Shown here one piece after another: positions 1 through 64,000 of a stretch of 64,000 nt of DNA. Location of the stretch: the NCBI GenBank assembly GCA_946811185.2, contig OX328109.1, positions 18,698,255 through 18,762,254 of the forward strand. Reading direction: 5' to 3'. The position numbers were made by a program, and so were the translations under genes. How positions within the stretch are numbered: position 1 is the first letter of the stretch; every line of letters starts with the position of its first letter. The notes beneath the pieces are model-generated. The model saw only the letters and a list, made by a program, of their open reading frames with translations. It had not been told where the DNA came from and did not search any database. The stretch is from Hippopus hippopus. Lineage: Eukaryota > Mollusca > Bivalvia > Cardiida > Cardiidae.

Positions 1-235
1 GTACTAGTGTCATGCAAAAAGTTTGTTTCGATACGCCCAAGGTCAAGGTCACAGTTGAAGGTCAAATGTTTAAATTGACCTTGTCTGGAGCATAACTTCT
101 ACATTTATTAATGGATTTCAAAAAAACTTCGCACACTTGTTCTCCTAAACAAGTACTAAAGTCATGCGAAAAGTTTGTTTCGATACGCCCAAGGTCAAGG
201 TCACAGTTGAAGGTCAAATGTTTAAATTGACTGTT
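1..235. repeat. ~151-bp tandem core repeat, truncated by window edge
   Basis: About 1.6 units: the block starting gtactagtgtcatgc recurs as gtactaaagtcatgc near 153, each with ccaaggtcaaggtcacag. It contains TCTGGAGCATAAC, the phrase shared by the core repeats at 30216-31200 and 39580-40050, so it is probably the end of an A/D-type element. Confidence 0.6.
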
Positions 236-499
236 CAACCCAGTTTTACATCCTGCTCAGCAGAATTGTGATATGAAGGTACAGTTTTGGTTTTTAAAAA
301 GACTCATCCAAAGAACTATGCCAGAGAATATTGAGGCTGCAACCGACCCTTCAACTATAGTCCAGTGTGATAATATTCGATCCAATTTGTTCCTGTCTCA
401 TAGAGGAAGTCCAACAAAGTAATTATTATTGCTATATTTCTCACTCTCATTCCTCAAGTTAAGATCTTCATAATCCTGAGTATAAGTAACCCTCAGTTG

Positions 500-665
500 A
501 AAGATTAAGGAAAACGCTGAATAAAAAGAAGTTAATGCTCAAAACCAGCATTTTCTTCTTTTTCTCACAAAGTTTTCTACCATATGCAATACAAACCATA
601 TAATTTATTGTCTGCATATTGCTTTCAACTTGGACCAGTCCTCAATTTTGTTATCAGGTATAAAT
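500..665 (+). repeat. MITE-1, degenerate copy
   Basis: Recognisable central part (ccagcattttcttctttttc, then ttttctaccat) and right part (gctttcaacttggaccagtc). The left terminus is lost. Confidence 0.5.
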
Positions 666-1004
666 AATCTTTTATCTGCTTGGCTATATATATAACAAAC
701 CTTCTTAACCCTGTCTAAGCTGTTATCCAAAACAACAATTTTCTGTAATACCTACTGATTCTCTCATATGACATATCTGTGACCAATACCATTTAGTGGG
801 GGCATCCATGTCTCTGACACACCTATTTCTAGTATTATTTATAATGAAATATAGTGCAGATTCATTTAAGATTTTCTTTCTCTACTAGCAATGGGATGAT
901 AAAGATAAATCTGACATGATTTTTGCTATCCCTGATGTGTGAATGACTTACAAGTACATTATGCTCTTGAAAATGTTTTGTTGTATGTTTTTCATATCCT
1001 TCAG

Positions 1005-1056
1005 ATCGATCTATCATAATGTGGTCAACAAAAGACTTTGAAGAGAAAGCACACAA
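1005..1056 (+). CDS. TBL2: TBL2 coding exon (first in window)
   Basis: Acceptor ccttcag, donor gtaaat. Reads (D)RSIIMWSTKDFEEKAH(K), matching the DDRTIRIWSTKDF strand of vertebrate TBL2, the end of a WD repeat. 52 nt, starting with two bases that need a G from an upstream exon not seen here. Confidence 0.88.
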
Positions 1057-4000
1057 GTAAATATTTTAACTTATTTTGGTTTGAATAATAAATATTCCTT
1101 GAAGACTGAACAAGTTTGCATATGGCATAAGTGGGGGAACAGGTTTTCTTTCCAATAAATCTAGTCAACACCTTTTTTAATCACTGCTGTGGATATCTGA
1201 AACAGTGGAATCAGTGCTATAGCAGTGTTGGATTTCTGATGCTTAAGCATGGCTCAAGCTTCTTTAACTGTTTGTCATAAACCTAATTTTAGACTTTTCG
1301 ATATTGATGGCATCTACTCATTACAATTCATGTGGCTAAAAGGATGGAATTTGTCATTGGAGGAGTAAAAAACATTATTGGAAAAAGAGAAAATGCTGGC
1401 TAACAGCCTTGTTTCCTTTTTCTCACTACATAATTCAAAGGTCTTCTTCCTAAGGGTTGCTAAAACTCGGAATTGTGTGGCACAGGATTAAAGCATGGCC
1501 TTAGACAGACATGCACATAGGTTTCTATGCAAGAATTTATTATAATATGATCTTTTCCTCTGACTGAAAAATCAAATGCCTGTCTTTCATTTAGCATCTC
1601 TTTCCTTGTGCAGGTGCCAATTGATACAGCCGAAGAAAATCACATTTTAAATTTTGAGATAATTTGAGAACTCACATTGTGGAAAATAGAGAAATTGATC
1701 AATTACGCAGTTTTTCACATTTTCTTGGCTGCACTTGTGTCTAAGCTTTACTTTAAATTTGTGTTGTCCAAAAAAAAAGTGGGAATAATTCATGTATGAA
1801 AAGAACTGGAAGCAATATTTCTGTAGCTGTTTTTAGCTCCACTGGCCAAAGGCCAGCGGGCTTATGTCAACCCATCCAATTTTGATGAAACTTCACAGAA
1901 ATGATCTTGCCATGGTCCTCTTTAGAATTTCTCGAAAGAATTTGATTCCTCCAAAAACTCTGGTTGCCATGGCAACAAAACTTAAAAATATTGGAAATCT
2001 TTAAAAATCTTCTTGTCAGAAACCATAAGGCCTAGAGCTACCAAATTTGGCATGTAGCTTTATCTAGTAGACCTCTATCAATTTTCTTCAAATAATAGCC
2101 CTGGGGTCAAAATTGACCCTGCCCCGGGGGTCACAAGTTTTACATGGGCTTATGTAGAGAAAACTTTAGCAATCTTCCTGTACCTAGCCATAAGACCTAG
2201 GGCTACGAAATTTTGCATTGGTTTTATCTAGTAGACCTCTACCAAGAGTGCCCAAATTATAGCCCTGGGGTCAAAATTGGCCCCGCCCGGGGGGAGGGGG
2301 TTACATGTTTTACATGGGCTTACATAGAGAAAACTGTAGAAATCTCCCTGTACTAAGCCATAAATACCAAATTTTGCATGTGGCTTTATCTAGTGGACCT
2401 CTAGTATGAATGCCCAAATTATAGCCCTGGGGTCCAATTTGATCTCACCCAGGGGGTCAGAAGTTCTACAAGGGTTTACATAGTGAAAACTTCAGAAATC
2501 TTGTTACTAACCATAAGAGCAAGGGCTACTAATTTTAGCCCTGTCTCATGTCCAAAACCAATATGCCTGGTATTGTAATGTTTGGCATGTAGGGTTTTTA
2601 CATATTAGCCAGTGGAGCAATACAGGGCCATGATGGCCCTCTTGTTCATATATATTTTGGTGATAATGCTGTTTAAAATTCTGTTTATTTATTCTACTGC
2701 CTGATAGAGTTAAAGAGTTTGTGAAAAGTTATTGGTCAAAAAGGAGAAAAGAAAGCTGGTTTTCAGAGGACTAACCTATTGTTGTTTGTAAACTTTAAAT
2801 GCCCTGGTTAGTGCAATGTTTGGCACAAGTTATGATTTAGACATGGCTTTGTTGCAATTCACTGGCTAATATCTGTGAAGGTTTTGGACTAAGCTCACAA
2901 CCTCAAGATCCATAAACAAATGCTGCACTCAAAAGTTAGTGTCTACCTAAACGACATACATAATCAAACTCTGGGACATTGCTACAAAATCTAGCTCTAA
3001 CAAGACAGTAGACAAGCAGACTTCTTATTTATAGGACTGTTTAACACTTTACCACATAATCCTGAGTTTTAACGATCCTGAAAAAGAAACCTTTTGAAAA
3101 CATTGCGGGAAAAGGAGAAAATGCTGGAAACCAGCATTTTCTCCTTTTCCCACAATGTTTTCCACCCTATCAGCCAACAGAAATCATCAACATTAATTTT
3201 GATTTGTCATCTGCAATGGCTTTCAGTTTGGTCTAGTAAAAAATTTAGACTTTCGGTAAAGGGTTAACTAATGCCTTGAAAATTACATCGATTGAGGAAA
3301 AAGTAGTCAGTTGTGGTCTCATGCTATAAACCTCCACTCTATGATTTAGCAAACATGGTAAAAGGCCACGGTTTCTATACATGTTACGTTGAAACATTTC
3401 TGTATAATTGAGTTATGTCTCATTTCCTACATCGATTTTTTTTTTTTGTGCAGATTTGTTCGTGGAAATGTTGAGCTGGATCATGCAACAAGAGTAAAAT
3501 TCAGTCCAGATTCCAAGTAAGTGTAAAAAGATATTTTTCTTTAAACCTTTATTGGGCGTAAAATCATTTAGACATGTCCAATTTCACAGCAATTGTATTT
3601 TCAAAACATCAACAACATCAGAAATTTGTTTATTTCGTAATGGCTGTATCACATTGAAAACAACAGGAGTTATATAATAAATATAGGATCTGATATAAGT
3701 TTGTATTTGAGATAAATTGTTATAAATAAGTCTAGAAAAATGTTACTAACCCTATAACACATGACCAAATTTTAGATTCTTCCATATTGAAAGCATTTGC
3801 AGATGAAAAATTGAAAATGGCTCAAATCAGGGATTTGTATATGAAAGGGTAGAAAACATTTTGGAAAAAGGAGAAAATGCTGTTCAACAGAATTTTCTCC
3901 TTTTTCCACAATGTATGTAGAGACCATCTTCTTCTAGGTCATTAAAACACGGGATTGTGTGGTAAATAATTAAACGAGCCTCTGGAAAGCTTGATAACAT

Positions 4001-7000
4001 TTTTGTAGACAATTTTAGTAAAAATTTATCTCAAAAGCCATAGAATGTCAGATTCTATTTATCACAAAACTATCTTTCACAAATTATAAGTCAGATTATG
4101 CAAAATTACACGTGGACTAGCCGCAGCTTCCATGAATAAAGACAGATTTACTTCTATGAAAGAAGTATGAAATTACATCATATATGACATCGTACCTTGC
4201 TTATCTCAAATGTGTGTTGTAACACAAGAAAATTTCTGACAGGAATATTACACAGAAAATAAGGGAGGATACTAGCATATGATTAAGAAATCTTGCCGAG
4301 TTTCACTTGATGAATTTTCAGCTGTTGAAAAAGGTCAGGTTTATATATTTAGCACTAATAGAGTTGGGAACCCCCATTCAAGATTGTAGATTTTCACCAT
4401 ATTTATACATTTTAGGGCATTTGTTGTTAGTTTGGGGAATTCTAACACATTAAGGATATTCAGGATTGGAAAGAAAGAGGATGGCAGTGCAGTTCACTTT
4501 GTAGAGGCAACAGATTTTCCACAGGTATAGTATTTGTTTGCTTAGGATTTAAGTTTGAACTTTAGTAGAGAGGTATTCTATTGGGAGCCTAATGAATGGA
4601 TATGTTTGAATTGATGAATAATTTTAAAAAAGCACATACTTTTCTTTGGATTATGTGCTTTAACAAATTTGTTAATGACATGTGCCTTACTAGTTGGTCT
4701 ATTTGATGGTATAAATGGTCTGTTTATTTACTCTTTTCAAGTTAACAAAATTTTAGATACTACCAATATGAAAGCATTTGCAGATTCCAGAGTAAATTTG
4801 GCCAAAATGATAGGACTTGTATTTTAAAGTGGAGTAAATATTGTGGGAAAGGAAGAAAGGCTGGTATTCAGCATTTCCCCCCTTTTTAACCCACAATGCT
4901 TGCAAAATCCTTGTTGTTATTGTATGGTAAAGGCTTAATTAATTCTGAATGATACTCAAAACACATTCTCAGTGGAAAGAGACAGACTGTTTTGTCATAG
5001 GTTTTATGAAATAGTGGACAGTATAGATCCAGGATCAAACTTTATACTCTGGACCTGAGTGCGTATTCACCAACCATTCGAAGCTTCATTCTTTGTCTTA
5101 TTCTAGATTAACTCTTTACCAAACAACAAAATTTCAGACTTGACCAACTTGAAAACATTTCCAGAAGACAAAATAAATGTAGCTAAAATGTTGTTTCTTG
5201 TCTTTGACAGGTTAGAAAACATTGTGGGAAAAAGAGAAAATGCTGGTTTCCAGCATTTTCTCCTTTTCCACAATGTTTTCTAAAGCCTTCTTCTTCAGGG
5301 TTGTTAAAACACAGAATTGTGTGGTAAAGGGTTAAGAAAGTAACACAACTTCTGATTGGCTCAGTTTAGCCAATCAGAAATTATGTAACTTTCAACTTTA
5401 AAAGATTCTTGAGAAATAAACTGAAAAAGTACCTAAGAATAGTTGGTGAATACATACCTTGATATGATGTGTGAATTTCTCTGTACCAAACAACAAAATT
5501 TGTCATATTAGCTTTCTCCAACTTAAAAGCATTTGCATTCAACAAATAAGATATACCTCAAATGATAGCAGGATTTGTCTTTGAAAAGGTAGAAGACATT
5601 GTGAAGAAAAGTTTACAGCATTTTCTCCTTTTCCAACGATGTTTTCAAGAGCCTTCTTCCATTGGGTTGTTGAAAGATAGGATTGTGTGGTAAAGGCTTA
5701 ACACTTTATTTCAGAAACACACTGCTGAAATCATTCATATTGGAATAGCCAGCAATGGTAAATTTATAATGTCTTGCTCAGCAGATACAGCTATCATAGT
5801 TTGGTCTATTAAAGGTAAGATCCAGTTTTGACCCCTGACTCAACGAAATTGTCTTTCAGTGCTTTATGTTTCTGTGGAAGAGTTTTTAAAAGAAAATATT
5901 GCAAAAGGAGAAAATCCTGGTTACCACCATTTTCTCCCTTTTGCCTTCAATGATTTCTACTCTTTCAATAACAAACTCCGCCATTTTACTAACATTTGTC
6001 TTCTTCAGATACTTTCAATTTAAATGACTTCAAGGCCGAGACCTGGTAGTACTGTTGGTAGTGTGCAGGACTCAAGAACAGGGAGTCACTGGTTTGAACC
6101 CTGGCTCGGCCAATTCCGAGGATTGATGATAGTCATTGCAACAGGATTCATTCCTCTCTCACCTCTGATCATTGTTTCGACAATGGTTATGTGGGGAAGG
6201 AGCCAGTGGCTTGGAAAGAATATTGTGCAGAGTAGTGGTAAGATAAACTCAAGGAAAGCATGGATAGGTGCACTGGCTGCTGTGATGTAACTGAAATAAT
6301 GTTGATAACGGCATTAAACACCAAACAATCAATCAGGGCCTATATCCACCAACCCTTGTTAAGAATATCCTAAGTCTGATTTGCAAGAATTTTCTAAATT
6401 TGAAAGTAGCAAACTGGTAAGTTCTGATAGCTGTTTTGATCTGATTAGCCAATAAGAACTGATGTTACTTTCAAATTCTGAATTTGGTTTAGCTAATCAG
6501 AAATGGCATTACTTTTTAAATCCACATTAATACAAAGAATACTCTTAAGAATGGTTGGCCCAGATCTACAATCTTTGTATGTGGTCAGGAACTAAGACAT
6601 TTGCACACATTTTTTTCATCAAGAGAAAAGGAGCATAATATGTATGCTTGTTATATTTGATGAGGATATTTTCCTTCACTTGAAGTGTTTCACATACATG
6701 TTATTGGTACTTGTTTTAGTAATAGCTAAAAACCAGATCATCAGCTAATTGGCTCGTATCTGCTTTTAACCCCTGTACCGGACGACAAAACTTAGACTCA
6801 TCTGTATTGCAAGCACATGCAGGTGACATGCTAAATGTAGGTCAAATTATGGGATATGTTTGAAAGGGCCAAAAATATTGTGGGAAAAGGAGAAAATGAT
6901 GGTCAACAGCATGTTCTCCTTTTCCCACAATGTTTCCAAATGCCATTTTCCATAGGGTCATTAAAACTCAGGATTGTTTGGTAGAGGGTTAAAAGAAAAA

Positions 7001-10000
7001 TAAAAGCTGCACTAAAAGAATTCAGTCTCAAGATGATGCTTGCAATTTTGACGTGGCGAAAAGCTATGTATCTGTTATTTTTTCCACCTGTTTTTCTTTT
7101 TCTAGGTGATGTATTCAAGGAGATCAATACAAACCATATGACAAACAATTTTGCAACTGTATCCCCCTGTGGTAGATTCATTGCCTCTACAGGTAAAAGA
7201 AAAGCTGTTTTTTTTTCATCTGTATACTTCATGAGTTTGATTTTTATCTAAATTTTCCCTCCTGTTGCTTTACCTGTGTCAGTATTCACCAACGATTCTT
7301 AAGGTCATTTTTGTTCTTGTTGACTAGAATTTTCTAAATTTAAAAGTAACACATCTTCTGATTGGCTGATAGGCTAAACCATTTTCTGATTATGGTTTAG
7401 CCAATCAGAAGTTGTGGTACTTTCTATATTTAGGATTAGTCACTTTTGGTTGAATATGTAATAATTTTGTCATTACATAAAAAGTTAAATTCTATTTGTA
7501 AGGAACAAATTTTTTTTTGCTACATAATGATTTTTGTCTAACAGGTTTTACACCAGATGTGAAAGTGTGGGAGGTTAGTTTAAGTAAATCTGATGAATTT
7601 GAAGATGTAAAAAGAGCTTTTGAATTGAAAGGACATTCTGCAGGAGTGGATAGCTGTAGTTTTAATAATGATTCCACAAGGTAGGAATGATGTTTAATAC
7701 ATATAGAACTGATGTACTATACATGTTTTAATGACCCTGAGGAAGATGAATTTTTAAAAACATTTTGCAGAAAGGAGAAAATGTAGGTAAACAGCATTTT
7801 CTCCTATTCCCATACTGATTTGAACCACATTTATTAGTTGACTTCAGTAACTTCCAGTTTTGACAAGTCCAAAATCTGGTATAGAGTTAAACTTGTTTAT
7901 TTCATAATAGCTTTGAAATAAGTTAGACATATGATATTAATTACTGTTAGTGCTTGCTTCCAGAATTCTAACTTGTACAATGCTTGCTTACAGAAATCTA
8001 ACTTGTATGAGGTATGTCTGTAAAGTTTGCAGACTGTTCGTATAGCGTCTACATTATTGGTCACATTTTTTATGAAACATACAGTAATCGAAGATCAAAC
8101 CTTTTTTATAAGCCCGCAGTCGAAAAAACAAATAAATTTTAAAGTATTTGCCGAACCACCAGTATCCATAACAACATACATCAGTATACCCGTAGCACAT
8201 GAAAATAAACAGACTTTTGAACAAGCCCTACATAGATCACTACCACATTTACATGCCTTTTCCTTTTGCATACGACTCTTGGAAGTCTTCTGCTTTCTGA
8301 TGATGTTCTTGACGTCATATCAAGAAATTCTGATGTTTTCTTTAACTTTCGTTTTTGAAGGTATAAACAATTTTCAAGGCGTTATGGATAACAGAAATTT
8401 CAAAATCATGACTTCAACTGCCAGTGTCAAGTAGAGGACAGCACTTAAAGTCTGTATATGATTAGACAAAAACACCAACTAATACTTAAAAGTTGTTGCA
8501 AAGTTCCCGTACAATTAAGAAATGCAACAGGGCGTTTGTTTTCAAGTGGCATCTGTGATTTTGTGAAGGTTAAAGTCCTATTGAGGATGACAAACAATCT
8601 GGACTTTAGAGTTTTCCCTGAGATCAAGGCAGCACAAAGAGGTGTGCAATTTGAGGGCGCTAGTGAGCTCTGCTTGTGTACATAAAACATTAAAATCCTC
8701 ACACTACTGTAGCTGGTACAGTGATACATATAATAAAAGATTACATACAAAGAGACAGAAAATAGATTTGAATTGAGGGGGTTACGTGAAAAAGTGTGAC
8801 TAAATCTTTGACTTTGTCGCGACGTGGCCAGTTGTGTGCTGGCGTGCTCCGGTAACACGTCACTGCCTCATTCTTAGGTGATGTAATATTTTTATTGTTG
8901 AATATTTTTACATAAAATTTATGTATCGTAGAAAAAACATATCAACCTTAAAAATATACATAACAAATGCGATCACAGATAAACGTTTTTATATCCTAGC
9001 AACAGTGTGCAAACTTTCCTGACAACCCTTGTATAATGCTTGCTTACAGAATTCTAACCTGTACTCATGCCATGATCTGAGTAGTCCCAAAGATCAACCC
9101 AGCTTGTCACAAAATTTGAGCCCAGAGCCTCTGATGTGAAACCCAGTATTCTGTGCTCAGTGTTTCAGACTTAAATTGTTAATGAAATAATAATGCATTT
9201 ATAATTAGCAAATGATAGACTTAAACGACACTAGATAGTGTTATCGAAAGTAGGCTCATATTGATTTTCTGACTTTTTTTCTTCCTTTCAGAATGGCATC
9301 AGTTTCAAAAGATGGAACTTGGAAATTTTGGGATACAAACAGTGAGTATTGTTTTTCTTTGTGTTGTTACTACTCACAGCAACAACATAATTTTTGCAAA
9401 GGACACGAGTATTACTATCCATTACCATACTGTTAACTAGCACAGATGACAAAAAGAAAACAGATGTTCAAAGGATGTCAGTAATTGTAGTAACAAGCAA
9501 TTGCTTCACTTTTCACCATGTTTTCAAAGGCTGTTGAAGGGAAGAATATGTCATTTGAAATCCTCTGCAGGAAAAAGTGCCATTTCTTATGTCACACAAT
9601 CATATTTGTACGGTGATTGGTTAATCAGTGCAACCTTTCATATTTAACTGGTTTTATTGGTTTACCATAGTGTAAGTTTAAAACACATAATTTTTGTAAG
9701 ATTTGACTATGTCCTCTAACACATCATATAAATGTCATATGCAGACAAATCTTTGGCTAAGTTGTTATGTTAGAAAACTTGAAGTATCATGAAAACTGTA
9801 GTGTTGCCTGTGTAACCTATATGTGTATTTATCACTGTCCAAACTCCTACACTTTTTCTCAAACCTCTGTCCTTATTTTTGATACAATGTTTTCACTTTT
9901 TCTATCCTTATTGATAATATTTACTTAAACTCAGGCTAGTTTTAAAATGTCTAAAAGGGAACCCATACCAGAAGGGCAGGTAACCTGGAAGATATTTTTG

Positions 10001-13000
10001 AAACTGTTATGCCTCTTTTTTGACTTACTTTCACTGCAAAAGCAACTGCAGCTCTGGCATCGGCATGCAGTGCTTATGTTTTACATTCTGTAAACATTTT
10101 CATTGTGTTTTTCAGTTCGATACGACATGAATCAAGATCCATATCTACTGTATACTGGGAGTTTGCAGATGTCAGGTCCTGCCCTTATTTCTCTGTCACC
10201 TGATGGAAGAACAGTAGCCGTTGCTCAAGATTCCTCTATATATGTCTGTAATTCCTCAGGAAGTGATGACGAGCTCATTGAAAATGTCCACTCAGGTATG
10301 TGTAAACTATTTACAAAACAATCTAGTGTTTTAACAACTCAAGGAAGAAGGCTTAAGAAAATATTGTGGGAAATGGGGACAGTGCTGGTAGTCAGCATTT
10401 TCAGCTTTTCCCACATTTTCTTCTTTTTCAGAAACAAAGTATTTATCATTTGTTATTTTCACCATGGGTTAATAAAGTGTGTTAGGATTTGTAATTTGGT
10501 CTTGAGTAAACATTTGCTAAGACTCATGTTGACATTCATGCTATACCATGTATCCAATGATTCTGTGTTTTAATGACCCAGAGGGTAAGGCTTTTGAAAA
10601 CCATGGGAAAAGGAGACGTTGCTAGTAACCAGCATTTTCTTCTCTCTCTACAAGGTTTCCTACCATTTCAAGGTGTTCTCCATTTTTTGAGCCACATTTT
10701 AATTTGTCCGTAAATGTTTATTGTCTAGTAAACAGTTAACTCTGTACCTCTTTACATAAATTTACTGCAGACAACTTCAAAAACAAAATGTTGATAATCA
10801 ACACAAATTCATTGAAACAGTAGTTTTGTTCTTATATTACACTGTTTCAAAAGTGGTTTGCTGCAAGACAAAGAAAAATTTATGTAGTAGGTGATGAGCT
10901 GAATACTAAATATGCTTAAAAATGAGAATTCTTCCAAGAACAAAGTCAATTTTATTGATGAAGCAAAGTAAATGCTGAACTGTGGTTTTATACTTCCTAT
11001 CTTGATTTACAGAGATTCGAGTCAAGACAGAGATTTCACTTCCTCCTGTTTCTTTGAATTTTGGTCCCCAACTTTTCCAAATGTTCCCAACATTTAAATT
11101 TGCCTTCTTATATTCATTAGAAGGAGGGGGGGGTCAAATAATTCCTGTATGAGAAATTGATGAAGCTAATTAAATGCTAAAACTACCTTTTTTCAATATA
11201 ATGATGTACTGAAATATTGAAAACAGAGTGTTTTAATTTATGTGTTATATGGTTCTTCAGTTACCTAAAGAATAATTTGTTAGTGTCATAAATGCCAAAA
11301 TGTATTGTTATCAGTTAATTGCCTTCATAATTATTTTGCAGTTAGATAAATGCTAAAAAGTTATTTCATTTTCCTTTTTTTCCTTGATAAACAGAGACTT
11401 CTGTCCAGATAGGGTTTGACAACTCAGGAAAATACCTTCTTACGGCAGGAGACAAACATGTTCTTGTTTTGCACAATGTAACGGGTAAGTAATCAAAATC
11501 TTGCTGTTGTTAATTTATCTGCCATTAAAAATTCAACTGTTATATTCTTATCATTCAGGATGACTCCCGAGTTTTTAGCTCGTTTTACTAAACAACCCTG
11601 AGTTTAAAAGCCCTTTACCAAACAATCCTGTGTATCAACTACAGCAAGAAGGCTTTTGAAGACATTGCGGGAAAGGGAGAAAATGCTGGTATCCAGCATT
11701 TTCTCCTTTTCCTACAATATTTTCTTACCTTTCAAAAACAAATCCTGTCATCTAAGCTATATTTAATTTTGCACATGGTCTCAATATGAAGAATACTAAA
11801 ATTTGGTCTCCTGTAGAGACTTGTTTATCTGGCAGTTTCTCTTGAGATATATTGATGAGGAAGAAGATCTGCACTATTCATAATTTACAACAGACTGGAG
11901 GCTGATGGCAAGTATGTCATATGTTTGCATTTATGTGTAATTAGAAATACTCTGAGAAGTAGAGGTTCATCATAAAATCATCATCCTTGCAAAGTTGGAG
12001 AAAATTTCAGTAGACAGATATTATTCCCTAGAAAAGTTTAACTCTTGCCATAGGACTACATTTTCAGATGTACCTATATTGAAAGTATTTGCAAACAACA
12101 AATTTTACATAGTTCAAATGAAAGTCTTCGAAATAGTAGTCAGCACTTTTCCTTTTCCCAGAATATTTTCTGCCATAGTAGAGAACAATTCCATGAGAAT
12201 TACCAATGTTTTTGCTAACACTTTGAAATTGAGCAAAAACCAGATCATAAGTGACTTCTTGCTAAAGACACTATATCTTCACACAGGTTACAAGGCAACA
12301 ATACAAGAACTACTAGTATTAGAGAAGAAAGCAGCAACAAATGCTCTTAAACAGAGGATAAAGTCACAAATAGATGATGCCAGGTAAGGAATGAACCCCT
12401 GGAGTCTTTAAATTGTTCCAAACAACAAAATGTTAGACTTGCACAATATGAAAGCTTATGCAAACAACAAATTAGGTATGACCAAAATGAAGAGGTCTGC
12501 CTCTTAGACAAGTGGGTGAAAGTTATTATTACTGATTTCAGGATTTTTAGGCCACCAAAAGTCAGTTTTTCTTCATTTACTTATTAAAACTGCTAAATTT
12601 ATAGGATACTGTATTTGGATTTTTTGAAAAAAATTCTTACTTTCACCCATGTAAATAGCAGAAATGGCATTTGTCTTTAAGGAAAGATAACTTGGGAAAG
12701 GAGAAAATGCTGGTTGCTGGTTCCAACATTCTCTGCCTTTTCCATAATGTGTTTGGAGGGCTCTTTTGTCAAAGTCAATAAGATGTGGGAGTGATTGATG
12801 AAGGGTTAGATAAAGGCAGCAGGTTAAAGCATTAAATGAAGGATTAAATGAAGTTTTACTATGCTTTCAACATAATTTCAGTCACATCACAGCAACATGG
12901 TCTCATATTCATATGCTCACTGTGATTCACCTATACTGGGCTGGTGCTCTGAGAAAATGGCATTTTTTTCCTGCTTTCAACATTATATCAGTCATTTCAT

Positions 13001-13494
13001 ATGGTGCCTGTGTTTCAACAATACTTGGCCCAGACTATGAAATGTCATGCCCAAGACACACCTATGAAAATCCAGAGCCCAGGATAAAGACCCAACCATT
13101 GGTGTAGCTGTGTCAGCCTTTCACATCAAAGATTCTCAGATCAAAACCTGTGATGAACAGGATCAGTCTTTGGCACCACCCACATAATGGTGCAGTAACT
13201 GGTTAACATTGCCAGAATGAAATCAGCAAGAGTGATTGATAAAAGTTATGAGATTTTGTTTCACAATAGGTGTAAAACAATTATGCTTAAACCAACCCAG
13301 GACTTCTTGAATCCTGATCTTACAGCTTATCCAGTGTGCCATGCAGAACCCGCCATGGAATGTTGTGCCAGATGATGAGAATTGGTTGATCGTTTGATTT
13401 CGTGATAACATTGCAACTTTTTTTTTTCTACTTTTTCAGAAATGCCTTACAGAGAATTCTGGGTGAAGCCAATGGGCACGTTGCTTCCAAGTGA
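1005..13494 (+). CDS. TBL2: TBL2 (transducin beta-like protein 2), 3' eleven coding exons
   Basis: WD40-repeat protein of the TBL2 family, known in vertebrates as an ER membrane-associated beta-propeller linked to PERK stress signalling. Exons read in order: 1005-1056, 3454-3516, 4416-4524, 5715-5814, 7106-7192, 7545-7680, 9292-9341, 10116-10295, 11395-11484, 12287-12383, 13440-13494 (TGA at 13492). All have AG/GT borders and phases that join without a break, giving about 339 residues. Landmark matches to vertebrate TBL2 are NVELDHA, KEDG, INTNHM, VSPCGRF, FTPDVKVWEV, RAFELKGHSA, MASVSKDGTWKFWDT and QDPYLLYTG. The first exon starts with phase-2 bases (AT completing an Asp codon), so the N-terminal membrane anchor and first blade lie upstream of the window. 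The C-terminus is a charged helical tail. Orthology rests on remembered family sequence, not a search. Confidence 0.95.
1265..1495 (-). repeat. MITE-1, reverse copy, diverged
   Basis: Reads 'ctaattttagacttttcg ... aaacattattggaaaaagag ... gtgtggcacaggattaaa'. Orientation is opposite to the 3041 copy. Confidence 0.55.
1834..2646 (+). mobile_element. family B element ('gctccactgg'), ~813 bp
   Basis: Begins TAGCTCCACTGGCC; the 5' hairpin is CTGGCC-AAA-GGCCAG. The body has about three diverged units of ~163 bp marked by 'atagccctggggtc' (near 2094, 2258 and 2421). The 3' end has ccagtggagc, a GGGCCAT/ATGGCCC hairpin and CTCTTGTT. No ORF. Confidence 0.75.
3041..3267 (+). repeat. MITE-1, full length
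   Basis: 227 bp, TTAA to TTAA. Ends TTAACACTTTACCA and GGTAAAGGGTTAA. The central palindrome pairs GGGAAAAGGAGAAAATGCTG with its complement. No coding capacity. Confidence 0.8.
3454..3516 (+). CDS. TBL2: TBL2 coding exon
   Basis: Acceptor after a T-rich tract ending tttgtgcag, donor gtaagt. Encodes FVRGNVELDHATRVKFSPDS. The NVELDHAT and FSPD motifs are diagnostic for TBL2. Confidence 0.93.
3743..3976 (-). repeat. MITE-1, reverse copy
   Basis: Left end 'ctaaccctataacac', core 'ggaaaaaggagaaaatgctg', right end 'gtgtggtaaataattaaa'. Confidence 0.65.
4416..4524 (+). CDS. TBL2: TBL2 coding exon
   Basis: Acceptor attttag, donor gtatag. 109 nt encoding a blade that begins AFVVSLGNSNTLRIF and contains GKKEDGSAV, ending at DFPQ, which matches the vertebrate DFPKKH junction. 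Confidence 0.93.
4741..4938 (-). repeat. MITE-1, reverse copy
   Basis: From gttaacaaaattttagat to tatggtaaaggcttaatt, with the core palindrome degraded by a C-run. Confidence 0.6.
5061..5455. repeat. 'attcaccaa' MITE split by MITE-1
   Basis: Outer termini 'gtattcaccaaccattc' and 'agttggtgaatac' are inverted repeats. The interior keeps the palindrome attggctcagtttagccaat. The MITE-1 at 5108-5335 interrupts it at TTAA. Other copies: 6335, 7278 and 32186. Confidence 0.65.
5108..5335 (-). repeat. MITE-1, full length, nested
   Basis: 228 bp between TTAA motifs; ends TTAACTCTTTACCA and TGGTAAAGGGTTAA. It is inserted in the 'attcaccaa' MITE, so it is the younger of the two. Confidence 0.8.
5480..5706 (-). 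repeat. MITE-1, reverse copy, abutting TBL2 exon
   Basis: Runs from 'ctctgtaccaaacaac' to 'gtgtggtaaaggcttaac', with an asymmetric central palindrome. Ends about 10 bp before the splice acceptor at 5714. Confidence 0.65.
5715..5814 (+). CDS. TBL2: TBL2 coding exon
   Basis: Acceptor tatttcag, donor gtaaga. Encodes KHTAEIIHIGIASNGKF then IMSCSADTAIIVWSIKG, a complete WD strand pair. The acceptor lies only about 10 bp after the end of a MITE-1 copy (5480-5706). Confidence 0.93.
5870..6000 (+). repeat. MITE-1, partial
   Basis: Central palindrome only (aaaaggagaaaatcctggtt and complement), with 'tttctactctttcaataaca' on the right. Confidence 0.5.
6026..6334 (+). mobile_element. tRNA-derived SINE, near full length
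   Basis: The head has a pol III A-box-like 'tggtagtactgttggtag' and a B box 'ggtttgaaccc', with GGCCGAG/CTCGGCC ends pairing as an acceptor-like stem. The body ends 'aacggcattaaacaccaaac' followed by an (AATC)-type tail (aatcaatca). The 88-codon open frame across it is incidental. Confidence 0.75.
6335..6562. repeat. 'attcaccaa' MITE
   Basis: Starts at agggcctatatccaccaacc, ends gaatggttggccc. The centre holds gattagccaataag and gctaatcag, an inverted pair. Sits directly after the SINE tail. Confidence 0.6.
6766..6992 (-). repeat. MITE-1, full length
   Basis: 227 bp, TTAACCCCTGTACC to GGTAGAGGGTTAA, with core gtgggaaaaggagaaaatga. Lies 113 bp upstream of the TBL2 exon at 7106. Confidence 0.75.
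7106..7192 (+). CDS. TBL2: TBL2 coding exon
   Basis: Acceptor tttttctag, donor gtaaaa. Encodes DVFKEINTNHMTNNFA then TVSPCGRFIAST, one of the most conserved stretches of the family (INTNxM...VSPCGRF). Confidence 0.94.
7278..7456. repeat. 'attcaccaa' MITE
   Basis: Left 'cagtattcaccaacgattct', right 'ttttggttgaatatg', centre gattggctgataggctaaac and its complement gtttagccaatc. Confidence 0.6.
7545..7680 (+). CDS. TBL2: TBL2 coding exon
   Basis: Acceptor gtctaacag, donor gtagga. 136 nt with FTPDVKVWEVSLSKSDEF and RAFELKGHSAGVDSCSF. Phase 2 at both ends. The open minus-strand frame over this exon is a shadow. Confidence 0.94.
7718..7889 (+). repeat. MITE-1, shortened
   Basis: 'ttttaatgaccctgaggaag' to 'ggtatagagttaa'. 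The left ~20 bp is missing. Confidence 0.55.
7951..8008 (+). repeat. ~30-bp tandem repeat (left part)
   Basis: Two units of 'tgcttgcttacagaattcta' followed by acttgta; a third lies at 9032-9062 beyond the mariner-like element. Confidence 0.6.
8008..9032. mobile_element. candidate non-autonomous Tc1/mariner-like element
   Basis: Termini TGAGGTATGTCTGTAAAGTT and, on the other strand, CAAGGGTTGTCAGGAAAGTT are imperfect inverted repeats extending through TTTGCA(G/C)ACTGTT. Both are flanked by TA. The ~1.0-kb interior has no recognisable transposase: open frames at 8027-8434 (+) and 8445-8858 (-) show no D,D,E/D motif. It is inserted in a short tandem repeat (tgcttgcttacagaa...) present on both sides. 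Confidence 0.55.
9292..9341 (+). CDS. TBL2: TBL2 coding exon (50 nt)
   Basis: Acceptor cctttcag, donor gtgagt. Small exon encoding MASVSKDGTWKFWDTN, near-identical to the vertebrate MASVSKDGTWKLWDTD strand. Confidence 0.94.
9342..10115 (+). other. TBL2 intron, no recognisable element
   Basis: 774 bp of AT-rich intron between two TBL2 exons. I see no gene, hairpin or known repeat in it. Confidence 0.6.
10116..10295 (+). CDS. TBL2: TBL2 coding exon
   Basis: Acceptor tttttcag, donor gtatgt. 180 nt encoding RYDMNQDPYLLYTGSLQ, then LSPDGRTVAVAQDSSIYVC and an acidic ENVHS end. The frame stays open past the donor into the intron, but conservation stops at the donor. Confidence 0.92.
10310..10440 (+). 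repeat. MITE-1, degenerate centre
   Basis: 'ttttaacaactcaaggaaga', core gtgggaaatggggacagtgc, then agcttttcccacattttctt. Confidence 0.45.
10569..10741 (+). repeat. MITE-1, degenerate
   Basis: 'ttttaatgacccagagggta', core ccatgggaaaaggagacgtt, right end ttgtctagtaaacagttaac. Confidence 0.5.
11395..11484 (+). CDS. TBL2: TBL2 coding exon
   Basis: Acceptor gataaacag, donor gtaagt. Encodes TSVQIGFDNSGKYLLTAGDK then HVLVLHNVTG, matching the last WD blade (SFDITGRFLASCGDRAVRLFHN). Confidence 0.91.
11595..11815 (+). repeat. MITE-1 copy
   Basis: 'gccctttaccaaacaatcct' at the left, strong palindrome gcgggaaagggagaaaatgc / cattttctccttttcc. The right end is degraded. Confidence 0.6.
12038..12240 (-). 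repeat. MITE-1, very degenerate
   Basis: TTAACTCTTGCCATA start, 'gtacctatattgaaagtatt' and 'ttttccttttcccagaatat'. It ends about 45 bp before the TBL2 exon at 12287; an open frame here runs into that exon only by chance. Confidence 0.45.
12287..12383 (+). CDS. TBL2: TBL2 coding exon
   Basis: Acceptor cttcacacag, donor gtaagg. Encodes a lysine/glutamate-rich helix (YKATIQELLVLEKKAATNAL, then KQRIKSQIDDA) matching the C-terminal helical tail of TBL2. Confidence 0.87.
12405..12810 (-). repeat. MITE-1 split by a ~140-bp hairpin insertion
   Basis: The left part (ttccaaacaacaaaatgtta) and right part (gggaaaggagaaaatgctgg ... gatgaagggttag) are separated by 12512-12652, whose ends gtgggtgaaagt and actttcacccat are inverted repeats. 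Confidence 0.55.
12850..13430 (+). other. TBL2 intron, nothing recognised
   Basis: AT-rich intron sequence with no clear repeat. The open frames at 12913-13107 (+) and 13223-13411 (-) have no family resemblance. Confidence 0.5.
13440..13494 (+). CDS. TBL2: TBL2 last coding exon
   Basis: Acceptor with a long T-tract ending ctttttcag. Completes an Arg codon and reads NALQRILGEANGHVASK then TGA. It continues the helical tail and is slightly shorter than the vertebrate end. Confidence 0.85.
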
Positions 13495-13559
13495 AGTTTG
13501 ATACCAAAGCATTTTTATGACTATCGTGATCTTTTATAAATGTGTGTACCTCTCCACCA

Positions 13560-13770
13560 CTCAATCGTGACTTCTAAAAACCTTGTCAAAGAAGACTTTA
13601 GATAATATTGTGGTAAAAGGTAAAAGGAGAAGAAGCTGGTAACCAGCATTTTCACATTTTCTCACAATGTTTTCTACCTTATAAAAGACACTTTACATAG
13701 TTTCTGTTGCATTTAAGTTGCAACTGCTTTGGGTTTTGAAAAAGTTTAAATTTTTGTTGTGTGCTTAAAG
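13560..13770 (+). repeat. MITE-1 copy after TBL2
   Basis: 'caatcgtgacttctaaaaac', core ggagaagaagctggtaacca, right part degraded. Probably transcribed in the TBL2 3' UTR. Confidence 0.55.
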
Positions 13771-13775
13771 GGTTT

Positions 13776-13999
13776 TCTCTTGACCAAACAACAAAATTTT
13801 TGACTAGTTCAATTTGAAAGCATTTGCAAACATTTCAAATGTTGTTCAGTTTGTGGAATTTGCTATTGCTAGGATAGAAAACATTGTAGGAAAAGAAGAA
13901 AATGCTGGTTACAAGCATTTTCTTCTTTTCCCACAATTTTTTCAGAAGTACCTTTTCCCAGGGTATTCAAAACACAGGATTATTTGGTAATGGGTTAAT
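13776..13999 (-). repeat. MITE-1, reverse, nearly complete
   Basis: 'ctcttgaccaaacaacaaaa' to 'tatttggtaatgggttaa', core aggaaaagaagaaaatgctg. Confidence 0.65.
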
Positions 14000-14069
14000 A
14001 TTTTTCCATTGAATCAACTGAAAGGGCTTATTTGCCTGTGAGAAAAAAATTCTACGAAGTTCATGTTAT

Positions 14070-14285
14070 TCCTTTGGCAAACAGTCCAGAGTTTTATCAA
14101 CACCGAGGAAAAAGGCTTTCAGAAACATTGTGGGATATTAGAACATTCTGTTAGCCAGCTCTTCTCCTTTTCTCACAAAATTCTGTTACTGTTCGACAAA
14201 TCCTTTTATTTAAGATACATTTGTTGTCTGCAAATGCTTTCACTGTCAACAATTCTAAAATTTTGTTGTCTGGTAAAGAAATAAA
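14070..14285 (+). repeat. MITE-1 copy
   Basis: 'cctttggcaaacagtccaga' to 'gttgtctggtaaagaaataa'. The palindrome is weakened. Confidence 0.55.
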
Positions 14286-15181
14286 GGCTGTTTGACCAGG
14301 GTTATCTCAATATATCTTACAATGTAGATCCGAGAGCACACTGCATGTTTTGTGCAGCTGATCTGGATCTGCACCAATATTGAAGACCTTATGTTACTAA
14401 TAGTGTTTTTAGGTTCAGTTTTTATGTAACTTCATTAATGCTGTCTCAGATTTGTAGCTTCTCTCACATGTACTGAATGCTTTACAAAGAGGTCTTGGCA
14501 ATCAATACAGCTAAAATGTTTGCTATTTCCCCAAGGACTCTAGCTCTTGCTCCCTCTGAAGTTAGTATAGTTGTGTTTAATTGCTTTGTCTTTGTAAAAC
14601 TTGATGAAATACTGCCATTTACTGATAACAAAGGTGTTCAGGCAAATTGAAGAATTTAATAAATCTTGCAAAAATGCATTTTCACTAACATTTTTCTCCT
14701 TTAAACACATTTGAGGTATGTAGATGTCGGAAACATTAGTGCAAATTGTGAAATAGAATTGTAGATCTGATTTGCAACTGATTGATTTGATAGTGTATTT
14801 GCAATCAATGACCCCTATGCTATTTTACCATATTAGGTATTCCTTTTGTCAGAATTTAAGTATTAACCCTATATCACACAATTACAAATTTTAACAATCA
14901 GAGACAGAAAGCTATTTGGACGCCAGCATATCCTCTTTTTCCCTCAATGCTTTCAAATTTGACATGTCATCAGTACTGTGCGCAGAATTATTTCACTGTC
15001 AGCTTTTTCTGAATTTATAGATAAGATTTATACAATGTTGAGTGGTTAGGCAGAAAAAGGTTCTTGCCAAAATCATTTCCATTCAGAGGTAGCTATTACC
15101 TCATGAAACAGTTTAATAGCAGCTAAATTTGAATTTCCCTGTAGAATATGAATACATATAATTGACTTGGAATAAGGTTTA

Positions 15182-15338
15182 GCCCCTTACCAATCAATCC
15201 TGTGTTTGATAGCCACAAGAAAGAATGCTTTTGAAAACATTGTGATGAAAGGAGAAAATGCTGATTATGTTTAGTCACATAGATATGTCATCCACAAATG
15301 CTATTAATTTGGACAATTCTGTTTTTGACGACTGTTAA
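15182..15338 (+). repeat. MITE-1, internally deleted
   Basis: 'cccttaccaatcaatcctgt' to 'gacgactgttaa'. Half of the palindrome is missing. Shares its right TTAA with the next copy. Confidence 0.55.
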
Positions 15339-15571
15339 CTCTTTAGCAAACAACACTGAATTTTAGACTTTACTAAATTGAAAGCATTTACAGGCGATAA
15401 TTTAAATGTGGCTCAAATGAAGTCATTTGACTTAAATAGGGTAGAAAACATTGTTAAAAAGGAAAAAAAAAAAGCAGGTTACCAGCATTTTCTCCTATGT
15501 CCAAAAAGTTTTAAAAGCTTTCGTACTCAACTAGAGTTGTTAAAAGTCAGGATCGTGTGGTAACAGGTTAA
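15335..15571 (-). repeat. MITE-1, full length
   Basis: TTAACTCTTTAGCA to GTGGTAACAGGTTAA, core with an A-run (aaggaaaaaaaaaaagcagg). Abuts the previous copy at one TTAA. Confidence 0.7.
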
Positions 15572-15767
15572 AGCAAATAGGCGCGTGAAATCACTGTGGT
15601 ACAACAAAAAAGAAATAGCTGATATTGAGCTATTTCTCCTTTTACAACAATGTTTTTAACAGTGATCTGCCTCGTGTCAACTGCAGTCATTATTCTGTAA
15701 AAGAAGATGTTTTATTGAAAGATTAGATATTAAGGTCTCATCATGCATCTTGTCCTTCTTTCTTTTC

Positions 15768-15965
15768 ACTCTGTACCAGAAGACAAAATCTCAGACTTTG
15801 CCCAAGTTGAAGGCATTCACAGGCAACAAGGCAACTCTGTACCAGAAGACAAAATCTCATACTTTGCCCAAGTTGAAGGCATTCACAGGCAACAAGGCAA
15901 ATGTGTCTCAAATGATTTAGTTTGTGTTTTGAAGGCTAGAAAACATTGTGGGAAATTGAGAAAAT
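15768..15965 (-). repeat. MITE-1 with internal 66-bp tandem duplication
   Basis: The left segment 'tctgtaccagaagacaaaat' with the following 66 bp occurs twice in a row (15770-15835 and 15836-15901) with one or two differences, then the core gtgggaaattgagaaaatct. The right half is missing. Confidence 0.65.
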
Positions 15966-16310
15966 CTCCTTAAAGAGTTTAATAGAGTCATCAGCTATAA
16001 AGGCAACAGATGTCACATTCAGATAATAATGTCACTTTTTGCCAATTTAGTGCTAGCTTCATGTTGATGAGATTTATTATAACATAGGGTAACCCTGTAC
16101 ATTTTGAGAGTAAGACAAGTGATATTCTATGATTTGAATTTCAGAGAGTAAATCTTTTTTTTTTATTAATACAGATGTTGGTGAATGAAGAAATATATAA
16201 CAATTTGTAATTTCTTATTTGTCTTTTTAATTTGAAATTGTTATTGAAATTTTTGAAGCATTTTTCATTAACAATCGATTGCGAAATAAATGAAATTTGC
16301 ATTTTTCACC

Positions 16311-16316
16311 AATAAA
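16311..16316 (+). promoter_or_regulatory. possible TBL2 poly(A) signal (AATAAA)
   Basis: Canonical AATAAA in a repeat-poor AT-rich stretch 2.8 kb after the TBL2 stop; another AATAAA lies at 14658-14663. Which one is used cannot be told from sequence. Confidence 0.25.
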
Positions 16317-16384
16317 GGGGACAAATATTGCAAGGTAAAAGCTGTTCTGCTTTTTACATACTTCTAGGCAGTAGTCCACTTTAA

Positions 16385-16600
16385 CTGTTAACTAGACCAG
16401 AGCCCCAGATAAGAGGGATTGATGGTTTTCTAAATCCATAAGTTCTCTTCCAACCCCTATGTTGTGGGTAATCATTAGAATCTTCTCGATGAGACGATTC
16501 TAATGGGTACCCACAACATAGGGTTTAGTGGAAAATAATTAATATTTTTAATTTCGAAATCAAAATCACCCCCTCTACCTGGAGCTCTGTAGACTACAGA
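16385..16600. repeat. hairpin element with nested inverted repeats
   Basis: Inner arms CCCTATGTTGTGGGTA and TACCCACAACATAGGG with GATTCTAA / TTAGAATC between them. Outer arms 'accagagccccagataaga' and 'ctacctggagctctgt' look weakly inverted. A MITE-like hairpin of ~200 bp. Confidence 0.55.
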
Positions 16601-16800
16601 ATATTAGACTTGTCTATTTTAAAAGCATTTGCAGATGACAAATGTTACTCAAAACATTTTTTTTTTATCTTCACAAAGGAGAAAACACTGTGGGAAAAAG
16701 AGAAAATGATGGTAACTAGAATTTTCTCCTTTTCCCACCATGTTTTCTCAAGTCCTCATTCTTAGGGTTTTTAAAAAAATTGGATTCTTTTGTTAAACCT
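16595..16800 (-). repeat. MITE-1, reverse copy
   Basis: 'gaatattagacttgtctatt' to 'ggattcttttgttaaac', core gtgggaaaaagagaaaatga. Confidence 0.55.
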
Positions 16801-16890
16801 TCACCACGAAATCCTGAGTTTTGAAGACTCTGAAAAGGAAGGCTCTTGAAAGCAATGTGGGAAAAGGAGAAAGTGACTTGATGGAATGGA
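16795..16890 (+). repeat. MITE-1, left half only
   Basis: TTAAACCTTCACCACGAAAT, then gaaagcaatgtgggaaaagg. The right half is missing. Confidence 0.5.
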
Positions 16891-16899
16891 CTTTTTCAA

Positions 16900-17735
16900 T
16901 CAGGATAAATAGGCAAAATTACTATTTAAAGGTAATTTGGCTTAAATATTTTAACAGAGCAGACAGTTATCAGACTACCTATTTTGTGCAGTCTGATCTT
17001 GATCTACTTACATAATCATCTTAATCTGGGTCCAGTGCTTCGAGGAATAACCCCTTTGGTGAGGAATATAAGAATTTATTATTTTTTTTTTTTTGTGATA
17101 GCTTAAATTACAATTCTTTTATAAATGGATGGATTTTCTTTTTATAGCTTAGAACGAAGAAGCGGATGATGTGGATTTAAGATCGGACTGAATGTTCTAC
17201 AAAGTCTGATCTTGATCTAGACAAACTGCTTAAGCTACTGTTCATGCCTAGGGTAGTGAGAAAGTGAAAGGTTAAATTAAAATTTAAAACCATATAGGTG
17301 GATATTGAAACATGTTTCAAGAGTTTAAAAACATCAAGACACACAGAGAAATTGCTCCAGAGCCATTCCACATTGTTTTCCCACAGGCACCTACAATGTA
17401 TTCTGCATTTGAAAATAATAGGGCAAACAGAGAAATTTCTCACATATCTCAAAATGTTTTATGCTTGTCTTTAAAATCAAGTGTTTAGTAGATATTTGAT
17501 CTTTCTCTGTCAAAGAAAGACCTGTAGGTGAATTAGGAAAAAAAAATCTACTATTCAATTTGTCACAATGCTTTTAGCTCGTCTAAAAATTATGCATTTT
17601 ATTTTTTTATATTTTCATTTTTTTTTCTTTCAGACAGTTTTGATATGATGCAGTCAAAAAACTGCTATTTACATAATGTTAGAGAGCTCTCTGTTTATTT
17701 TAAATGTCTTGTACATCTATCTCATTACCAAAAAA
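16900..17735. other. intergenic, nothing firm
   Basis: AT-rich. Contains fragments of the 'gcagtctgatcttgatct' hairpin family (16988-17005, 17203-17220) but no complete element and no convincing gene. Confidence 0.5.
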
Positions 17736-17739
17736 TCTT

Positions 17740-17875
17740 TTTTATGTACATCCCTGTGGAAGAGGGCTTTTGAAAACACTATGGGAAATGAAGAAAATCC
17801 TGGTGACCAGCATTTTCTCCTTTTCCCACCATGTTTTCTATCTTTGAAAATATCCCTGTCCAGTACATGTAAGGA
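17740..17875 (+). repeat. MITE-1, central part
   Basis: gaagagggcttttgaaaaca, core atgggaaatgaagaaaatcc, then cattttctccttttcccacc. Confidence 0.5.
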
Positions 17876-18039
17876 TACTAACATGGTGTATGGTAACTTT
17901 ATTAAAGTCAATATTTTCCTTATTTTGTCTGATTATACTTTTTCATTTTCCCCCTCAGCTACAATATCCATGTACAATTTTCTTTTATCATCCCTTCAAA
18001 GTTCAATGTTCTTTGAGGTGGTATCTCTGTCCTTTTGAG

Positions 18040-18190
18040 TCAGCAAAGAAATCGTCTTGGGCAAAGCATTTCAGACCCCAGTCGAGTACTTATGAAATCT
18101 GGGAAATACCCTCAGTACATGATAAAGTGAGCTGTTGTTGTGATATTACTGAAATACTGTTGATTGATGGTAAAACACCATTCTGACAAA
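18040..18190 (+). mobile_element. SINE tail (same family as 32575-32812)
   Basis: Shares 'cttgggcaaa', 'gtgagctgttgttgtgatat' and 'gaaat.ctgttga' with the SINE at 32575. The tRNA-like head is absent, as in a 5'-truncated copy. Confidence 0.6.
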
Positions 18191-18780
18191 GCTAACCAGT
18201 GATTCTCACATGTCAATTTGAAATTTGCTAACCCATTGCAGAACAAACTTGTTTTAAACATGTTGAAAACTGTCTGCTGAAAGTGACTCTAGTGAGAAAT
18301 ATTGCTAGCGAGGTAACACATGTTTAAATGACATGTAAAATGTGTTTGAAAAAAAAATTCAACTTATTCTTTTGATCAAATTTTTTCCACAATGTTTTCA
18401 AAAAATGGTGTGCTGCTAGTATCTTAAGTTGTCCTGGTAAAGTAATGAATTTAACATGCTACCAAACGATCATGTGTTTTAATAATGTTGAAAACAGTGT
18501 TAAACAACACCGTCCCCCACACAGTGGCAGTGATGTGATTATGAAAAATACTGCAATGGAATCACCATACTCTTACCTTTACTAAGTGACTCCATGCTTC
18601 CTCAACCATGAAAGTATAGCTTCTGAGAACATAGTTGGAAAAAAAGACATGCAGGTAACCCAAGGCAAATATTGTTTTAGCAGCATTTACAATGTCTGCA
18701 AATGTTTTTTCAAACTGGACAAGTCTTGGGGTTCAGATTTCTTGAAGGAAAAGGACTTTCACAATAAGAGGTGTAGTATA
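18190..18780. other. intergenic, no recognised element
   Basis: AT-rich sequence with isolated MITE-1-like phrases (ttttttccacaatgttttca near 18380) but no boundaries. Confidence 0.4.
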
Positions 18781-18789
18781 CAGTGCGCA

Positions 18790-19010
18790 GACTTACCAGG
18801 AAACAAAATTTTAGACTTGTTCAAATCCAAAACACATTCAGATGTGGTAGGATTTGTCTTTGGACATATATAGAAAATTTTAGGAAAAGGAGAAAATGCT
18901 TGTTACCATCATTTTCTCACATTGTATTCAAAATTCCCTTTACGCTGTTAAAACTTGGGATTGCTTGGTACATGCTCAAAAAAAAAAAAAAAAAAAAAAA
19001 ATAATAATAA
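18790..19010 (-). repeat. MITE-1, reverse, followed by A-tract
   Basis: 'taccaggaaacaaaatttta' to 'gggattgcttggtacatg', then A(22) and ATAATAATAATA at 18978-19011. Confidence 0.55.
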
Positions 19011-20263
19011 TAACCATGACAATTAGTTACTGTCCATTGCTGTTAATGCTTGTACAATTGATTCCAAGATGTTGGATGTTAAATATTTTTTCTGGGCAGT
19101 GCATGCTGGAAAATCACCTATATAATTTCCTTGAACTGGGACCCTTTGTATCTCCCGAAAACTGACCTATTGGCTCATATAAATATACACAACTGGTAAC
19201 CAGTTCATAACTACCTGCAGCCACTGGTCGGTATGACATGGGTAAGACATACCCCGCAATTATGTGACTTGCATTATATAGTGCTCTTTTTTAATCAGGG
19301 ATTTTTTTTTTTTTAATTAACAGCTCTGATCATTAATGGAGTAAGCTTTGGTAAGTTTTTGGATATCATCCAAATTGGCTTTCAAAGAGTCTTTCAAAGT
19401 TCCACATATTCAAAAACATCCATGATGCAGCACAAACTGTCTTGAAACACTGAATCGATTCCGATGTCCGGAACCAACTCATAGAAAACTTAGACTACTC
19501 CCCACTTCCGGTAAGTTATCACGACGAGCCAGCTTCACTTTGCATTTCATTATTGACCTTGAAAATAGGGTAAAGTAATCACTGTCATTCATTTTTAATT
19601 TTGTAAGTAGAAGGATATTGCTTTATTGCCACGAGTTACAAGGTTTTCCGCAACAGAAATTTATTTGTAAACTTGAACAATCCAATTCTACTTTGTTGGG
19701 ATTGTCCAGTGCTCCCTTCGACATCCATGCGTCCGTAGACACATGTTTTTGTCTGTTTTTAGAACGACCAACATTTTTTATCCTATTCTTATCTAGTGTA
19801 AAATGGCAGGGTTTGAAGTTACTTGTTACCCTTATTGACAAATTTATTTCAGATCATTCAGGAAACCTACACAAAAATTAATTGCCATGAAAAGTAGATC
19901 GCTGCAGAAAAACCGCGGAAACACATGACAACAAAATGTCCCTTTGACATTGTCCGATCAGAGTTACATCAGACTGCTTTCTCAGCTTTTATAATGACCT
20001 TTGGCAGTAATTTTTACATGAATATCTGTATAAAACATTTTTTAATTTTAAATAATCAGTATGGATTGCGTTATGTCTAGTTTGGAACCATTAATGTCAT
20101 CTAGCGTGACATCTTACCAGCAGATTTTGAGCCCAGTAGTAAATGTACCCTTGAAATAAAAAGCCAGTGGGAACACCGAAGTTTGATTACTGAAACAGAT
20201 TCTGTGACTATAATCTGTATAGTCACTTGGGTTTGATAAGCTACTGTCTTCTTGATCGAAACT
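19010..20263 (+). promoter_or_regulatory. low-repeat region, probable MGST3 promoter / 5' UTR
   Basis: About 1.2 kb with few recognisable repeats, in contrast to its surroundings, and more CpG dinucleotides than the flanks (19450-19520, 19900-19930). An ETS-like CCACTTCCG is followed directly by a good splice donor (GTAAGT at 19510-19515), which could end a non-coding first exon spliced to the acceptor at 21212. The placement is inference: the first coding exon of MGST3 has its own acceptor, so an upstream 5' UTR exon must exist. Confidence 0.35.
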
Positions 20264-20381
20264 ATGGTGGCGGCTCCGTCTGCAATTCAAAATGACAGTT
20301 CTTTGATGAAATTTTGGGTAAATCTGGCCATTATTCAACAGGATAGAGGTCAAATAATTTCAAGTAGATTTGGTCCTAAAG
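20264..20381 (+). CDS. candidate first exon or upstream ORF, function unknown
   Basis: An ATG opens 39 codons (MVAAPSAIQNDSS at the start, QDRGQIISSRFGPK at the end) running to a plausible donor (AAAG then GTAAATG). The composition looks protein-like and the region is free of repeats. If spliced to the MGST3 exon at 21213 the frame stops after one more residue, so it would be a 40-residue upstream ORF in the MGST3 leader. Alternatively it is the first exon of another transcript whose later exons I cannot find. I do not recognise the protein. Confidence 0.3.
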
Positions 20382-20963
20382 GTAAATGAAGTTCTTATGG
20401 TTAATTGTAGCAGAGAGATCTGGTTAACTACATAGAACTAAGTTGGTACAAAAGAATAATAAAATTTGAAAGATAGATAAATGTTAAAGGATAAATCAGT
20501 TTGTATACGTTTAAATATTTGGATTAAATTACTCTCTGCAGAACTCGCACCCTTACAAATATGTGGATGTAGTGAATGCTTACTCACAAAGATGGCAAAT
20601 AAGACAGGTTGAACTGTACCATCAGTGTCAGAATTGTGCAGTATTTTTTTCTTTGTGCAGTGAAGGCAAAACACAAAGGAACTTATTACCCTTTTAGGGG
20701 CTTGCACAAAATTGTAGCAATATAGCTGCCGTAGAATTATTTACATCTTGGTTTGCAACCTTGTAGCCTTGGTAAACACTTAAGAAAAAACATTTTATTT
20801 TTCACTTTTGTGTCCAGTCAGGTACTCATCTATCTCTTGCTTTATTGACAGTGAAATTGAAAGTGATGTCAATTCATAAATTTCATAGTTTGTTCCTGTT
20901 TAAATTTCTTGAAAGAAATATTTTGTTTCAGACTTATTTGAGCTCCAAACATGCTCAAGTTTT

Positions 20964-21181
20964 TTAACTCTTTACCACATAATGACAACTTTAACAAAGC
21001 CGAGGAAGAAGCTTTTTGAAAATATTGTAGGAAAAGGAAAAAATGCTGGTAACCAGCATTTTCTCCTATTCCCACAGTTTTCTATTCAATCAAAGAAAAA
21101 TTTGATCTACTATGAAATTGTTGTCTTCAAATGGTTTCAGTTTGGATATGTCTAAAATTTTGTCGTGTGGTAAAGGGTTAA
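20964..21181 (+). repeat. MITE-1, full length, just upstream of MGST3 coding exon 1
   Basis: TTAACTCTTTACCA to GTGTGGTAAAGGGTTAA, core taggaaaaggaaaaaatgct. Ends 31 bp before the exon at 21213. Confidence 0.75.
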
Positions 21182-21212
21182 ACTGATTGGGTTAAGCTTG
21201 ATTTTTGTACAG

Positions 21213-21369
21213 ATTAGAATAAAGAGCAACAATGGCCCACTTGTCAAAGATTGCAGGAGAACTCCCAGAGGGTTATGGATATGTTCTGTTGACTGGTGTT
21301 GGCAACCTTTTCCTGAACTTTTGGATGGCAATGAATGTTGGTAAAGCAAGAAAGCAGTATGAAGTTATG
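21213..21369 (+). CDS. MGST3: MGST3 first coding exon with short 5' UTR
   Basis: Acceptor tttttgtacag precedes a 19-nt leader. ATG at 21232 starts MAHLSKIAGELPEGYGYVLL and the exon ends ARKQYEVM before gtaggt (phase 0). An in-frame TAA lies in the leader at 21220-21222, so translation cannot start further upstream in this frame. Confidence 0.93.
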
Positions 21370-24300
21370 GTAGGTTCTGTATATAGTTAAATTGTTAATT
21401 ATTGCAAATTGAACCTTTACCGCACAATCTTGTGTTACAACAATCAAAAGGATGTAGGCTTCTACAAACATTGTAGAAAGAGGAGAGAGTGCTGGTAACC
21501 AGGATTTTCTTCTTGCTCCACAATATTTTCTACTCTTTCAAAGACAAATTTCTCCAATTGACCCATGTTTAAATTTTCATCTAGAAATCTACAAAAGCTT
21601 TCAAGTTGGACAAGTCTAAAAGTGTATTGTTTGGTAAAGAGTTAAAATCTCTCATTAAAAAATCATTTTGACTTCTTTTTTACCAAACAACAAATTTTTG
21701 GACTGGACCAAATTCAAAGCATCTGCAGACAACAAATTAAATCATGTTAATATGATGATTCCTGACTTTGATAGGGTAGAAAATATTGTGGGAAAAGGAG
21801 AAAATGCTGGTTACCAGTATTTTCTCCTTTTCCCACAATGTTTTCTATAGGCTTCTTTCTCAGGGTCGTTAAAAGTCGGGATTGTGTGGTAGAGTTAAGA
21901 ACAGTGTTCTGCAGAAGAGGTTCCTTTGTAATTCATTTGCATGGTGCTCTTGGAAAAGGGGATTTAATGCATCTGCTGTGATCAATTACATCAAGCATGA
22001 TATCATATAATTATTATCCCCCGCCGAAGGCGGAGGGATATAGTTTTAGCGTTGTCCGTCTGTCCGTCCTTCCGTCCGTCTGTCTGTGTGTCCGTCCGGG
22101 AGAATATCTCCAATACCATTGGACGGAATTTCCTGAAACTTTATACGTTTGTACAATAACCCATTCCGCCGATATACTTTTTTAAAAAAATTTTTGATTC
22201 GATGAAAAATGGCCAACTGGGAGTGATTTAAAGTTATGCAGTCAAGTAAATTTTTCGGCGGGGGATATCATTTCAACGAAATTGCTTGTTGATCCATAAA
22301 ATAAATTTTTCTTTAACAACCAACAGAATCATCAGGTAGATTGTTCTTTGGACATACAGAAAGTTGACCAGTAGCAAAAAGTTTTGATCCAGGTCAGCCT
22401 ACACAGACTGCTCAGGCTTACCTAGGTCAATACTTTCTGCACATGCATCAAACCACCTTTTCACAGAGCATGGCTCATTTGATAAGATGTCTGGAATGTG
22501 TTTCTTGCAGTAAATTTTAAAGTATCATACCTGTATGAGACAGTTGTCGTCTCTTTGAATAAACCTCGACAGAATTCTTTGTCAAGTCTTTACCAGTCAA
22601 AACTTATAGACCGATGTAAATTGAAAGCATACACAGAGGACAAATTGAATATTGGTCAAATTTATAGTATTTTCCATGAAAAGGAAAGAAAACATTGTAG
22701 GAAAAAAAGAAAATGCTGATTACCAGCATTTTCTTTTTTTCCCAACAATGTTTCAAGACCCGTTTTCTCAGTAAATAACACTGAATTGTGTGGTAAAGGG
22801 TTATAAGTCATTTTTGTAAAAAAAAAATAAAAATGACCATAATGTATCTTGGTACTGAAATTAAAGATCGTTGTATTCCTATTGAACACTTTTTACAATC
22901 TGCCTAGACCACAAAAATGATTTACTGGTATGTTTCCTATCACAGTGAAAGGGTAAGTAGAAGAACTAACCATAGTTAAGGAAACACATTTTTCTACCTA
23001 TTTGGCCAAAGGTTAACAGAAGCCTTCCTCCGATAGGAAATTGTGCACCTGTGATTTTCATTGATCAATGATCAGTGAAGTGTTACAAGAGTAATGACCT
23101 TTTTTATTTTTTTTCTCTGATTCAGTGATAAGTTAACCTGCTGTGAGGATGTTTTTTGGCCTTTAATCATTTCTAGATGGCTTAACAATAGATTGATATC
23201 ATACCAGCACATGACTTAACCCTTTAACACACGGCGAAATTCAGACTAGTCGATATTGACGGAATTTACAGACCACGATTTAAATGTTTTGGGAATTCTA
23301 TTTCTTTCCCACAATGTTTTCAGAAGACTTTTTTCTTCAATGTTGTTAAAACTCAAGATTGTGTTGTAAAGGGTTAACTCCTTACCACACAATCCCGACT
23401 TTTAACGACCCTAAAGAAGAAAGCTTTTGAAAACATTGCGGGAAAAGCAGAAAATGCTGGTAATCAGCATTTTCTCCTTTTCCCACAATGTTTTCTACCC
23501 TACCAGACAGAGAAAATCATCATTTTAGCAACAATAAATTTGTCCTCTGCAACTGCTTTGAATTTGGTCCAGTCCAAAATTTGTCGTCTGGTAAAGAGTT
23601 AAACAGTGCTCTTTCATTACAGTACCCACAGATGTACCACGCTGAACCTAAGCACATCTTCAACTGTATACAGAGAGTACATCAGAACACGTGAGTGTCA
23701 TATTAACTCTTTACCAAACAATCCCCTGTTTAAGGACTGTGAGAAAGATTGATTTTGAAAACATTGTGGGAAAAGGAGAAAGAGCTGGTACCCTGTGCTC
23801 AAAGTGGACAAGTGTTAAACTTGATTGTTTCAAAAGGATGAACAGTTTAGTTTTGACCACATGACAAAATTTTTGATGCATTCAGATTGGAAGCACTTGC
23901 AGATGACAAGAGTTGCTTCAAATTATTACATTTGTCTCTTAAAGTGTAGAAACCAGTTGTGAGGAAAGGAGGATATGATGTTTTTCAGCGTTCTCTCCTT
24001 TTCCAACAAGATTTTCAGCAGGTTTCTTTCTAGGGTAAAGTTCACAAGATTGTAATACTGACTTGCTTTGAACTTCTATCTCATTTATCTTATTGCAGCT
24101 GATCTTTGGTGGAGTATCCATGGACAAGAAAATTTGTCTATCTTTTACAAGTGTTGACTCTTTACCTGACAAACAACTAGCCAATTTAGACATGTCTGTC
24201 TTTGTTGAATGAGCCATGCTCTGACAAAAGGGGGCTTAATGCATCTCCGTAATCCATCATACCAAACAAGCCATCACTTACTTAGGGATCCGTAACAGCC

Positions 24301-27300
24301 ACTTTTTAACAAGTAACTTAATCGTGAGGTAGACTGGTCCTTGGACATACTAAAAATTGACTAATAGCGAAAAGTTTCGGCCCAGGTCAGCCTGCGCAGT
24401 CCGCGCAGGCTGACCTGGGTCGATACTTTTCGCAGATGCATTAAGCCTCCTTTTCAAAGAGCATGGCTCATTTTTAGGTGAATAAATAAATACATTCATA
24501 TGATACGAATTATCTTTGAGAGGGTAGAAAACATTGTGGAAAATGGAGAAAATGCTGGTTACCAACATTTTCTCTTTTCCAACAATGTTTTTAAAAACCA
24601 TCTTGGTCAGGGTCATATACCTTTTACCACATAATCCCAGATTTTACGACCCTCATGAAAAGGGATTTTGAAAACATTGTGAGAAAAGTAAAATGCTGGC
24701 ATCTGGCATTTCCTTCTTTTCTTACTATGTCTTCTATCCTTTCCAAAATAAGTTCCTTTATGTGAGCCACATTTGATTTGTCATCTGCAAAATGCTTTCA
24801 AATTGGACTAGTCTGACATTTTGTTGTTTGGCAAAGAGTTAAAGGTTGGGATTATGTGGTACAGGGTTAACATTTGAGAGGAATATACCATATCAGGATC
24901 ATGTGCAGATAACACTCATGTCATAGCTTGTTTTCTTCAGGTATTTTCTAATCAGTTTACCCTGACCAAACGATCATGTGGTTTTATGGCTCTGAGAGGG
25001 GGGGGAGGGGGGGGGAGCATCTGGAAACATTATGAAAAAAGGAGAACCAGCATTTTCATCTTTCCCTTTATATTACTATCCTTTAAAGGTGGGTATTTAG
25101 ATTTTTCACATCTCACCAAATTAAAAAACATATATATCACTGAAATTCATATGAAAAAACAATACAAATCATCAATAATTAAGAATCATAAAATTACAAA
25201 AAAAATTTTTTTTGATGGTGTTCCCTTCAAAGGCTACGTAGCCTCTTAAGGTTATTTTTAGATTTCGCGCCAGAAATCAAAAAAGCATTGTGGGAATGAC
25301 AAGTGACTGGCACGTGACTAATGACGCTTAAATTCCATAACATAACAAACATGAAATTATTTTCCATAATGTCTTCTTCAAATGCTATGTTTGAAGCTTC
25401 ATCTGTGTATTTCCGGTATGTAAATGAGCGAGTTGCTCATTTAAAAATAGACCGTGTTTCCCGTCGGTGTCGAACTGGGCCGTAGTAAATCTCTAATTTC
25501 TCTTGTTGTCGGATGGGTTTCGGCTACTAGGGTTTTATGAATGAAAATTAAAAGGCTTTGGGAGTATAAGGATGATTTTTTTTGATTTTTGTAAAATTTT
25601 CGTCCCAAAATCTGAAGGGCCACCTTTAAAAGAAAAAGAGAAGCTGAGGTATGTTTAGGCTGTCCTCTGCTAATGCTGTCAATGTGGACATAACCAACAT
25701 GTTGCAAATTGGTAGAGAGTTAATGCTAAGTGTACTGAATTTATGAAAATGGCTGTTGAAAGAATCGGTGTTAACTCCTTACCAAACAACAAAATTGCAG
25801 ACTTGTCCCAATTGACTGGTTACCGACAATGCTTTCAAAATCTGTCTTTCTCAGGGGGGTGAAGAGTTGAGATTGGGTGGCAAAGAGTTAGACACCAACT
25901 TTTTCAACTGAGATATATCCTTAACTTTTAACCACACAATCCTGAATTTTAAAGACCCTGAAAGCAAAGGCTTTTGAAAACATTGTGGGAAAAGGAAAAA
26001 ATGCTGGTAACTAGCATTTTCTCCTTTTCCCACAGTGTTTTCTACCCAATCAAGGGCAGAAATCATCACTTGAGCTACGTTAGATTTGTTGTCTGCCTAT
26101 GCTTTCAATTTGGTCCAGTTCAATATTTTATCAATTGGTAATTAGTTAATGGCATCATGGTTTGTCCCCTGTTGTAGATCATAGCATGTATATCCATGCT
26201 TACTGCTATCCTATCCCTTTAAGGACCACAATGGAATAAGGGATCTTTTCCCTTTTTTGTGATATCCTTGGTGCTGATGTGCCTGATATTGTTCTATGCA
26301 TTTCCACCATATTTGACTTCTTATTTGAATATGTTGTGTCTGTTAAAACCATATTATGTACATTCAGTGCTAAATAAAATAAATAGATAAATAAATAAAT
26401 GAATAAATAAACAAAAAAACAAATTAATAAATCCTGGGATTACTAGTGAGACAAAAGCAAGCCCTTTTCCTCATGTTATGAGTTTGTAGTTGTATGATAA
26501 TAAGGCAAGCATTTTTGGCGTTGCCGAATTTGCTGGCTTTTGACCTACTTTTTTGAAGTGATAAAAAATGAATAAATAAAAATTTGTGATTGGTCAAAAA
26601 TGTAGACATGTTTATTTTAAGGGCCTCAGCCTATTTGCGGGCAGAATTATGCCGTCTATCTTTATTAAAGATATTTCTTGTTTCTATACTGAAGGTGTGA
26701 GAGCAACCCCAACTTCTTGTTCTTGCTGTTAGCTGGTGGATTACAGTATCCAGTAAGTAGAAAAAGTACTTCAGTATGAGAAAATGGTGGAAATATTTCA
26801 TGGGGTTTTGTTTGCATTGAAAATGTGTGCTGACTTCCATAGTCAAGCACATCTGAGTTGGTTTGTACAAAAAGGTGATAGCAAGTCCTTAAAATTCTTA
26901 ACTCTATACCAGAAAACAACCTCGTAGATCAGTCCAAATTGAAAGCAATTACAGACAACAAATTGAAGTCGGCTCAAATGACAAGATTTGTCCTTGATAA
27001 GGTAGAAAACATTGTGGGAAAAGGAGAAAATGTTGGTTACCCATTCACATTTGAATTGTTGTTAAAAGTTTGTCCTTTCAGGGTTGTTGGAAGTCGGGAA
27101 CATGTGGTAAAGGGATAAGTGAAATTTAGGTACTGTTATTTACATTGAAGATCAAGATTAGACTGCACATAGCATGCAGTCTGATCTTTGATCTACAGTG
27201 CATAGAGGATATTTTTTTTCGGTGAAAGATTGAAATTTATTTCATCAAGTGAACATCATTGGTAATATGTTCATTCGTGGCTGCATAACTTGTGAAAATA

Positions 27301-30300
27301 TAACTAATGATGTTTACCCGATGAAATAAATCTTGGTATTTCTTTAAAAAGAAAAAAAACAAATACATGTATTGTATTTATGAAATGCTTTTAACCCTCT
27401 TTTTTGTTGGGACTTTAATTTAAATTCAGTACATTTGTTTTCAGTAACCACCCTCACATAACAGTGTATTAAAATATTTCGTAAAGTGCGAGAAATGTAA
27501 GGTAATGTATGTAAAATATGTCATATTTCCCACTAGTTGAATGGCACACACTGTTTGCCTTAGGTAACTAGTGCGTGGAAACTACTGTTTCCACCTTCAT
27601 TTGAAGAGTTAGAAGATATGAAATTTGTATTTTTCTATGGTCGTAATCATGAAATATCAAACCATAATCCACCATTATTTCTTTATAGACTACCGATAAG
27701 CATGTAATAATTTTTGCTATTTTATGAGATGTGTTGCTAAAAGCAGGCACAAAATTGCTGTATTTTTACAAAGAAATAGCTCCTTCTCAGTAAATTTCCA
27801 AAACATTACAATGATTGAATGAAAGATCAGATGATGCATGTTTTACAGTTCATTGTTTTTGTCAATATACACTTTTACCACTTCTGTAGACGTTACTGAA
27901 CAAGGAGATGCATATTTTAAGAGAAGTGGGGAACTTTTCCACTTGCAACAGTGTTTTGCGTTGTATTCATGTTATAGCTCTTTATCAGACAACACAATTT
28001 TAGACCCCTCTAAACTAAAAGGATTTACAAACAACAAATTAGATGTGGCTCTAATTATGGTATGAAATTTGTGGGTGAAATGCTAGAAAGTGCTGGTTAC
28101 CAGCATTTCCTTCTTTTAACCTCACATTCGAAAGCCTTTTCACCATTAGGGTTGGTTATACCTTGAGATTGTTTTGTTAATTCTTTACTACATAATCCCG
28201 AGTTTTAACAACCCTAACAAGGAACGCATTGGAAAACATAGTTGGAAAAAGGAGAAAATGCTGGTTACCAGCATTTTCTCCTTTTCCCAGTATGTTTTCT
28301 ACCCCATCAAAAACAAATTTCATCTTTCAGGCTGGATTTAAATTGTCATCTGCAAATTCTTTGAATTTGGACTAGTCCAAAATTTTGTTGTATGGTTAAG
28401 AGTTAAAGAATCAAACTTTAATTTATGTTCATTATCCATTAAATACAATGTTGTTTTTTTAGTTGTCTGCAATGAAATTGTTATAGAGGTAATACGTGAA
28501 AGGTTTAGCTTGAAAGACTTTCTATATATATTCACTTAAAACATTTCTATCACATTTAACCCTTTACCAAACAACAGAAGTTTAGATTTGCCCAAACTGA
28601 AAGCTTTCAAAGACAACAAAATAGTAAGGACTCAAAAATAGACATTTACCTTTGGAAGGATAGAAAACTTTGTGGGGAAAAGAGAAAATGCTTGTCACTA
28701 ATATTATCTTCTTCTTCCCATAATGTTTTCAAAAGGCTTCTGTAGGGTCGTTAAAACATGGGATTGTCTGGTAAAGGGTTAAAATTCTATGGTGTTTACT
28801 ATGAATTTAGAAAACAACAGCTGCAGCGGGTGTTATATATTTGATAGCAAGAGTAGCCTATGCAAAAGGCTATTATACTGGAGGTATTGTAATAGAAACA
28901 CTTTTTCAACCCTTATAAGGCCTAGAACAACTAAGCTGCCTTCAACTGTATACTGCACAATGCCAATTTTTAATAACCTGGAGGAGGAAGGCTTTTGAAA
29001 ACATTGTTGTAAAAGAGGACAAATGCTGATTACCAGTATTTCCTGCTTTTCGCACATTGTTTCCTCTCTTTCAAAAGACAGGTCTCATCAGTTGAGACAT
29101 GCTTGTCATCTGGAGATGTCATTGATTTGGATAAATCTACAATTTTGGTATGGTAGAGAGTTAAGGGCAGTGTAGATGAAGATGCCTGTACAAAATAGTT
29201 CCACGCTTTGGGTAGACAGGTTTTGTAAGCATAATACAAATAGGAGAAATTCTGTTTGCTATTTCCTCTGGTTCTAAGAATGTTTTCTGCCCTTTCATAG
29301 ACAAATTCTATCAATTTTTTTTTAATGTCTGCAATTGCCTCCAAAATGGACAAGTCTAAGATAGTGTCGTCTGGTAAAGAGTTGACCCTATACTAGACGA
29401 CCAAAGTTTAGACATTTCCAAGTTGAAAGTGTTTATAGATGGCAAATAAAAATGTAAATCATCTGATGTGATTTGTCTTTCAATCCTTTACCACACAATC
29501 CTGAGTTTTAATGACCCTGATTGAGATGGCTTTTGAAAACATTGTGAGAAAAGGAGAAAATGATGGTAACCAGCATTTTCTCCATTTCCCATAAAGTTTT
29601 CTACCCTATCACACACAAATCTCATGATTTGAGCCACATTTGATTTGTCACCCACAAGTGCTGTCAATTTCTTCGTGTGGTAAAGAGTTAAGGATAGAAT
29701 ACACTGGAAGAATGAGAAAGAACCCAGACTTTTAATGACCCAAAGGTAGAAGTCTTTTGAAAACATGGGAAGACTTAGAAGGAAAAATACCTGTAGCCTT
29801 ATTTTAGCATTCTAAGGGCGTGCTACTAATGCTAGACAGCTATTTTAACTTTCCTACATGTACAACCCTCTCCCTCTGCTCTGTAACTCTGCTCTGTATA
29901 AATCTGCTGGTACTGAAGAGAATCTGTTGCAAAAACATATTATTTACTCAAAGGTTTTGCATATATTCTCAAAAATTTATGAACCTTTTTAATACTTTGA
30001 GCGCCACATATTTTTTTTATTCCAACACTTTGTATTTATTTCTCAAAAGCTTATGTACCTTTTTGAACCTTTGAGCACCACATAAACCCAACAGGTGTTT
30101 TATCTGAAACCAGCACTTTTTATACGCCCGTCGAAGACGGGACATATTATGGGATCACCCATGGCGTACGGGCGGGCAGGCGTCCGTCCGTCCGGGTGGG
30201 CGGCGTCCAGTTCTTTGTCCGGAGCATAACTTTGTCATCTCCAATCCGATTGACTTGAAACTTGGCATGTGTGTTTGTTGCAATTATACGGAGTGCAGTG

Positions 30301-33300
30301 CGAAAGAACCATAACTCTACCTGGTGCTGTCTTTGAGTTACTTCCCTTTGATCGTCATTTTTACAGCATTTTCTAATTGTCCGGAGCATAACTTTGTCAT
30401 CTCCAGTCTGATTGACTTGAAACTTGGCATGTGTGTTTGTTGCAATAATACGGAGTGCATTGCAAAAGAACCATAACTCTACCTGGTGCTGTCTTTGAGT
30501 TATTTCCCTTTGATCGTCATTTTTACAGCATTTTCTGCTTGTCCGGAGCATAACTTTGTCATCTCCAGTCCGATTGACTTGAAACTTGGTATTTGTGTTT
30601 GTTGCAATAATTCGGAGTGCAGTGCAAAAGAACCATAACTCTACCTCATGCTGTCTTTGAGTTATTTCCCTTTGATCGTCATTTTTACAGCATTTTCTGC
30701 TTGTCCGGAGCATAACTTTGTCATCTCCAGTCCGATTGACTTGAAACTTGGTATTTGTGTTTGTTGCAATAATTCGGAGTGCAGTGCAAAAGAACCATAA
30801 CTCTACCTCATGCTGTCTTTGAGTTATTTCCCTTTGATCGTCATTTTTACAGCATTTTCTGCTTGTCCAGAATATAACTTTGTCATCTCTAGTCTGAACA
30901 TCTTCAAATTTGGTATGCATGATTGTTGAAAATTTACAGAGTGCAGTGCACAAGAACAATAACTCTTCCTAGCACAAATTTTTAGTTATTTCCCTTTGAT
31001 CGTCATTTTTACAGCATTTAGTGCTTGTCCGGAATATAACTGTCATCTCAAGTCAGAGTGACTTCAAACTTGGTATGCATGTTTGTTGCAATATTACAAA
31101 GTACAGTGCGCAAGAACAGTAACTCTACCTAGTGCGGATTTTGAGTAATTCCACTTTGATCTTCATTTTTACAGTATTTCTTGCTTGTCCGGAACGGAAC
31201 TTTGTCACCTCAAGTCAAATTGACTTGAGACTTTGGTAAACATGTTTGTTGCATTACCTGCCCTTTACGATTATTATACCCCCTCGACAACTGGTGGTGG
31301 GACGGGCGCATCTTGCGACAATTTGCCACTCTTGTTCCTTTTTCCATGCTCTCTAGATGTTCTTTGTAGATGAGACAAATCTCATCAGTTAAGGTCTACG
31401 GCCACTAACTCTCATATTAAAAGACGGAAGCTGCCGAGATTGGCCGAATAGCCTTTACGAAAACTTCGATGTTACACGAAATTTACCGATGAGTTAGTGA
31501 GTCTAAGGCTCCTAACTCTCATATTAAAAGGCGGAATTTGCTGAAATTGGGCAAATAGCCTTTACAAAAACGTCGATGTTACATGGTATTTACCGATGAA
31601 TTAGGGGTCTTATCGTTAAACCTCATTTAATTTGTCATCTGCAAATGTCTTTAATTTGGATAAAGATTTGGATATCGTTGTTGGCTAAAGAGTTAAACCA
31701 TATTTAGCTTATTAAACTAACCTCTGAGAAAACCTTAGCAAAGATTTTTCATATCAGTCTGTTTTTGTCTTGGTCTGCACTTTCGTACACTCATTATCAG
31801 TTATGTAATCTTTACTATTCTCATAGAATCCACCTGTACCTTGCACAAAATGATTAGGCCCAATAATTATGTGAGGTGACTTGAAACTAGATTTCAAGCA
31901 AGCTTTCAAGACAATGTTACCAAAAAAAAAAAAGATTATTTATATTGACCAGCAAAGATCATTTGTTAACCAAAATACAGGCAAAAAATACAGGTTTCTT
32001 CTTTTTCTGCAGTTTGGACCAGTCTAAAATTTTTTCGTTTGGAAAAGAGTTAACTTGAGTGTGCTTATAATTATCTAATTTGCTTTTCCTGCTACCTATC
32101 AGAAATGCTGTGCCTGTGCTGGAGTAGTTTACCTTTCAGCTAGAGTTGCTTTTGCCTTTGGATATTACACTGGAGGTAGGACACAAGGGCCTTTATCCAC
32201 CAACCATTCTTGAGAACATTCTTTGTCTTATTTTTAAGAATTTTCTAAATTTGAAAGTTACACAACTTCTGATTGGCTAAAGCAACCAGTTGATTCAGTC
32301 AGTGAAAAGTTGTGTTACTTTCTCATTCTAGGATAAGACTGTGAATATAGCTAGGAATATTTGGTGAATAAAGGCCCCGTTAGTTTTACTGTTATGCTGC
32401 TGCCAACCCTTAGAGTGCCGGATAAACAGAATCAAAATTTTTATGGAACAAAAAAAATTTGGTTCTTGTTCAAGGCTGATATTCGCCAGAATGTCCGAGT
32501 GCAGCAGACAGTGTAGATCTAAGATCAGTAACTGTTTTTGTGTACTGTGTAGTCTGAACTTGATCTTGGGGTCCGGGGTGGCTCAATGGTAAAGTGTAAG
32601 ACTGGTAACCTGGAGGCCCTTTGTTTGAGCCTCACAGGAGAGCACTGGGTTTTTTGTAAGAGTGTCCTTGGGCAAAACACTTAACAGCCCTAGCCTAGTA
32701 CTTGCAAAACCCAGGACATACATGAATATGTGAGCTGTTGTTGTGATATGACTGAAATGTTGTTGAGAGTAGCATGAAACACCATTTAACAAATCAACTA
32801 ATCTAGATCACTGTCCACAGAGGCTACTAAAATTGTTAACGGTGCTTTATGGTAAGTAGTATGACCAATGCTGAGCTTTTCTGCCCTATATACCTGATAT
32901 ATTTTAACCCTATACCAGACAGCTACAGTTTAGAACAACTTCTTATTGAAAGTGCTTGTAGTATTTGTGCAGCAAAGTAAGTGATGCCTAATTACTGGTA
33001 GATCTAGGAGGATTTGTCTTTGAAAGAGTTGGAAACATTGTTGGAAAAGGAGAACAAAATGGAGGAAATGCTGGTTACCATCATAGTCTCCTTTTTGCAT
33101 GGCATTTTCAAAAGCATTTTTCTTAAGGATGTGAAAAACTCGGGATTGCTTGGTAAAGGGTTGATACACCTAACAGAGTAACCTCTGCACTGTTGGAGCT
33201 GTATTTTCTGCTAGAGATGAGTTTCAAGTGATTTTCAATAATCTGTACATACTGATGATTTACAATGATTTTTTTATTTTTAGCTCCACTGGCCAAAGGC

Positions 33301-36061
33301 CAGCAAGCTATTGTCATGGCGTTGTGTCCGTCGTGCGTCCGTCCGTCCGTTCGTCCGTGCGTGCGTCCGTAAACTTTTTCTTTAAAAAACTTCTCCTCAG
33401 AAACTATTGACTGGATTTTTACCAAATTTCACAGGAATGTTCCTTTGGTGGTCCTCTTTCAAATTCCTTCAAATAATTGTGTTCCATGAAGAATTCTGGT
33501 TGCCATGGCAACCAAAGTAAAAAACCTTTAAAAATCTTCTCCTCCCAAACCGCTATTTGGATAGCATTATTATTTTGCAGGAATGTTCCTTAGCTACAGG
33601 TTTACAGAATTCCTTAAACAAAAAAAAATCTGTCAAAAAACATGGCTTTTATGGGAGACTCATTTTCCTTTTATGGTATAAAGTAAAATCTTTGAAAAAT
33701 TTCTTCTCTAAAACTATTCATTGGATTTCATTGTTGTTTTGCAGGTAAGTTCCTATGGTGGTTGTCTACCAAATTGTTTCTTCAGTGAGCTAAAATGCAG
33801 GATTGAATGATAATTGTTAAAAACTTCCTTTTGCCATTATAGAAATATCAGGCCTGTGGAGTGATACAGGCGCTCAAGCGCCTCTAGTTTTAGCTAAACT
33901 GGCAGAAAGCCAGTGGGCTTATTCATGGCCCGGTGTCGGTCGTGTGTGTTTGTGCATCTGTCTGTGCATCCATGCGTGCGTGGGTGCGTTAACTTTTATT
34001 TCAAACATCTTCTCTGAAACTACTCATCCAATTTTGATGAAACTTCACAGAAATGATTCTGTCATTGTCCTCTTCAGAATTTCTTGAAAGAATTGGATTC
34101 CTTCAAAAGCTCTGGTTGCTATGGCAACAAAACTGAAAAATACTGAAAATCTTTGAAATCTTCTTGTCTGAAACCATAAGGCCTAGGGCTACCAAATTTG
34201 GCAGGTAGCTTTACCTACTGGACTGCTACCAAGTTTCTTCACATTAAAACCCTGGGGTCAAATTTGGCCCCACTCTAGGGGTCACCAAGTTTTATATGGG
34301 CTTATATAGGGAAAACTTTCAAAATCTTCTCATACCTAGCCATAAGGCCTAGGGCTACCAAATCTAATGGGCCTCTACCAAGAGTGCCCAAATTATAGCC
34401 CTGGGGTCAAATTTGGCCCCCGTCCCGGGGGTCACAAGTTTTACATGGGTTTATATAGTGAAAACTTCAGAAATCTTCCTGTTACTATCCATAAGACCTA
34501 GGGCTACTAAATTTAGCCCTGTCTCAGGGGTCTCATGTTTTACAGGGCCTTTTATTGAGGAAACTTTGAAAATCTTCTTGTTTATAACCACGTATTCTTT
34601 GCCCTGGGGTCATAACTTTCTCATGGGATTTATAGAAAAAAATTTGTTTGTCTTCTGGTTCGAAACCAATTGGCCAAGTATTGTAATGTTTGGCTTGTAA
34701 TTTTTTTACTTGTTAGCCAGTGGAGCAATACAGGGCCATCATGGCCCACTTGTTTCATCATTAGATGGTTATATCTTTATTGTTTTGTCAAATATAAACC
34801 TGAGAACCCTTTTTTCTGTAATGCTAATTACCCCTTTACCATACAATACTGATTTTTAACGACCCTGAGAAAGAAGCCTTTTGAAAGCATTGTAAGCATT
34901 GCTAACCAGCATTTTCTCCTTTTCCCACAATGTTTTCTCCCCTTCCCAAAACAAGTTTCAATTTTTCACTCACTTTTATTTCGTCCTCTGTTAATGCTTT
35001 CTATTTCGACTAGTCCGAAATTTTGTGGTTTGGTAAAGAGTTATGTCTGTTCTGACTTTGTCAATTTTATTGCCAGAATATCCTAGGGATACCTACGATG
35101 AAGAACAAATTTGAATGAGACAGAGTCAATCTAACTTTTGTCTTAAATTTATAGTGATCAAAAATTGTGTATTAATATGAGAACCCTTTTTCTGTAATGC
35201 TAATTTGGACTGTTCCAAACTCTTCAAATTTTATGTAGAAAAAGCGAATAGGAACACCTACTGTGAAACACAGATTTGATTAGAATCAGTCAATGTAAGA
35301 TCTGTTTGGAATTTATACAGTCTAAAAATGGTGTGATAGGAGTTAAGATTTCCAATGGGAGCAATCAGAAATGCTGCTGCATTATTTTCTTAGGGGAATA
35401 TTAAATTATATAATGCATTAACCTTGTTAAGAAGCAGTGCAGTGTTCAGTGACCCTGAGGTAAACGGCCTTTAGATGGGAAAAGGAGAAAATGCTGTTTA
35501 CCACAAGATTTTCTACTGACAAACAATGCCCATTGTTATAAGACATTTAACCTATTACCAGACAAGAAAATTGAAAGCATTTTCAGAAGGCAAATCAAAC
35601 GTGACTCAAATAATGATTTTTGTTTGCAAAAGTGACTAAAACATTGTGGGAAAAAGAGAAAATGCTGCCTACCAGTGTTTTTTTCCCCTTTCCTACAATG
35701 TTTTCAAAAGCCATTTTAATCAGTGTCATTAAAACTTAGTAGTGTTTGGTTAAGGGTAAATTTGTAATTTGTTATTAGCTTTCAGTCTTTGCTATTCTAA
35801 AATTTAATTGTCTAAGAATCTTATAAATTACATTTTTTTCTGCAGATTCAAATATATTTGCAATATTTGTGAAACATTTTCATTTATAGATAGTAACCAA
35901 ATCATGTGGATATGATATAACATATGTATACTCTTATTTACCTAATAGATCCAGCCAAGAGAAGATGGGGTGCATTTGGACATTTAGCTGAGCTGGTACT
36001 TCTAGGGTCCACTGTCTCATTTGCCATTGACCAACTTGGTTGGTGGCCATTTAATGCATAA
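21232..36061 (+). CDS. MGST3: MGST3 (microsomal glutathione S-transferase 3) with alternative exon 4
   Basis: MAPEG-family integral membrane enzyme using glutathione for conjugation/peroxidase reactions at the ER. Coding exons: 21232-21369, 23623-23690, 26695-26752, one of 28811-28883 or 32103-32175, and 35949-36061 (TAA at 36059). The product is 149 residues (human about 152). Visible features: TM1 about residues 19-41; IFNCIQRVHQN at 58-68, matching the vertebrate IFNCIQRAHQN; TM2 from about 76; TM3 in exon 4 ending GYYTG; TM4 about 126-146. The start is fixed by an in-frame TAA seven codons... upstream within the same exon (21220-21222) and by alignment of AxLSK...EGYGYVLLTG. The two exon-4 versions cannot be combined, since 146 nt would shift the frame. 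Introns hold MITEs, SINEs and tandem elements. Confidence 0.95.
21409..21645 (+). repeat. MITE-1 copy in MGST3 intron 1
   Basis: TTGAACCTTTACCGCACAAT to TTTGGTAAAGAGTTAA, core with gagagagtgctggtaaccag. Confidence 0.65.
21668..21898 (-). repeat. MITE-1, reverse, strong palindrome
   Basis: 'tttttaccaaacaacaaatt' to 'ttgtgtggtagagttaa', core tgtgggaaaaggagaaaatg nearly perfect. Lies 22 bp from the previous, oppositely oriented copy. Confidence 0.7.
21937..22480. mobile_element. 'gagccatgctctg' MITE split by a family D element
   Basis: Left arm (gcatggtgctcttggaaaag...ttaatgcatctg) and right arm (gcatcaaaccaccttttcac...gagcatggctcattt) are inverted repeats. 22014-22290 is a later insertion. 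Confidence 0.65.
22014..22290 (+). mobile_element. family D element ('cccgccgaaggcgg'), 277 bp
   Basis: 5' hairpin CCGCC-GAA-GGCGG, then a GTCC/GTCTG microsatellite (22050-22100). A subterminal TTTTTCGGCGGGGGATATCA is inverted to the 5' end, and the 3' end is GCTTGTT. No core repeats in this short copy. Confidence 0.7.
22582..22804 (-). repeat. MITE-1, reverse copy
   Basis: 'gtctttaccagtcaaaactt' to 'tgtgtggtaaagggttat', core taggaaaaaaagaaaatgct. Confidence 0.65.
23216..23377 (-). repeat. MITE-1, internally deleted
   Basis: TTAACCCTTTAACACACGGC to TTGTAAAGGGTTAA with the left half of the palindrome missing. Shares TTAA 23374-23377 with the next copy. Confidence 0.7.
23374..23602 (+). repeat. 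MITE-1, full length, 20 bp before MGST3 exon 2
   Basis: TTAACTCCTTACCACACAAT to CTGGTAAAGAGTTAA. Near-consensus palindrome (gcgggaaaagcagaaaatgc). Confidence 0.8.
23623..23690 (+). CDS. MGST3: MGST3 coding exon 2
   Basis: Acceptor ttcattacag, donor gtgagt. Encodes YPQMYHAEPKHIFNCIQRVH then QN(T). The FNCIQRxHQN motif is the MAPEG signature loop with Arg, His and Asn that contact glutathione in the family. A MITE-1 copy ends at 23602, only 20 bp upstream. Confidence 0.95.
23704..23830 (+). repeat. MITE-1, deleted copy
   Basis: TTAACTCTTTACCAAACAAT start and core gtgggaaaaggagaaagagc, then a jump to 'caaagtggacaagtgttaaa'. Begins 14 bp after exon 2. Confidence 0.55.
23845..24060 (-). repeat. 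MITE-1, reverse, diverged
   Basis: 'ttttgaccacatgacaaaat' then 'gaggaaaggaggatatgatg', 'cgttctctccttttccaaca'. Confidence 0.5.
24208..24473. mobile_element. 'gagccatgctctg' MITE, complete
   Basis: About 266 bp. Termini AATGAGCCATGCTCTGACAA and AATGAGCCATGCTCTTTGAA (other strand) are inverted repeats, continuing into the poly-A/G and TTAATGCATCT motifs. Inside is the GC-rich palindrome cagcctgcgcagtccgcgca. Confidence 0.75.
24510..24615 (-). repeat. MITE-1, central part
   Basis: 'gggtagaaaacattgtggaa' core and 'aaccatcttggtcagggtca'. Confidence 0.5.
24616..24842 (+). repeat. MITE-1, near full length
   Basis: 'taccttttaccacataatcc' to 'gtttggcaaagagttaa'. The core palindrome is less perfect. 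Confidence 0.65.
24990..25020 (+). repeat. poly-G tract
   Basis: gaggggggggagggggggggg-type run (24994-25017), similar to G-runs in the 40-51 kb array. A degenerate MITE-1 core follows. Confidence 0.6.
25205..25330. repeat. 'ctacgtag' dispersed repeat
   Basis: Contains aaaggctacgtagcctctta, then gatttcgcgcc and cacgtgac. A homologous copy lies inverted at 56745-56855. Confidence 0.5.
25770..25892 (-). repeat. MITE-1, core-deleted
   Basis: TTAACTCCTTACCAAACAAC to GGGTGGCAAAGAGTTAG with most of the palindrome deleted. Confidence 0.55.
25921..26149 (+). repeat. MITE-1, full length
   Basis: TTAACTTTTAACCACACAAT to ATTGGTAATTAGTTAA, core tgtgggaaaaggaaaaaatg. Confidence 0.7.
26368..26432 (+). 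repeat. AAAT microsatellite
   Basis: Interrupted (AAAT)n run: aaataaatagataaataaat and onward. Confidence 0.8.
26509..26692 (+). repeat. ~180-bp dispersed repeat ending at MGST3 exon 3 acceptor
   Basis: Shares aaaatttgtgattggtcaaa, aatgtagacatgtttatttt and aaagatatttcttgtt with 54812-54992. Its last ~25 bp form the pyrimidine-rich acceptor of exon 3. Confidence 0.65.
26695..26752 (+). CDS. MGST3: MGST3 coding exon 3
   Basis: Acceptor atactgaag, donor gtaagt. 58 nt encoding CESNPNFLFLLLAGGLQYP, aligning without gaps to the vertebrate LEVYPPFLFFLAVGGVYHP. The polypyrimidine tract lies in the tail of a dispersed repeat (26509-26690). Confidence 0.9.
26898..27117 (-). repeat. MITE-1, reverse copy
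   Basis: TTAACTCTATACCAGAAAAC to CATGTGGTAAAGGGATAA. The right half of the palindrome is replaced. Confidence 0.6.
27150..27200. repeat. 'gcagtctgatctt' hairpin
   Basis: Arms 'gatcaagattagactgcaca' and 'gcagtctgatctttgatcta'. Same hairpin as the centres of the elements at 61448 and 62822. Confidence 0.6.
27225..27336. repeat. inverted repeat hairpin
   Basis: Arms 'gaaatttatttcatcaagtg' (then aacatcatt) and 'aatgatgtttacccgatgaa' (then ataaatc) flank ~50 bp. MITE-like. Confidence 0.55.
27350..27970. other. MGST3 intron 3, nothing recognised
   Basis: AT-rich intron without a repeat I can delimit. Open frames here are unremarkable. Confidence 0.4.
28177..28406 (+). repeat. MITE-1, full length
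   Basis: TTAATTCTTTACTACATAAT to ATGGTTAAGAGTTAA, core gttggaaaaaggagaaaatg, near-perfect. Confidence 0.75.
28556..28782 (-). repeat. MITE-1, reverse, 28 bp upstream of exon 4a
   Basis: TTAACCCTTTACCAAACAAC to GTCTGGTAAAGGGTTAA, 227 bp. Orientation opposite to the copy at 28941-29164 on the other side of exon 4a. Confidence 0.75.
28811..28883 (+). CDS. MGST3: MGST3 exon 4, version a
   Basis: Acceptor gaatttag, donor gtattg. 73 nt encoding KTTAAAGVIYLIARVAYAKG then YYTG, aligning with the vertebrate IASGLGLAWIVGRVLYAYGYYTG (TM3). Same length, start phase and end phase as the version at 32103-32175. It differs there at Tyr105/Phe and Lys107/Phe. It is bracketed by two MITE-1 copies in opposite orientations. 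Confidence 0.88.
28941..29164 (+). repeat. MITE-1, forward, 57 bp downstream of exon 4a
   Basis: 'ttcaactgtatactgcacaa' to 'ggtatggtagagagttaa', core gttgtaaaagaggacaaatg. Confidence 0.65.
29481..29691 (+). repeat. MITE-1 copy
   Basis: 'caatcctttaccacacaatc' to 'gtgtggtaaagagttaa', core gtgagaaaaggagaaaatga. Confidence 0.65.
30121..31336 (+). mobile_element. family A element with 162-bp core repeats
   Basis: 5' hairpin CCCGTC-GAA-GACGGG, then gtccgtccgtccg, then about 6-7 units of ~162 bp marked by TTGTCCGGAGCATAAC (near 30216, 30378, 30540, 30702, 30864, 31027, 31188). Units 1-4 are most alike. The 3' end is CACTCTTGTT. Because 162 is a multiple of 3, a 270-codon minus-strand frame stays open (30147-30959), which is a repeat artefact. 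Confidence 0.75.
31398..31614 (+). repeat. ~107-bp tandem duplication inserted in a MITE-1 remnant
   Basis: Two diverged units each with ctaactctcatattaaaa, tagcctttac and atttaccgatga. The flanks (gacaaatctcatca and cctcatttaatttgtcatct) are the right half of MITE-1, which ends at 31696. Confidence 0.6.
32103..32175 (+). CDS. MGST3: MGST3 exon 4, version b
   Basis: Acceptor tacctatcag, donor gtagga. 73 nt encoding KCCACAGVVYLSARVAFAFG then YYTG. It is interchangeable in phase with version a. Three cysteine codons occupy positions where version a has Thr/Ala. A separate 'attcaccaa' MITE begins 10 bp after the donor. Confidence 0.88.
32186..32378. repeat. 'attcaccaa' MITE starting 10 bp after exon 4b
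   Basis: Termini agggcctttatccaccaacc and tttggtgaataaaggcccc (inverted). Best-preserved copy of this family. Confidence 0.7.
32575..32812 (+). mobile_element. tRNA-derived SINE, second family
   Basis: A-box-like 'ggtggctcaatggtaaagtg' and B-box-like 'gtttgagcctc'. Body with cttgggcaaaacacttaaca and gtgagctgttgttgtgatat, and a tail of caaatcaactaat type. The 5'-truncated relative is at 18040. Confidence 0.7.
32900..33163 (-). repeat. MITE-1, reverse, diverged
   Basis: 'ttttaaccctataccagaca' to 'ttgcttggtaaagggttga', with an enlarged centre. Confidence 0.55.
33281..33889 (+). mobile_element. family B element, short
   Basis: TAGCTCCACTGGCC start with 5' hairpin CTGGCC-AAA-GGCCAG, gtccgtccgtccgttcgtcc microsatellite, and 3' hairpin GGCGCT-CA-AGCGCC followed by TCTAGTT. 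Confidence 0.7.
33891..34754 (+). mobile_element. family B element, abutting the previous one
   Basis: 5' hairpin ACTGGC-AGAAA-GCCAGT, ~160-bp units marked by 'ccctggggtcaaatttggcc', and a 3' hairpin ending ATGGCCCACTTGTT. Confidence 0.7.
34828..35044 (+). repeat. MITE-1 copy
   Basis: 'ttacccctttaccatacaat' to 'gtttggtaaagagttat', with half the palindrome shortened. Confidence 0.6.
35546..35757 (-). repeat. MITE-1, reverse copy
   Basis: 'tttaacctattaccagacaa' to 'tagtgtttggttaagggtaa'. Confidence 0.55.
35949..36061 (+). CDS. MGST3: MGST3 last coding exon
   Basis: Acceptor cctaatag. Completes an Asp codon and reads PAKRRWGAFGHLAELVLLGS then TVSFAIDQLGWWPFNA and TAA. It matches vertebrate PSKRSRGALGSIALLGLVGTTV...HLGW. 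The tail is shorter than in vertebrates and lacks the Cys-Cys-His end. Confidence 0.93.
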
Positions 36062-36372
36062 TAGAAGAGTGATTTTCTTCTATCTGTATGAGTAAGGTAT
36101 GTATGGGTGAGGGATGGGTAAGGTATAGGTATCTGATTGTTACTCTGTCAAATTTTCTAATACATTTATTAGTAGTTGCTGTGTAAGCCCTCATAATACA
36201 TGCTCATGTTTGACATATAAAGCAATGCAAATCACTTTCAAAAAAGGACTTTTCAAAAGATGGTAGATATCAATTTTGAATAGTTTGAAAAAACACTGCT
36301 TTTTTTCAAGCAATTTGCTTTCGTTGATGGTTATCTTGGAAAACAGCCAGTTGCTTAGGAAGAATGTTTTGG

Positions 36373-36482
36373 GGAGCACTGGTAAAAAGAACCTCCAGGA
36401 AAGCATGAACAGGTGTACTGGCAACAGCAATATAACTGAAATGATGTAGAAAATGGTGTTAAACACCATACAGTAATCAAGC
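36373..36482 (+). mobile_element. SINE tail (same family as 6026-6334)
   Basis: Shares 'aagcatg.a.aggtg.actgg', 'atataactgaaatgatgtag' and 'ggtgttaaacacca' with the SINE at 6026. Head missing. Confidence 0.6.
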
Positions 36483-36800
36483 AGTTTGCTTCTTTTCTCA
36501 TAATGCTATTAAAAGCTGCCAGCTGCTGGATGCACAGAACATTACAGCATAAGGAACAATTGCTCCTATGGAGCAGTTTCTATTTTTGCCACCCTGTTTT
36601 AACTTGGTTGTATTATGGTATTATGCCTTTAATATTCATTATCCTTATGTTATAAGAATGTAATCAAAGCTTCTGCTGCAAATTTTTATTCTCGATGTTA
36701 TGAGTTAACTCTTTACCAAACAACTGAGTTTTAACGACTTTTTTTGGAGAAGCCTCTCAAAAATACATTTTTTCCCTTTCCTCAAAATGTTTTCTGCCTT

Positions 36801-37029
36801 TTAACTCTTTACCAAACAACAAAATTTTAGACTGGTCCAAATTGAAAGCACTTGCAGATGACAGAATAAACGTAACTCAAAAATTAAAATTTGTTTCCAG
36901 CAGGGTAGAAAACTTTGTGGGAGAAGAAGAAAATGCTGGTTACCAGCATTTTCTCCTTTTCCCACAATGTTTTCAAAAGGCTTCTATCTCAGGGTTGTAG
37001 AAACCAGGGATTGTTTGGGAAAGGGTTAA
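36801..37029 (-). repeat. MITE-1, full length
   Basis: TTAACTCTTTACCAAACAAC to TTTGGGAAAGGGTTAA with strong palindrome. Flanked on both sides by MITE-1 fragments (36705-36800, 37040-37127). Confidence 0.75.
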
Positions 37030-37228
37030 GAGACAAATCCCATCATTGAAGCCTCATTTAATTTGTTGTCTGCAAATGTTTTCAGTTTTGGACAGAGTAA
37101 AATTTTGTTGTTTGGTGAAAAGTTAAAAGAACAAAGAACAAAATTAAAGATTGACATTTTTTACATTATCAGGGTAGATTTGTCTGGTATATATGGGGGG
37201 AAAAATCACATAATGTACATTATTTGAC

Positions 37229-37454
37229 TTAAATCTTTACCCGACAAAACTATTTTAGACTTGTCTGAACTGAATGCATTAACTGACTATATGCATGTAC
37301 ATTAGTTGTGGCTGCAATGATAAGATGTGTCTGTGAAAGGCTAGAAAACATTGGGAGAAAGGGAGAAAATGCTGGTTTTCTCCTTTTCATACAATGTTTT
37401 CAAATTTGTCTATTTTAGGGTCCTTCAAACTTCGTATTTCTTGTAAAGGGTTAA
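37229..37454 (-). repeat. MITE-1, reverse copy
   Basis: TTAAATCTTTACCCGACAAA to TTCTTGTAAAGGGTTAA, core partly deleted. Confidence 0.65.
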
Positions 37455-37481
37455 TATCCATTGTTTGAGAGAGCAAGTAGG

Positions 37482-37708
37482 TTAACCCTTTACCACACAA
37501 TCCCAACTTTTAATGACCCTGAGGGATAAGCTTCAAAAAACATTTTGGAAAAGGAGAAAATGCTAATAACCAGCACTTTCTCCTTTTCCCACAATGTTTT
37601 CTATCCATTAAAAGACAAGTCCAATCATTTATGCCACATTTAGTTTGTCACCTGGAAGTGCTTTCAATATGTATGAGTCTAAAATATTGACATTCGGTAA
37701 AGGGTTAA
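37482..37708 (+). repeat. MITE-1, full length
   Basis: 227 bp, TTAACCCTTTACCACACAAT to ATTCGGTAAAGGGTTAA. Ends 50 bp before the acceptor of the candidate 3' UTR exon (37759). Confidence 0.8.
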
Positions 37709-38159
37709 GCGTTGTTGATAGTACGTAAGTATTATTTGATTTTTGTTTTCTGTTTTAGACAATTCCCATGCAGGCCATTATGTCAATGAAGAGAAGGAAC
37801 TCTATCACAGAAAGTGTGAAAGTGTTTTAGCAGACAATCTAATTTTAGATAAAAATCAATGAACATAAAACAGTTTTCAGGGTAATATGATCAAAGTTGG
37901 TAAACATGCTCAGTGTGGTTTTTTTTTTTTTGAGGTATGATTCTTGGAGTTTGTTAGCATCACTGTACTTTTGTTGTATTGATCATGACTCGTATTTATA
38001 GATAGACTCTACTAGTGGATTTTTTTTGTATACCTTTTTTTGTGTGTGTGAAGGATTTTTTTCTGTATTTGTTGATTCTATAAATTAAAGAATTAATTAA
38101 AGGTAATTATTTAGAAAAGTATTACTAAGATGCCCAGTGTATCTCAAGGTTTTATTCCT

Positions 38160-38393
38160 TTAACCCTTTACCGCACAATCCCAAGTCTAAACAACCTTAA
38201 TGAAATTACCTTTTGAAAACATTGTGGGAAAAGGAGAAATTGCTGGTAACCACCATTTTCTCCTTTTCCCACAATGTTTTCTACCATTTCAAAGGTGAAT
38301 TTCAATTTTTGAGACACAATTGTTTTGTCGTCCTTTAATTCAAAGCTTTCAATTTGAGCAAGTCTTAAGTTATGTTGTTTGGTAAAGGGTTGA
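38160..38393 (+). repeat. MITE-1, full length
   Basis: TTAACCCTTTACCGCACAAT to TTTGGTAAAGGGTTGA, core tgtgggaaaaggagaaattg. Confidence 0.75.
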
Positions 38394-38810
38394 CAGCGTA
38401 AAGAGAATTCCCTAGCTATTGACTTTTTTTTAAAACACAATTTGGCTTAAATTGAGAATGTTTAATTTTACTATCGATTCTCTTATTTGAGATTTCTATA
38501 TCTTGAGCATGTTGTGTTGAAACTTTTTGTATTCAGTATATATGTTCTGATACAGAAACAATTAATATGAGAACAAGGTATCAGAAAAAAAAGAAGCTGA
38601 AGCAAAAATGTAGATGAAATGAAAACTTGACAGTTTAGTTTTTTTTACAGATTTAGTGCGTTTTGTGATTTCCTTTTCTCAGGAATATTGAAATAAAAAA
38701 AGACATAAAAAACAATTTATGCAAATTTGGTGCAATTTGTGTTGTGATTTAGATGTAATAAAAAAGATGGCAAATTTGATTGATCTGTCCTATTTCTTAT
38801 TTCTGTTTTT

Positions 38811-38915
38811 TAGCTCACCTGAGCACATAGTGCTCAAGCCTTTAGTTGCTACTAGCTCACTGTCCATCCTCTGTCCATTGTCCATATTAACAATTCCAAA
38901 CATCTTTGACCCTTA
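38811..38915 (+). mobile_element. family C element, 5' fragment
   Basis: TAGCTCACCTGAGCAC with hairpin TGAGCAC-ATA-GTGCTCA, then ctgtccatcctctgtccatt. The rest is absent. Confidence 0.6.
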
Positions 38916-39215
38916 AACTGAAAAAAGAAATAATACATAAATGAAACAAAAGCATTTGTTAACGATTAACGGTTAAAGAAGGCTCAAACGATGAAAAATG
39001 GAAAAACAGAAAAAAATAAGGCTCAAACGATGGCAGTTGTAAACATCATGGGAATATGGAGAAAAGTCTTATTACCTGTTCCCACATTGTTTTCAAAAAC
39101 TATTTTCCATCAGGCTCATTCAAACTGAGGATTTCTTTGTGAAGGTTTTAGAAATTAAGTTGCCAATAATTCTGAAATTCACATGCAGGCTCACCCAGGT
39201 TGGAGGGTAAATTGT

Positions 39216-40233
39216 TATCCCCTGCCAAAGGCGGAGGGATATAGTTGTAGCGTTGTCCGTCCTTCCGTCTGTCCACAACAATATCTGCAATACCATTTGA
39301 CAGAATTTCATGAAACTGTATGTATACATGTATATAAAAACTGATTCAGCCGATACACCTTTTTTTTTTTTTTGATATGATGCAAAATGGCCGACTGGGA
39401 GCGTTTTTGAGTTGCGCGGTCGCGTAAATTTTTGTTTTGAGTCTAATTTTGAAAACTATACAGAGTTTTTACATGGAACTTGTCACATCTAGCAGCCACC
39501 ATTAGGAAATGCAGTACAAGTTTCACCCAGATTGACCATGCAACACCACAGTTATATACCCTTGTTAATTTGGAGTTATTGCCCTTAGTTATTTTACACA
39601 TTGGATTTTTGTCCCAAGTGTTTCTTCCAAAGTATAAAAGCTTTTGACTTCAAACTTCATATGCAGATAGATTACATTGAGGACAAGTACAGTGTTCAAG
39701 ATCCATAACTCTTTCTTCACCATTTTTGGAGTTATTGCCCTTTGTAGTTTTACAGATTGGATTTTTGTCTGGAGCATAACTTTCAAAGTGTAAAAGCTAT
39801 TGGCGTCGAACTTCATATGCAGATATATCACATTGAAAACAAGTGCAGTTTACAAGGTCCATAACTCTTTTTTCATCAGTTTTGGAGTTATTGCGTTTTG
39901 TTTTTTTTACAGATTGGATTTTTCTCCGGAGCATAACTTCAAAAGTATATAACATTTCGACTTCAAACTTCATGTGCAGATAGATCACATTGAGGACTAG
40001 TGCAGTGCAAGCAGTACAACAACTTTCAGCCAGATTGATCATGCAACACCACAGTTATATCCGCATGTTTCCATCCAAGACTGCCAAAATTTGACATTTT
40101 TTTTGTTTATTTGGACTTTTAGGATAATTGAAGTTTTTTTTTTTTTTCAGAAATATCAGCCACCATCATGAATTGCTGCACAGTAAATTTCACTGTGATT
40201 ATGCATGTAACATGACAGTTATGTCCCCTTGTT
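39216..40233 (+). mobile_element. family D element with ~158-bp core repeats
   Basis: TATCCCCTGCC-AAA-GGCGGAGG start, gtccgtccttccgtctgtcc, then about three ~158-bp units marked by 'ggagttattg' and GGAGCATAAC (39570-40050). Ends CCCCTTGTT, 3 bp before the family C element. Confidence 0.6.
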
Positions 40234-40236
40234 TTT

Positions 40237-43200
40237 TAGGTCACCTGAGCACAACGTGCTCAAGGGGAGCTTTAAGGGTCACGCTGTGTCCGTCGTCCGT
40301 CGTGTGTCATCAACAATTCTTTAAACATCTTCTCCTCCTAAACCACTTGGCCGATTTGGACCAAACTTGGCTGGAATGTTCCTTGAGAGGTCCTCTTTAA
40401 AAATTGTTCACAAAATTTGATTTCATCAAAAACTCTGGTTGCCATGGCAACCAAATGGAATTTTTCAAGAAATTCTTTAAAAATCGTCTCCTCTGAAACC
40501 GCTGGTCAGATTTTGAAATAATTTCACAGATATGTTCATTGGGTGACCCTTTTCAAAAATTGTTCGTGAAATTTTGATTCGTCGAAAAACATGGCCATGG
40601 TGGAGGGGGGGGCGCTCTTGGCGTCCATCGGTGTCAACAATTCTATAAAAATCTTCTCCTCTGAAACTGCAGGTCAGATTTTGAAATAATTTCACAGATA
40701 TGTTCCTTGGGTGACCCTTTTCAAAAATTGTTCGCGAAATTTTGATCCGTCGAAAAACATGGCCGTTGTGGAGGAGGGGGGGGCTCTTGGCTTCCAACAG
40801 TGTCAACAATTGTTTAAACATCTTCTCATCCTACACCGCTTTGCTGCTTTGGACCGAACTTGGCTGGAATGTTCCTTGGGAGGTCCTCTTTAAAATGTGT
40901 TCACAGAATTTGATTTCATCAAAAACTGGTTGCCATGGTAACCAAATGGAATTTTCCAAGAACTTCTTTAAAAATCTTCTCCTCTGAAACCACTGGTCAG
41001 ATTTTGAAATAATTACACAGATATGTTCCTTTGGTGACCCTTTTCAAAAACTGTTCGCGAAATTTTGATCCGTAGAAAAAGAAGGCCGTGGTGGAAGGGG
41101 GGGGCTCTTGGCTTCCAGCGGTGTCAACAATTCTTTAAACATCATCTCCTCCTTTAAAAATCTTCTCCTCTGAAACTGCTGGTCAGATTTTGAAATAATT
41201 ACGCAGATATGTTCCTTGGGTGACCCTTTTCAAAAAGCCCTCGCCAAATTTTGATCTGTCGAAAAACACGGCCGTGGTGGAGGGGGTGCTCTTGGCTTCC
41301 ATCTGTGTCAACAATTCTTTAAACATCATCTCCTCCTACACCGCTTGCCCGATTTGGACCAAACTTGGTTGGAATGTTCTTGGGAGGTCCTCTTTAAAAA
41401 TTGTTCACAGAATTTGATTTCATCAAAAACTCTGGTTGCCATGGCAACCAAATGCAATTTTTCAAGAAATTCCTTAAAAATCTTCTCCTCTGAAACCACT
41501 GGTCAGATTTTGAAATAATTTCACAGATGTGTTCCTTGGGTGACCCTTTTCAAAAATTGTTCGCGAAATTTTGATTCGTCGAAAAACATGGCCGTGGTAG
41601 AAGGGGGGGCTCTTGGCGTCCAGTGGTGTCAATAATTCTATAAAAATCTTCTCCTCTGAAACTGGTGGTCAGATTTTGAAATAATTTCACAGATATGTTC
41701 CTTGGGTGACCCTTTTCAAAATTTGTTCGCAAAATTTTGACACGTCGAAAAACATGGCCGTGGTGGAGGGGGGGGCTCTTGGCGTCCAGCGGTGTCAACA
41801 ATTCTTTAAACATCATCTCCTCCTACACTGCTTGGCCGATTTGGACCAAACTTGGCTGGAATGTTGCTTGGGAGGTCCTCTTAAAAAACTGTTCACAGAA
41901 ATTGATTTCATCAAAAACTCTGGTTGCCATGGCAACCAAATGGAATTTACCAAGAAATTCTTTAAAAATCTTCTCTTCTGAAACCGCTGGTCAGGCTTTG
42001 AAATAATTTCACAGATATGTTCCTTGGGTGACCCATTTCAAAAATTGTTCACGAAATTTTGATCCGTCGAAAAACATGGCCGTGGTGGAAGGGGGGGGCT
42101 CTTGGCGTCCAGCAGTGTCAACAATTCTTTAAACATCATCTCCTCCTACACCGCTTGCTCGATTTGGACTAAGCTTGGCTGGAATGTTCCTTGGGAGGTC
42201 CTCTTTGAAAATTGTTCACAGAATTTGATTTCATCAAAAACTCTGGTTGCCATGGCAACCAAATGGAATTTACCAAGAAATTCTTTAAAAACCTTCTCCT
42301 CTGAAACCGCAGGTCAGATTTTGAAATAATTTCACAGATATGTTCCTTGGGTGACCCTTTTCAAAAATTGTTCGCGAAATTTTGATCCGTTGAAAAACAT
42401 GGCCGTGATAGGAGGGGGGGGCTCTTGGCGTCCAGCAGTGTCAACAATTCTTTAAACATCATCTCCTCCTACACTGCTTGGCCGATTTAGACAAAACTTG
42501 GCTGGAATGTTCCTTGGGAGGTCCTCTTTAAAAATTGTTCACAGAATATGATTTCATCAAAAACTCTGGTTGCCATGGCAACCAAATGGAATTTACCAAG
42601 AAATTCTTTAAAAATCTTCTCCTCTGAAACCACTGGTCAGATTTTGAAATAATTTCACAGATATGTTCCTTGGGTGACACTTTTCAAAAATTGTTCACGA
42701 AATTTTGATTCCTCGAAAAACATGGCCATGGTAGAAGGGGGGGCTCTTGTCGTCAAGCGGTGTCAATAATTCTATAAGAATCTTCTCTGAAACTGGTGGT
42801 CAGATTTTGAAATAATTTCACAGATATGTTCCTTGGGTGACCCTTTTCAAAATTTGTTCGCAAAATTTTGACCCGTCGAAAAACATGGTCGTGGTGGAGG
42901 GGGGGGCTCTTGGCGTCCAGCGGTGTCAACAATTCTTTAAACATCATCTCCTCCTACACCGCTTGGCCGATTTAGACAAAACTTGGCTGGAATGTTCCTT
43001 GGGAGGTCCTCTTTAAAAATTGTTCACAGAATTTGATTTCATAAAAAACTCTGGTTGCCATGGCAACCAAATGGAATTTACCAAGAAATTCTTTAGAAAT
43101 CTTCTCCTCTGAAACCGCTGGTCAGATTTTGAAATAATTTTACATATATGTTCCTTGGGTGACCCTTTTCAAAAATTGTTCGCGAAATTTTGATCCATTG

Positions 43201-46200
43201 AAAAACATGGCCGTGGTGGAGGGGGGGGTTGGGGGGGGCTCTTGCCGTCCAGCAGTGTCAACAATTCTTTGAACATCTTCTCCTCCTACATCGCTTGGCC
43301 GATTTAGACCAAACTTGGCTGGAATGTTCCTTGGGAAGTCCTCTTTAAAAAATTGTTCGCAGAATATGATTTCATCAAAAACTCTGATTGCCATGGCAAC
43401 CAAATGGAATTTACCAAGAAATTCTTTAAAAATCTTCTCTGAAACCACTGGTCAGATTTTGAAATAATTTCACAGATATGTTCCTTGGGTGACCCTTTTC
43501 AAAAATTGTTTGCGAAATTTTGATTCGTCGAAAAACATGGCTGTGGTAGAATGGGGGGCTCTTGGCGTCCAGCAATGTCAACAGTTCTATAAAAATCTTC
43601 TCTGACGAAACTGGTGGTCAGATTTTGAAATAATTTCACAGATATGTTCCTTGGGTGACCCTTTTCAAAAATTGTTCGCGAAATTTTGATCTGTTGAAAA
43701 ACATGGCCGTGGTGGAGGGGGGGGGCTCTTGGCGTCCAGCGGTGTCAACAATTCTTTTAAACATCATCTCCTCCTACACTGCTTGGCTGATTTGGACCAA
43801 ACTTGGCTGGAATGTTCCTTGGGAGAACCTCTTTAAAAATTGTTCACAGAATATGATTTCATCAAAAACTCTGGTTGCCATGGCAACCAAATGGAATTTA
43901 CCAAGAAATTCTTTAAAAATCTTCTCCTCTGAAACCATTGGTCAGATTTTAAAATAACTTCACAGATATGTTCCTTGGGTGACCCTTTTAAAAAATTGTT
44001 CGCGAACTTTTGATCCGTTAAAAATGATGGCCGTGGTGGAAGGGGGGGGCTCTTGGCATCCAGCGGTGTCAACAATTCTTTAAACATCATCTCCTCCTAC
44101 ACCGCTTGGCCGATTTGAACCAAACTTGGTTGGAATGTTCCTTGGGAGGTCTTCTTTAAAAATTGTTCACAGAATTTGATTTCATCAAAAACTCTGGTTG
44201 CCATGGCAACCAAATTAAATTTACCAAGAAATTTTTAAAAATCTTCTCCCCTGAAACTGCTGGTCAGATTTTGAAATAATTTCACAGATATGTTCCTTTG
44301 GTGACCCTTTTTAAAAGCTGTTCGCGAAATTTTGATCCGTTGAAAAACATGGCAGTGGTGGAGGGGGGGGCTCTTGGCGTCCATCGGTGTCAACAATTCT
44401 TTAAACATCTTCTCCTCCTACACCGCTTGGCCGATTTAGACCAAACTTGGCTGGAATGTTCCTTGGGAGGTCCTCTTTAAAAAGTGTTCGCAGAATATGA
44501 TTTCATCAAAAACTCTGGTTGCCATGGCAACCAAATGGAATTTACCAAGAAATTCTTTAAAAATCTTCTCCTCTGAAACTGCTGGTCAGATTTTGAAATA
44601 ATTTCACAGATATGTTCCTTGGGTGACCCTTTTCAAAAAGCGCTCGCGAAATTTTGATCTGTCGAAAAACATGGCCGTGGTGGAGGGGGGGGCTCTTGGC
44701 GTCCATCGGTGTCAACAATTCTTTAAACATCATCTCCTCCTACAACGCTTGGCTGATCTGGACCAAACTTGGTTGGAATGTTCCTTGGGAGGTCCTCTTT
44801 GAAAATTGTTCACAGAATATGATTTCATCAAAAACTCTGGTTGCCATAGCAACCAAATGGAATTTACCAAGAAATTCTCTAAAAATCTTCTCCTCTGAAA
44901 CCACTGGTCAGATTTTGAAATAATTTCACAGATATGTTCCTTGGGTGACCCTTTTCAAAATTTGTTCGCGAAATTTTGATTCATCGAAAAACATATCCGT
45001 GGTAGAAGGGGGGGGCTCTTGGCGTCCAGCGGTGTCAACAATTCTTTAAACATCTTCTCCTCCTACACCGCTTTGCCAATTTAGACCAAACTTGGCTGGA
45101 GTGTTCCTTGGGAGGTCCTCTTTAAAGATTGTTCACAGAATTTGATTTCATCAAAAACTCTGGTTGCCATGGCAACCAAATGGAATTTACCAAGAAATTC
45201 TTTAAAAATCTTCTCCTCTGAAACCACTGGTCAGATTTTGAAATAATTTTACAGATATGTTCCTTGGGTGACCCTTTTGAAAACGTGTTCGCGAAATTTT
45301 GATTCATTGAAAAACATGGCCGTGATAGAAGGGGGGGGGTCTATGCGTCCAGCAATGTCAACAATTCTATAAAAATCTTCCCTGATGAAACTGGTGGTCA
45401 GATTTTGAAATAATTTCACAGATATGTTCCTTGGGTGACCCTTTTCAAAAATTGTTCACGAAATTTTGATACGTCGGAAAACATAGCCGTGGTGGAAGGG
45501 GGGGCTCTTGGCATCCAGCGGTGTCAACAATTCTTTAAACATCATCTCCTCCTACACTGCTTGGCCGATTTGGACCAAACTTGGCTGGAATGTTCCTTGG
45601 GAGGTCCTCTTAAAAAAATTGTTCAAAGAATATGATTTCATCAAAAACTCTGGTTGCCATGGCAACCAAATGGAATTTACCAAGAAATTCTTTAAAAATC
45701 TTCTCTGAAACCACTGGTCAGATTTTGAAATAATTTCACAGATATGTTCCTTGGGTGACCCTTTTCAAAATTTGTTTGCGAAATTTTGATTCGTCGAAAA
45801 ACATGGCTGTGGTAGAATGGGGGGCTCTTGGCGTCCAGCAATGTCAACAGTTGTATAAAAATCTTCTCTGATGAAACTGGTGGTCAGATTTTGAAATAAT
45901 TTCACAGATATGTTCCTTGGGTGACCCTTTTCAAAAATTGTTCGCGAAATTTTGATCTGTTGAAAAACATGGCCTTGGTGGAGGGGGGGGCTCTTGGCGT
46001 CCAGCGGTGTCAACAATTCTTTAAACATCATCTCCTCCTACTCTGCTTGGCCGATTTGGACCAAACTTGGCTGGAATGTTCCTTGGGAGGTCCTCTTAAA
46101 AAAATTGTTCACAGAATAAGATTTCATCAAAAACTCTGGTTGCCATGGCAACCAAATGGAATTTACCAAGAAATTCTTTGAAAATCTTCTCCTCTGAAAC

Positions 46201-49200
46201 CACTGGTCAGATTTTGAAATAACTTCACAGATATGTTCCTTGGGTGACCTTTTTCAAAAACTGTTCGCGAAATTTTGATCCGTTGAAAAAGATGGCCGTG
46301 GTGGAAGGGGGGGAGCTCTTGGCGTCCAGCGGTGTCAACAATTCTTTAAACATCATCTCCTCCTACACCGCTTGGCCGATTTGAACCAAACTTGGTTGGA
46401 ATGTTCCTTGGGAGGTCTTCTTTAAAAATTGTTCACAGAATTTGATTTCATCAAAAACTCTGGTTGCCATGGCAACCAAATTAAATTTACCAAGAAATTC
46501 TTTAAAAATCGTCTCCTCTGAAACTGCTGGTCAGTTTTTGAAATAATTTCACAGATATGTTCCTTGGGTGACCCTTTTCAAAAATTGTTCGCGAAATTTC
46601 AATCCGTTGAAAAACATGGCCGTGGTGGAGGGGGGGGCTCTTGGCCTCCAGCGGTGTCAACAATTCTTTAAACATCATCTCCTCCTACACTGCTTGGCCG
46701 ATTTGGACCAAACTTGGCTGGAATGTTCCTTGGGAGGTCCTCTTAAAAAATTGTTCACAGAATATGATTTCATCAAAAACTCTGGTTGCCATGGCAACCA
46801 AATGGAATTTACCAAGAAATTCTTTGAAAATCTTCTCCTCTGAAACCACTGGTCAGATTTTGAAATAACTTCACAGATATGTTCCTTGGGTGACCTTTTT
46901 CAAAAACTGTTCGCGAAATTTTGATCCGTTGAAAAAGATGGCCGTGGTGGAAGGGGGGGGGCTCTTGGCGTCCAGCGGTGTCAACAATTTTTTAAACATC
47001 ATCTCCTCCTACACCTCTTGGCCGATTTGAACCAAACTTGGTTGGAATGTTCCTTGGGAGGTCTTCTTTAAAAATTGTTCACAGAATTTGATTTCATCAA
47101 AAACTCTGGTTGCCATGGCAACCAAATTAAATTAACCAAGAAATTCTTTAAAAATCGTCTCCTCTGAAACTGCTGGTCAGATTTTGAAATAATTTCACAG
47201 ATATGTTCCTTGGGTGACCCTTTTCAAAAATTGTTCGCGAAATTTCAATCCGTTGAAAAACATGGCCGTGGTGGAGGGGGGGGCTCTTGGCGTCCATCGG
47301 TGTCAACAATTCTTTAAACATCCTCTCCTCCTACACCGCTTGGCCAATTTAGACCAAACTTGGCTGGAATGTTCCTTGGCAGGTCCTCTTTTAAAAAGTG
47401 TTCACAGAATATGATTTCATCAAAAACTCTGGTTGCCATGGCAACCAAATGGAATTTACCAAGAAATTCTTTAAAAATCTTCTCCTCTGAAACCGCTGGT
47501 CAGATTTTGAAATAATTTCACAGATATGTTCCTTGGGTGACCCTTTTCAAAAAGCGCTCGCGAAATTTTGATCTGTCGAAAAACATGGCCGTGGTGGAGG
47601 GGGGGCTCTTGGCGTCCATCGGTGTCAACAATTCTTTAAACATCATCTCCTCCTACACCGCTTGGCTGATTTGGACCAAACTTGGTTGGAATGTTCCTTG
47701 GGAGGTCCTCTTTAAAAACTGTTCACAGAATATGATTTCATCAAAAAACTCTGGTTGCCATGGCAACCAAATGGAATTTACCAAGAAATTCTTTAAAAAT
47801 CTTCTCCTCTGAAACCACTGGTCAGATTTTGAAATAATTTCACAGATATGTTCCTTGAGTGACCCTTTTCAAAAATTGTTCGTGAAATTTTGATTCGTCG
47901 AAAAACATGGCCGTGGTAGAAGGGGGGGCTCTTGGCGTCTAGTGGTGTCAATAATTCTATAAAAATCTTCTCCTCTGAAACTGCTGTTCAGATTTTGAAA
48001 TAATTTCACAGATATGTTCCTTGGGTGACCCTTTTAAAAAATTGTTCGCGAAATTTTGATCCGTTTAAAAAACATGGTTGTGTTGGACGGGGGGGGGGGC
48101 TCTTGGCGTCCAGCGGTGTCTACAATTCTTTAAACATCTTCTCCTCCTACACCGCTTGGACGATTTAGACCAAACTTGGCTGGAGTGTTCCTTGGGAGGT
48201 CCTCTTTAAAGATTGTTCACAGAATTTGATTTTATCAAAAACTCTGGTTGCCATGGCAACCAAATGGAATTTACCAAGAAATTCTTTAAAAATCTTCTCC
48301 TCTGAAACCACTGGTCAGATTTTGAAATAATTTTACAGATATGTTTCTTGGGTGACCCTTTTCAAAACGTGTTCGCAAAATTTTGATTCGTCGAAAAACA
48401 TGGCCGTGGTAGAAGGGGGGGGCTCTTGGCGTCCAGCAATGTCAACAATTCTATAAAAATCTTCTCTGATGAAACTGGTGGTCAGATTTTGAAATAATTT
48501 CACAGATATGTTCCTTGGGTGACCCTTTTCAAAATTTGTTCACGAAATTTTGATACGTCGAAAAACATGGCCGTGGTGGAAGGGGCGGGCTCTTGGCATC
48601 CAGCGGTGTCAACAATTCTTTAAACATCATCTCCTCCTACACCGCTTGGCCGATTTGGACCAAACTTGGCTGGAATGTTCCTTGGGAGGTCCTCTTTAAA
48701 AATTGTTCACAGAATATGATTTTATCAAAAACTCTGGTTGCCATGGCAACCAAATGGAATTTACCAAGAAATTCTTTAAAAATCTTCTCCCCTGAAACCT
48801 CTGGTCAGATTTTGAAATAACTTCACAGATATGTTTCTTGGGTGACCCTTTTCAAAATTTGTTCCCGAAATTTTGATCCGTCGAAAAACATGGCAGTTGT
48901 GGAGGGGGGGGCTCTTGGCGTCCAGCGGTGTCAACAATTCTTTTAAGATCAACTCCTCCTACACCGCTTGGCTGATTCGGACCAAACTTGGTTGGAATGT
49001 TCCTTGGGAGGTCCTCTTTGAAAATTGTTCTCAGAATTTGATTTCATCAAAAACTCTGGTTGCCATGGCAACCAAATGGAATTTACCAAGAAATTCTTTA
49101 AAAATCTTCTCCCCTGAAACCGCTGGTCAGATTTTGAAATAATTTCACAGGTATGTTCCTTGGGTGACCCTTTTCAAAATTTGTTCCCGAAATTTTGATC

Positions 49201-51372
49201 CGTCGAAAAACATGGCAGTTGTGGAGGGGGGGGCTCTTGGCGTCCAGCGGTGTCAACAATTCTTTTAAGATCAACTCCTCCTACACCGCTTGGCTGATTC
49301 GGACCAAACTTGGTTGGAATGTTCCTTGGGAGGTCCTCTTTGAAAATTGTTCACAGAATTTGATTTCATCAAAAACTCTGGTTGCCATGGCAACCAAATG
49401 GAATTTACCAAGAAATTCTTTAAAAATCTTCTCCTCTGAAACCGCCGGTCAGATTTTGAAATAATTTCACAGGTATGTTCTTTGGGTGACCCTTTTCAAA
49501 AATTGTTCGTGAAATTTTGATCTGTTGAAATACATGGCCGTGGTGGAGGGGGGGGCTCTTGGCGTCCAGCGGTGTCAACAATTCTTTAAATATTATCTCC
49601 TCCTACACCGTTTGGCCGATTTGGACCAAACATGGCTGGAATGTTCCTTGGGAGGTCCTCTTTAAAGTTTGTTCACAGAATTTGATTTCATCAAAAACTC
49701 TGGTTGCCATGGCAACCAAATTAAATTTACCAAGAAATTATTTAAAAATCTTCTCCTCTGAAACTGCTGGTCAGATTTTGAAATAATTTCACAGATATGT
49801 TCCTTGGGTGACCCTTTTCAAAAAGTGTTCGCGAAATTTCAATCCGTTGAAAAACATGGCTGTGATGGAGGAGGGGTGCTCTTGGCATCCAGCGGTGTCA
49901 ACAATTCTTTAAACATCTCCTCCTACACCGCTTGGCCGATTTTGACCAAACTTGGCTGGAATGTTCCTTGGGAGGCCCCTTTTAAAAACTGTTCACAGAA
50001 TTTGATTTCATCAAAAACTCTGGCTGCCCTGGCAACCAAAGGGAATTTTCCAAGAAATTCTTTGAAAATCTTCTCCTCTGAAACCGCTGGTCAGATTTTG
50101 AAATAATTTCACAGATATGTTCCTTGGGTGACCCTTTTTAAAAATTGTTCGCGAAATTTTGATCCGTTAAAAAACATGGCCGTTGTGGAGGGGGGGCTCT
50201 TGGCGTCCAGCGGTGTCAACAATTCTTTAAACATCTTCTCCTCCTAAACCGCTTGGCCGATTTGGACCAAACTTTGCTGGAGTGTTCCTTGGGAGGTCCC
50301 TTTTGAAAATTGTTCACAGAATTTGATTTATCAAAAACTCTGGTTGCCATGGCAACCAAATGGAATTTTCAAAGAAATTCTTTGATAATCTTCTCCTCTG
50401 AAACCACTGGTCAGATTTTGAAATAATTTCACGGATATGTTCCTTGGGTAACCGTTTTAAAGTTTGTTTGTGTAATTTTGATCCGTCGAAAAACATGGCC
50501 TTGGTGGGGATTGGCATCTTTGCACTGTATGGACTTAAAGAAATTCTTTGAAATTCTTCTCCTCCTAAACCACTTGTCAGATTTTGAAATAATTTCACAG
50601 AAATGTTCCTTAGATGGCCCTTTTGAAAATTTATTCGCGAAATTTTGATCTGTCAAGAAACATGGCTGTGGTGGATGGAAGCTATTTGCTCTATGAGGAC
50701 ATGAAAAAATTCTTAAAAATTTTGTCTTTTCTGAAACCACTATTCAGATTTTGAAGTTATTTCACAGAAATGATCCTTATATTATACCCCTTATTTAGCT
50801 TAACTGTTTTCAAAGAAAACATCGAGGTATTGACATAGCCCTGTTGGCGTCATCTGCATTATTGTTGTTGTTGTGCAAAAACTTTGACATTTTGTTATAT
50901 CTCAGCTTCCACTCAACACATGTACTTAAAACTCGGAATAATTGTTCACTAGTAAAAAGCAACCCATACAACTCCAAAATTGTTTTGTCCAAATTATGCC
51001 CCTTTTGCGACTTGGAATTTTATTTTACTATCCAGCAAGGTTCCAACAGCCAATCATTGGCACTCTCATGAGGTGCTCTTGTTCAACTTAGTATTTTTAT
51101 CCACTATCGGGCATGTGCTCTTGTTTAAGATAAGGTCTTTGGGTGACCTATCCTAAAATTTATTTGCAGAATTCTGATTCGTCAAAAACATGGCTGTGGT
51201 GATGATTGTAGGGGTGGTGACAGATTTTGAAATGATTTTTACAGGTGACCTTTTTATAATTACTTGGCAAAATACTGATTTTGTTTCCAAAATTTCAATA
51301 CTTTAAAAAAAGTTGGTTATGGTCCTCTCAAAAATTCAGGTGAGCGATCCAGGGCATCTTGGCCCTCTTGTT
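40237..51372 (+). mobile_element. family C element, ~11.1 kb, containing a large satellite array
   Basis: Begins TAGGTCACCTGAGCAC with hairpin TGAGCAC-AAC-GTGCTCA, then gtgtccgtcgtccgtcgtgt. The end is TTCAGGTGAGCGATCCAGGG (inverted to TCACCTGA), a GGGC/GCCC hairpin, and CTCTTGTT. Between them lies the repeat array (40300-50760) and ~600 bp of more diverged sequence. No ORF of its own. Confidence 0.7.
40300..50760 (+). repeat. satellite array, 322-bp dimer with ~490-bp trimers
   Basis: The marker 'ggttgccatggcaacc' (or a one- or two-base variant) occurs about 27 times from 40437 to 50341. Spacings are ~321-326 bp or ~486-505 bp. Each 322-bp unit is two diverged ~161-bp halves, both starting aattcttta-aa-atcttctcc; the longer units carry a third half. 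Every unit has a G(6-12) run before gctcttggcgtcc. The many 60-100-codon frames here are artefacts. Confidence 0.9.
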
Positions 51373-51381
51373 CTAATTTAA

Positions 51382-51990
51382 TGACATGTTACGGAAAAAG
51401 TGGGCTTGATGTATTTTTCCATTATGTACCACTTTCTCTTTAACTACAGGACAAAATTTTATGAAACTTCATAGTTATATTGTTTATCATAAGCCACAGA
51501 CAGTTATTGTTTGTTTTTATTTAAAGAAATGCCATGTCATTGAAAAAGGGGGCTTAATGTATAATTTCATCATGGACCAATAACAAAAAGGCCACATGTA
51601 CTTGCAAAACACAATACCTCTTATATGTTTCTATCAGAAAAGGCCTTTTTCGGCGGGGGATATCATTTAACGAAATTACTTGTTTACATAATCTGAGCAT
51701 GTGACGAATATGGCTGCAGATGCAAAAAATAGACAAAAATCTTAGTAATTTCCTTTTCTTAAAGCCAGGCTTCATTTAAACTCGACACTTTAACTATTAG
51801 ATACACTACAATGAGAGGAAAAAATTTGGGTCACATTAGATTTGAGACATGTTCTGTGAAAAGGGGGTTTAATGCATCTGCAAAAACCAACACATTTTGC
51901 TATTTGTAAATTTTCTGCATGTCCAAGGACCATTCTACCTCATAATTCAGTCAGTTGCTCAACAAGATAAATCTTATCCGTAATTATGTG
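51382..51990. repeat. decayed pieces of 'gagccatgctctg' MITE and family D
   Basis: 'aaaaagggggcttaatgtat' (51545), family D 3' end 'cggcgggggatatcatttaa...acttgtt' (51650-51686), and the right arm 'gaaaagggggtttaatgcat' with 'ggaccattctacctcataat' (51855-51950). Boundaries unclear. Confidence 0.5.
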
Positions 51991-52023
51991 TTGCAATTTA
52001 CCCCAGCTCACTTACATTTAAAG

Positions 52024-52418
52024 ACCTGTGCATGGTTTCACGAACAAAATTTAGTTCTCTTATTTTGCTCAAATCCAGTGACGACTCAATTTTTGGCTTG
52101 AGTTGAGTTCGTTTTTTGAGATGCATCTCGCTAATATTAACAGACATAAATAACGTTCTCAAATCTTGAGTTGACACAATGTTTCAGACTCAACTCAGCA
52201 AAATAAACTGACTTAACTCATTTAATAGACTTAAATCCATTATTTTGCTGAGTTGAGTCTGAGACATTGTGTGAACTAAAAATTTAAGAACGTTACTGAA
52301 GTCTGTAGTTGTTAGTGAAGTACCTCTTTCATAGCAAAGTCAACTTAAGTCGGAAATTGTGTCGGCAGATTTGAGCAAAATAAGAAACTTAAGTTTTTTC
52401 ATAAAAGCAGACCCTGGC
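52024..52418. mobile_element. long-TIR element, ~395 bp
   Basis: Arms 'tcttattttgctcaaatcca' and 'agatttgagcaaaataagaa' are inverted, with internal inverted pairs (gtttcagactcaactcagca / tgctgagttgagtctgagac). Nearly the whole element folds on itself. Confidence 0.6.
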
Positions 52419-52611
52419 GAAACCATAAGGGCCACAGCTTTGATATACTAGCTAGTGAACCGATTGCTTCACATGCCTTGACGGAGAAAAACAATGAACT
52501 TACGTTTCACATGCCTTGACAATGAAGAAAAGTAAACTATCATTTCATGTGCCTTGACAGTGGAGAACAGTGAACTTTTACTTTTCCATGCTATAAAAAT
52601 AAAGAAAAGCT

Positions 52612-52745
52612 TTGAAGGCCGAGCCCGGTAGTGCAGTTGGTGTCGTGCAGGACTTAAAACTAGGGAGACGCTGGATAAGTGCACTGACCGCCGCAATATA
52701 ACTAAAATAATGAAGGAAACGGCGTTTCAATACTATGCAAAAAAA
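52612..52745 (+). mobile_element. SINE, internally deleted
   Basis: Head 'ggccgagcccggtagtgcag' (as at 6033), a jump to 'ggataagtgcactgaccgcc' and the end 'aacggcgttt'. B box lost. Confidence 0.6.
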
Positions 52746-54090
52746 AAACAACACAAAGTACATTAGAATGGTACCAACACCTTTAGTGAATACGGGTTTC
52801 TGCACTAATGCCACTGCAGTAACACTGTGTACAGGTGAGCCAAGAATGGCTCAGTAGATAGCATGAAAACGACATGAAGAAGTTATTTATTAGATTAAAT
52901 CAATTTCATCAGCATTAACAAATAGCATAAATCTTACTTGATCCTCTCCTTCATATATATGTGTTTTCACACCCTGAAGTGGTTAGTTTCTTTAATACAG
53001 TGTGAGTGGTGCAGCAAATGCTTGTAACAATTAGCTGCTGCTTTTGCCACAGGTTTTTTCTATGTCGGTCAATAAGGACGTGATGTCTATAATTTGATCA
53101 AAACTTTTTCGTGCCTCTTAACTGTCGACGCCAAATATATAGATTTACTCGACCACTTATGATAATACTGAAACTCAAAAAGATTTTTACTTTATGAGCT
53201 TACTTGACCAGCAGACGGCATTGATCAAAGATCGGACTGCACACGTGCAGTCTGATCTTGATCCATACGGTCTGCGAAAAGTCCCTCTATTTGCCCATGG
53301 CACGAAAAAATAAAAAAAAGTTTTGAACGGTAGTGGGAGAATTCAATTAATGCTTCTAAACAAACAAGGCAATGTTAGCCCAGGCGATCACTGTCGGCTT
53401 TGATTGTCTATTGAACTGGGTTGACAAGTGCAGCGATGTTTATTCAGCTCTATCAGTCCGCTTCCACAGAGCACTTTCAGATCAACCCTTTTCCGTATCT
53501 ATAGACTGAATCGGACCCTTCATGAGTTAACACTTTACTACCGTCAGGCTTGCTGCAGAATACTTAGGAAGAAACATACTGGAACAAGGACAAGATACTC
53601 GTGGCAATTTCTCCTTTGACAGGGTTTTTCTTATGTTTATGTACATCGATTATTTATATTTTACTAGAATGTTTTAAACAGGCTCTTAATGTAAATTTCT
53701 TTCTTGGTGAAATACGTTTATACCAGTAGGCCTTTTATAAATCACAAAAAGAAGATGGTAACATTTGAGATTAAGCTACGTTTGGAAGAAGGGTTGTAAA
53801 TGGTTAAAAAAATTTAGGATAAGAACCAACATGCTGGTTGCAAGCAATCGCTATGTTTCCGGCAGTGTATTTTAAAAGTTCTCCACTGCGTAGACTAAAC
53901 TCCTAGCCCATTTGTGCTCTCTCAGATTAAATGTCTGGAAACAATTAGTTTGTTTAAACAAAGAAGCCATGACCGAGTCACAAAGAGTTCAGACTCGGTA
54001 CTTATAAGTACATATATCTACACTCTTATCTGGTTTAACTCTGCTCAGAAGTTCAGCACGTATCACCGTCGGTAAATCATTATGCTGCGA
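52745..54090. other. no gene recognised; one 'gcagtctgatctt' hairpin
   Basis: The hairpin is 53225-53270 (gatcggactgcacacgtgca / gcagtctgatcttgatc). The frame at 53428-53619 (+) has no family resemblance. The remainder is unassigned AT-rich DNA. Confidence 0.4.
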
Positions 54091-54097
54091 AAAAAAA

Positions 54098-54362
54098 TGA
54101 GCCATGCTCTGGCAAAAGGGGTCTTAATGCATCTCCGTGATTAATGGTGCCAGGCAAGGCATCCCATAATTATGGATCCATAATAGCCACTTTTTTAAAC
54201 AACCGACTTAATCATGAGGTAGACTGGTCCTTTGACATACAGAAAATTGACCGATAGGAAAAGTTTCGGCCCAGGTCAGCCTGCGCGGACTGCGCAGAAT
54301 GACCTGGGTTGATACTTTTCGCGGATGCATTAAGCCCCCTTTTCACAGAGCATGTTTCATTT
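54098..54362. mobile_element. 'gagccatgctctg' MITE, complete
   Basis: 265 bp. ATGAGCCATGCTCTGGCAAA start, cagagcatgtttcat end; interior ggtagactggtcctttgaca and the GC palindrome cagcctgcgcggactgcgca. Confidence 0.7.
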
Positions 54363-54383
54363 ATTATCCATGTCATTATATAC

Positions 54384-54644
54384 TTGAACCATGCTCTGGC
54401 AAAAAGGGGCTTAATGTACCTCCACAACTCATGACACCAAGCAAGTCATTACATAATTGTGGATCCATTTAATCCATTTTGTCTAACATCCGACTGAATC
54501 ATGAGGTAGATCTGTCGTTTGACATGCAGAAAATTTACCAATAGCAAAAAGCTTCGACCAATGTCAGCCTGCGCGGACTGCGCAGGCTGACATTGGTCGA
54601 TTCTTTTTGCAGATGCATTTAACCCCCTTTTCATAGAGCATTGT
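54384..54644. mobile_element. 'gagccatgctctg' MITE, complete
   Basis: Second copy 22 bp after the previous. The GC palindrome is longer: atgtcagcctgcgcggactg and onward, with arms extending to cgaccaatg / cattggtcg. Confidence 0.7.
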
Positions 54645-54811
54645 TTGTCTTCCTTACTTTCTGCGTCGATCGAATCTCGAAGGATTTGAAACTAAGGGTC
54701 AACGTAAGATATAACCCCCCCCCCCATTCCAATGGTGGTACAAACTGGAAACCTGAATCAACTTAACTCTCTGCATTTCGAACTCAAAATTTACTAGAAG
54801 ACTTGGTAATC

Positions 54812-54992
54812 AGTATTTTTCGGCGTAGCTGAATGTGCTGGCCTTTGACCTACTTTTTGGTACTGATAACAAATGAATAAATAGAAATTTGTGATTGGTC
54901 AAAAATGTAGACATGTTTATTTCAAGGGCCCTTGCCTATTTGCTGGCAAATTTACGCCGTCTATCTTTTTTAAAGATATTTCTTGTTCCTTT
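54812..54992 (+). repeat. ~180-bp dispersed repeat (copy of 26509-26692)
   Basis: Same order of motifs as the copy that abuts MGST3 exon 3, ending aaagatatttcttgttcc. Confidence 0.65.
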
Positions 54993-55065
54993 TATCCCAA
55001 TAAGGATTAATGCTTTTTGAATTTTAGCTGCTGGGCGCGAGTCCATACCAGCTGGAAATCTATTT

Positions 55066-55321
55066 AAATCATACTCTGTGAGAAGGGGTTAATACATCTG
55101 CAAATAGTACCGACTCAGGTCAGCCTAGGCAGTCTGCGCAGGCTGACATGGGTCGACACCTTTTGCTATTTGTCAATTTTCTGCACGTCAAAGGACCAGT
55201 CTACCTCATGATTCAGTCGGTTGATAAACGAAATATATTTTACGGATCCAATAATACATGATGACTTGCTTGATATAATGCATCACGGAGATGCATTAAA
55301 TACCATTTTCCCACAGCAACG
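55066..55321. mobile_element. 'gagccatgctctg' MITE, inverted copy
   Basis: Left 'ctctgtgagaaggggttaat', GC palindrome gtcagcctaggcagtctgcg, right 'gagatgcattaaataccatt'. Confidence 0.6.
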
Positions 55322-55386
55322 TTCTTTTAATTCATGTAGCGGTTTAAGCAAAAAGAGCCCTGTATATTGAAGAACCAGAATTATAG

Positions 55387-55894
55387 TACACTCAGCGAAA
55401 CTTATAAACCGCCACTTTTAAGCTGTAATTCCCCGTAGACCTTTTTTTTGCGTCACTGTTCAGAAATGGGATGTTTCATTTGGTTTTTTTTTTTTTTAGC
55501 AGAATGATTGATCAGTGTAAAACATACCTCAGTCTAAGTCTGAAAAGAATTTATTGACTTGTTTTTATTAAAGAAGCTTATATATCCATTTACTCAACAT
55601 TGCAAGTTGAAAAATCAAATTATTTAAAACTTCATACATATGTACACGTTTTCTCGGATTATGTTTGTGCAGAAAATAATTTTCTTGTTTTTTCTTATAG
55701 CTGACAAAATTTCAGTGATTTTTAAGCTTCTCAGTTTTGGCTCACAGGTATCACGCCTGTTGGCAGAATCGAGAATACTTTCATTACAATACCATGGCTA
55801 ACGTCAAGATATATCTTACAATTTTTTTTTTCCATTTACCTGTATATTACAAAGGAGAAACAAAAGTGGCAGTATATAACTTTTGCTGAGTGTA
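55387..55894. mobile_element. TA-flanked TIR transposon, non-autonomous, ~508 bp
   Basis: Termini TACACTCAGCGAAACTTATA and (other strand) TACACTCAGCAAAAGTTATA, each followed by a related GCCACTTTT. TA at both ends fits the Tc1/mariner target. The interior is AT-rich with no transposase frame. Confidence 0.65.
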
Positions 55895-56740
55895 CATTTC
55901 ATACAAATTGCCATTGATTTTCTTTTTTCTTGGAAAGTAGTGCGGCAAGTATTTTAATCCAAAAAATAGGCATCATCATGACGATTGCGAGAGTACCACA
56001 TGCTTGCGAAATTGTAATGAAGATTCCGGATTAAGTTTTCTAAGATAATGAATCTGTCTTCAGTTTCACCGCATTACTCTCGTATGCCGATGAAAACTGG
56101 AGTGATTACAGGTGCAATAACCGATTCCATGACTGAGATATGAGAAAAGTTGCTGGATATTAATTAAATGTAATGTTCGTGTTAATACTTAGATCTAGGT
56201 ACCAGTGATTATCCAATATCTCTTTCGCTGACAGGTAAGCAGATTAATGACAAGCACTCAGGAAAAAAGGGTGTTTAGTGCATCTTCGTTACGCATTTAA
56301 TCATTATACCAAGCAAGTCGTTGCATAATGTGAATCAATTTTTCCAAATTGGGTAGAACGGTCCGTTGGCATGCAGAAAATGTTAAAAAATAGAAAAAAA
56401 TTTCGACCCATGTCACCCTGCGCGGACTTCGCGAACTCGTATTTCTCGATGGACAACTATAGACGATTTTTTGTCAGTGAATATCAAAATATGTGTACGG
56501 AAATACATCCTCTTGATCATTAAAGAGGTCTATTATGTTTTTATGTCGTCAGTCAAAATTTCTTGTAAAGCACCGATATATACGCCGCGATATATTTTTC
56601 TTTGCAATCGTAAAGAAACAATATAGTCACATTCAGTAAAAAAGGTGTAATTTTGGGTTTTTAAATAACGGGATATCAGTCTTTTTGCAAAAAGTAACTC
56701 CATCTATCTTTATTACATCAGATATGACGTCATCTTACTG
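55895..56740. other. unassigned; degenerate 'gagccatgctctg' MITE at 56260-56440
   Basis: Only fragments (tgttagaacg-type 'ggtagaacggtccgttggca', 'cgacccatgtcaccctgcgc') are recognisable. No gene seen. Confidence 0.4.
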
Positions 56741-56744
56741 ATTT

Positions 56745-56855
56745 GAATACGAATCCTTGTAATCTATTGATCACGTGACATTTTTCAGAAATCTTTGCGA
56801 ATCTCTGACGCGAAATCCAGATATATCTTAGGAGACTACGTAGCCCATCAAAGAA
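56745..56855. repeat. 'ctacgtag' dispersed repeat, inverted relative to 25205
   Basis: Contains gatcacgtgac, gacgcgaaatcc and gagactacgtagcccatcaa. Confidence 0.5.
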
Positions 56856-56859
56856 ATAC

Positions 56860-58280
56860 CACTGAGAAACAGTTTTTGCTTACTTTGGTTTTTACTTTTT
56901 ACTGATGATTTGCCAAATATCATATTAATTAAGTGATAAATCCTTTTTTTAAGTTTGAGATGAGATTATAAAGTTTTGAATCGCTCCCTTTAAACTGAAC
57001 CATTACCACTGGACTGTCAGATCGAGGCAGGTAATCCTTTAATCCCTCACCAAGAAGGAAACCAATTGGACAGGAAATAAAAACCGTAAAAAAAAAAGGA
57101 AATTCCCAGACTGATTTCGCGATCAGGCAGGCAACTAAGACATTTGGATATTTTTGTCACTAATACGACCCACACCAGACGTCTAGGGCCATTGGATTGG
57201 AAGTTTAACACGAATTTTGTTGCGCAGTACAAGATCTTGATCAAATTTCTTGGGAGATCTGAGATCTGATTGCCTGTAATGCGATTAAAATCCGGGGGGG
57301 GGGGGGGGGCGGGTGGGAAAGACAGATTCAGTGCCTCTTACAGATATATCCTTACAACTAGAGAGAAAAAACACTGTTAAAACTTGAAAGTATGTATTAT
57401 GGCTCAGCTGTGTAAACATAGATAAATTACCAATATATATTATGGCATAAGGGATAAAAAAGCATAAGGCATAATTAGTCCTCATTTTAAACCAGAAACG
57501 ACACCAGCAACTGCGTGGAAGGCCTCCAAAACATGAAATGCATTTTCTGTCCATCGATATCTGCAATCTTGCAGCCATCAGGGGCGATATTTGGCATAAA
57601 GGTACAAGAATGATTATAGTTTCATAAAATAAGGATAAAATGGCTTAAAAACTGGCTGAAAACTGCCTGAAAATGAGTATTGATGTATCTTTAACTCTTG
57701 GCATGTTTTTAGGCAGCCATTGTTGCTTTTACGGGCAGTGTAGATCAAGATCAAACTGCGACATGGACCTATACTGTCCAGTATGATGAGAAATACATAA
57801 TTTTGCGAAACAGTCGAGAAACGGCCAAAACTCTATAGTTTGCTTTAAAATGTCAATTTCATTCTAGTAGCAAGCTCAGAAAATATTAAAGAATTTGTTT
57901 GGTCGTTCATTCTCCTGTTAAAGTGATATCATTTCATCTCCGTCATACAACTTAAAGCATTTGATTTTGACAAATTTCGCACTCTGCAACCTTTGGGCGA
58001 GGTTCGTCGTAAATCTTGGTCATGTCTGTGTCTCATTTAAACAAGCTACCAACTACATGTGGATCAGGGCACTGCTATAGAAGTTTATGCTCTTTTGACC
58101 TTTTTGTCAGCCAGTCAAAATCAGTATTTTGAAAGCCCAATGGTTTTTTTTTTTACAATGACATTTTAAATGTCTTAACCACTGAGCAAAGGATGATCTC
58201 CAGCTTTCTTTGTATTAGCTTACAAGATAAGGTGATATAGGCTGTCAGAGCTGTGAATGAAAAATAAGAGCGAATTAATC
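56860..58280. other. no gene recognised; G-run at 57293-57311
   Basis: AT-rich. A G(18)-type run and gcgggtggg follow 57293. A partial 'tagatcaagatcaaactgc' hairpin lies at 57738. The minus frame 57285-57578 shows no known domain. Confidence 0.4.
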
Positions 58281-58287
58281 ATAACAT

Positions 58288-58538
58288 ATGATCGGGACTC
58301 TGGCGAAAGGGGAGTTTGCATCTCTGTAACGCATTATACCAAACAAGTCATCATCTTATCATAGATCCATAAAATCCAATTTGTCTGAGACTAAATCCTG
58401 AGGTAGAATGGTCCATGCAGAAAACTGACCAACAGCAAAGCGTTTCGACAATGGTCAGCCTGCGTGTATTGCACAGCTTGACCATGGTCGATATTTTTTG
58501 CAGATACATTAAACCCCCTTTTCACAGAGTATCGCTCA
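58288..58538. mobile_element. 'gagccatgctctg' MITE, diverged
   Basis: Start 'atgatcgggactctggcgaa', interior 'ggtagaatggtcc' and 'ggtcagcctgcgtgtattgc', end 'ttcacagagtatcgctca'. Confidence 0.6.
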
Positions 58539-58787
58539 GAATGTTCTTACAGGATTTATTTCATGTGATAAAGAAATTGCCCTTGGGTATAGCCTAATTT
58601 AGTTAAAACTGAATAATGTCTTTGTCGAAAGTCTCGTCTGAACGTTAAAGAAATAAATGAAATTAGGGAAAAATCTACATCAAGGATGAAAGAGTGGTGC
58701 AGACGGCGGCTCCCACAAAAGAGGCATTTAAAACAATAATAATGTTTACTTTTTTTTATATTTTATTATTGTAAGAGCGTCGCTGCG

Positions 58788-58990
58788 TTTGACACTTTGC
58801 CACACGGCAAAATTTAACCTTGTCTAAACTGAAAACATTCTCAAATGATACATTATGACATTTGTATGTGAAAGGATAGAAAGCATTGTCCGACAAGGAT
58901 AAAATTCTGGTTACCAGCATTTTCTCATTTTCCGAAAACGTTTTCTAAAACCCTCTTCCTCAGGGTCGTTAAAGTCGGGGTTGTGTGGTA
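58788..58990 (-). repeat. MITE-1, reverse copy
   Basis: 'tttgacactttgccacacgg' to 'gggttgtgtggtaatcacc'. Confidence 0.6.
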
Positions 58991-59066
58991 ATCACCTGAA
59001 ATAAATTCAAATAGATCAATGTGAAAAAGATTTTCACGCTCATTTGAATTTATTTCAAGTGATTAC
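58988..59066. repeat. 79-bp near-perfect hairpin
   Basis: Arms 'taatcacctgaaataaattc' and 'gaatttatttcaagtgatta', with gtgaaaa / tttcac at the loop. Lies exactly between two MITE-1 copies. Confidence 0.7.
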
Positions 59067-59067
59067 T

Positions 59068-60225
59068 TATATTGAACTCTATGCGAGACGACAAAGTATT
59101 AGTTCTGTCCAAGGTAATTTTTTTTGCAGAGGACAAATTGAAGGTGCCTCACATGGAATCATTTCGTATAAAAAGGATAGAAACCCTGTTGGGGAAAGGA
59201 GAAAATGTTGGTGAGCAGATTTTTAGCTCCACTGACCGAAGGCCAGCGGGCTTATGTCATGGCCCGGTGTCCGTCGTGCGTGCGTGCGTCCGTTCGTGTG
59301 TCCGTCTGTCCGTGCGTGCATTAGCTTTCATTTCAAACATCTTCTCTGAAACTACCCATCCAAATTTGAAGAAACTTCACAGAAATGATCCTGCCATAGT
59401 CTTCTTCAGAATTTTTTGAAAGAATTTGATTCCTCCTTTAACTCTGGTTGCCATGCAACAAAACTGAAAAATATTCAAAATCTTTGAAAATCTTGTTTGA
59501 AACCATAAGGTTAGGGCTGCCAAATTTGGCATGTAGCTTCATCTAGTAGACCTCTATCAAGTTTCTTCAAATCATAGCCCTGGGGTCAAATTTGGCCCCG
59601 CCCCGGGGGTCACAAGTTTCACATCGGCTTATGTAGTGAAATCTTTAGAAATCTTCCTGTACCTAGCCATAAGGCCTAGGGCTACCAAATTTGGCATGTA
59701 TAGTTTTATCTAGTGGGCCTCTACCAAGAGTGCCCAAAATTTTAGCCCTGGGGTCAAATTTGGCTTCGCCCCAGGGGTCACAATTTTTACATAGGCTTAT
59801 ATAGTGAAATCTTGTTGCTTACTAACCATAAGACCTGGGGCTACCAAATTTAGCCCTGTCTTAGGGGTCTCATATTTTACAGGGCCTTTTATTGAGGAAA
59901 CTTTGAAAATCTTCTTTTGTATAACCACACATTCTAGATGTTTTATTTGGTATTGGGCTTTATCTTGTGCATCTCTACCAGGATTCAAGTAATTATAGCT
60001 CTGTGTTCAAAGATGGCTTTGCCCTGGGGTCATAACTTTTTTTATAGGATTTTATAGAGAAAATTTTGTTTGTCTTCTAGTTCGAAACAAATTGACCAAG
60101 TATTGTAATGTTTGGATTGTAGGGTTTAAACTTATTAGCCAGTGGAGCAATACAGGACCATCATGGCCCTCTTGTTTTTGCTTTCCCAATAATATTTTCA
60201 AAAGACTTTTCCTTACAGTCGTTAA
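59068..60225 (-). repeat. MITE-1 split by a family B element
   Basis: Left part 59068-59223 ('actctatgcgagacgacaaa', core ggggaaaggagaaaatgttg) and right part 60177-60225 (gctttcccaataatattttc ... gtcgttaa) form one copy. Confidence 0.65.
59224..60176 (+). mobile_element. family B element, ~953 bp, nested in MITE-1
   Basis: TAGCTCCACTG start, hairpin with one mismatch (CTGACC-GAA-GGCCAG), gtccgtcgtgcgtgcgtgcg, ~160-bp units with 'agccctggggtcaaattt', 3' ccagtggagc and CATCATGGCCCTCTTGTT. Confidence 0.75.
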
Positions 60226-60457
60226 CCCTTTACCATGCACAAACCCGAGTTTTAACGACCCGAAGGAAAAGGGACTTCTGAAACTAGTAACATTGTGGGA
60301 AAAGGAGAATATGCTGGTAACCAGAATTTTCTCCTTTTCCGACAATATTTTCTACTCTTTCACAGCCAAATCCCATATTTTCAGCCACATTTAAATTGTC
60401 GTCTGCAAATGCTTTGAGTTTGGACGACTCAACATTTTTGTCGTTTGGTAAAGAGTA
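60222..60457 (+). repeat. MITE-1, full length
   Basis: TTAACCCTTTACCATGCACA to GTTTGGTAAAGAGTAG. Shares its left TTAA with the split copy upstream. Confidence 0.7.
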
Positions 60458-60639
60458 GAAACATTGGAATGATTTGTGAAGTGTTAACAAGAATTTGTTT
60501 AAAGTCGTCTGCTGCATTGTTTTTTCAGAGGAGATAAAGAGATACGTTATACGGTTACCTATATCCTTTTTTCCCTTTGTCTGGAATAAAGCATAATTTG
60601 TGGAATAATGACATCTCTCAATTTTCCGCAGTTCTTCGT

Positions 60640-60815
60640 AGACTAATTGAGGAATTACAGAAATAGAGTAGATCTATCTTTTTGTCCCCGTCGGCACAAT
60701 TGTTTTCTTGATTACCCTATATTCCTAATTCACCATGGCCCATATTTTTCTTCTCCTCTAGTCAAATGACCTGAATATGGGTGACCCCATCGTGGCTTCC
60801 GAAGCAATCAGGCGA
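60640..60815 (+). repeat. local duplication, copy 1
   Basis: 'attgaggaattacagaaat', 'ttcttgattaccctatattc', 'gggtgaccccatcgtg'. Homologous to 61172-61360, about 545 bp downstream. Both copies carry an acceptor-like AG and an ATG with MGDPIV, but a one-base shift after GTG puts them out of frame with each other. Confidence 0.6.
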
Positions 60816-60846
60816 ATCAAGTTTGCGTGTAGTACCACGGACCATC

Positions 60847-61075
60847 TTAACTCTTTACCAAACGACTTACTTTTAGACTCTTCCAAATTGAAAGCATTCA
60901 CAGACGACAAAATAAATGCGGCTCAAAAACTAAAATTTGTTTTTAGAAGAATAGAAAACATTGTGGGAAAAGGAGAAAATGCTGGTTACCAGCATTTTTT
61001 CCTTTTTCCCCAATGTTTTCAAAAGTCTTCTCTCTCAGCGTTGTCAATACTTGGGGTTTTGTGGCAAAGGGTTAA
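60847..61075 (-). repeat. MITE-1, full length, within the duplication
   Basis: TTAACTCTTTACCAAACGAC to GTGGCAAAGGGTTAA. Present after copy 1 only. Confidence 0.75.
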
Positions 61076-61171
61076 CTGTAATGGAAACCTAGCTCTCACG
61101 TAGGAAAAAAATAGCACATCTTCTAAGTAGTTATACCATTTGGTTAGCCAATCAGAAATTGCCTTTCCTTG

Positions 61172-61360
61172 AAATTTAGGAATTACAGATATTGAGTCCC
61201 CTCCTCCCCACCCCCATCCCCCAACCCCCACCCCCCACCCTCCGGCACGACTGATTTCTTGATTGCCATATATTCCTGATTTAACGTGTTCCATATTTTT
61301 TTGTTCCGCTCGTCGCAGGACCTTAAAAATGGGCGACCCCATCGTGCGCTTCCAAAACAA
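61172..61360 (+). repeat. local duplication, copy 2
   Basis: 'tttaggaattacagatattg', 'ttcttgattgccatatattc', 'gggcgaccccatcgtg'. Contains a C-rich expansion absent from copy 1. Confidence 0.6.
61197..61243 (-). repeat. C-rich tract, G-quadruplex potential on - strand
   Basis: At least six separate C-runs of 3-6 bases within 47 bp (cccctcctccccacccccat and onward). On the minus strand these are G-runs spaced for a quadruplex. Confidence 0.6.
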
Positions 61361-61447
61361 TCAAGCATTTCGAATTCCATACATACGTCCTCTTGAAGAC
61401 TTGTATTTCATGGAATTGAGACGTCTTATTCTTTGTTACTGTTTGAA

Positions 61448-61666
61448 TTAACCCTTAGGCTGCTAAGTGCGACCTAAGGACCTTTTTGCGGACAGCGTAG
61501 ATCAAGATCAGACTGCACAGAACGTGCAGTCTGATCTTTGATCTACACTGTCCGATAAGGAGATATCTGTCCCCCCCCCCCCCAAATACTTTTGAAACAG
61601 AAAAATCTTGGTTTTTACTATCGGCTTGAAAGTTTTCATTTCGCTTATTTAGCAGGGTAAGGTTAA
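61448..61666. mobile_element. MITE-2 (TTAA-flanked), copy 1
   Basis: TTAACCCTTAGGCTGCTAAG to AGCAGGGTAAGGTTAA. The central hairpin gatcaagatcagactgcaca / gtgcagtctgatctttgatc is extended by ggacagcgtag / ctacactgtcc. Confidence 0.75.
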
Positions 61667-61864
61667 CATAGATGTGAGCCATGCTCTGTGAGCCTTGTCG
61701 TTTTCAACATTATTCTATATATATCGTGGCGGTCAGTGCACCTATCCATACTTTGCACAATATTCTTCCAAAGCCACTGGATACTTTCCCACATAGCCAT
61801 CGACGATGATCAGCTCTGAGAGAGGAATGAATCCTGTCGCAATACATGTATGGCAGAACATCTA

Positions 61865-62055
61865 ATTTTAACTTTTATCAAACGACCATGAGGAAAAAGG
61901 CTGTAGAAAACAATATTGGTAACATGCATTTTCTTTTTTTATGTTTTTTACCCAGTAGGAGAAAAAAATCCCAACTCTTGAGTCACATTTAAATTTTCGT
62001 CTGCAAGTTTTTTCAATTTAAGACTGGTCTTAAATATAGTGCCCTTTAGTAACAG
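61865..62055 (+). repeat. MITE-1, very degenerate
   Basis: 'ttttaacttttatcaaacga' then 'acatgcattttctttttta', 'gtctgcaagttttttcaatt'. Confidence 0.4.
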
Positions 62056-62092
62056 TGAACCAAGCCGTAATGTGTGAAAATATACCATGACT

Positions 62093-62352
62093 GGCTTGCA
62101 ACATGCGAAAAGGGGCATTCGGACATTTGCATAAAATGTCGTCTCGGATCAGCCTGCGCAGTCCGCGCAGGCTATTCCGAGACGGCACTTTACGACTTCA
62201 TTAGATTTTGTGCTACAGTAGAATTGCGCAAAACAGAAAATTACATAAAAACGGAAAGTGTCGTTTCGGTTTAGCCTGCGCGGACTGCGCAGGCTGGTCC
62301 GAGACGACAGTTTAAGCAAATGTCCGAATGCGCCTTTTCGTGTGTTGCAGGC
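62093..62352. mobile_element. MITE with ~35-bp TIRs and two GC-rich palindromes
   Basis: Left 'gcaacatgcgaaaaggggca' + ttcggacatttgc, right gcaaatgtccgaa + 'tgcgccttttcgtgtgttgc' are inverted. Inside are two copies of cagcctgcgcagtccgcgca-type palindromes, each with a longer arm (gtctcgga / tccgagac). Confidence 0.7.
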
Positions 62353-62403
62353 CATATAGTACTCTGAGCATAGGCCTCTGAAACTCCATTGGTCTATCAA
62401 GGG

Positions 62404-62532
62404 ATAATGAAATTTTCATTATCCGACACTATTACTATAAATAGCACATTGGGGGATTCCCTCTGTATCGTATAGAGTATATGATATATAGGGAGTCGCC
62501 AATGTGCTATTTATAGAAACAGTGTTAATGAA
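62404..62532. repeat. hairpin element, ~129 bp
   Basis: Arms 'tataaatagcacattggggg' and 'ccaatgtgctatttatag', with outer aattttcattat / aatgaaaattt. Confidence 0.6.
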
Positions 62533-62655
62533 AATTTGAGAATATATTCCGTGATAAACAGGCGATGCACCAATGTTCTATAAGTGTTCGATGATCGACC
62601 AAGGACAATTTTAGTGTTTCGTGATAGACCAGTAGTGCTTCAAAGGCCTGTGCTC

Positions 62656-64000
62656 TGAGACTTAATCATAAGACAGTTGTCTTCACTTGAGCAACATAAC
62701 TATAATTCTTCCTCTGCTTTCAATTTGGACTTGTTTGGAATTTTTCTTTTTTGCCGTCTGGTTAGGCGTAAACTAAATCATATTGTGTGAAAGTAAACCA
62801 TATAGACTGGTAAGTTGAGACTTAAACCTTAAGCTGCTGGGCGCGACTCACCGACCTTTAGCGAACAGTGTAGATCAAGATCAGACTGCACAGAACGTGC
62901 AGTCTGATCTTGGATCTACACTGACCGATAAGGAGATACTTTTCTAAAAAAAATAAGTTTGAAATAACATTATTCGATTTTTTTACTATCGGCTTGAAAA
63001 ATTTGATTTATTCAGCAGGATAAGGGTTAATTGTGAAATAATTCTCGTCCCGTGAGTAAAATAATAATAAATTTTTGTCTGCCAATGTTTTCAATATGGA
63101 AAAGTCAAGAATTTTTTGTCGTTTGGTAGACTTAAGCGTGAAAATATATCATACAGTACGTTGAGATTTATTATAAAACGATTCTCACCACTTGAGCAAC
63201 AAAATCGTATATTTTTGTTTTCGTCTGCAGATGCTCTTCTCTTTGACAAGTCTAGGAAATCTGTTGTCTGTCACAGAATTAATCAGGTCGTATTGTGTAA
63301 AAATGTGACCAGGTGATAGTTTTCCTCTTCGTGTACAGTACTTGTTGTACTTTGATTCCTTGTACTTTGATTCCTTGTGGTTATTTTAATTGTCATTTTC
63401 ATTCATTTCCGTTCTTTGAAATCATTGCAGTTTTAAGTCAGGTGATTCATTTGAGCGGCAGATTTCAACGTGTCGAGACGGCCATCTTGGCCAAATTAGA
63501 AAATTTACATTTTGTTTAAAGTTAAACTGGTTTTTCAACTAACAGCACTGTGTGGAGCTGGCATGAGTGTAGACATTACCAGACCTGTATTCAGTTCTAT
63601 GAATTGATACATGATTGTATGCTTATGACTGCATGACCCAATGCTCACGATTGATTACTTACTGTATTCCACTGTCTACCTGACTACCTGTTGTTTATAA
63701 AGAGACAATTTAATAGGAAACCAGTGTTGACTTTCTTAATCTAGTCATTAAAACCGAACCCGGTTATAAAAATATACCATATTGTAGATTGAGATTTAAT
63801 TATAGAAGGATTCTCATTACTTGATAAAAATAATTTTTTCGACTGCAAATGCTTTCAATTTGGACTGGTCTAGAATTTTTGTCGTCTGATAAAGAGTGAG
63901 CCAATCGTATTGTGTGAAAGTATACCATATAGTACGTTGAGACTTAATTACAAAACAATTCCCAGGGGTCTCAGTCTTAGTTTCCGTCTAAAAGGGGAAA
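62656..64000. repeat. diverged ~150-bp tandem repeat containing MITE-1-like segments
   Basis: Units begin near 62656, 62816 (continuing after 63030), 63162, 63790 and 63938, marked by 'tgagac/ttta', 'cacttgagcaaca', 'gctttcaatttgga' and 'tattgtgtgaaagtatacca'. Spacing is ~141-160 bp after removing MITE-2. 63310-63730 lacks clear units. The last unit is cut by the window edge. Confidence 0.55.
62822..63030. mobile_element. MITE-2, copy 2, with TTAA duplication
   Basis: TTAAACCTTAAGCTGCTGGG to CAGCAGGATAAGGGTTAA, same central hairpin as copy 1. Inserted in the tandem repeat at the TTAA of gagacttaatt, the uninterrupted form of which is at 63941-63949. Confidence 0.8.

Follow-up and report, generated by a model that had tools for sequence, protein, structure and literature searches.

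A complete MGST3 gene of the MAPEG family is present in the window, the 64,000-nucleotide stretch of Hippopus hippopus DNA that was analysed, and within this gene exon 4 alone occurs twice. The two copies, exons 4a and 4b, are both intact, are equal in length and phase and have long been under constraint. We consider it probable that exon 4 of a bivalve MGST3 gene was duplicated in tandem long ago, giving two exchangeable helix 3 cassettes that are spliced one at a time.

Gene layout and frame of the two exon 4 copies

Exon-wise HMMs, built from 133 homologues together with both isoforms of the window, with 133-135 rows going into each model, were compared to the six-frame open reading frames of the window. 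With both window isoforms among the training rows, exactly two matches to exon 4 were found (i-E 4.8e-13 and 2e-12). Exons 1, 2, 3 and 5 gave one significant match each, further lines for exon 2 having i-E values of 0.42 or worse. The same six exons were recovered by tblastn with the homologues, human MGST3 and the window isoforms as queries; together the HMM and tblastn searches rule out a duplication of other exons of the MGST3 gene within the window. A repeat finder independently paired 28846-28886 with 32138-32178 at 76%. An Rfam search of the window returned zero matches at gathering scores. The intron in the 3' UTR is a possible one, its sites being one among several similarly scoring pairs.

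Table 1. Features of the MGST3 gene and neighbouring repeats in the window
Feature	Position	Strand	Basis
MGST3 exon 1 from the start codon ATG onwards, 46 codons	21232..21369	+	homology, GT donor
MGST3 exon 2, 68 nt	23623..23690	+	homology, splicing in silico, exon HMM
MGST3 exon 3, 58 nt	26695..26752	+	homology, splicing in silico, exon HMM
Repeat copy ending 28 bases before exon 4a	28555..28782	-	
Exon 4a (73 nt), encoding version a of helix 3; splice sites weak	28811..28883	+	
Intron 4a-4b, 3219 bp; contains repeat copies and a 162-bp tandem repeat	28884..32102	+	
Partial repeat copy ending 49 bases before exon 4b	31984..32053	+	
Exon 4b (73 nt), encoding version b of helix 3; splice sites strong	32103..32175	+	
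MGST3 exon 5 to stop codon; carries candidate catalytic Arg R117/R118	35949..36061	+	
Candidate 3' UTR intron, donor AAG|gtatgt, acceptor ..ttttag|A	36097..37758	+	

Exon 4a reads KTTAAAGVIYLIARVAYAKGYYTG and exon 4b KCCACAGVVYLSARVAFAFGYYTG, each with one further base at its end. The two share a length of 73 nt, a preceding AG and a following GT; they begin in phase 0 and pass one base on, and the final G of either forms a GAT (Asp) codon with exon 5. The exon borders of the initial annotation, including the adjoining ends at 26752 and 35949, all hold. Its frame argument was borne out by splicing in silico as well: with 4a only or 4b only an open protein of 149 amino acids is obtained in each case, whereas with both the frame runs into a stop at codon 126, within 4b, and with neither at codon 101, within exon 5. 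The reading frame thus admits one exon 4 at a time, so that two versions of the enzyme are probably made by alternative splicing.

Constraint and relatives of the two copies

Exons 4a and 4b are identical at 43 of 73 nucleotides and 17 of 24 residues. The 30 nucleotide differences fall 7/6/17 on the three codon positions, with pS of 0.87 and dN of 0.33, and synonymous sites are saturated. In simulations of neutral decay, run 20,000 times under each of two modes, 17 residues were never retained. Exon 4a is free of stops and typical of the family, its log-odds score of 65.0 lying above the leave-one-out median of 62.2. Exon 4b is atypical (50.1, the 10th percentile of 135 rows) and keeps the six exon positions whose conservation extends to at least 120 of the 133 listed homologues (95, 102, 106, 108, 109 and 112).

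An orthologue of 4b was found in a second genome, in P0025, a genomic open reading frame from another contig, which matches it at 22 of 24 residues and also at five of the seven residues read just upstream of the acceptor; as a conceptual ORF, P0025 bears on the conservation of exon 4b and not on its use. The neutral model, the P0025 match and the HMM match rule out that 4b is a chance open reading frame or a long-decayed copy. A search of the assembly that contains the window for a second P0025-like exon gave three matches at E <= 10, namely 4b, 4a and exon 4 of a paralogous locus, C6, and no further one, which rules out P0025 as a paralogue in this assembly. The second exon 4 of C6 was not listed by this search, which therefore misses distant copies.

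In the spliced JGI protein P0003 the exon 4 segment is closer to 4b (18/24) than to 4a (16/24), a preference that amounts to two residues. A tree of exon 4 separates 4a-like and 4b-like sets with support of only 57/95 on 24 columns. No named species was shown with both versions of exon 4, which, like the atypical score of 4b, counts against the explanation favoured here; protein clusters at 90% identity hide isoforms, so that the Mercenaria name 'isoform X2' may or may not stem from exon 4. The 133 homologues are the listed part of a larger set, 1197 proteins having matched, of which 120 were listed.

Helix 3 and the active site

Both isoforms contain a MAPEG domain, with 87.5 and 81.5 bits (Pfam cut-off 23.4). 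The closest named records, at 66-70%, are from Mercenaria, Mactra, Dreissena and Haliotis, and most are named MGST3 or GST 3. Exon 4 corresponds to helix 3 plus a turn (helix 88-109) in a structural model of the homologue P0003, which is 77% identical to isoform b and is not the window protein itself. The P0003 model has the four-helix MAPEG fold (at E <= 0.001 it matches 33 chains, with TM-scores of 0.66-0.79 when scaled to query length), the fold also of the solved structures of MGST2 and LTC4 synthase (e.g. 6sss, 2uuh), which are relatives of MGST3 and not MGST3 itself. We know of no alternative exon for helix 3 in MGST2 or LTC4 synthase.

Exon 4 had initially been described as the catalytic-helix exon. 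It does encode helix 3 with the counterparts of MGST2 Arg90 and Tyr97 (numbering from PMC7979937), to which R102 and Y109 align; these are identical in both exon versions. The residue that activates GSH in MGST2, Arg104 as described in PMC7979937, has its counterpart by alignment in R117/R118, in the shared exon 5. The description thus fits the helix and not the activating arginine. The two versions differ at seven residues (90, 91, 93, 97, 100, 105 and 107), and the three cysteines reported near the start of 4b are indeed present, at residues 90, 91 and 93. On a helical wheel the seven changed residues did not significantly avoid the GSH face (mean direction 174 versus 294 degrees, P = 0.17). 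The proposal that the two enzymes have different active-site walls is weakened because the Arg90 and Tyr97 counterparts are identical, the Arg104 counterpart lies in exon 5 and the change on which the proposal mainly rests, Tyr105 to Phe105, is between two common residues (81 Y, 50 F and 2 A among the 133 listed homologues). The change from K107 in 4a to F107 in 4b is unusual, F being found in one of the 133.

Use of the two exons

Anatomy, frame logic and constraint give good support to mutually exclusive use of the exons, as originally predicted, the splicing itself being deduced from the genome. In the mechanism that we propose, the ancient tandem duplication would have set up a contest between 4a, with its weak sites and probable need of an enhancer, and the strong-sited 4b. 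Wrong products with both exons or neither would be lost through truncation, perhaps by NMD. The two enzymes would have GSH binding and the catalytic Arg in common and may differ at the seven changed residues in helix 3 packing or in contact with lipid or substrate. That the choice depends on tissue or stress is a guess. The 3219-bp distance between 4a and 4b rules out steric block by a short intron, which is one possible mechanism of exclusion and not a required one. Around the two exons 33 pairs of long inverted repeats were found; those listed (25 of 33) are mostly copies of one repeat, which has 60 loci in the window after merging, so they give no evidence for docking/selector pairing.

The splice sites of 4a are weak (acceptor -0.66, donor 3.44) against those of 4b (7.63 and 8.34), and with so poor an acceptor, at the 54th percentile when every AG of the window is scored, 4a may see little use. 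Together with the repeat copy whose end lies 28 bases upstream of 4a, these scores would suit an exon replacement under way, in which 4b is now the working exon and 4a, its acceptor weakened by the adjacent insertion, is rarely or never spliced in. We regard this as unlikely, given that 4a is stop-free and family-typical and that the neighbouring repeat, at 72.7% to another copy, is no recent arrival, so that an early loss of 4a would have left more damage. The strong sites of 4b, which favour its inclusion, and the stop that arises inside it when both exons are included could conversely make 4b a spare or poison exon, included mainly beside a working 4a, truncating the product and lowering the output of the gene. 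The 3' UTR intron, if real, would place the last junction about 180 nt past this stop; without it the last junction follows the stop by only 32 nt. A poison exon has no need to keep a helix, yet 4b retains 17 of 24 residues of 4a with the conserved Arg, Gly and Tyr, and P0025 retains 22 of 24 residues of 4b, which makes this reading quite improbable.

It is even harder to credit that 4a and 4b belong to different transcripts of a complex locus, e.g. with separate promoters or an overlapping paralogue. Such a layout is seen at C6, with two adjacent first exons and two blocks of exons 2-5, and abalone MGST3 records diverge after the exon 4/5 border; however, 4a and 4b are both internal and of fixed phase, and exons 1, 2, 3 and 5 are single in the window, so that any translated product has to use the same flanking exons. 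Within the preferred reading of one-at-a-time splicing, a wider claim is doubtful: that the pair is a splice switch long established in the MGST3 of bivalves, perhaps of molluscs, with an a-type (Lys107, Tyr105) and a b-type (hydrophobic 107, often Phe105) of which each public gene model records one, and that it would retune contact with membrane lipid or lipid-peroxide substrates and leave GSH chemistry untouched. A clean split of molluscan MGST3s into these types is weakened by the spread of residue 107 among the 133 listed homologues (K 53, L 33, R 14, I 7, H 6, others 20).

The MGST3 pair has the approximately equal length, splice-site pattern and frame, homology and internal position that count towards membership among mutually exclusive exons, and it shares equal length, phase, splice-site type, homology, internal position and a frame-shifting length with mutually exclusive tandem exons as described generally (PMC3228551, PMC5740500, PMC9741552, PMC6071210). 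Crassostrea AOX, as described in PMC5589949, is likewise a bivalve stress enzyme with a single tandemly duplicated exon, exon 10, whose copies are about 64-66% alike in DNA; as here, either copy gives a protein of equal length and one copy is more conserved across taxa. The AOX exon is terminal, in contrast to the internal and frame-enforced exon of MGST3. Its splicing is proven by cDNA, with a stress-dependent ratio (PMC5589949), and validated mutually exclusive exons rest on junction reads (PMC3228551, PMC5740500, PMC9741552, PMC6071210), whereas the MGST3 pair is known from genomic sequence. Vertebrate OGDH, a metabolic enzyme, also has two alternative internal exons, 4a and 4b, and according to PMC7969005 their exclusion is enforced by branch points at a distance and by an intron restricted in size and poor in transposons, unlike the 3219-bp, repeat-full intron of MGST3. 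In the open-licence literature, judged by the titles and abstract beginnings listed, neither exon duplication nor mutually exclusive splicing was described for any MAPEG gene, MGST3 included.

If confirmed, the pair would be a case in which alternative splicing exchanges a single membrane helix of a MAPEG enzyme, and MGST3 would be another bivalve redox gene, after oyster AOX, that was diversified by exon and not by gene duplication. The seven-residue difference in one helix is a natural experiment on the role of helix 3 in membrane glutathione enzymes.

Two exon-4 copies in the window MGST3 gene

The plus strand of the window (C14:18698255-18762254 of its own 1.07 Gb, 34-contig assembly) contains an MGST3-type gene of the MAPEG family whose coding part is complete and whose introns are all GT-AG. 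Either splice form scores above the Pfam MAPEG cut-off of 23.4 bits (87.5 and 81.5), and the closest named proteins are Mercenaria, Mactra, Dreissena and Haliotis records (66-70%). In a 17-row tree built without exon 4, the window protein belongs to an 8-row group (support 96/97) that includes Mercenaria, Dreissena and Mactra, its sister being the JGI protein P0003 (99/94). The earlier assumption of a bivalve holds up.

The initial annotation had proposed that this gene holds two exon-4 copies of the same size and phase, which exon-wise HMMs (built from 133 homologues together with both window forms, each model having 133-135 rows) and the exon borders confirm. The exon-4 model matches the window twice, at 28811-28882 (i-E 4.8e-13) and 32103-32174 (i-E 2e-12); exons 1, 2, 3 and 5 have one significant match apiece, further exon-2 lines having i-E of at least 0.42. 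Exons 4a and 4b each measure 73 nt, begin in phase 0 and end one base into a codon. Splicing in silico gave 149 aa from 4a alone and likewise from 4b alone; inclusion of both leads to a stop at codon 126, within 4b, and omission of both to a stop at codon 101, within exon 5. The frame permits a single exon 4, as had been predicted, and mutually exclusive use of 4a and 4b is the best explanation of the sequence and a likely one.

Coordinates of the MGST3 features in the window and of the paralogous locus
Feature	Position	Strand	Remark
MGST3 exon 1, coding part	21232-21369	+	
MGST3 exon 2	23623-23690	+	
MGST3 exon 3	26695-26752	+	
MGST3 exon 4a	28811-28883	+	
MGST3 exon 4b	32103-32175	+	
MGST3 exon 5 up to stop	35949-36061	+	
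Candidate 3' UTR intron	36097-37758		One of several similarly scoring site pairs
C6 paralogous locus L019-L021	G000:C6:53930001-53960000, offsets 6959-25692 of joined stretch		

Splice sites and the choice of exon

Scored with simple matrices, the splice sites are weak in 4a (acceptor -0.66, donor 3.44) and strong in 4b (acceptor 7.63, donor 8.34), the remaining MGST3 acceptors scoring 3.8-7.9 and donors 7.2-9.1, so that 4b looks like the default exon and 4a like one in need of help. Exclusion by crowding, that is, a short-intron block, is ruled out by the 3219 bp between 4a and 4b. The frame shift could enforce exclusion at the protein level, a mechanism suggested for many cases in human (PMC5740500). 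Removal of wrong products by NMD would require a 3' UTR intron: in the product with both exons, the stop precedes the junction of 4b with exon 5 by just 32 nt. This stop lies 180 nt, and the stop of the product with neither 109 nt, before the junction of the candidate UTR intron.

One copy of an abundant palindromic repeat stops 28 bases 5' of 4a, and a partial copy 49 bases 5' of 4b. This MITE-like repeat occupies 60 merged loci in the window (11.7 kb in total; e.g. 23305-23605, 28555-28782), has many further matches elsewhere in the assembly and lies within 50 bases of several MGST3 exon borders, so that splice signals may be contained in it or disrupted by it. The 4a-4b intron also holds a tandem repeat of 162-bp units (30215-31322), on whose minus strand a 273-aa open frame (30147-30968) matches DUF4971 (32 bits, cut-off 31.3, no single stretch passing), probably as a by-product of the repeat. 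Upstream, plus-strand ORFs 10094-10573 (perhaps WD40-like) and 11956-12387 may hold exons of another gene; neither has a Pfam match at E 0.01 (7 of the 21 listed ORFs scanned).

Helix 3 and the age of the copies

In the AlphaFold2 model of the homologue P0003 (149 aa, numbered as the window protein; mean pLDDT 93.4), residues 88-109 form the third long helix, and exon 4 (89-112) is one membrane helix plus a turn. The solved chains matching this model at E <= 0.001, 33 in number, all belong to LTC4 synthase or MGST2, with TM-scores (by query length) of 0.66-0.79. According to PMC7979937, helix 2 of MGST2 bears Asn55 and Glu58, helix 3 bears Arg90, and the Arg that activates the thiol, Arg104, sits where helix 4 starts; activity is lost in Arg51 mutants and is 26% in Tyr97Phe. 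On alignment to MGST2, R102 and Y109, identical in 4a and 4b, correspond to Arg90 and Tyr97. Arg104 corresponds to R117 or R118, depending on the alignment (the two differ by one gap), and either residue belongs to the shared exon 5. Where LTC4 synthase has residue 93, a GSH-binding Tyr, exon 4a encodes Tyr and 4b Phe (among 133 homologues, Y in 81 and F in 50); the change of Lys107 to Phe in 4b is more unusual (F in 1/133). The seven changed positions of exon 4 gave no significant result in a helical-wheel test. The different active-site walls suggested earlier find partial support; two forms that share their basic chemistry but differ in packing or in contacts with lipid or substrate would fit better.

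Exons 4a and 4b are unlike at 30 of 73 nt (7/6/17 by codon position), with pS 0.87 (past correction) and dN 0.33 by NG86. Simulated neutral decay of one copy to 30 differences left on average 7.5 to 9.0 common residues, and a count of at least 17, the number observed among 24, occurred in none of 20,000 runs under either of two modes; the simulation presumes constraint lost at duplication, and a recent loss in one copy is still compatible with it. By these comparisons the duplication is old and both copies were kept. Exon 4a is family-typical (log-odds 65.0, leave-one-out median 62.2; 135 rows) and 4b less so (50.1, 10th percentile), but 4b retains all six exon-4 positions that 120 or more of the 133 homologues share. 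Since 4a is about as near to 4b (17/24 residues) as to the Mercenaria record (16/24), the duplication may be, judged from 24 residues, about as old as that split.

Related exons, paralogues and precedents

P0025 (ENA, 155 aa, on a 1,077,026-base contig) is a conceptual ORF running from a window-type repeat-family copy into exon 4b: KICACAGVVYLSARAAFAFGYYTG. It agrees with the window at 22/24 exon-4b residues, at 5/7 directly 5' of the acceptor and at the two read through the donor; farther away the introns are dissimilar. Searching the window's assembly with the 4b piece (E <= 10) found no second P0025-like exon, the three matches (3/3 candidates scored) being 4b, 4a and the C6 paralogue exon 4, and a search with the 4a-spliced protein was consistent with this (12/12 scored); P0025 thus has its most probable origin in a related species or in another individual. 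P0003 stems from a JGI contig of just 1355 bases and is therefore probably a spliced transcript. Its exon-4 segment matches 4b at 18/24 and 4a at 16/24 residues, sharing Cys93 (2/133 homologues) and Phe105 with 4b, which at most hints at a 4b-like exon in the mature mRNA of a relative.

A second MGST3-like locus, on C6, has two exon 2-5 blocks, each with one 73-nt exon 4 in the phase of the window gene; among the MGST3-like loci found in this assembly, the exon-4 duplication is confined to the window gene. Adjacent first exons (offsets 6959-7060 and 7285-7386) precede both blocks, and the exon-wise HMM scan found no exon 1 between the two blocks. The layout is either a nested gene or one locus in which each of the alternative first exons is paired with an alternative block; perhaps the first exon and the block that have diverged more go together. 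Among Haliotis records P0009, P0046 and P0050, isoform X1 of H. asinina matches isoform X2 of H. rubra at 107/110 positions up to the exon 4/5 border and 21/30 beyond, and X2 forms of two species match at 101/110 and 25/30; the X1/X2 divergence past the border hints that the last exon of abalone MGST3 may have alternatives.

The nearest precedent is oyster AOX, with a duplicated last exon, two forms and a stress-dependent ratio (PMC5589949). OGDH exons 4a/4b also belong to an enzyme, but exclusion there is enforced differently, by distant branch points restricting intron size and transposons (PMC7969005). Exons 4a and 4b show the features used to predict mutually exclusive exons in PMC3228551, where 90 of 16,180 otherwise-annotated exons (0.56%) of the Drosophila X chromosome show them. 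No description of such exons in MGST3 or any other MAPEG gene came up in the literature searched.
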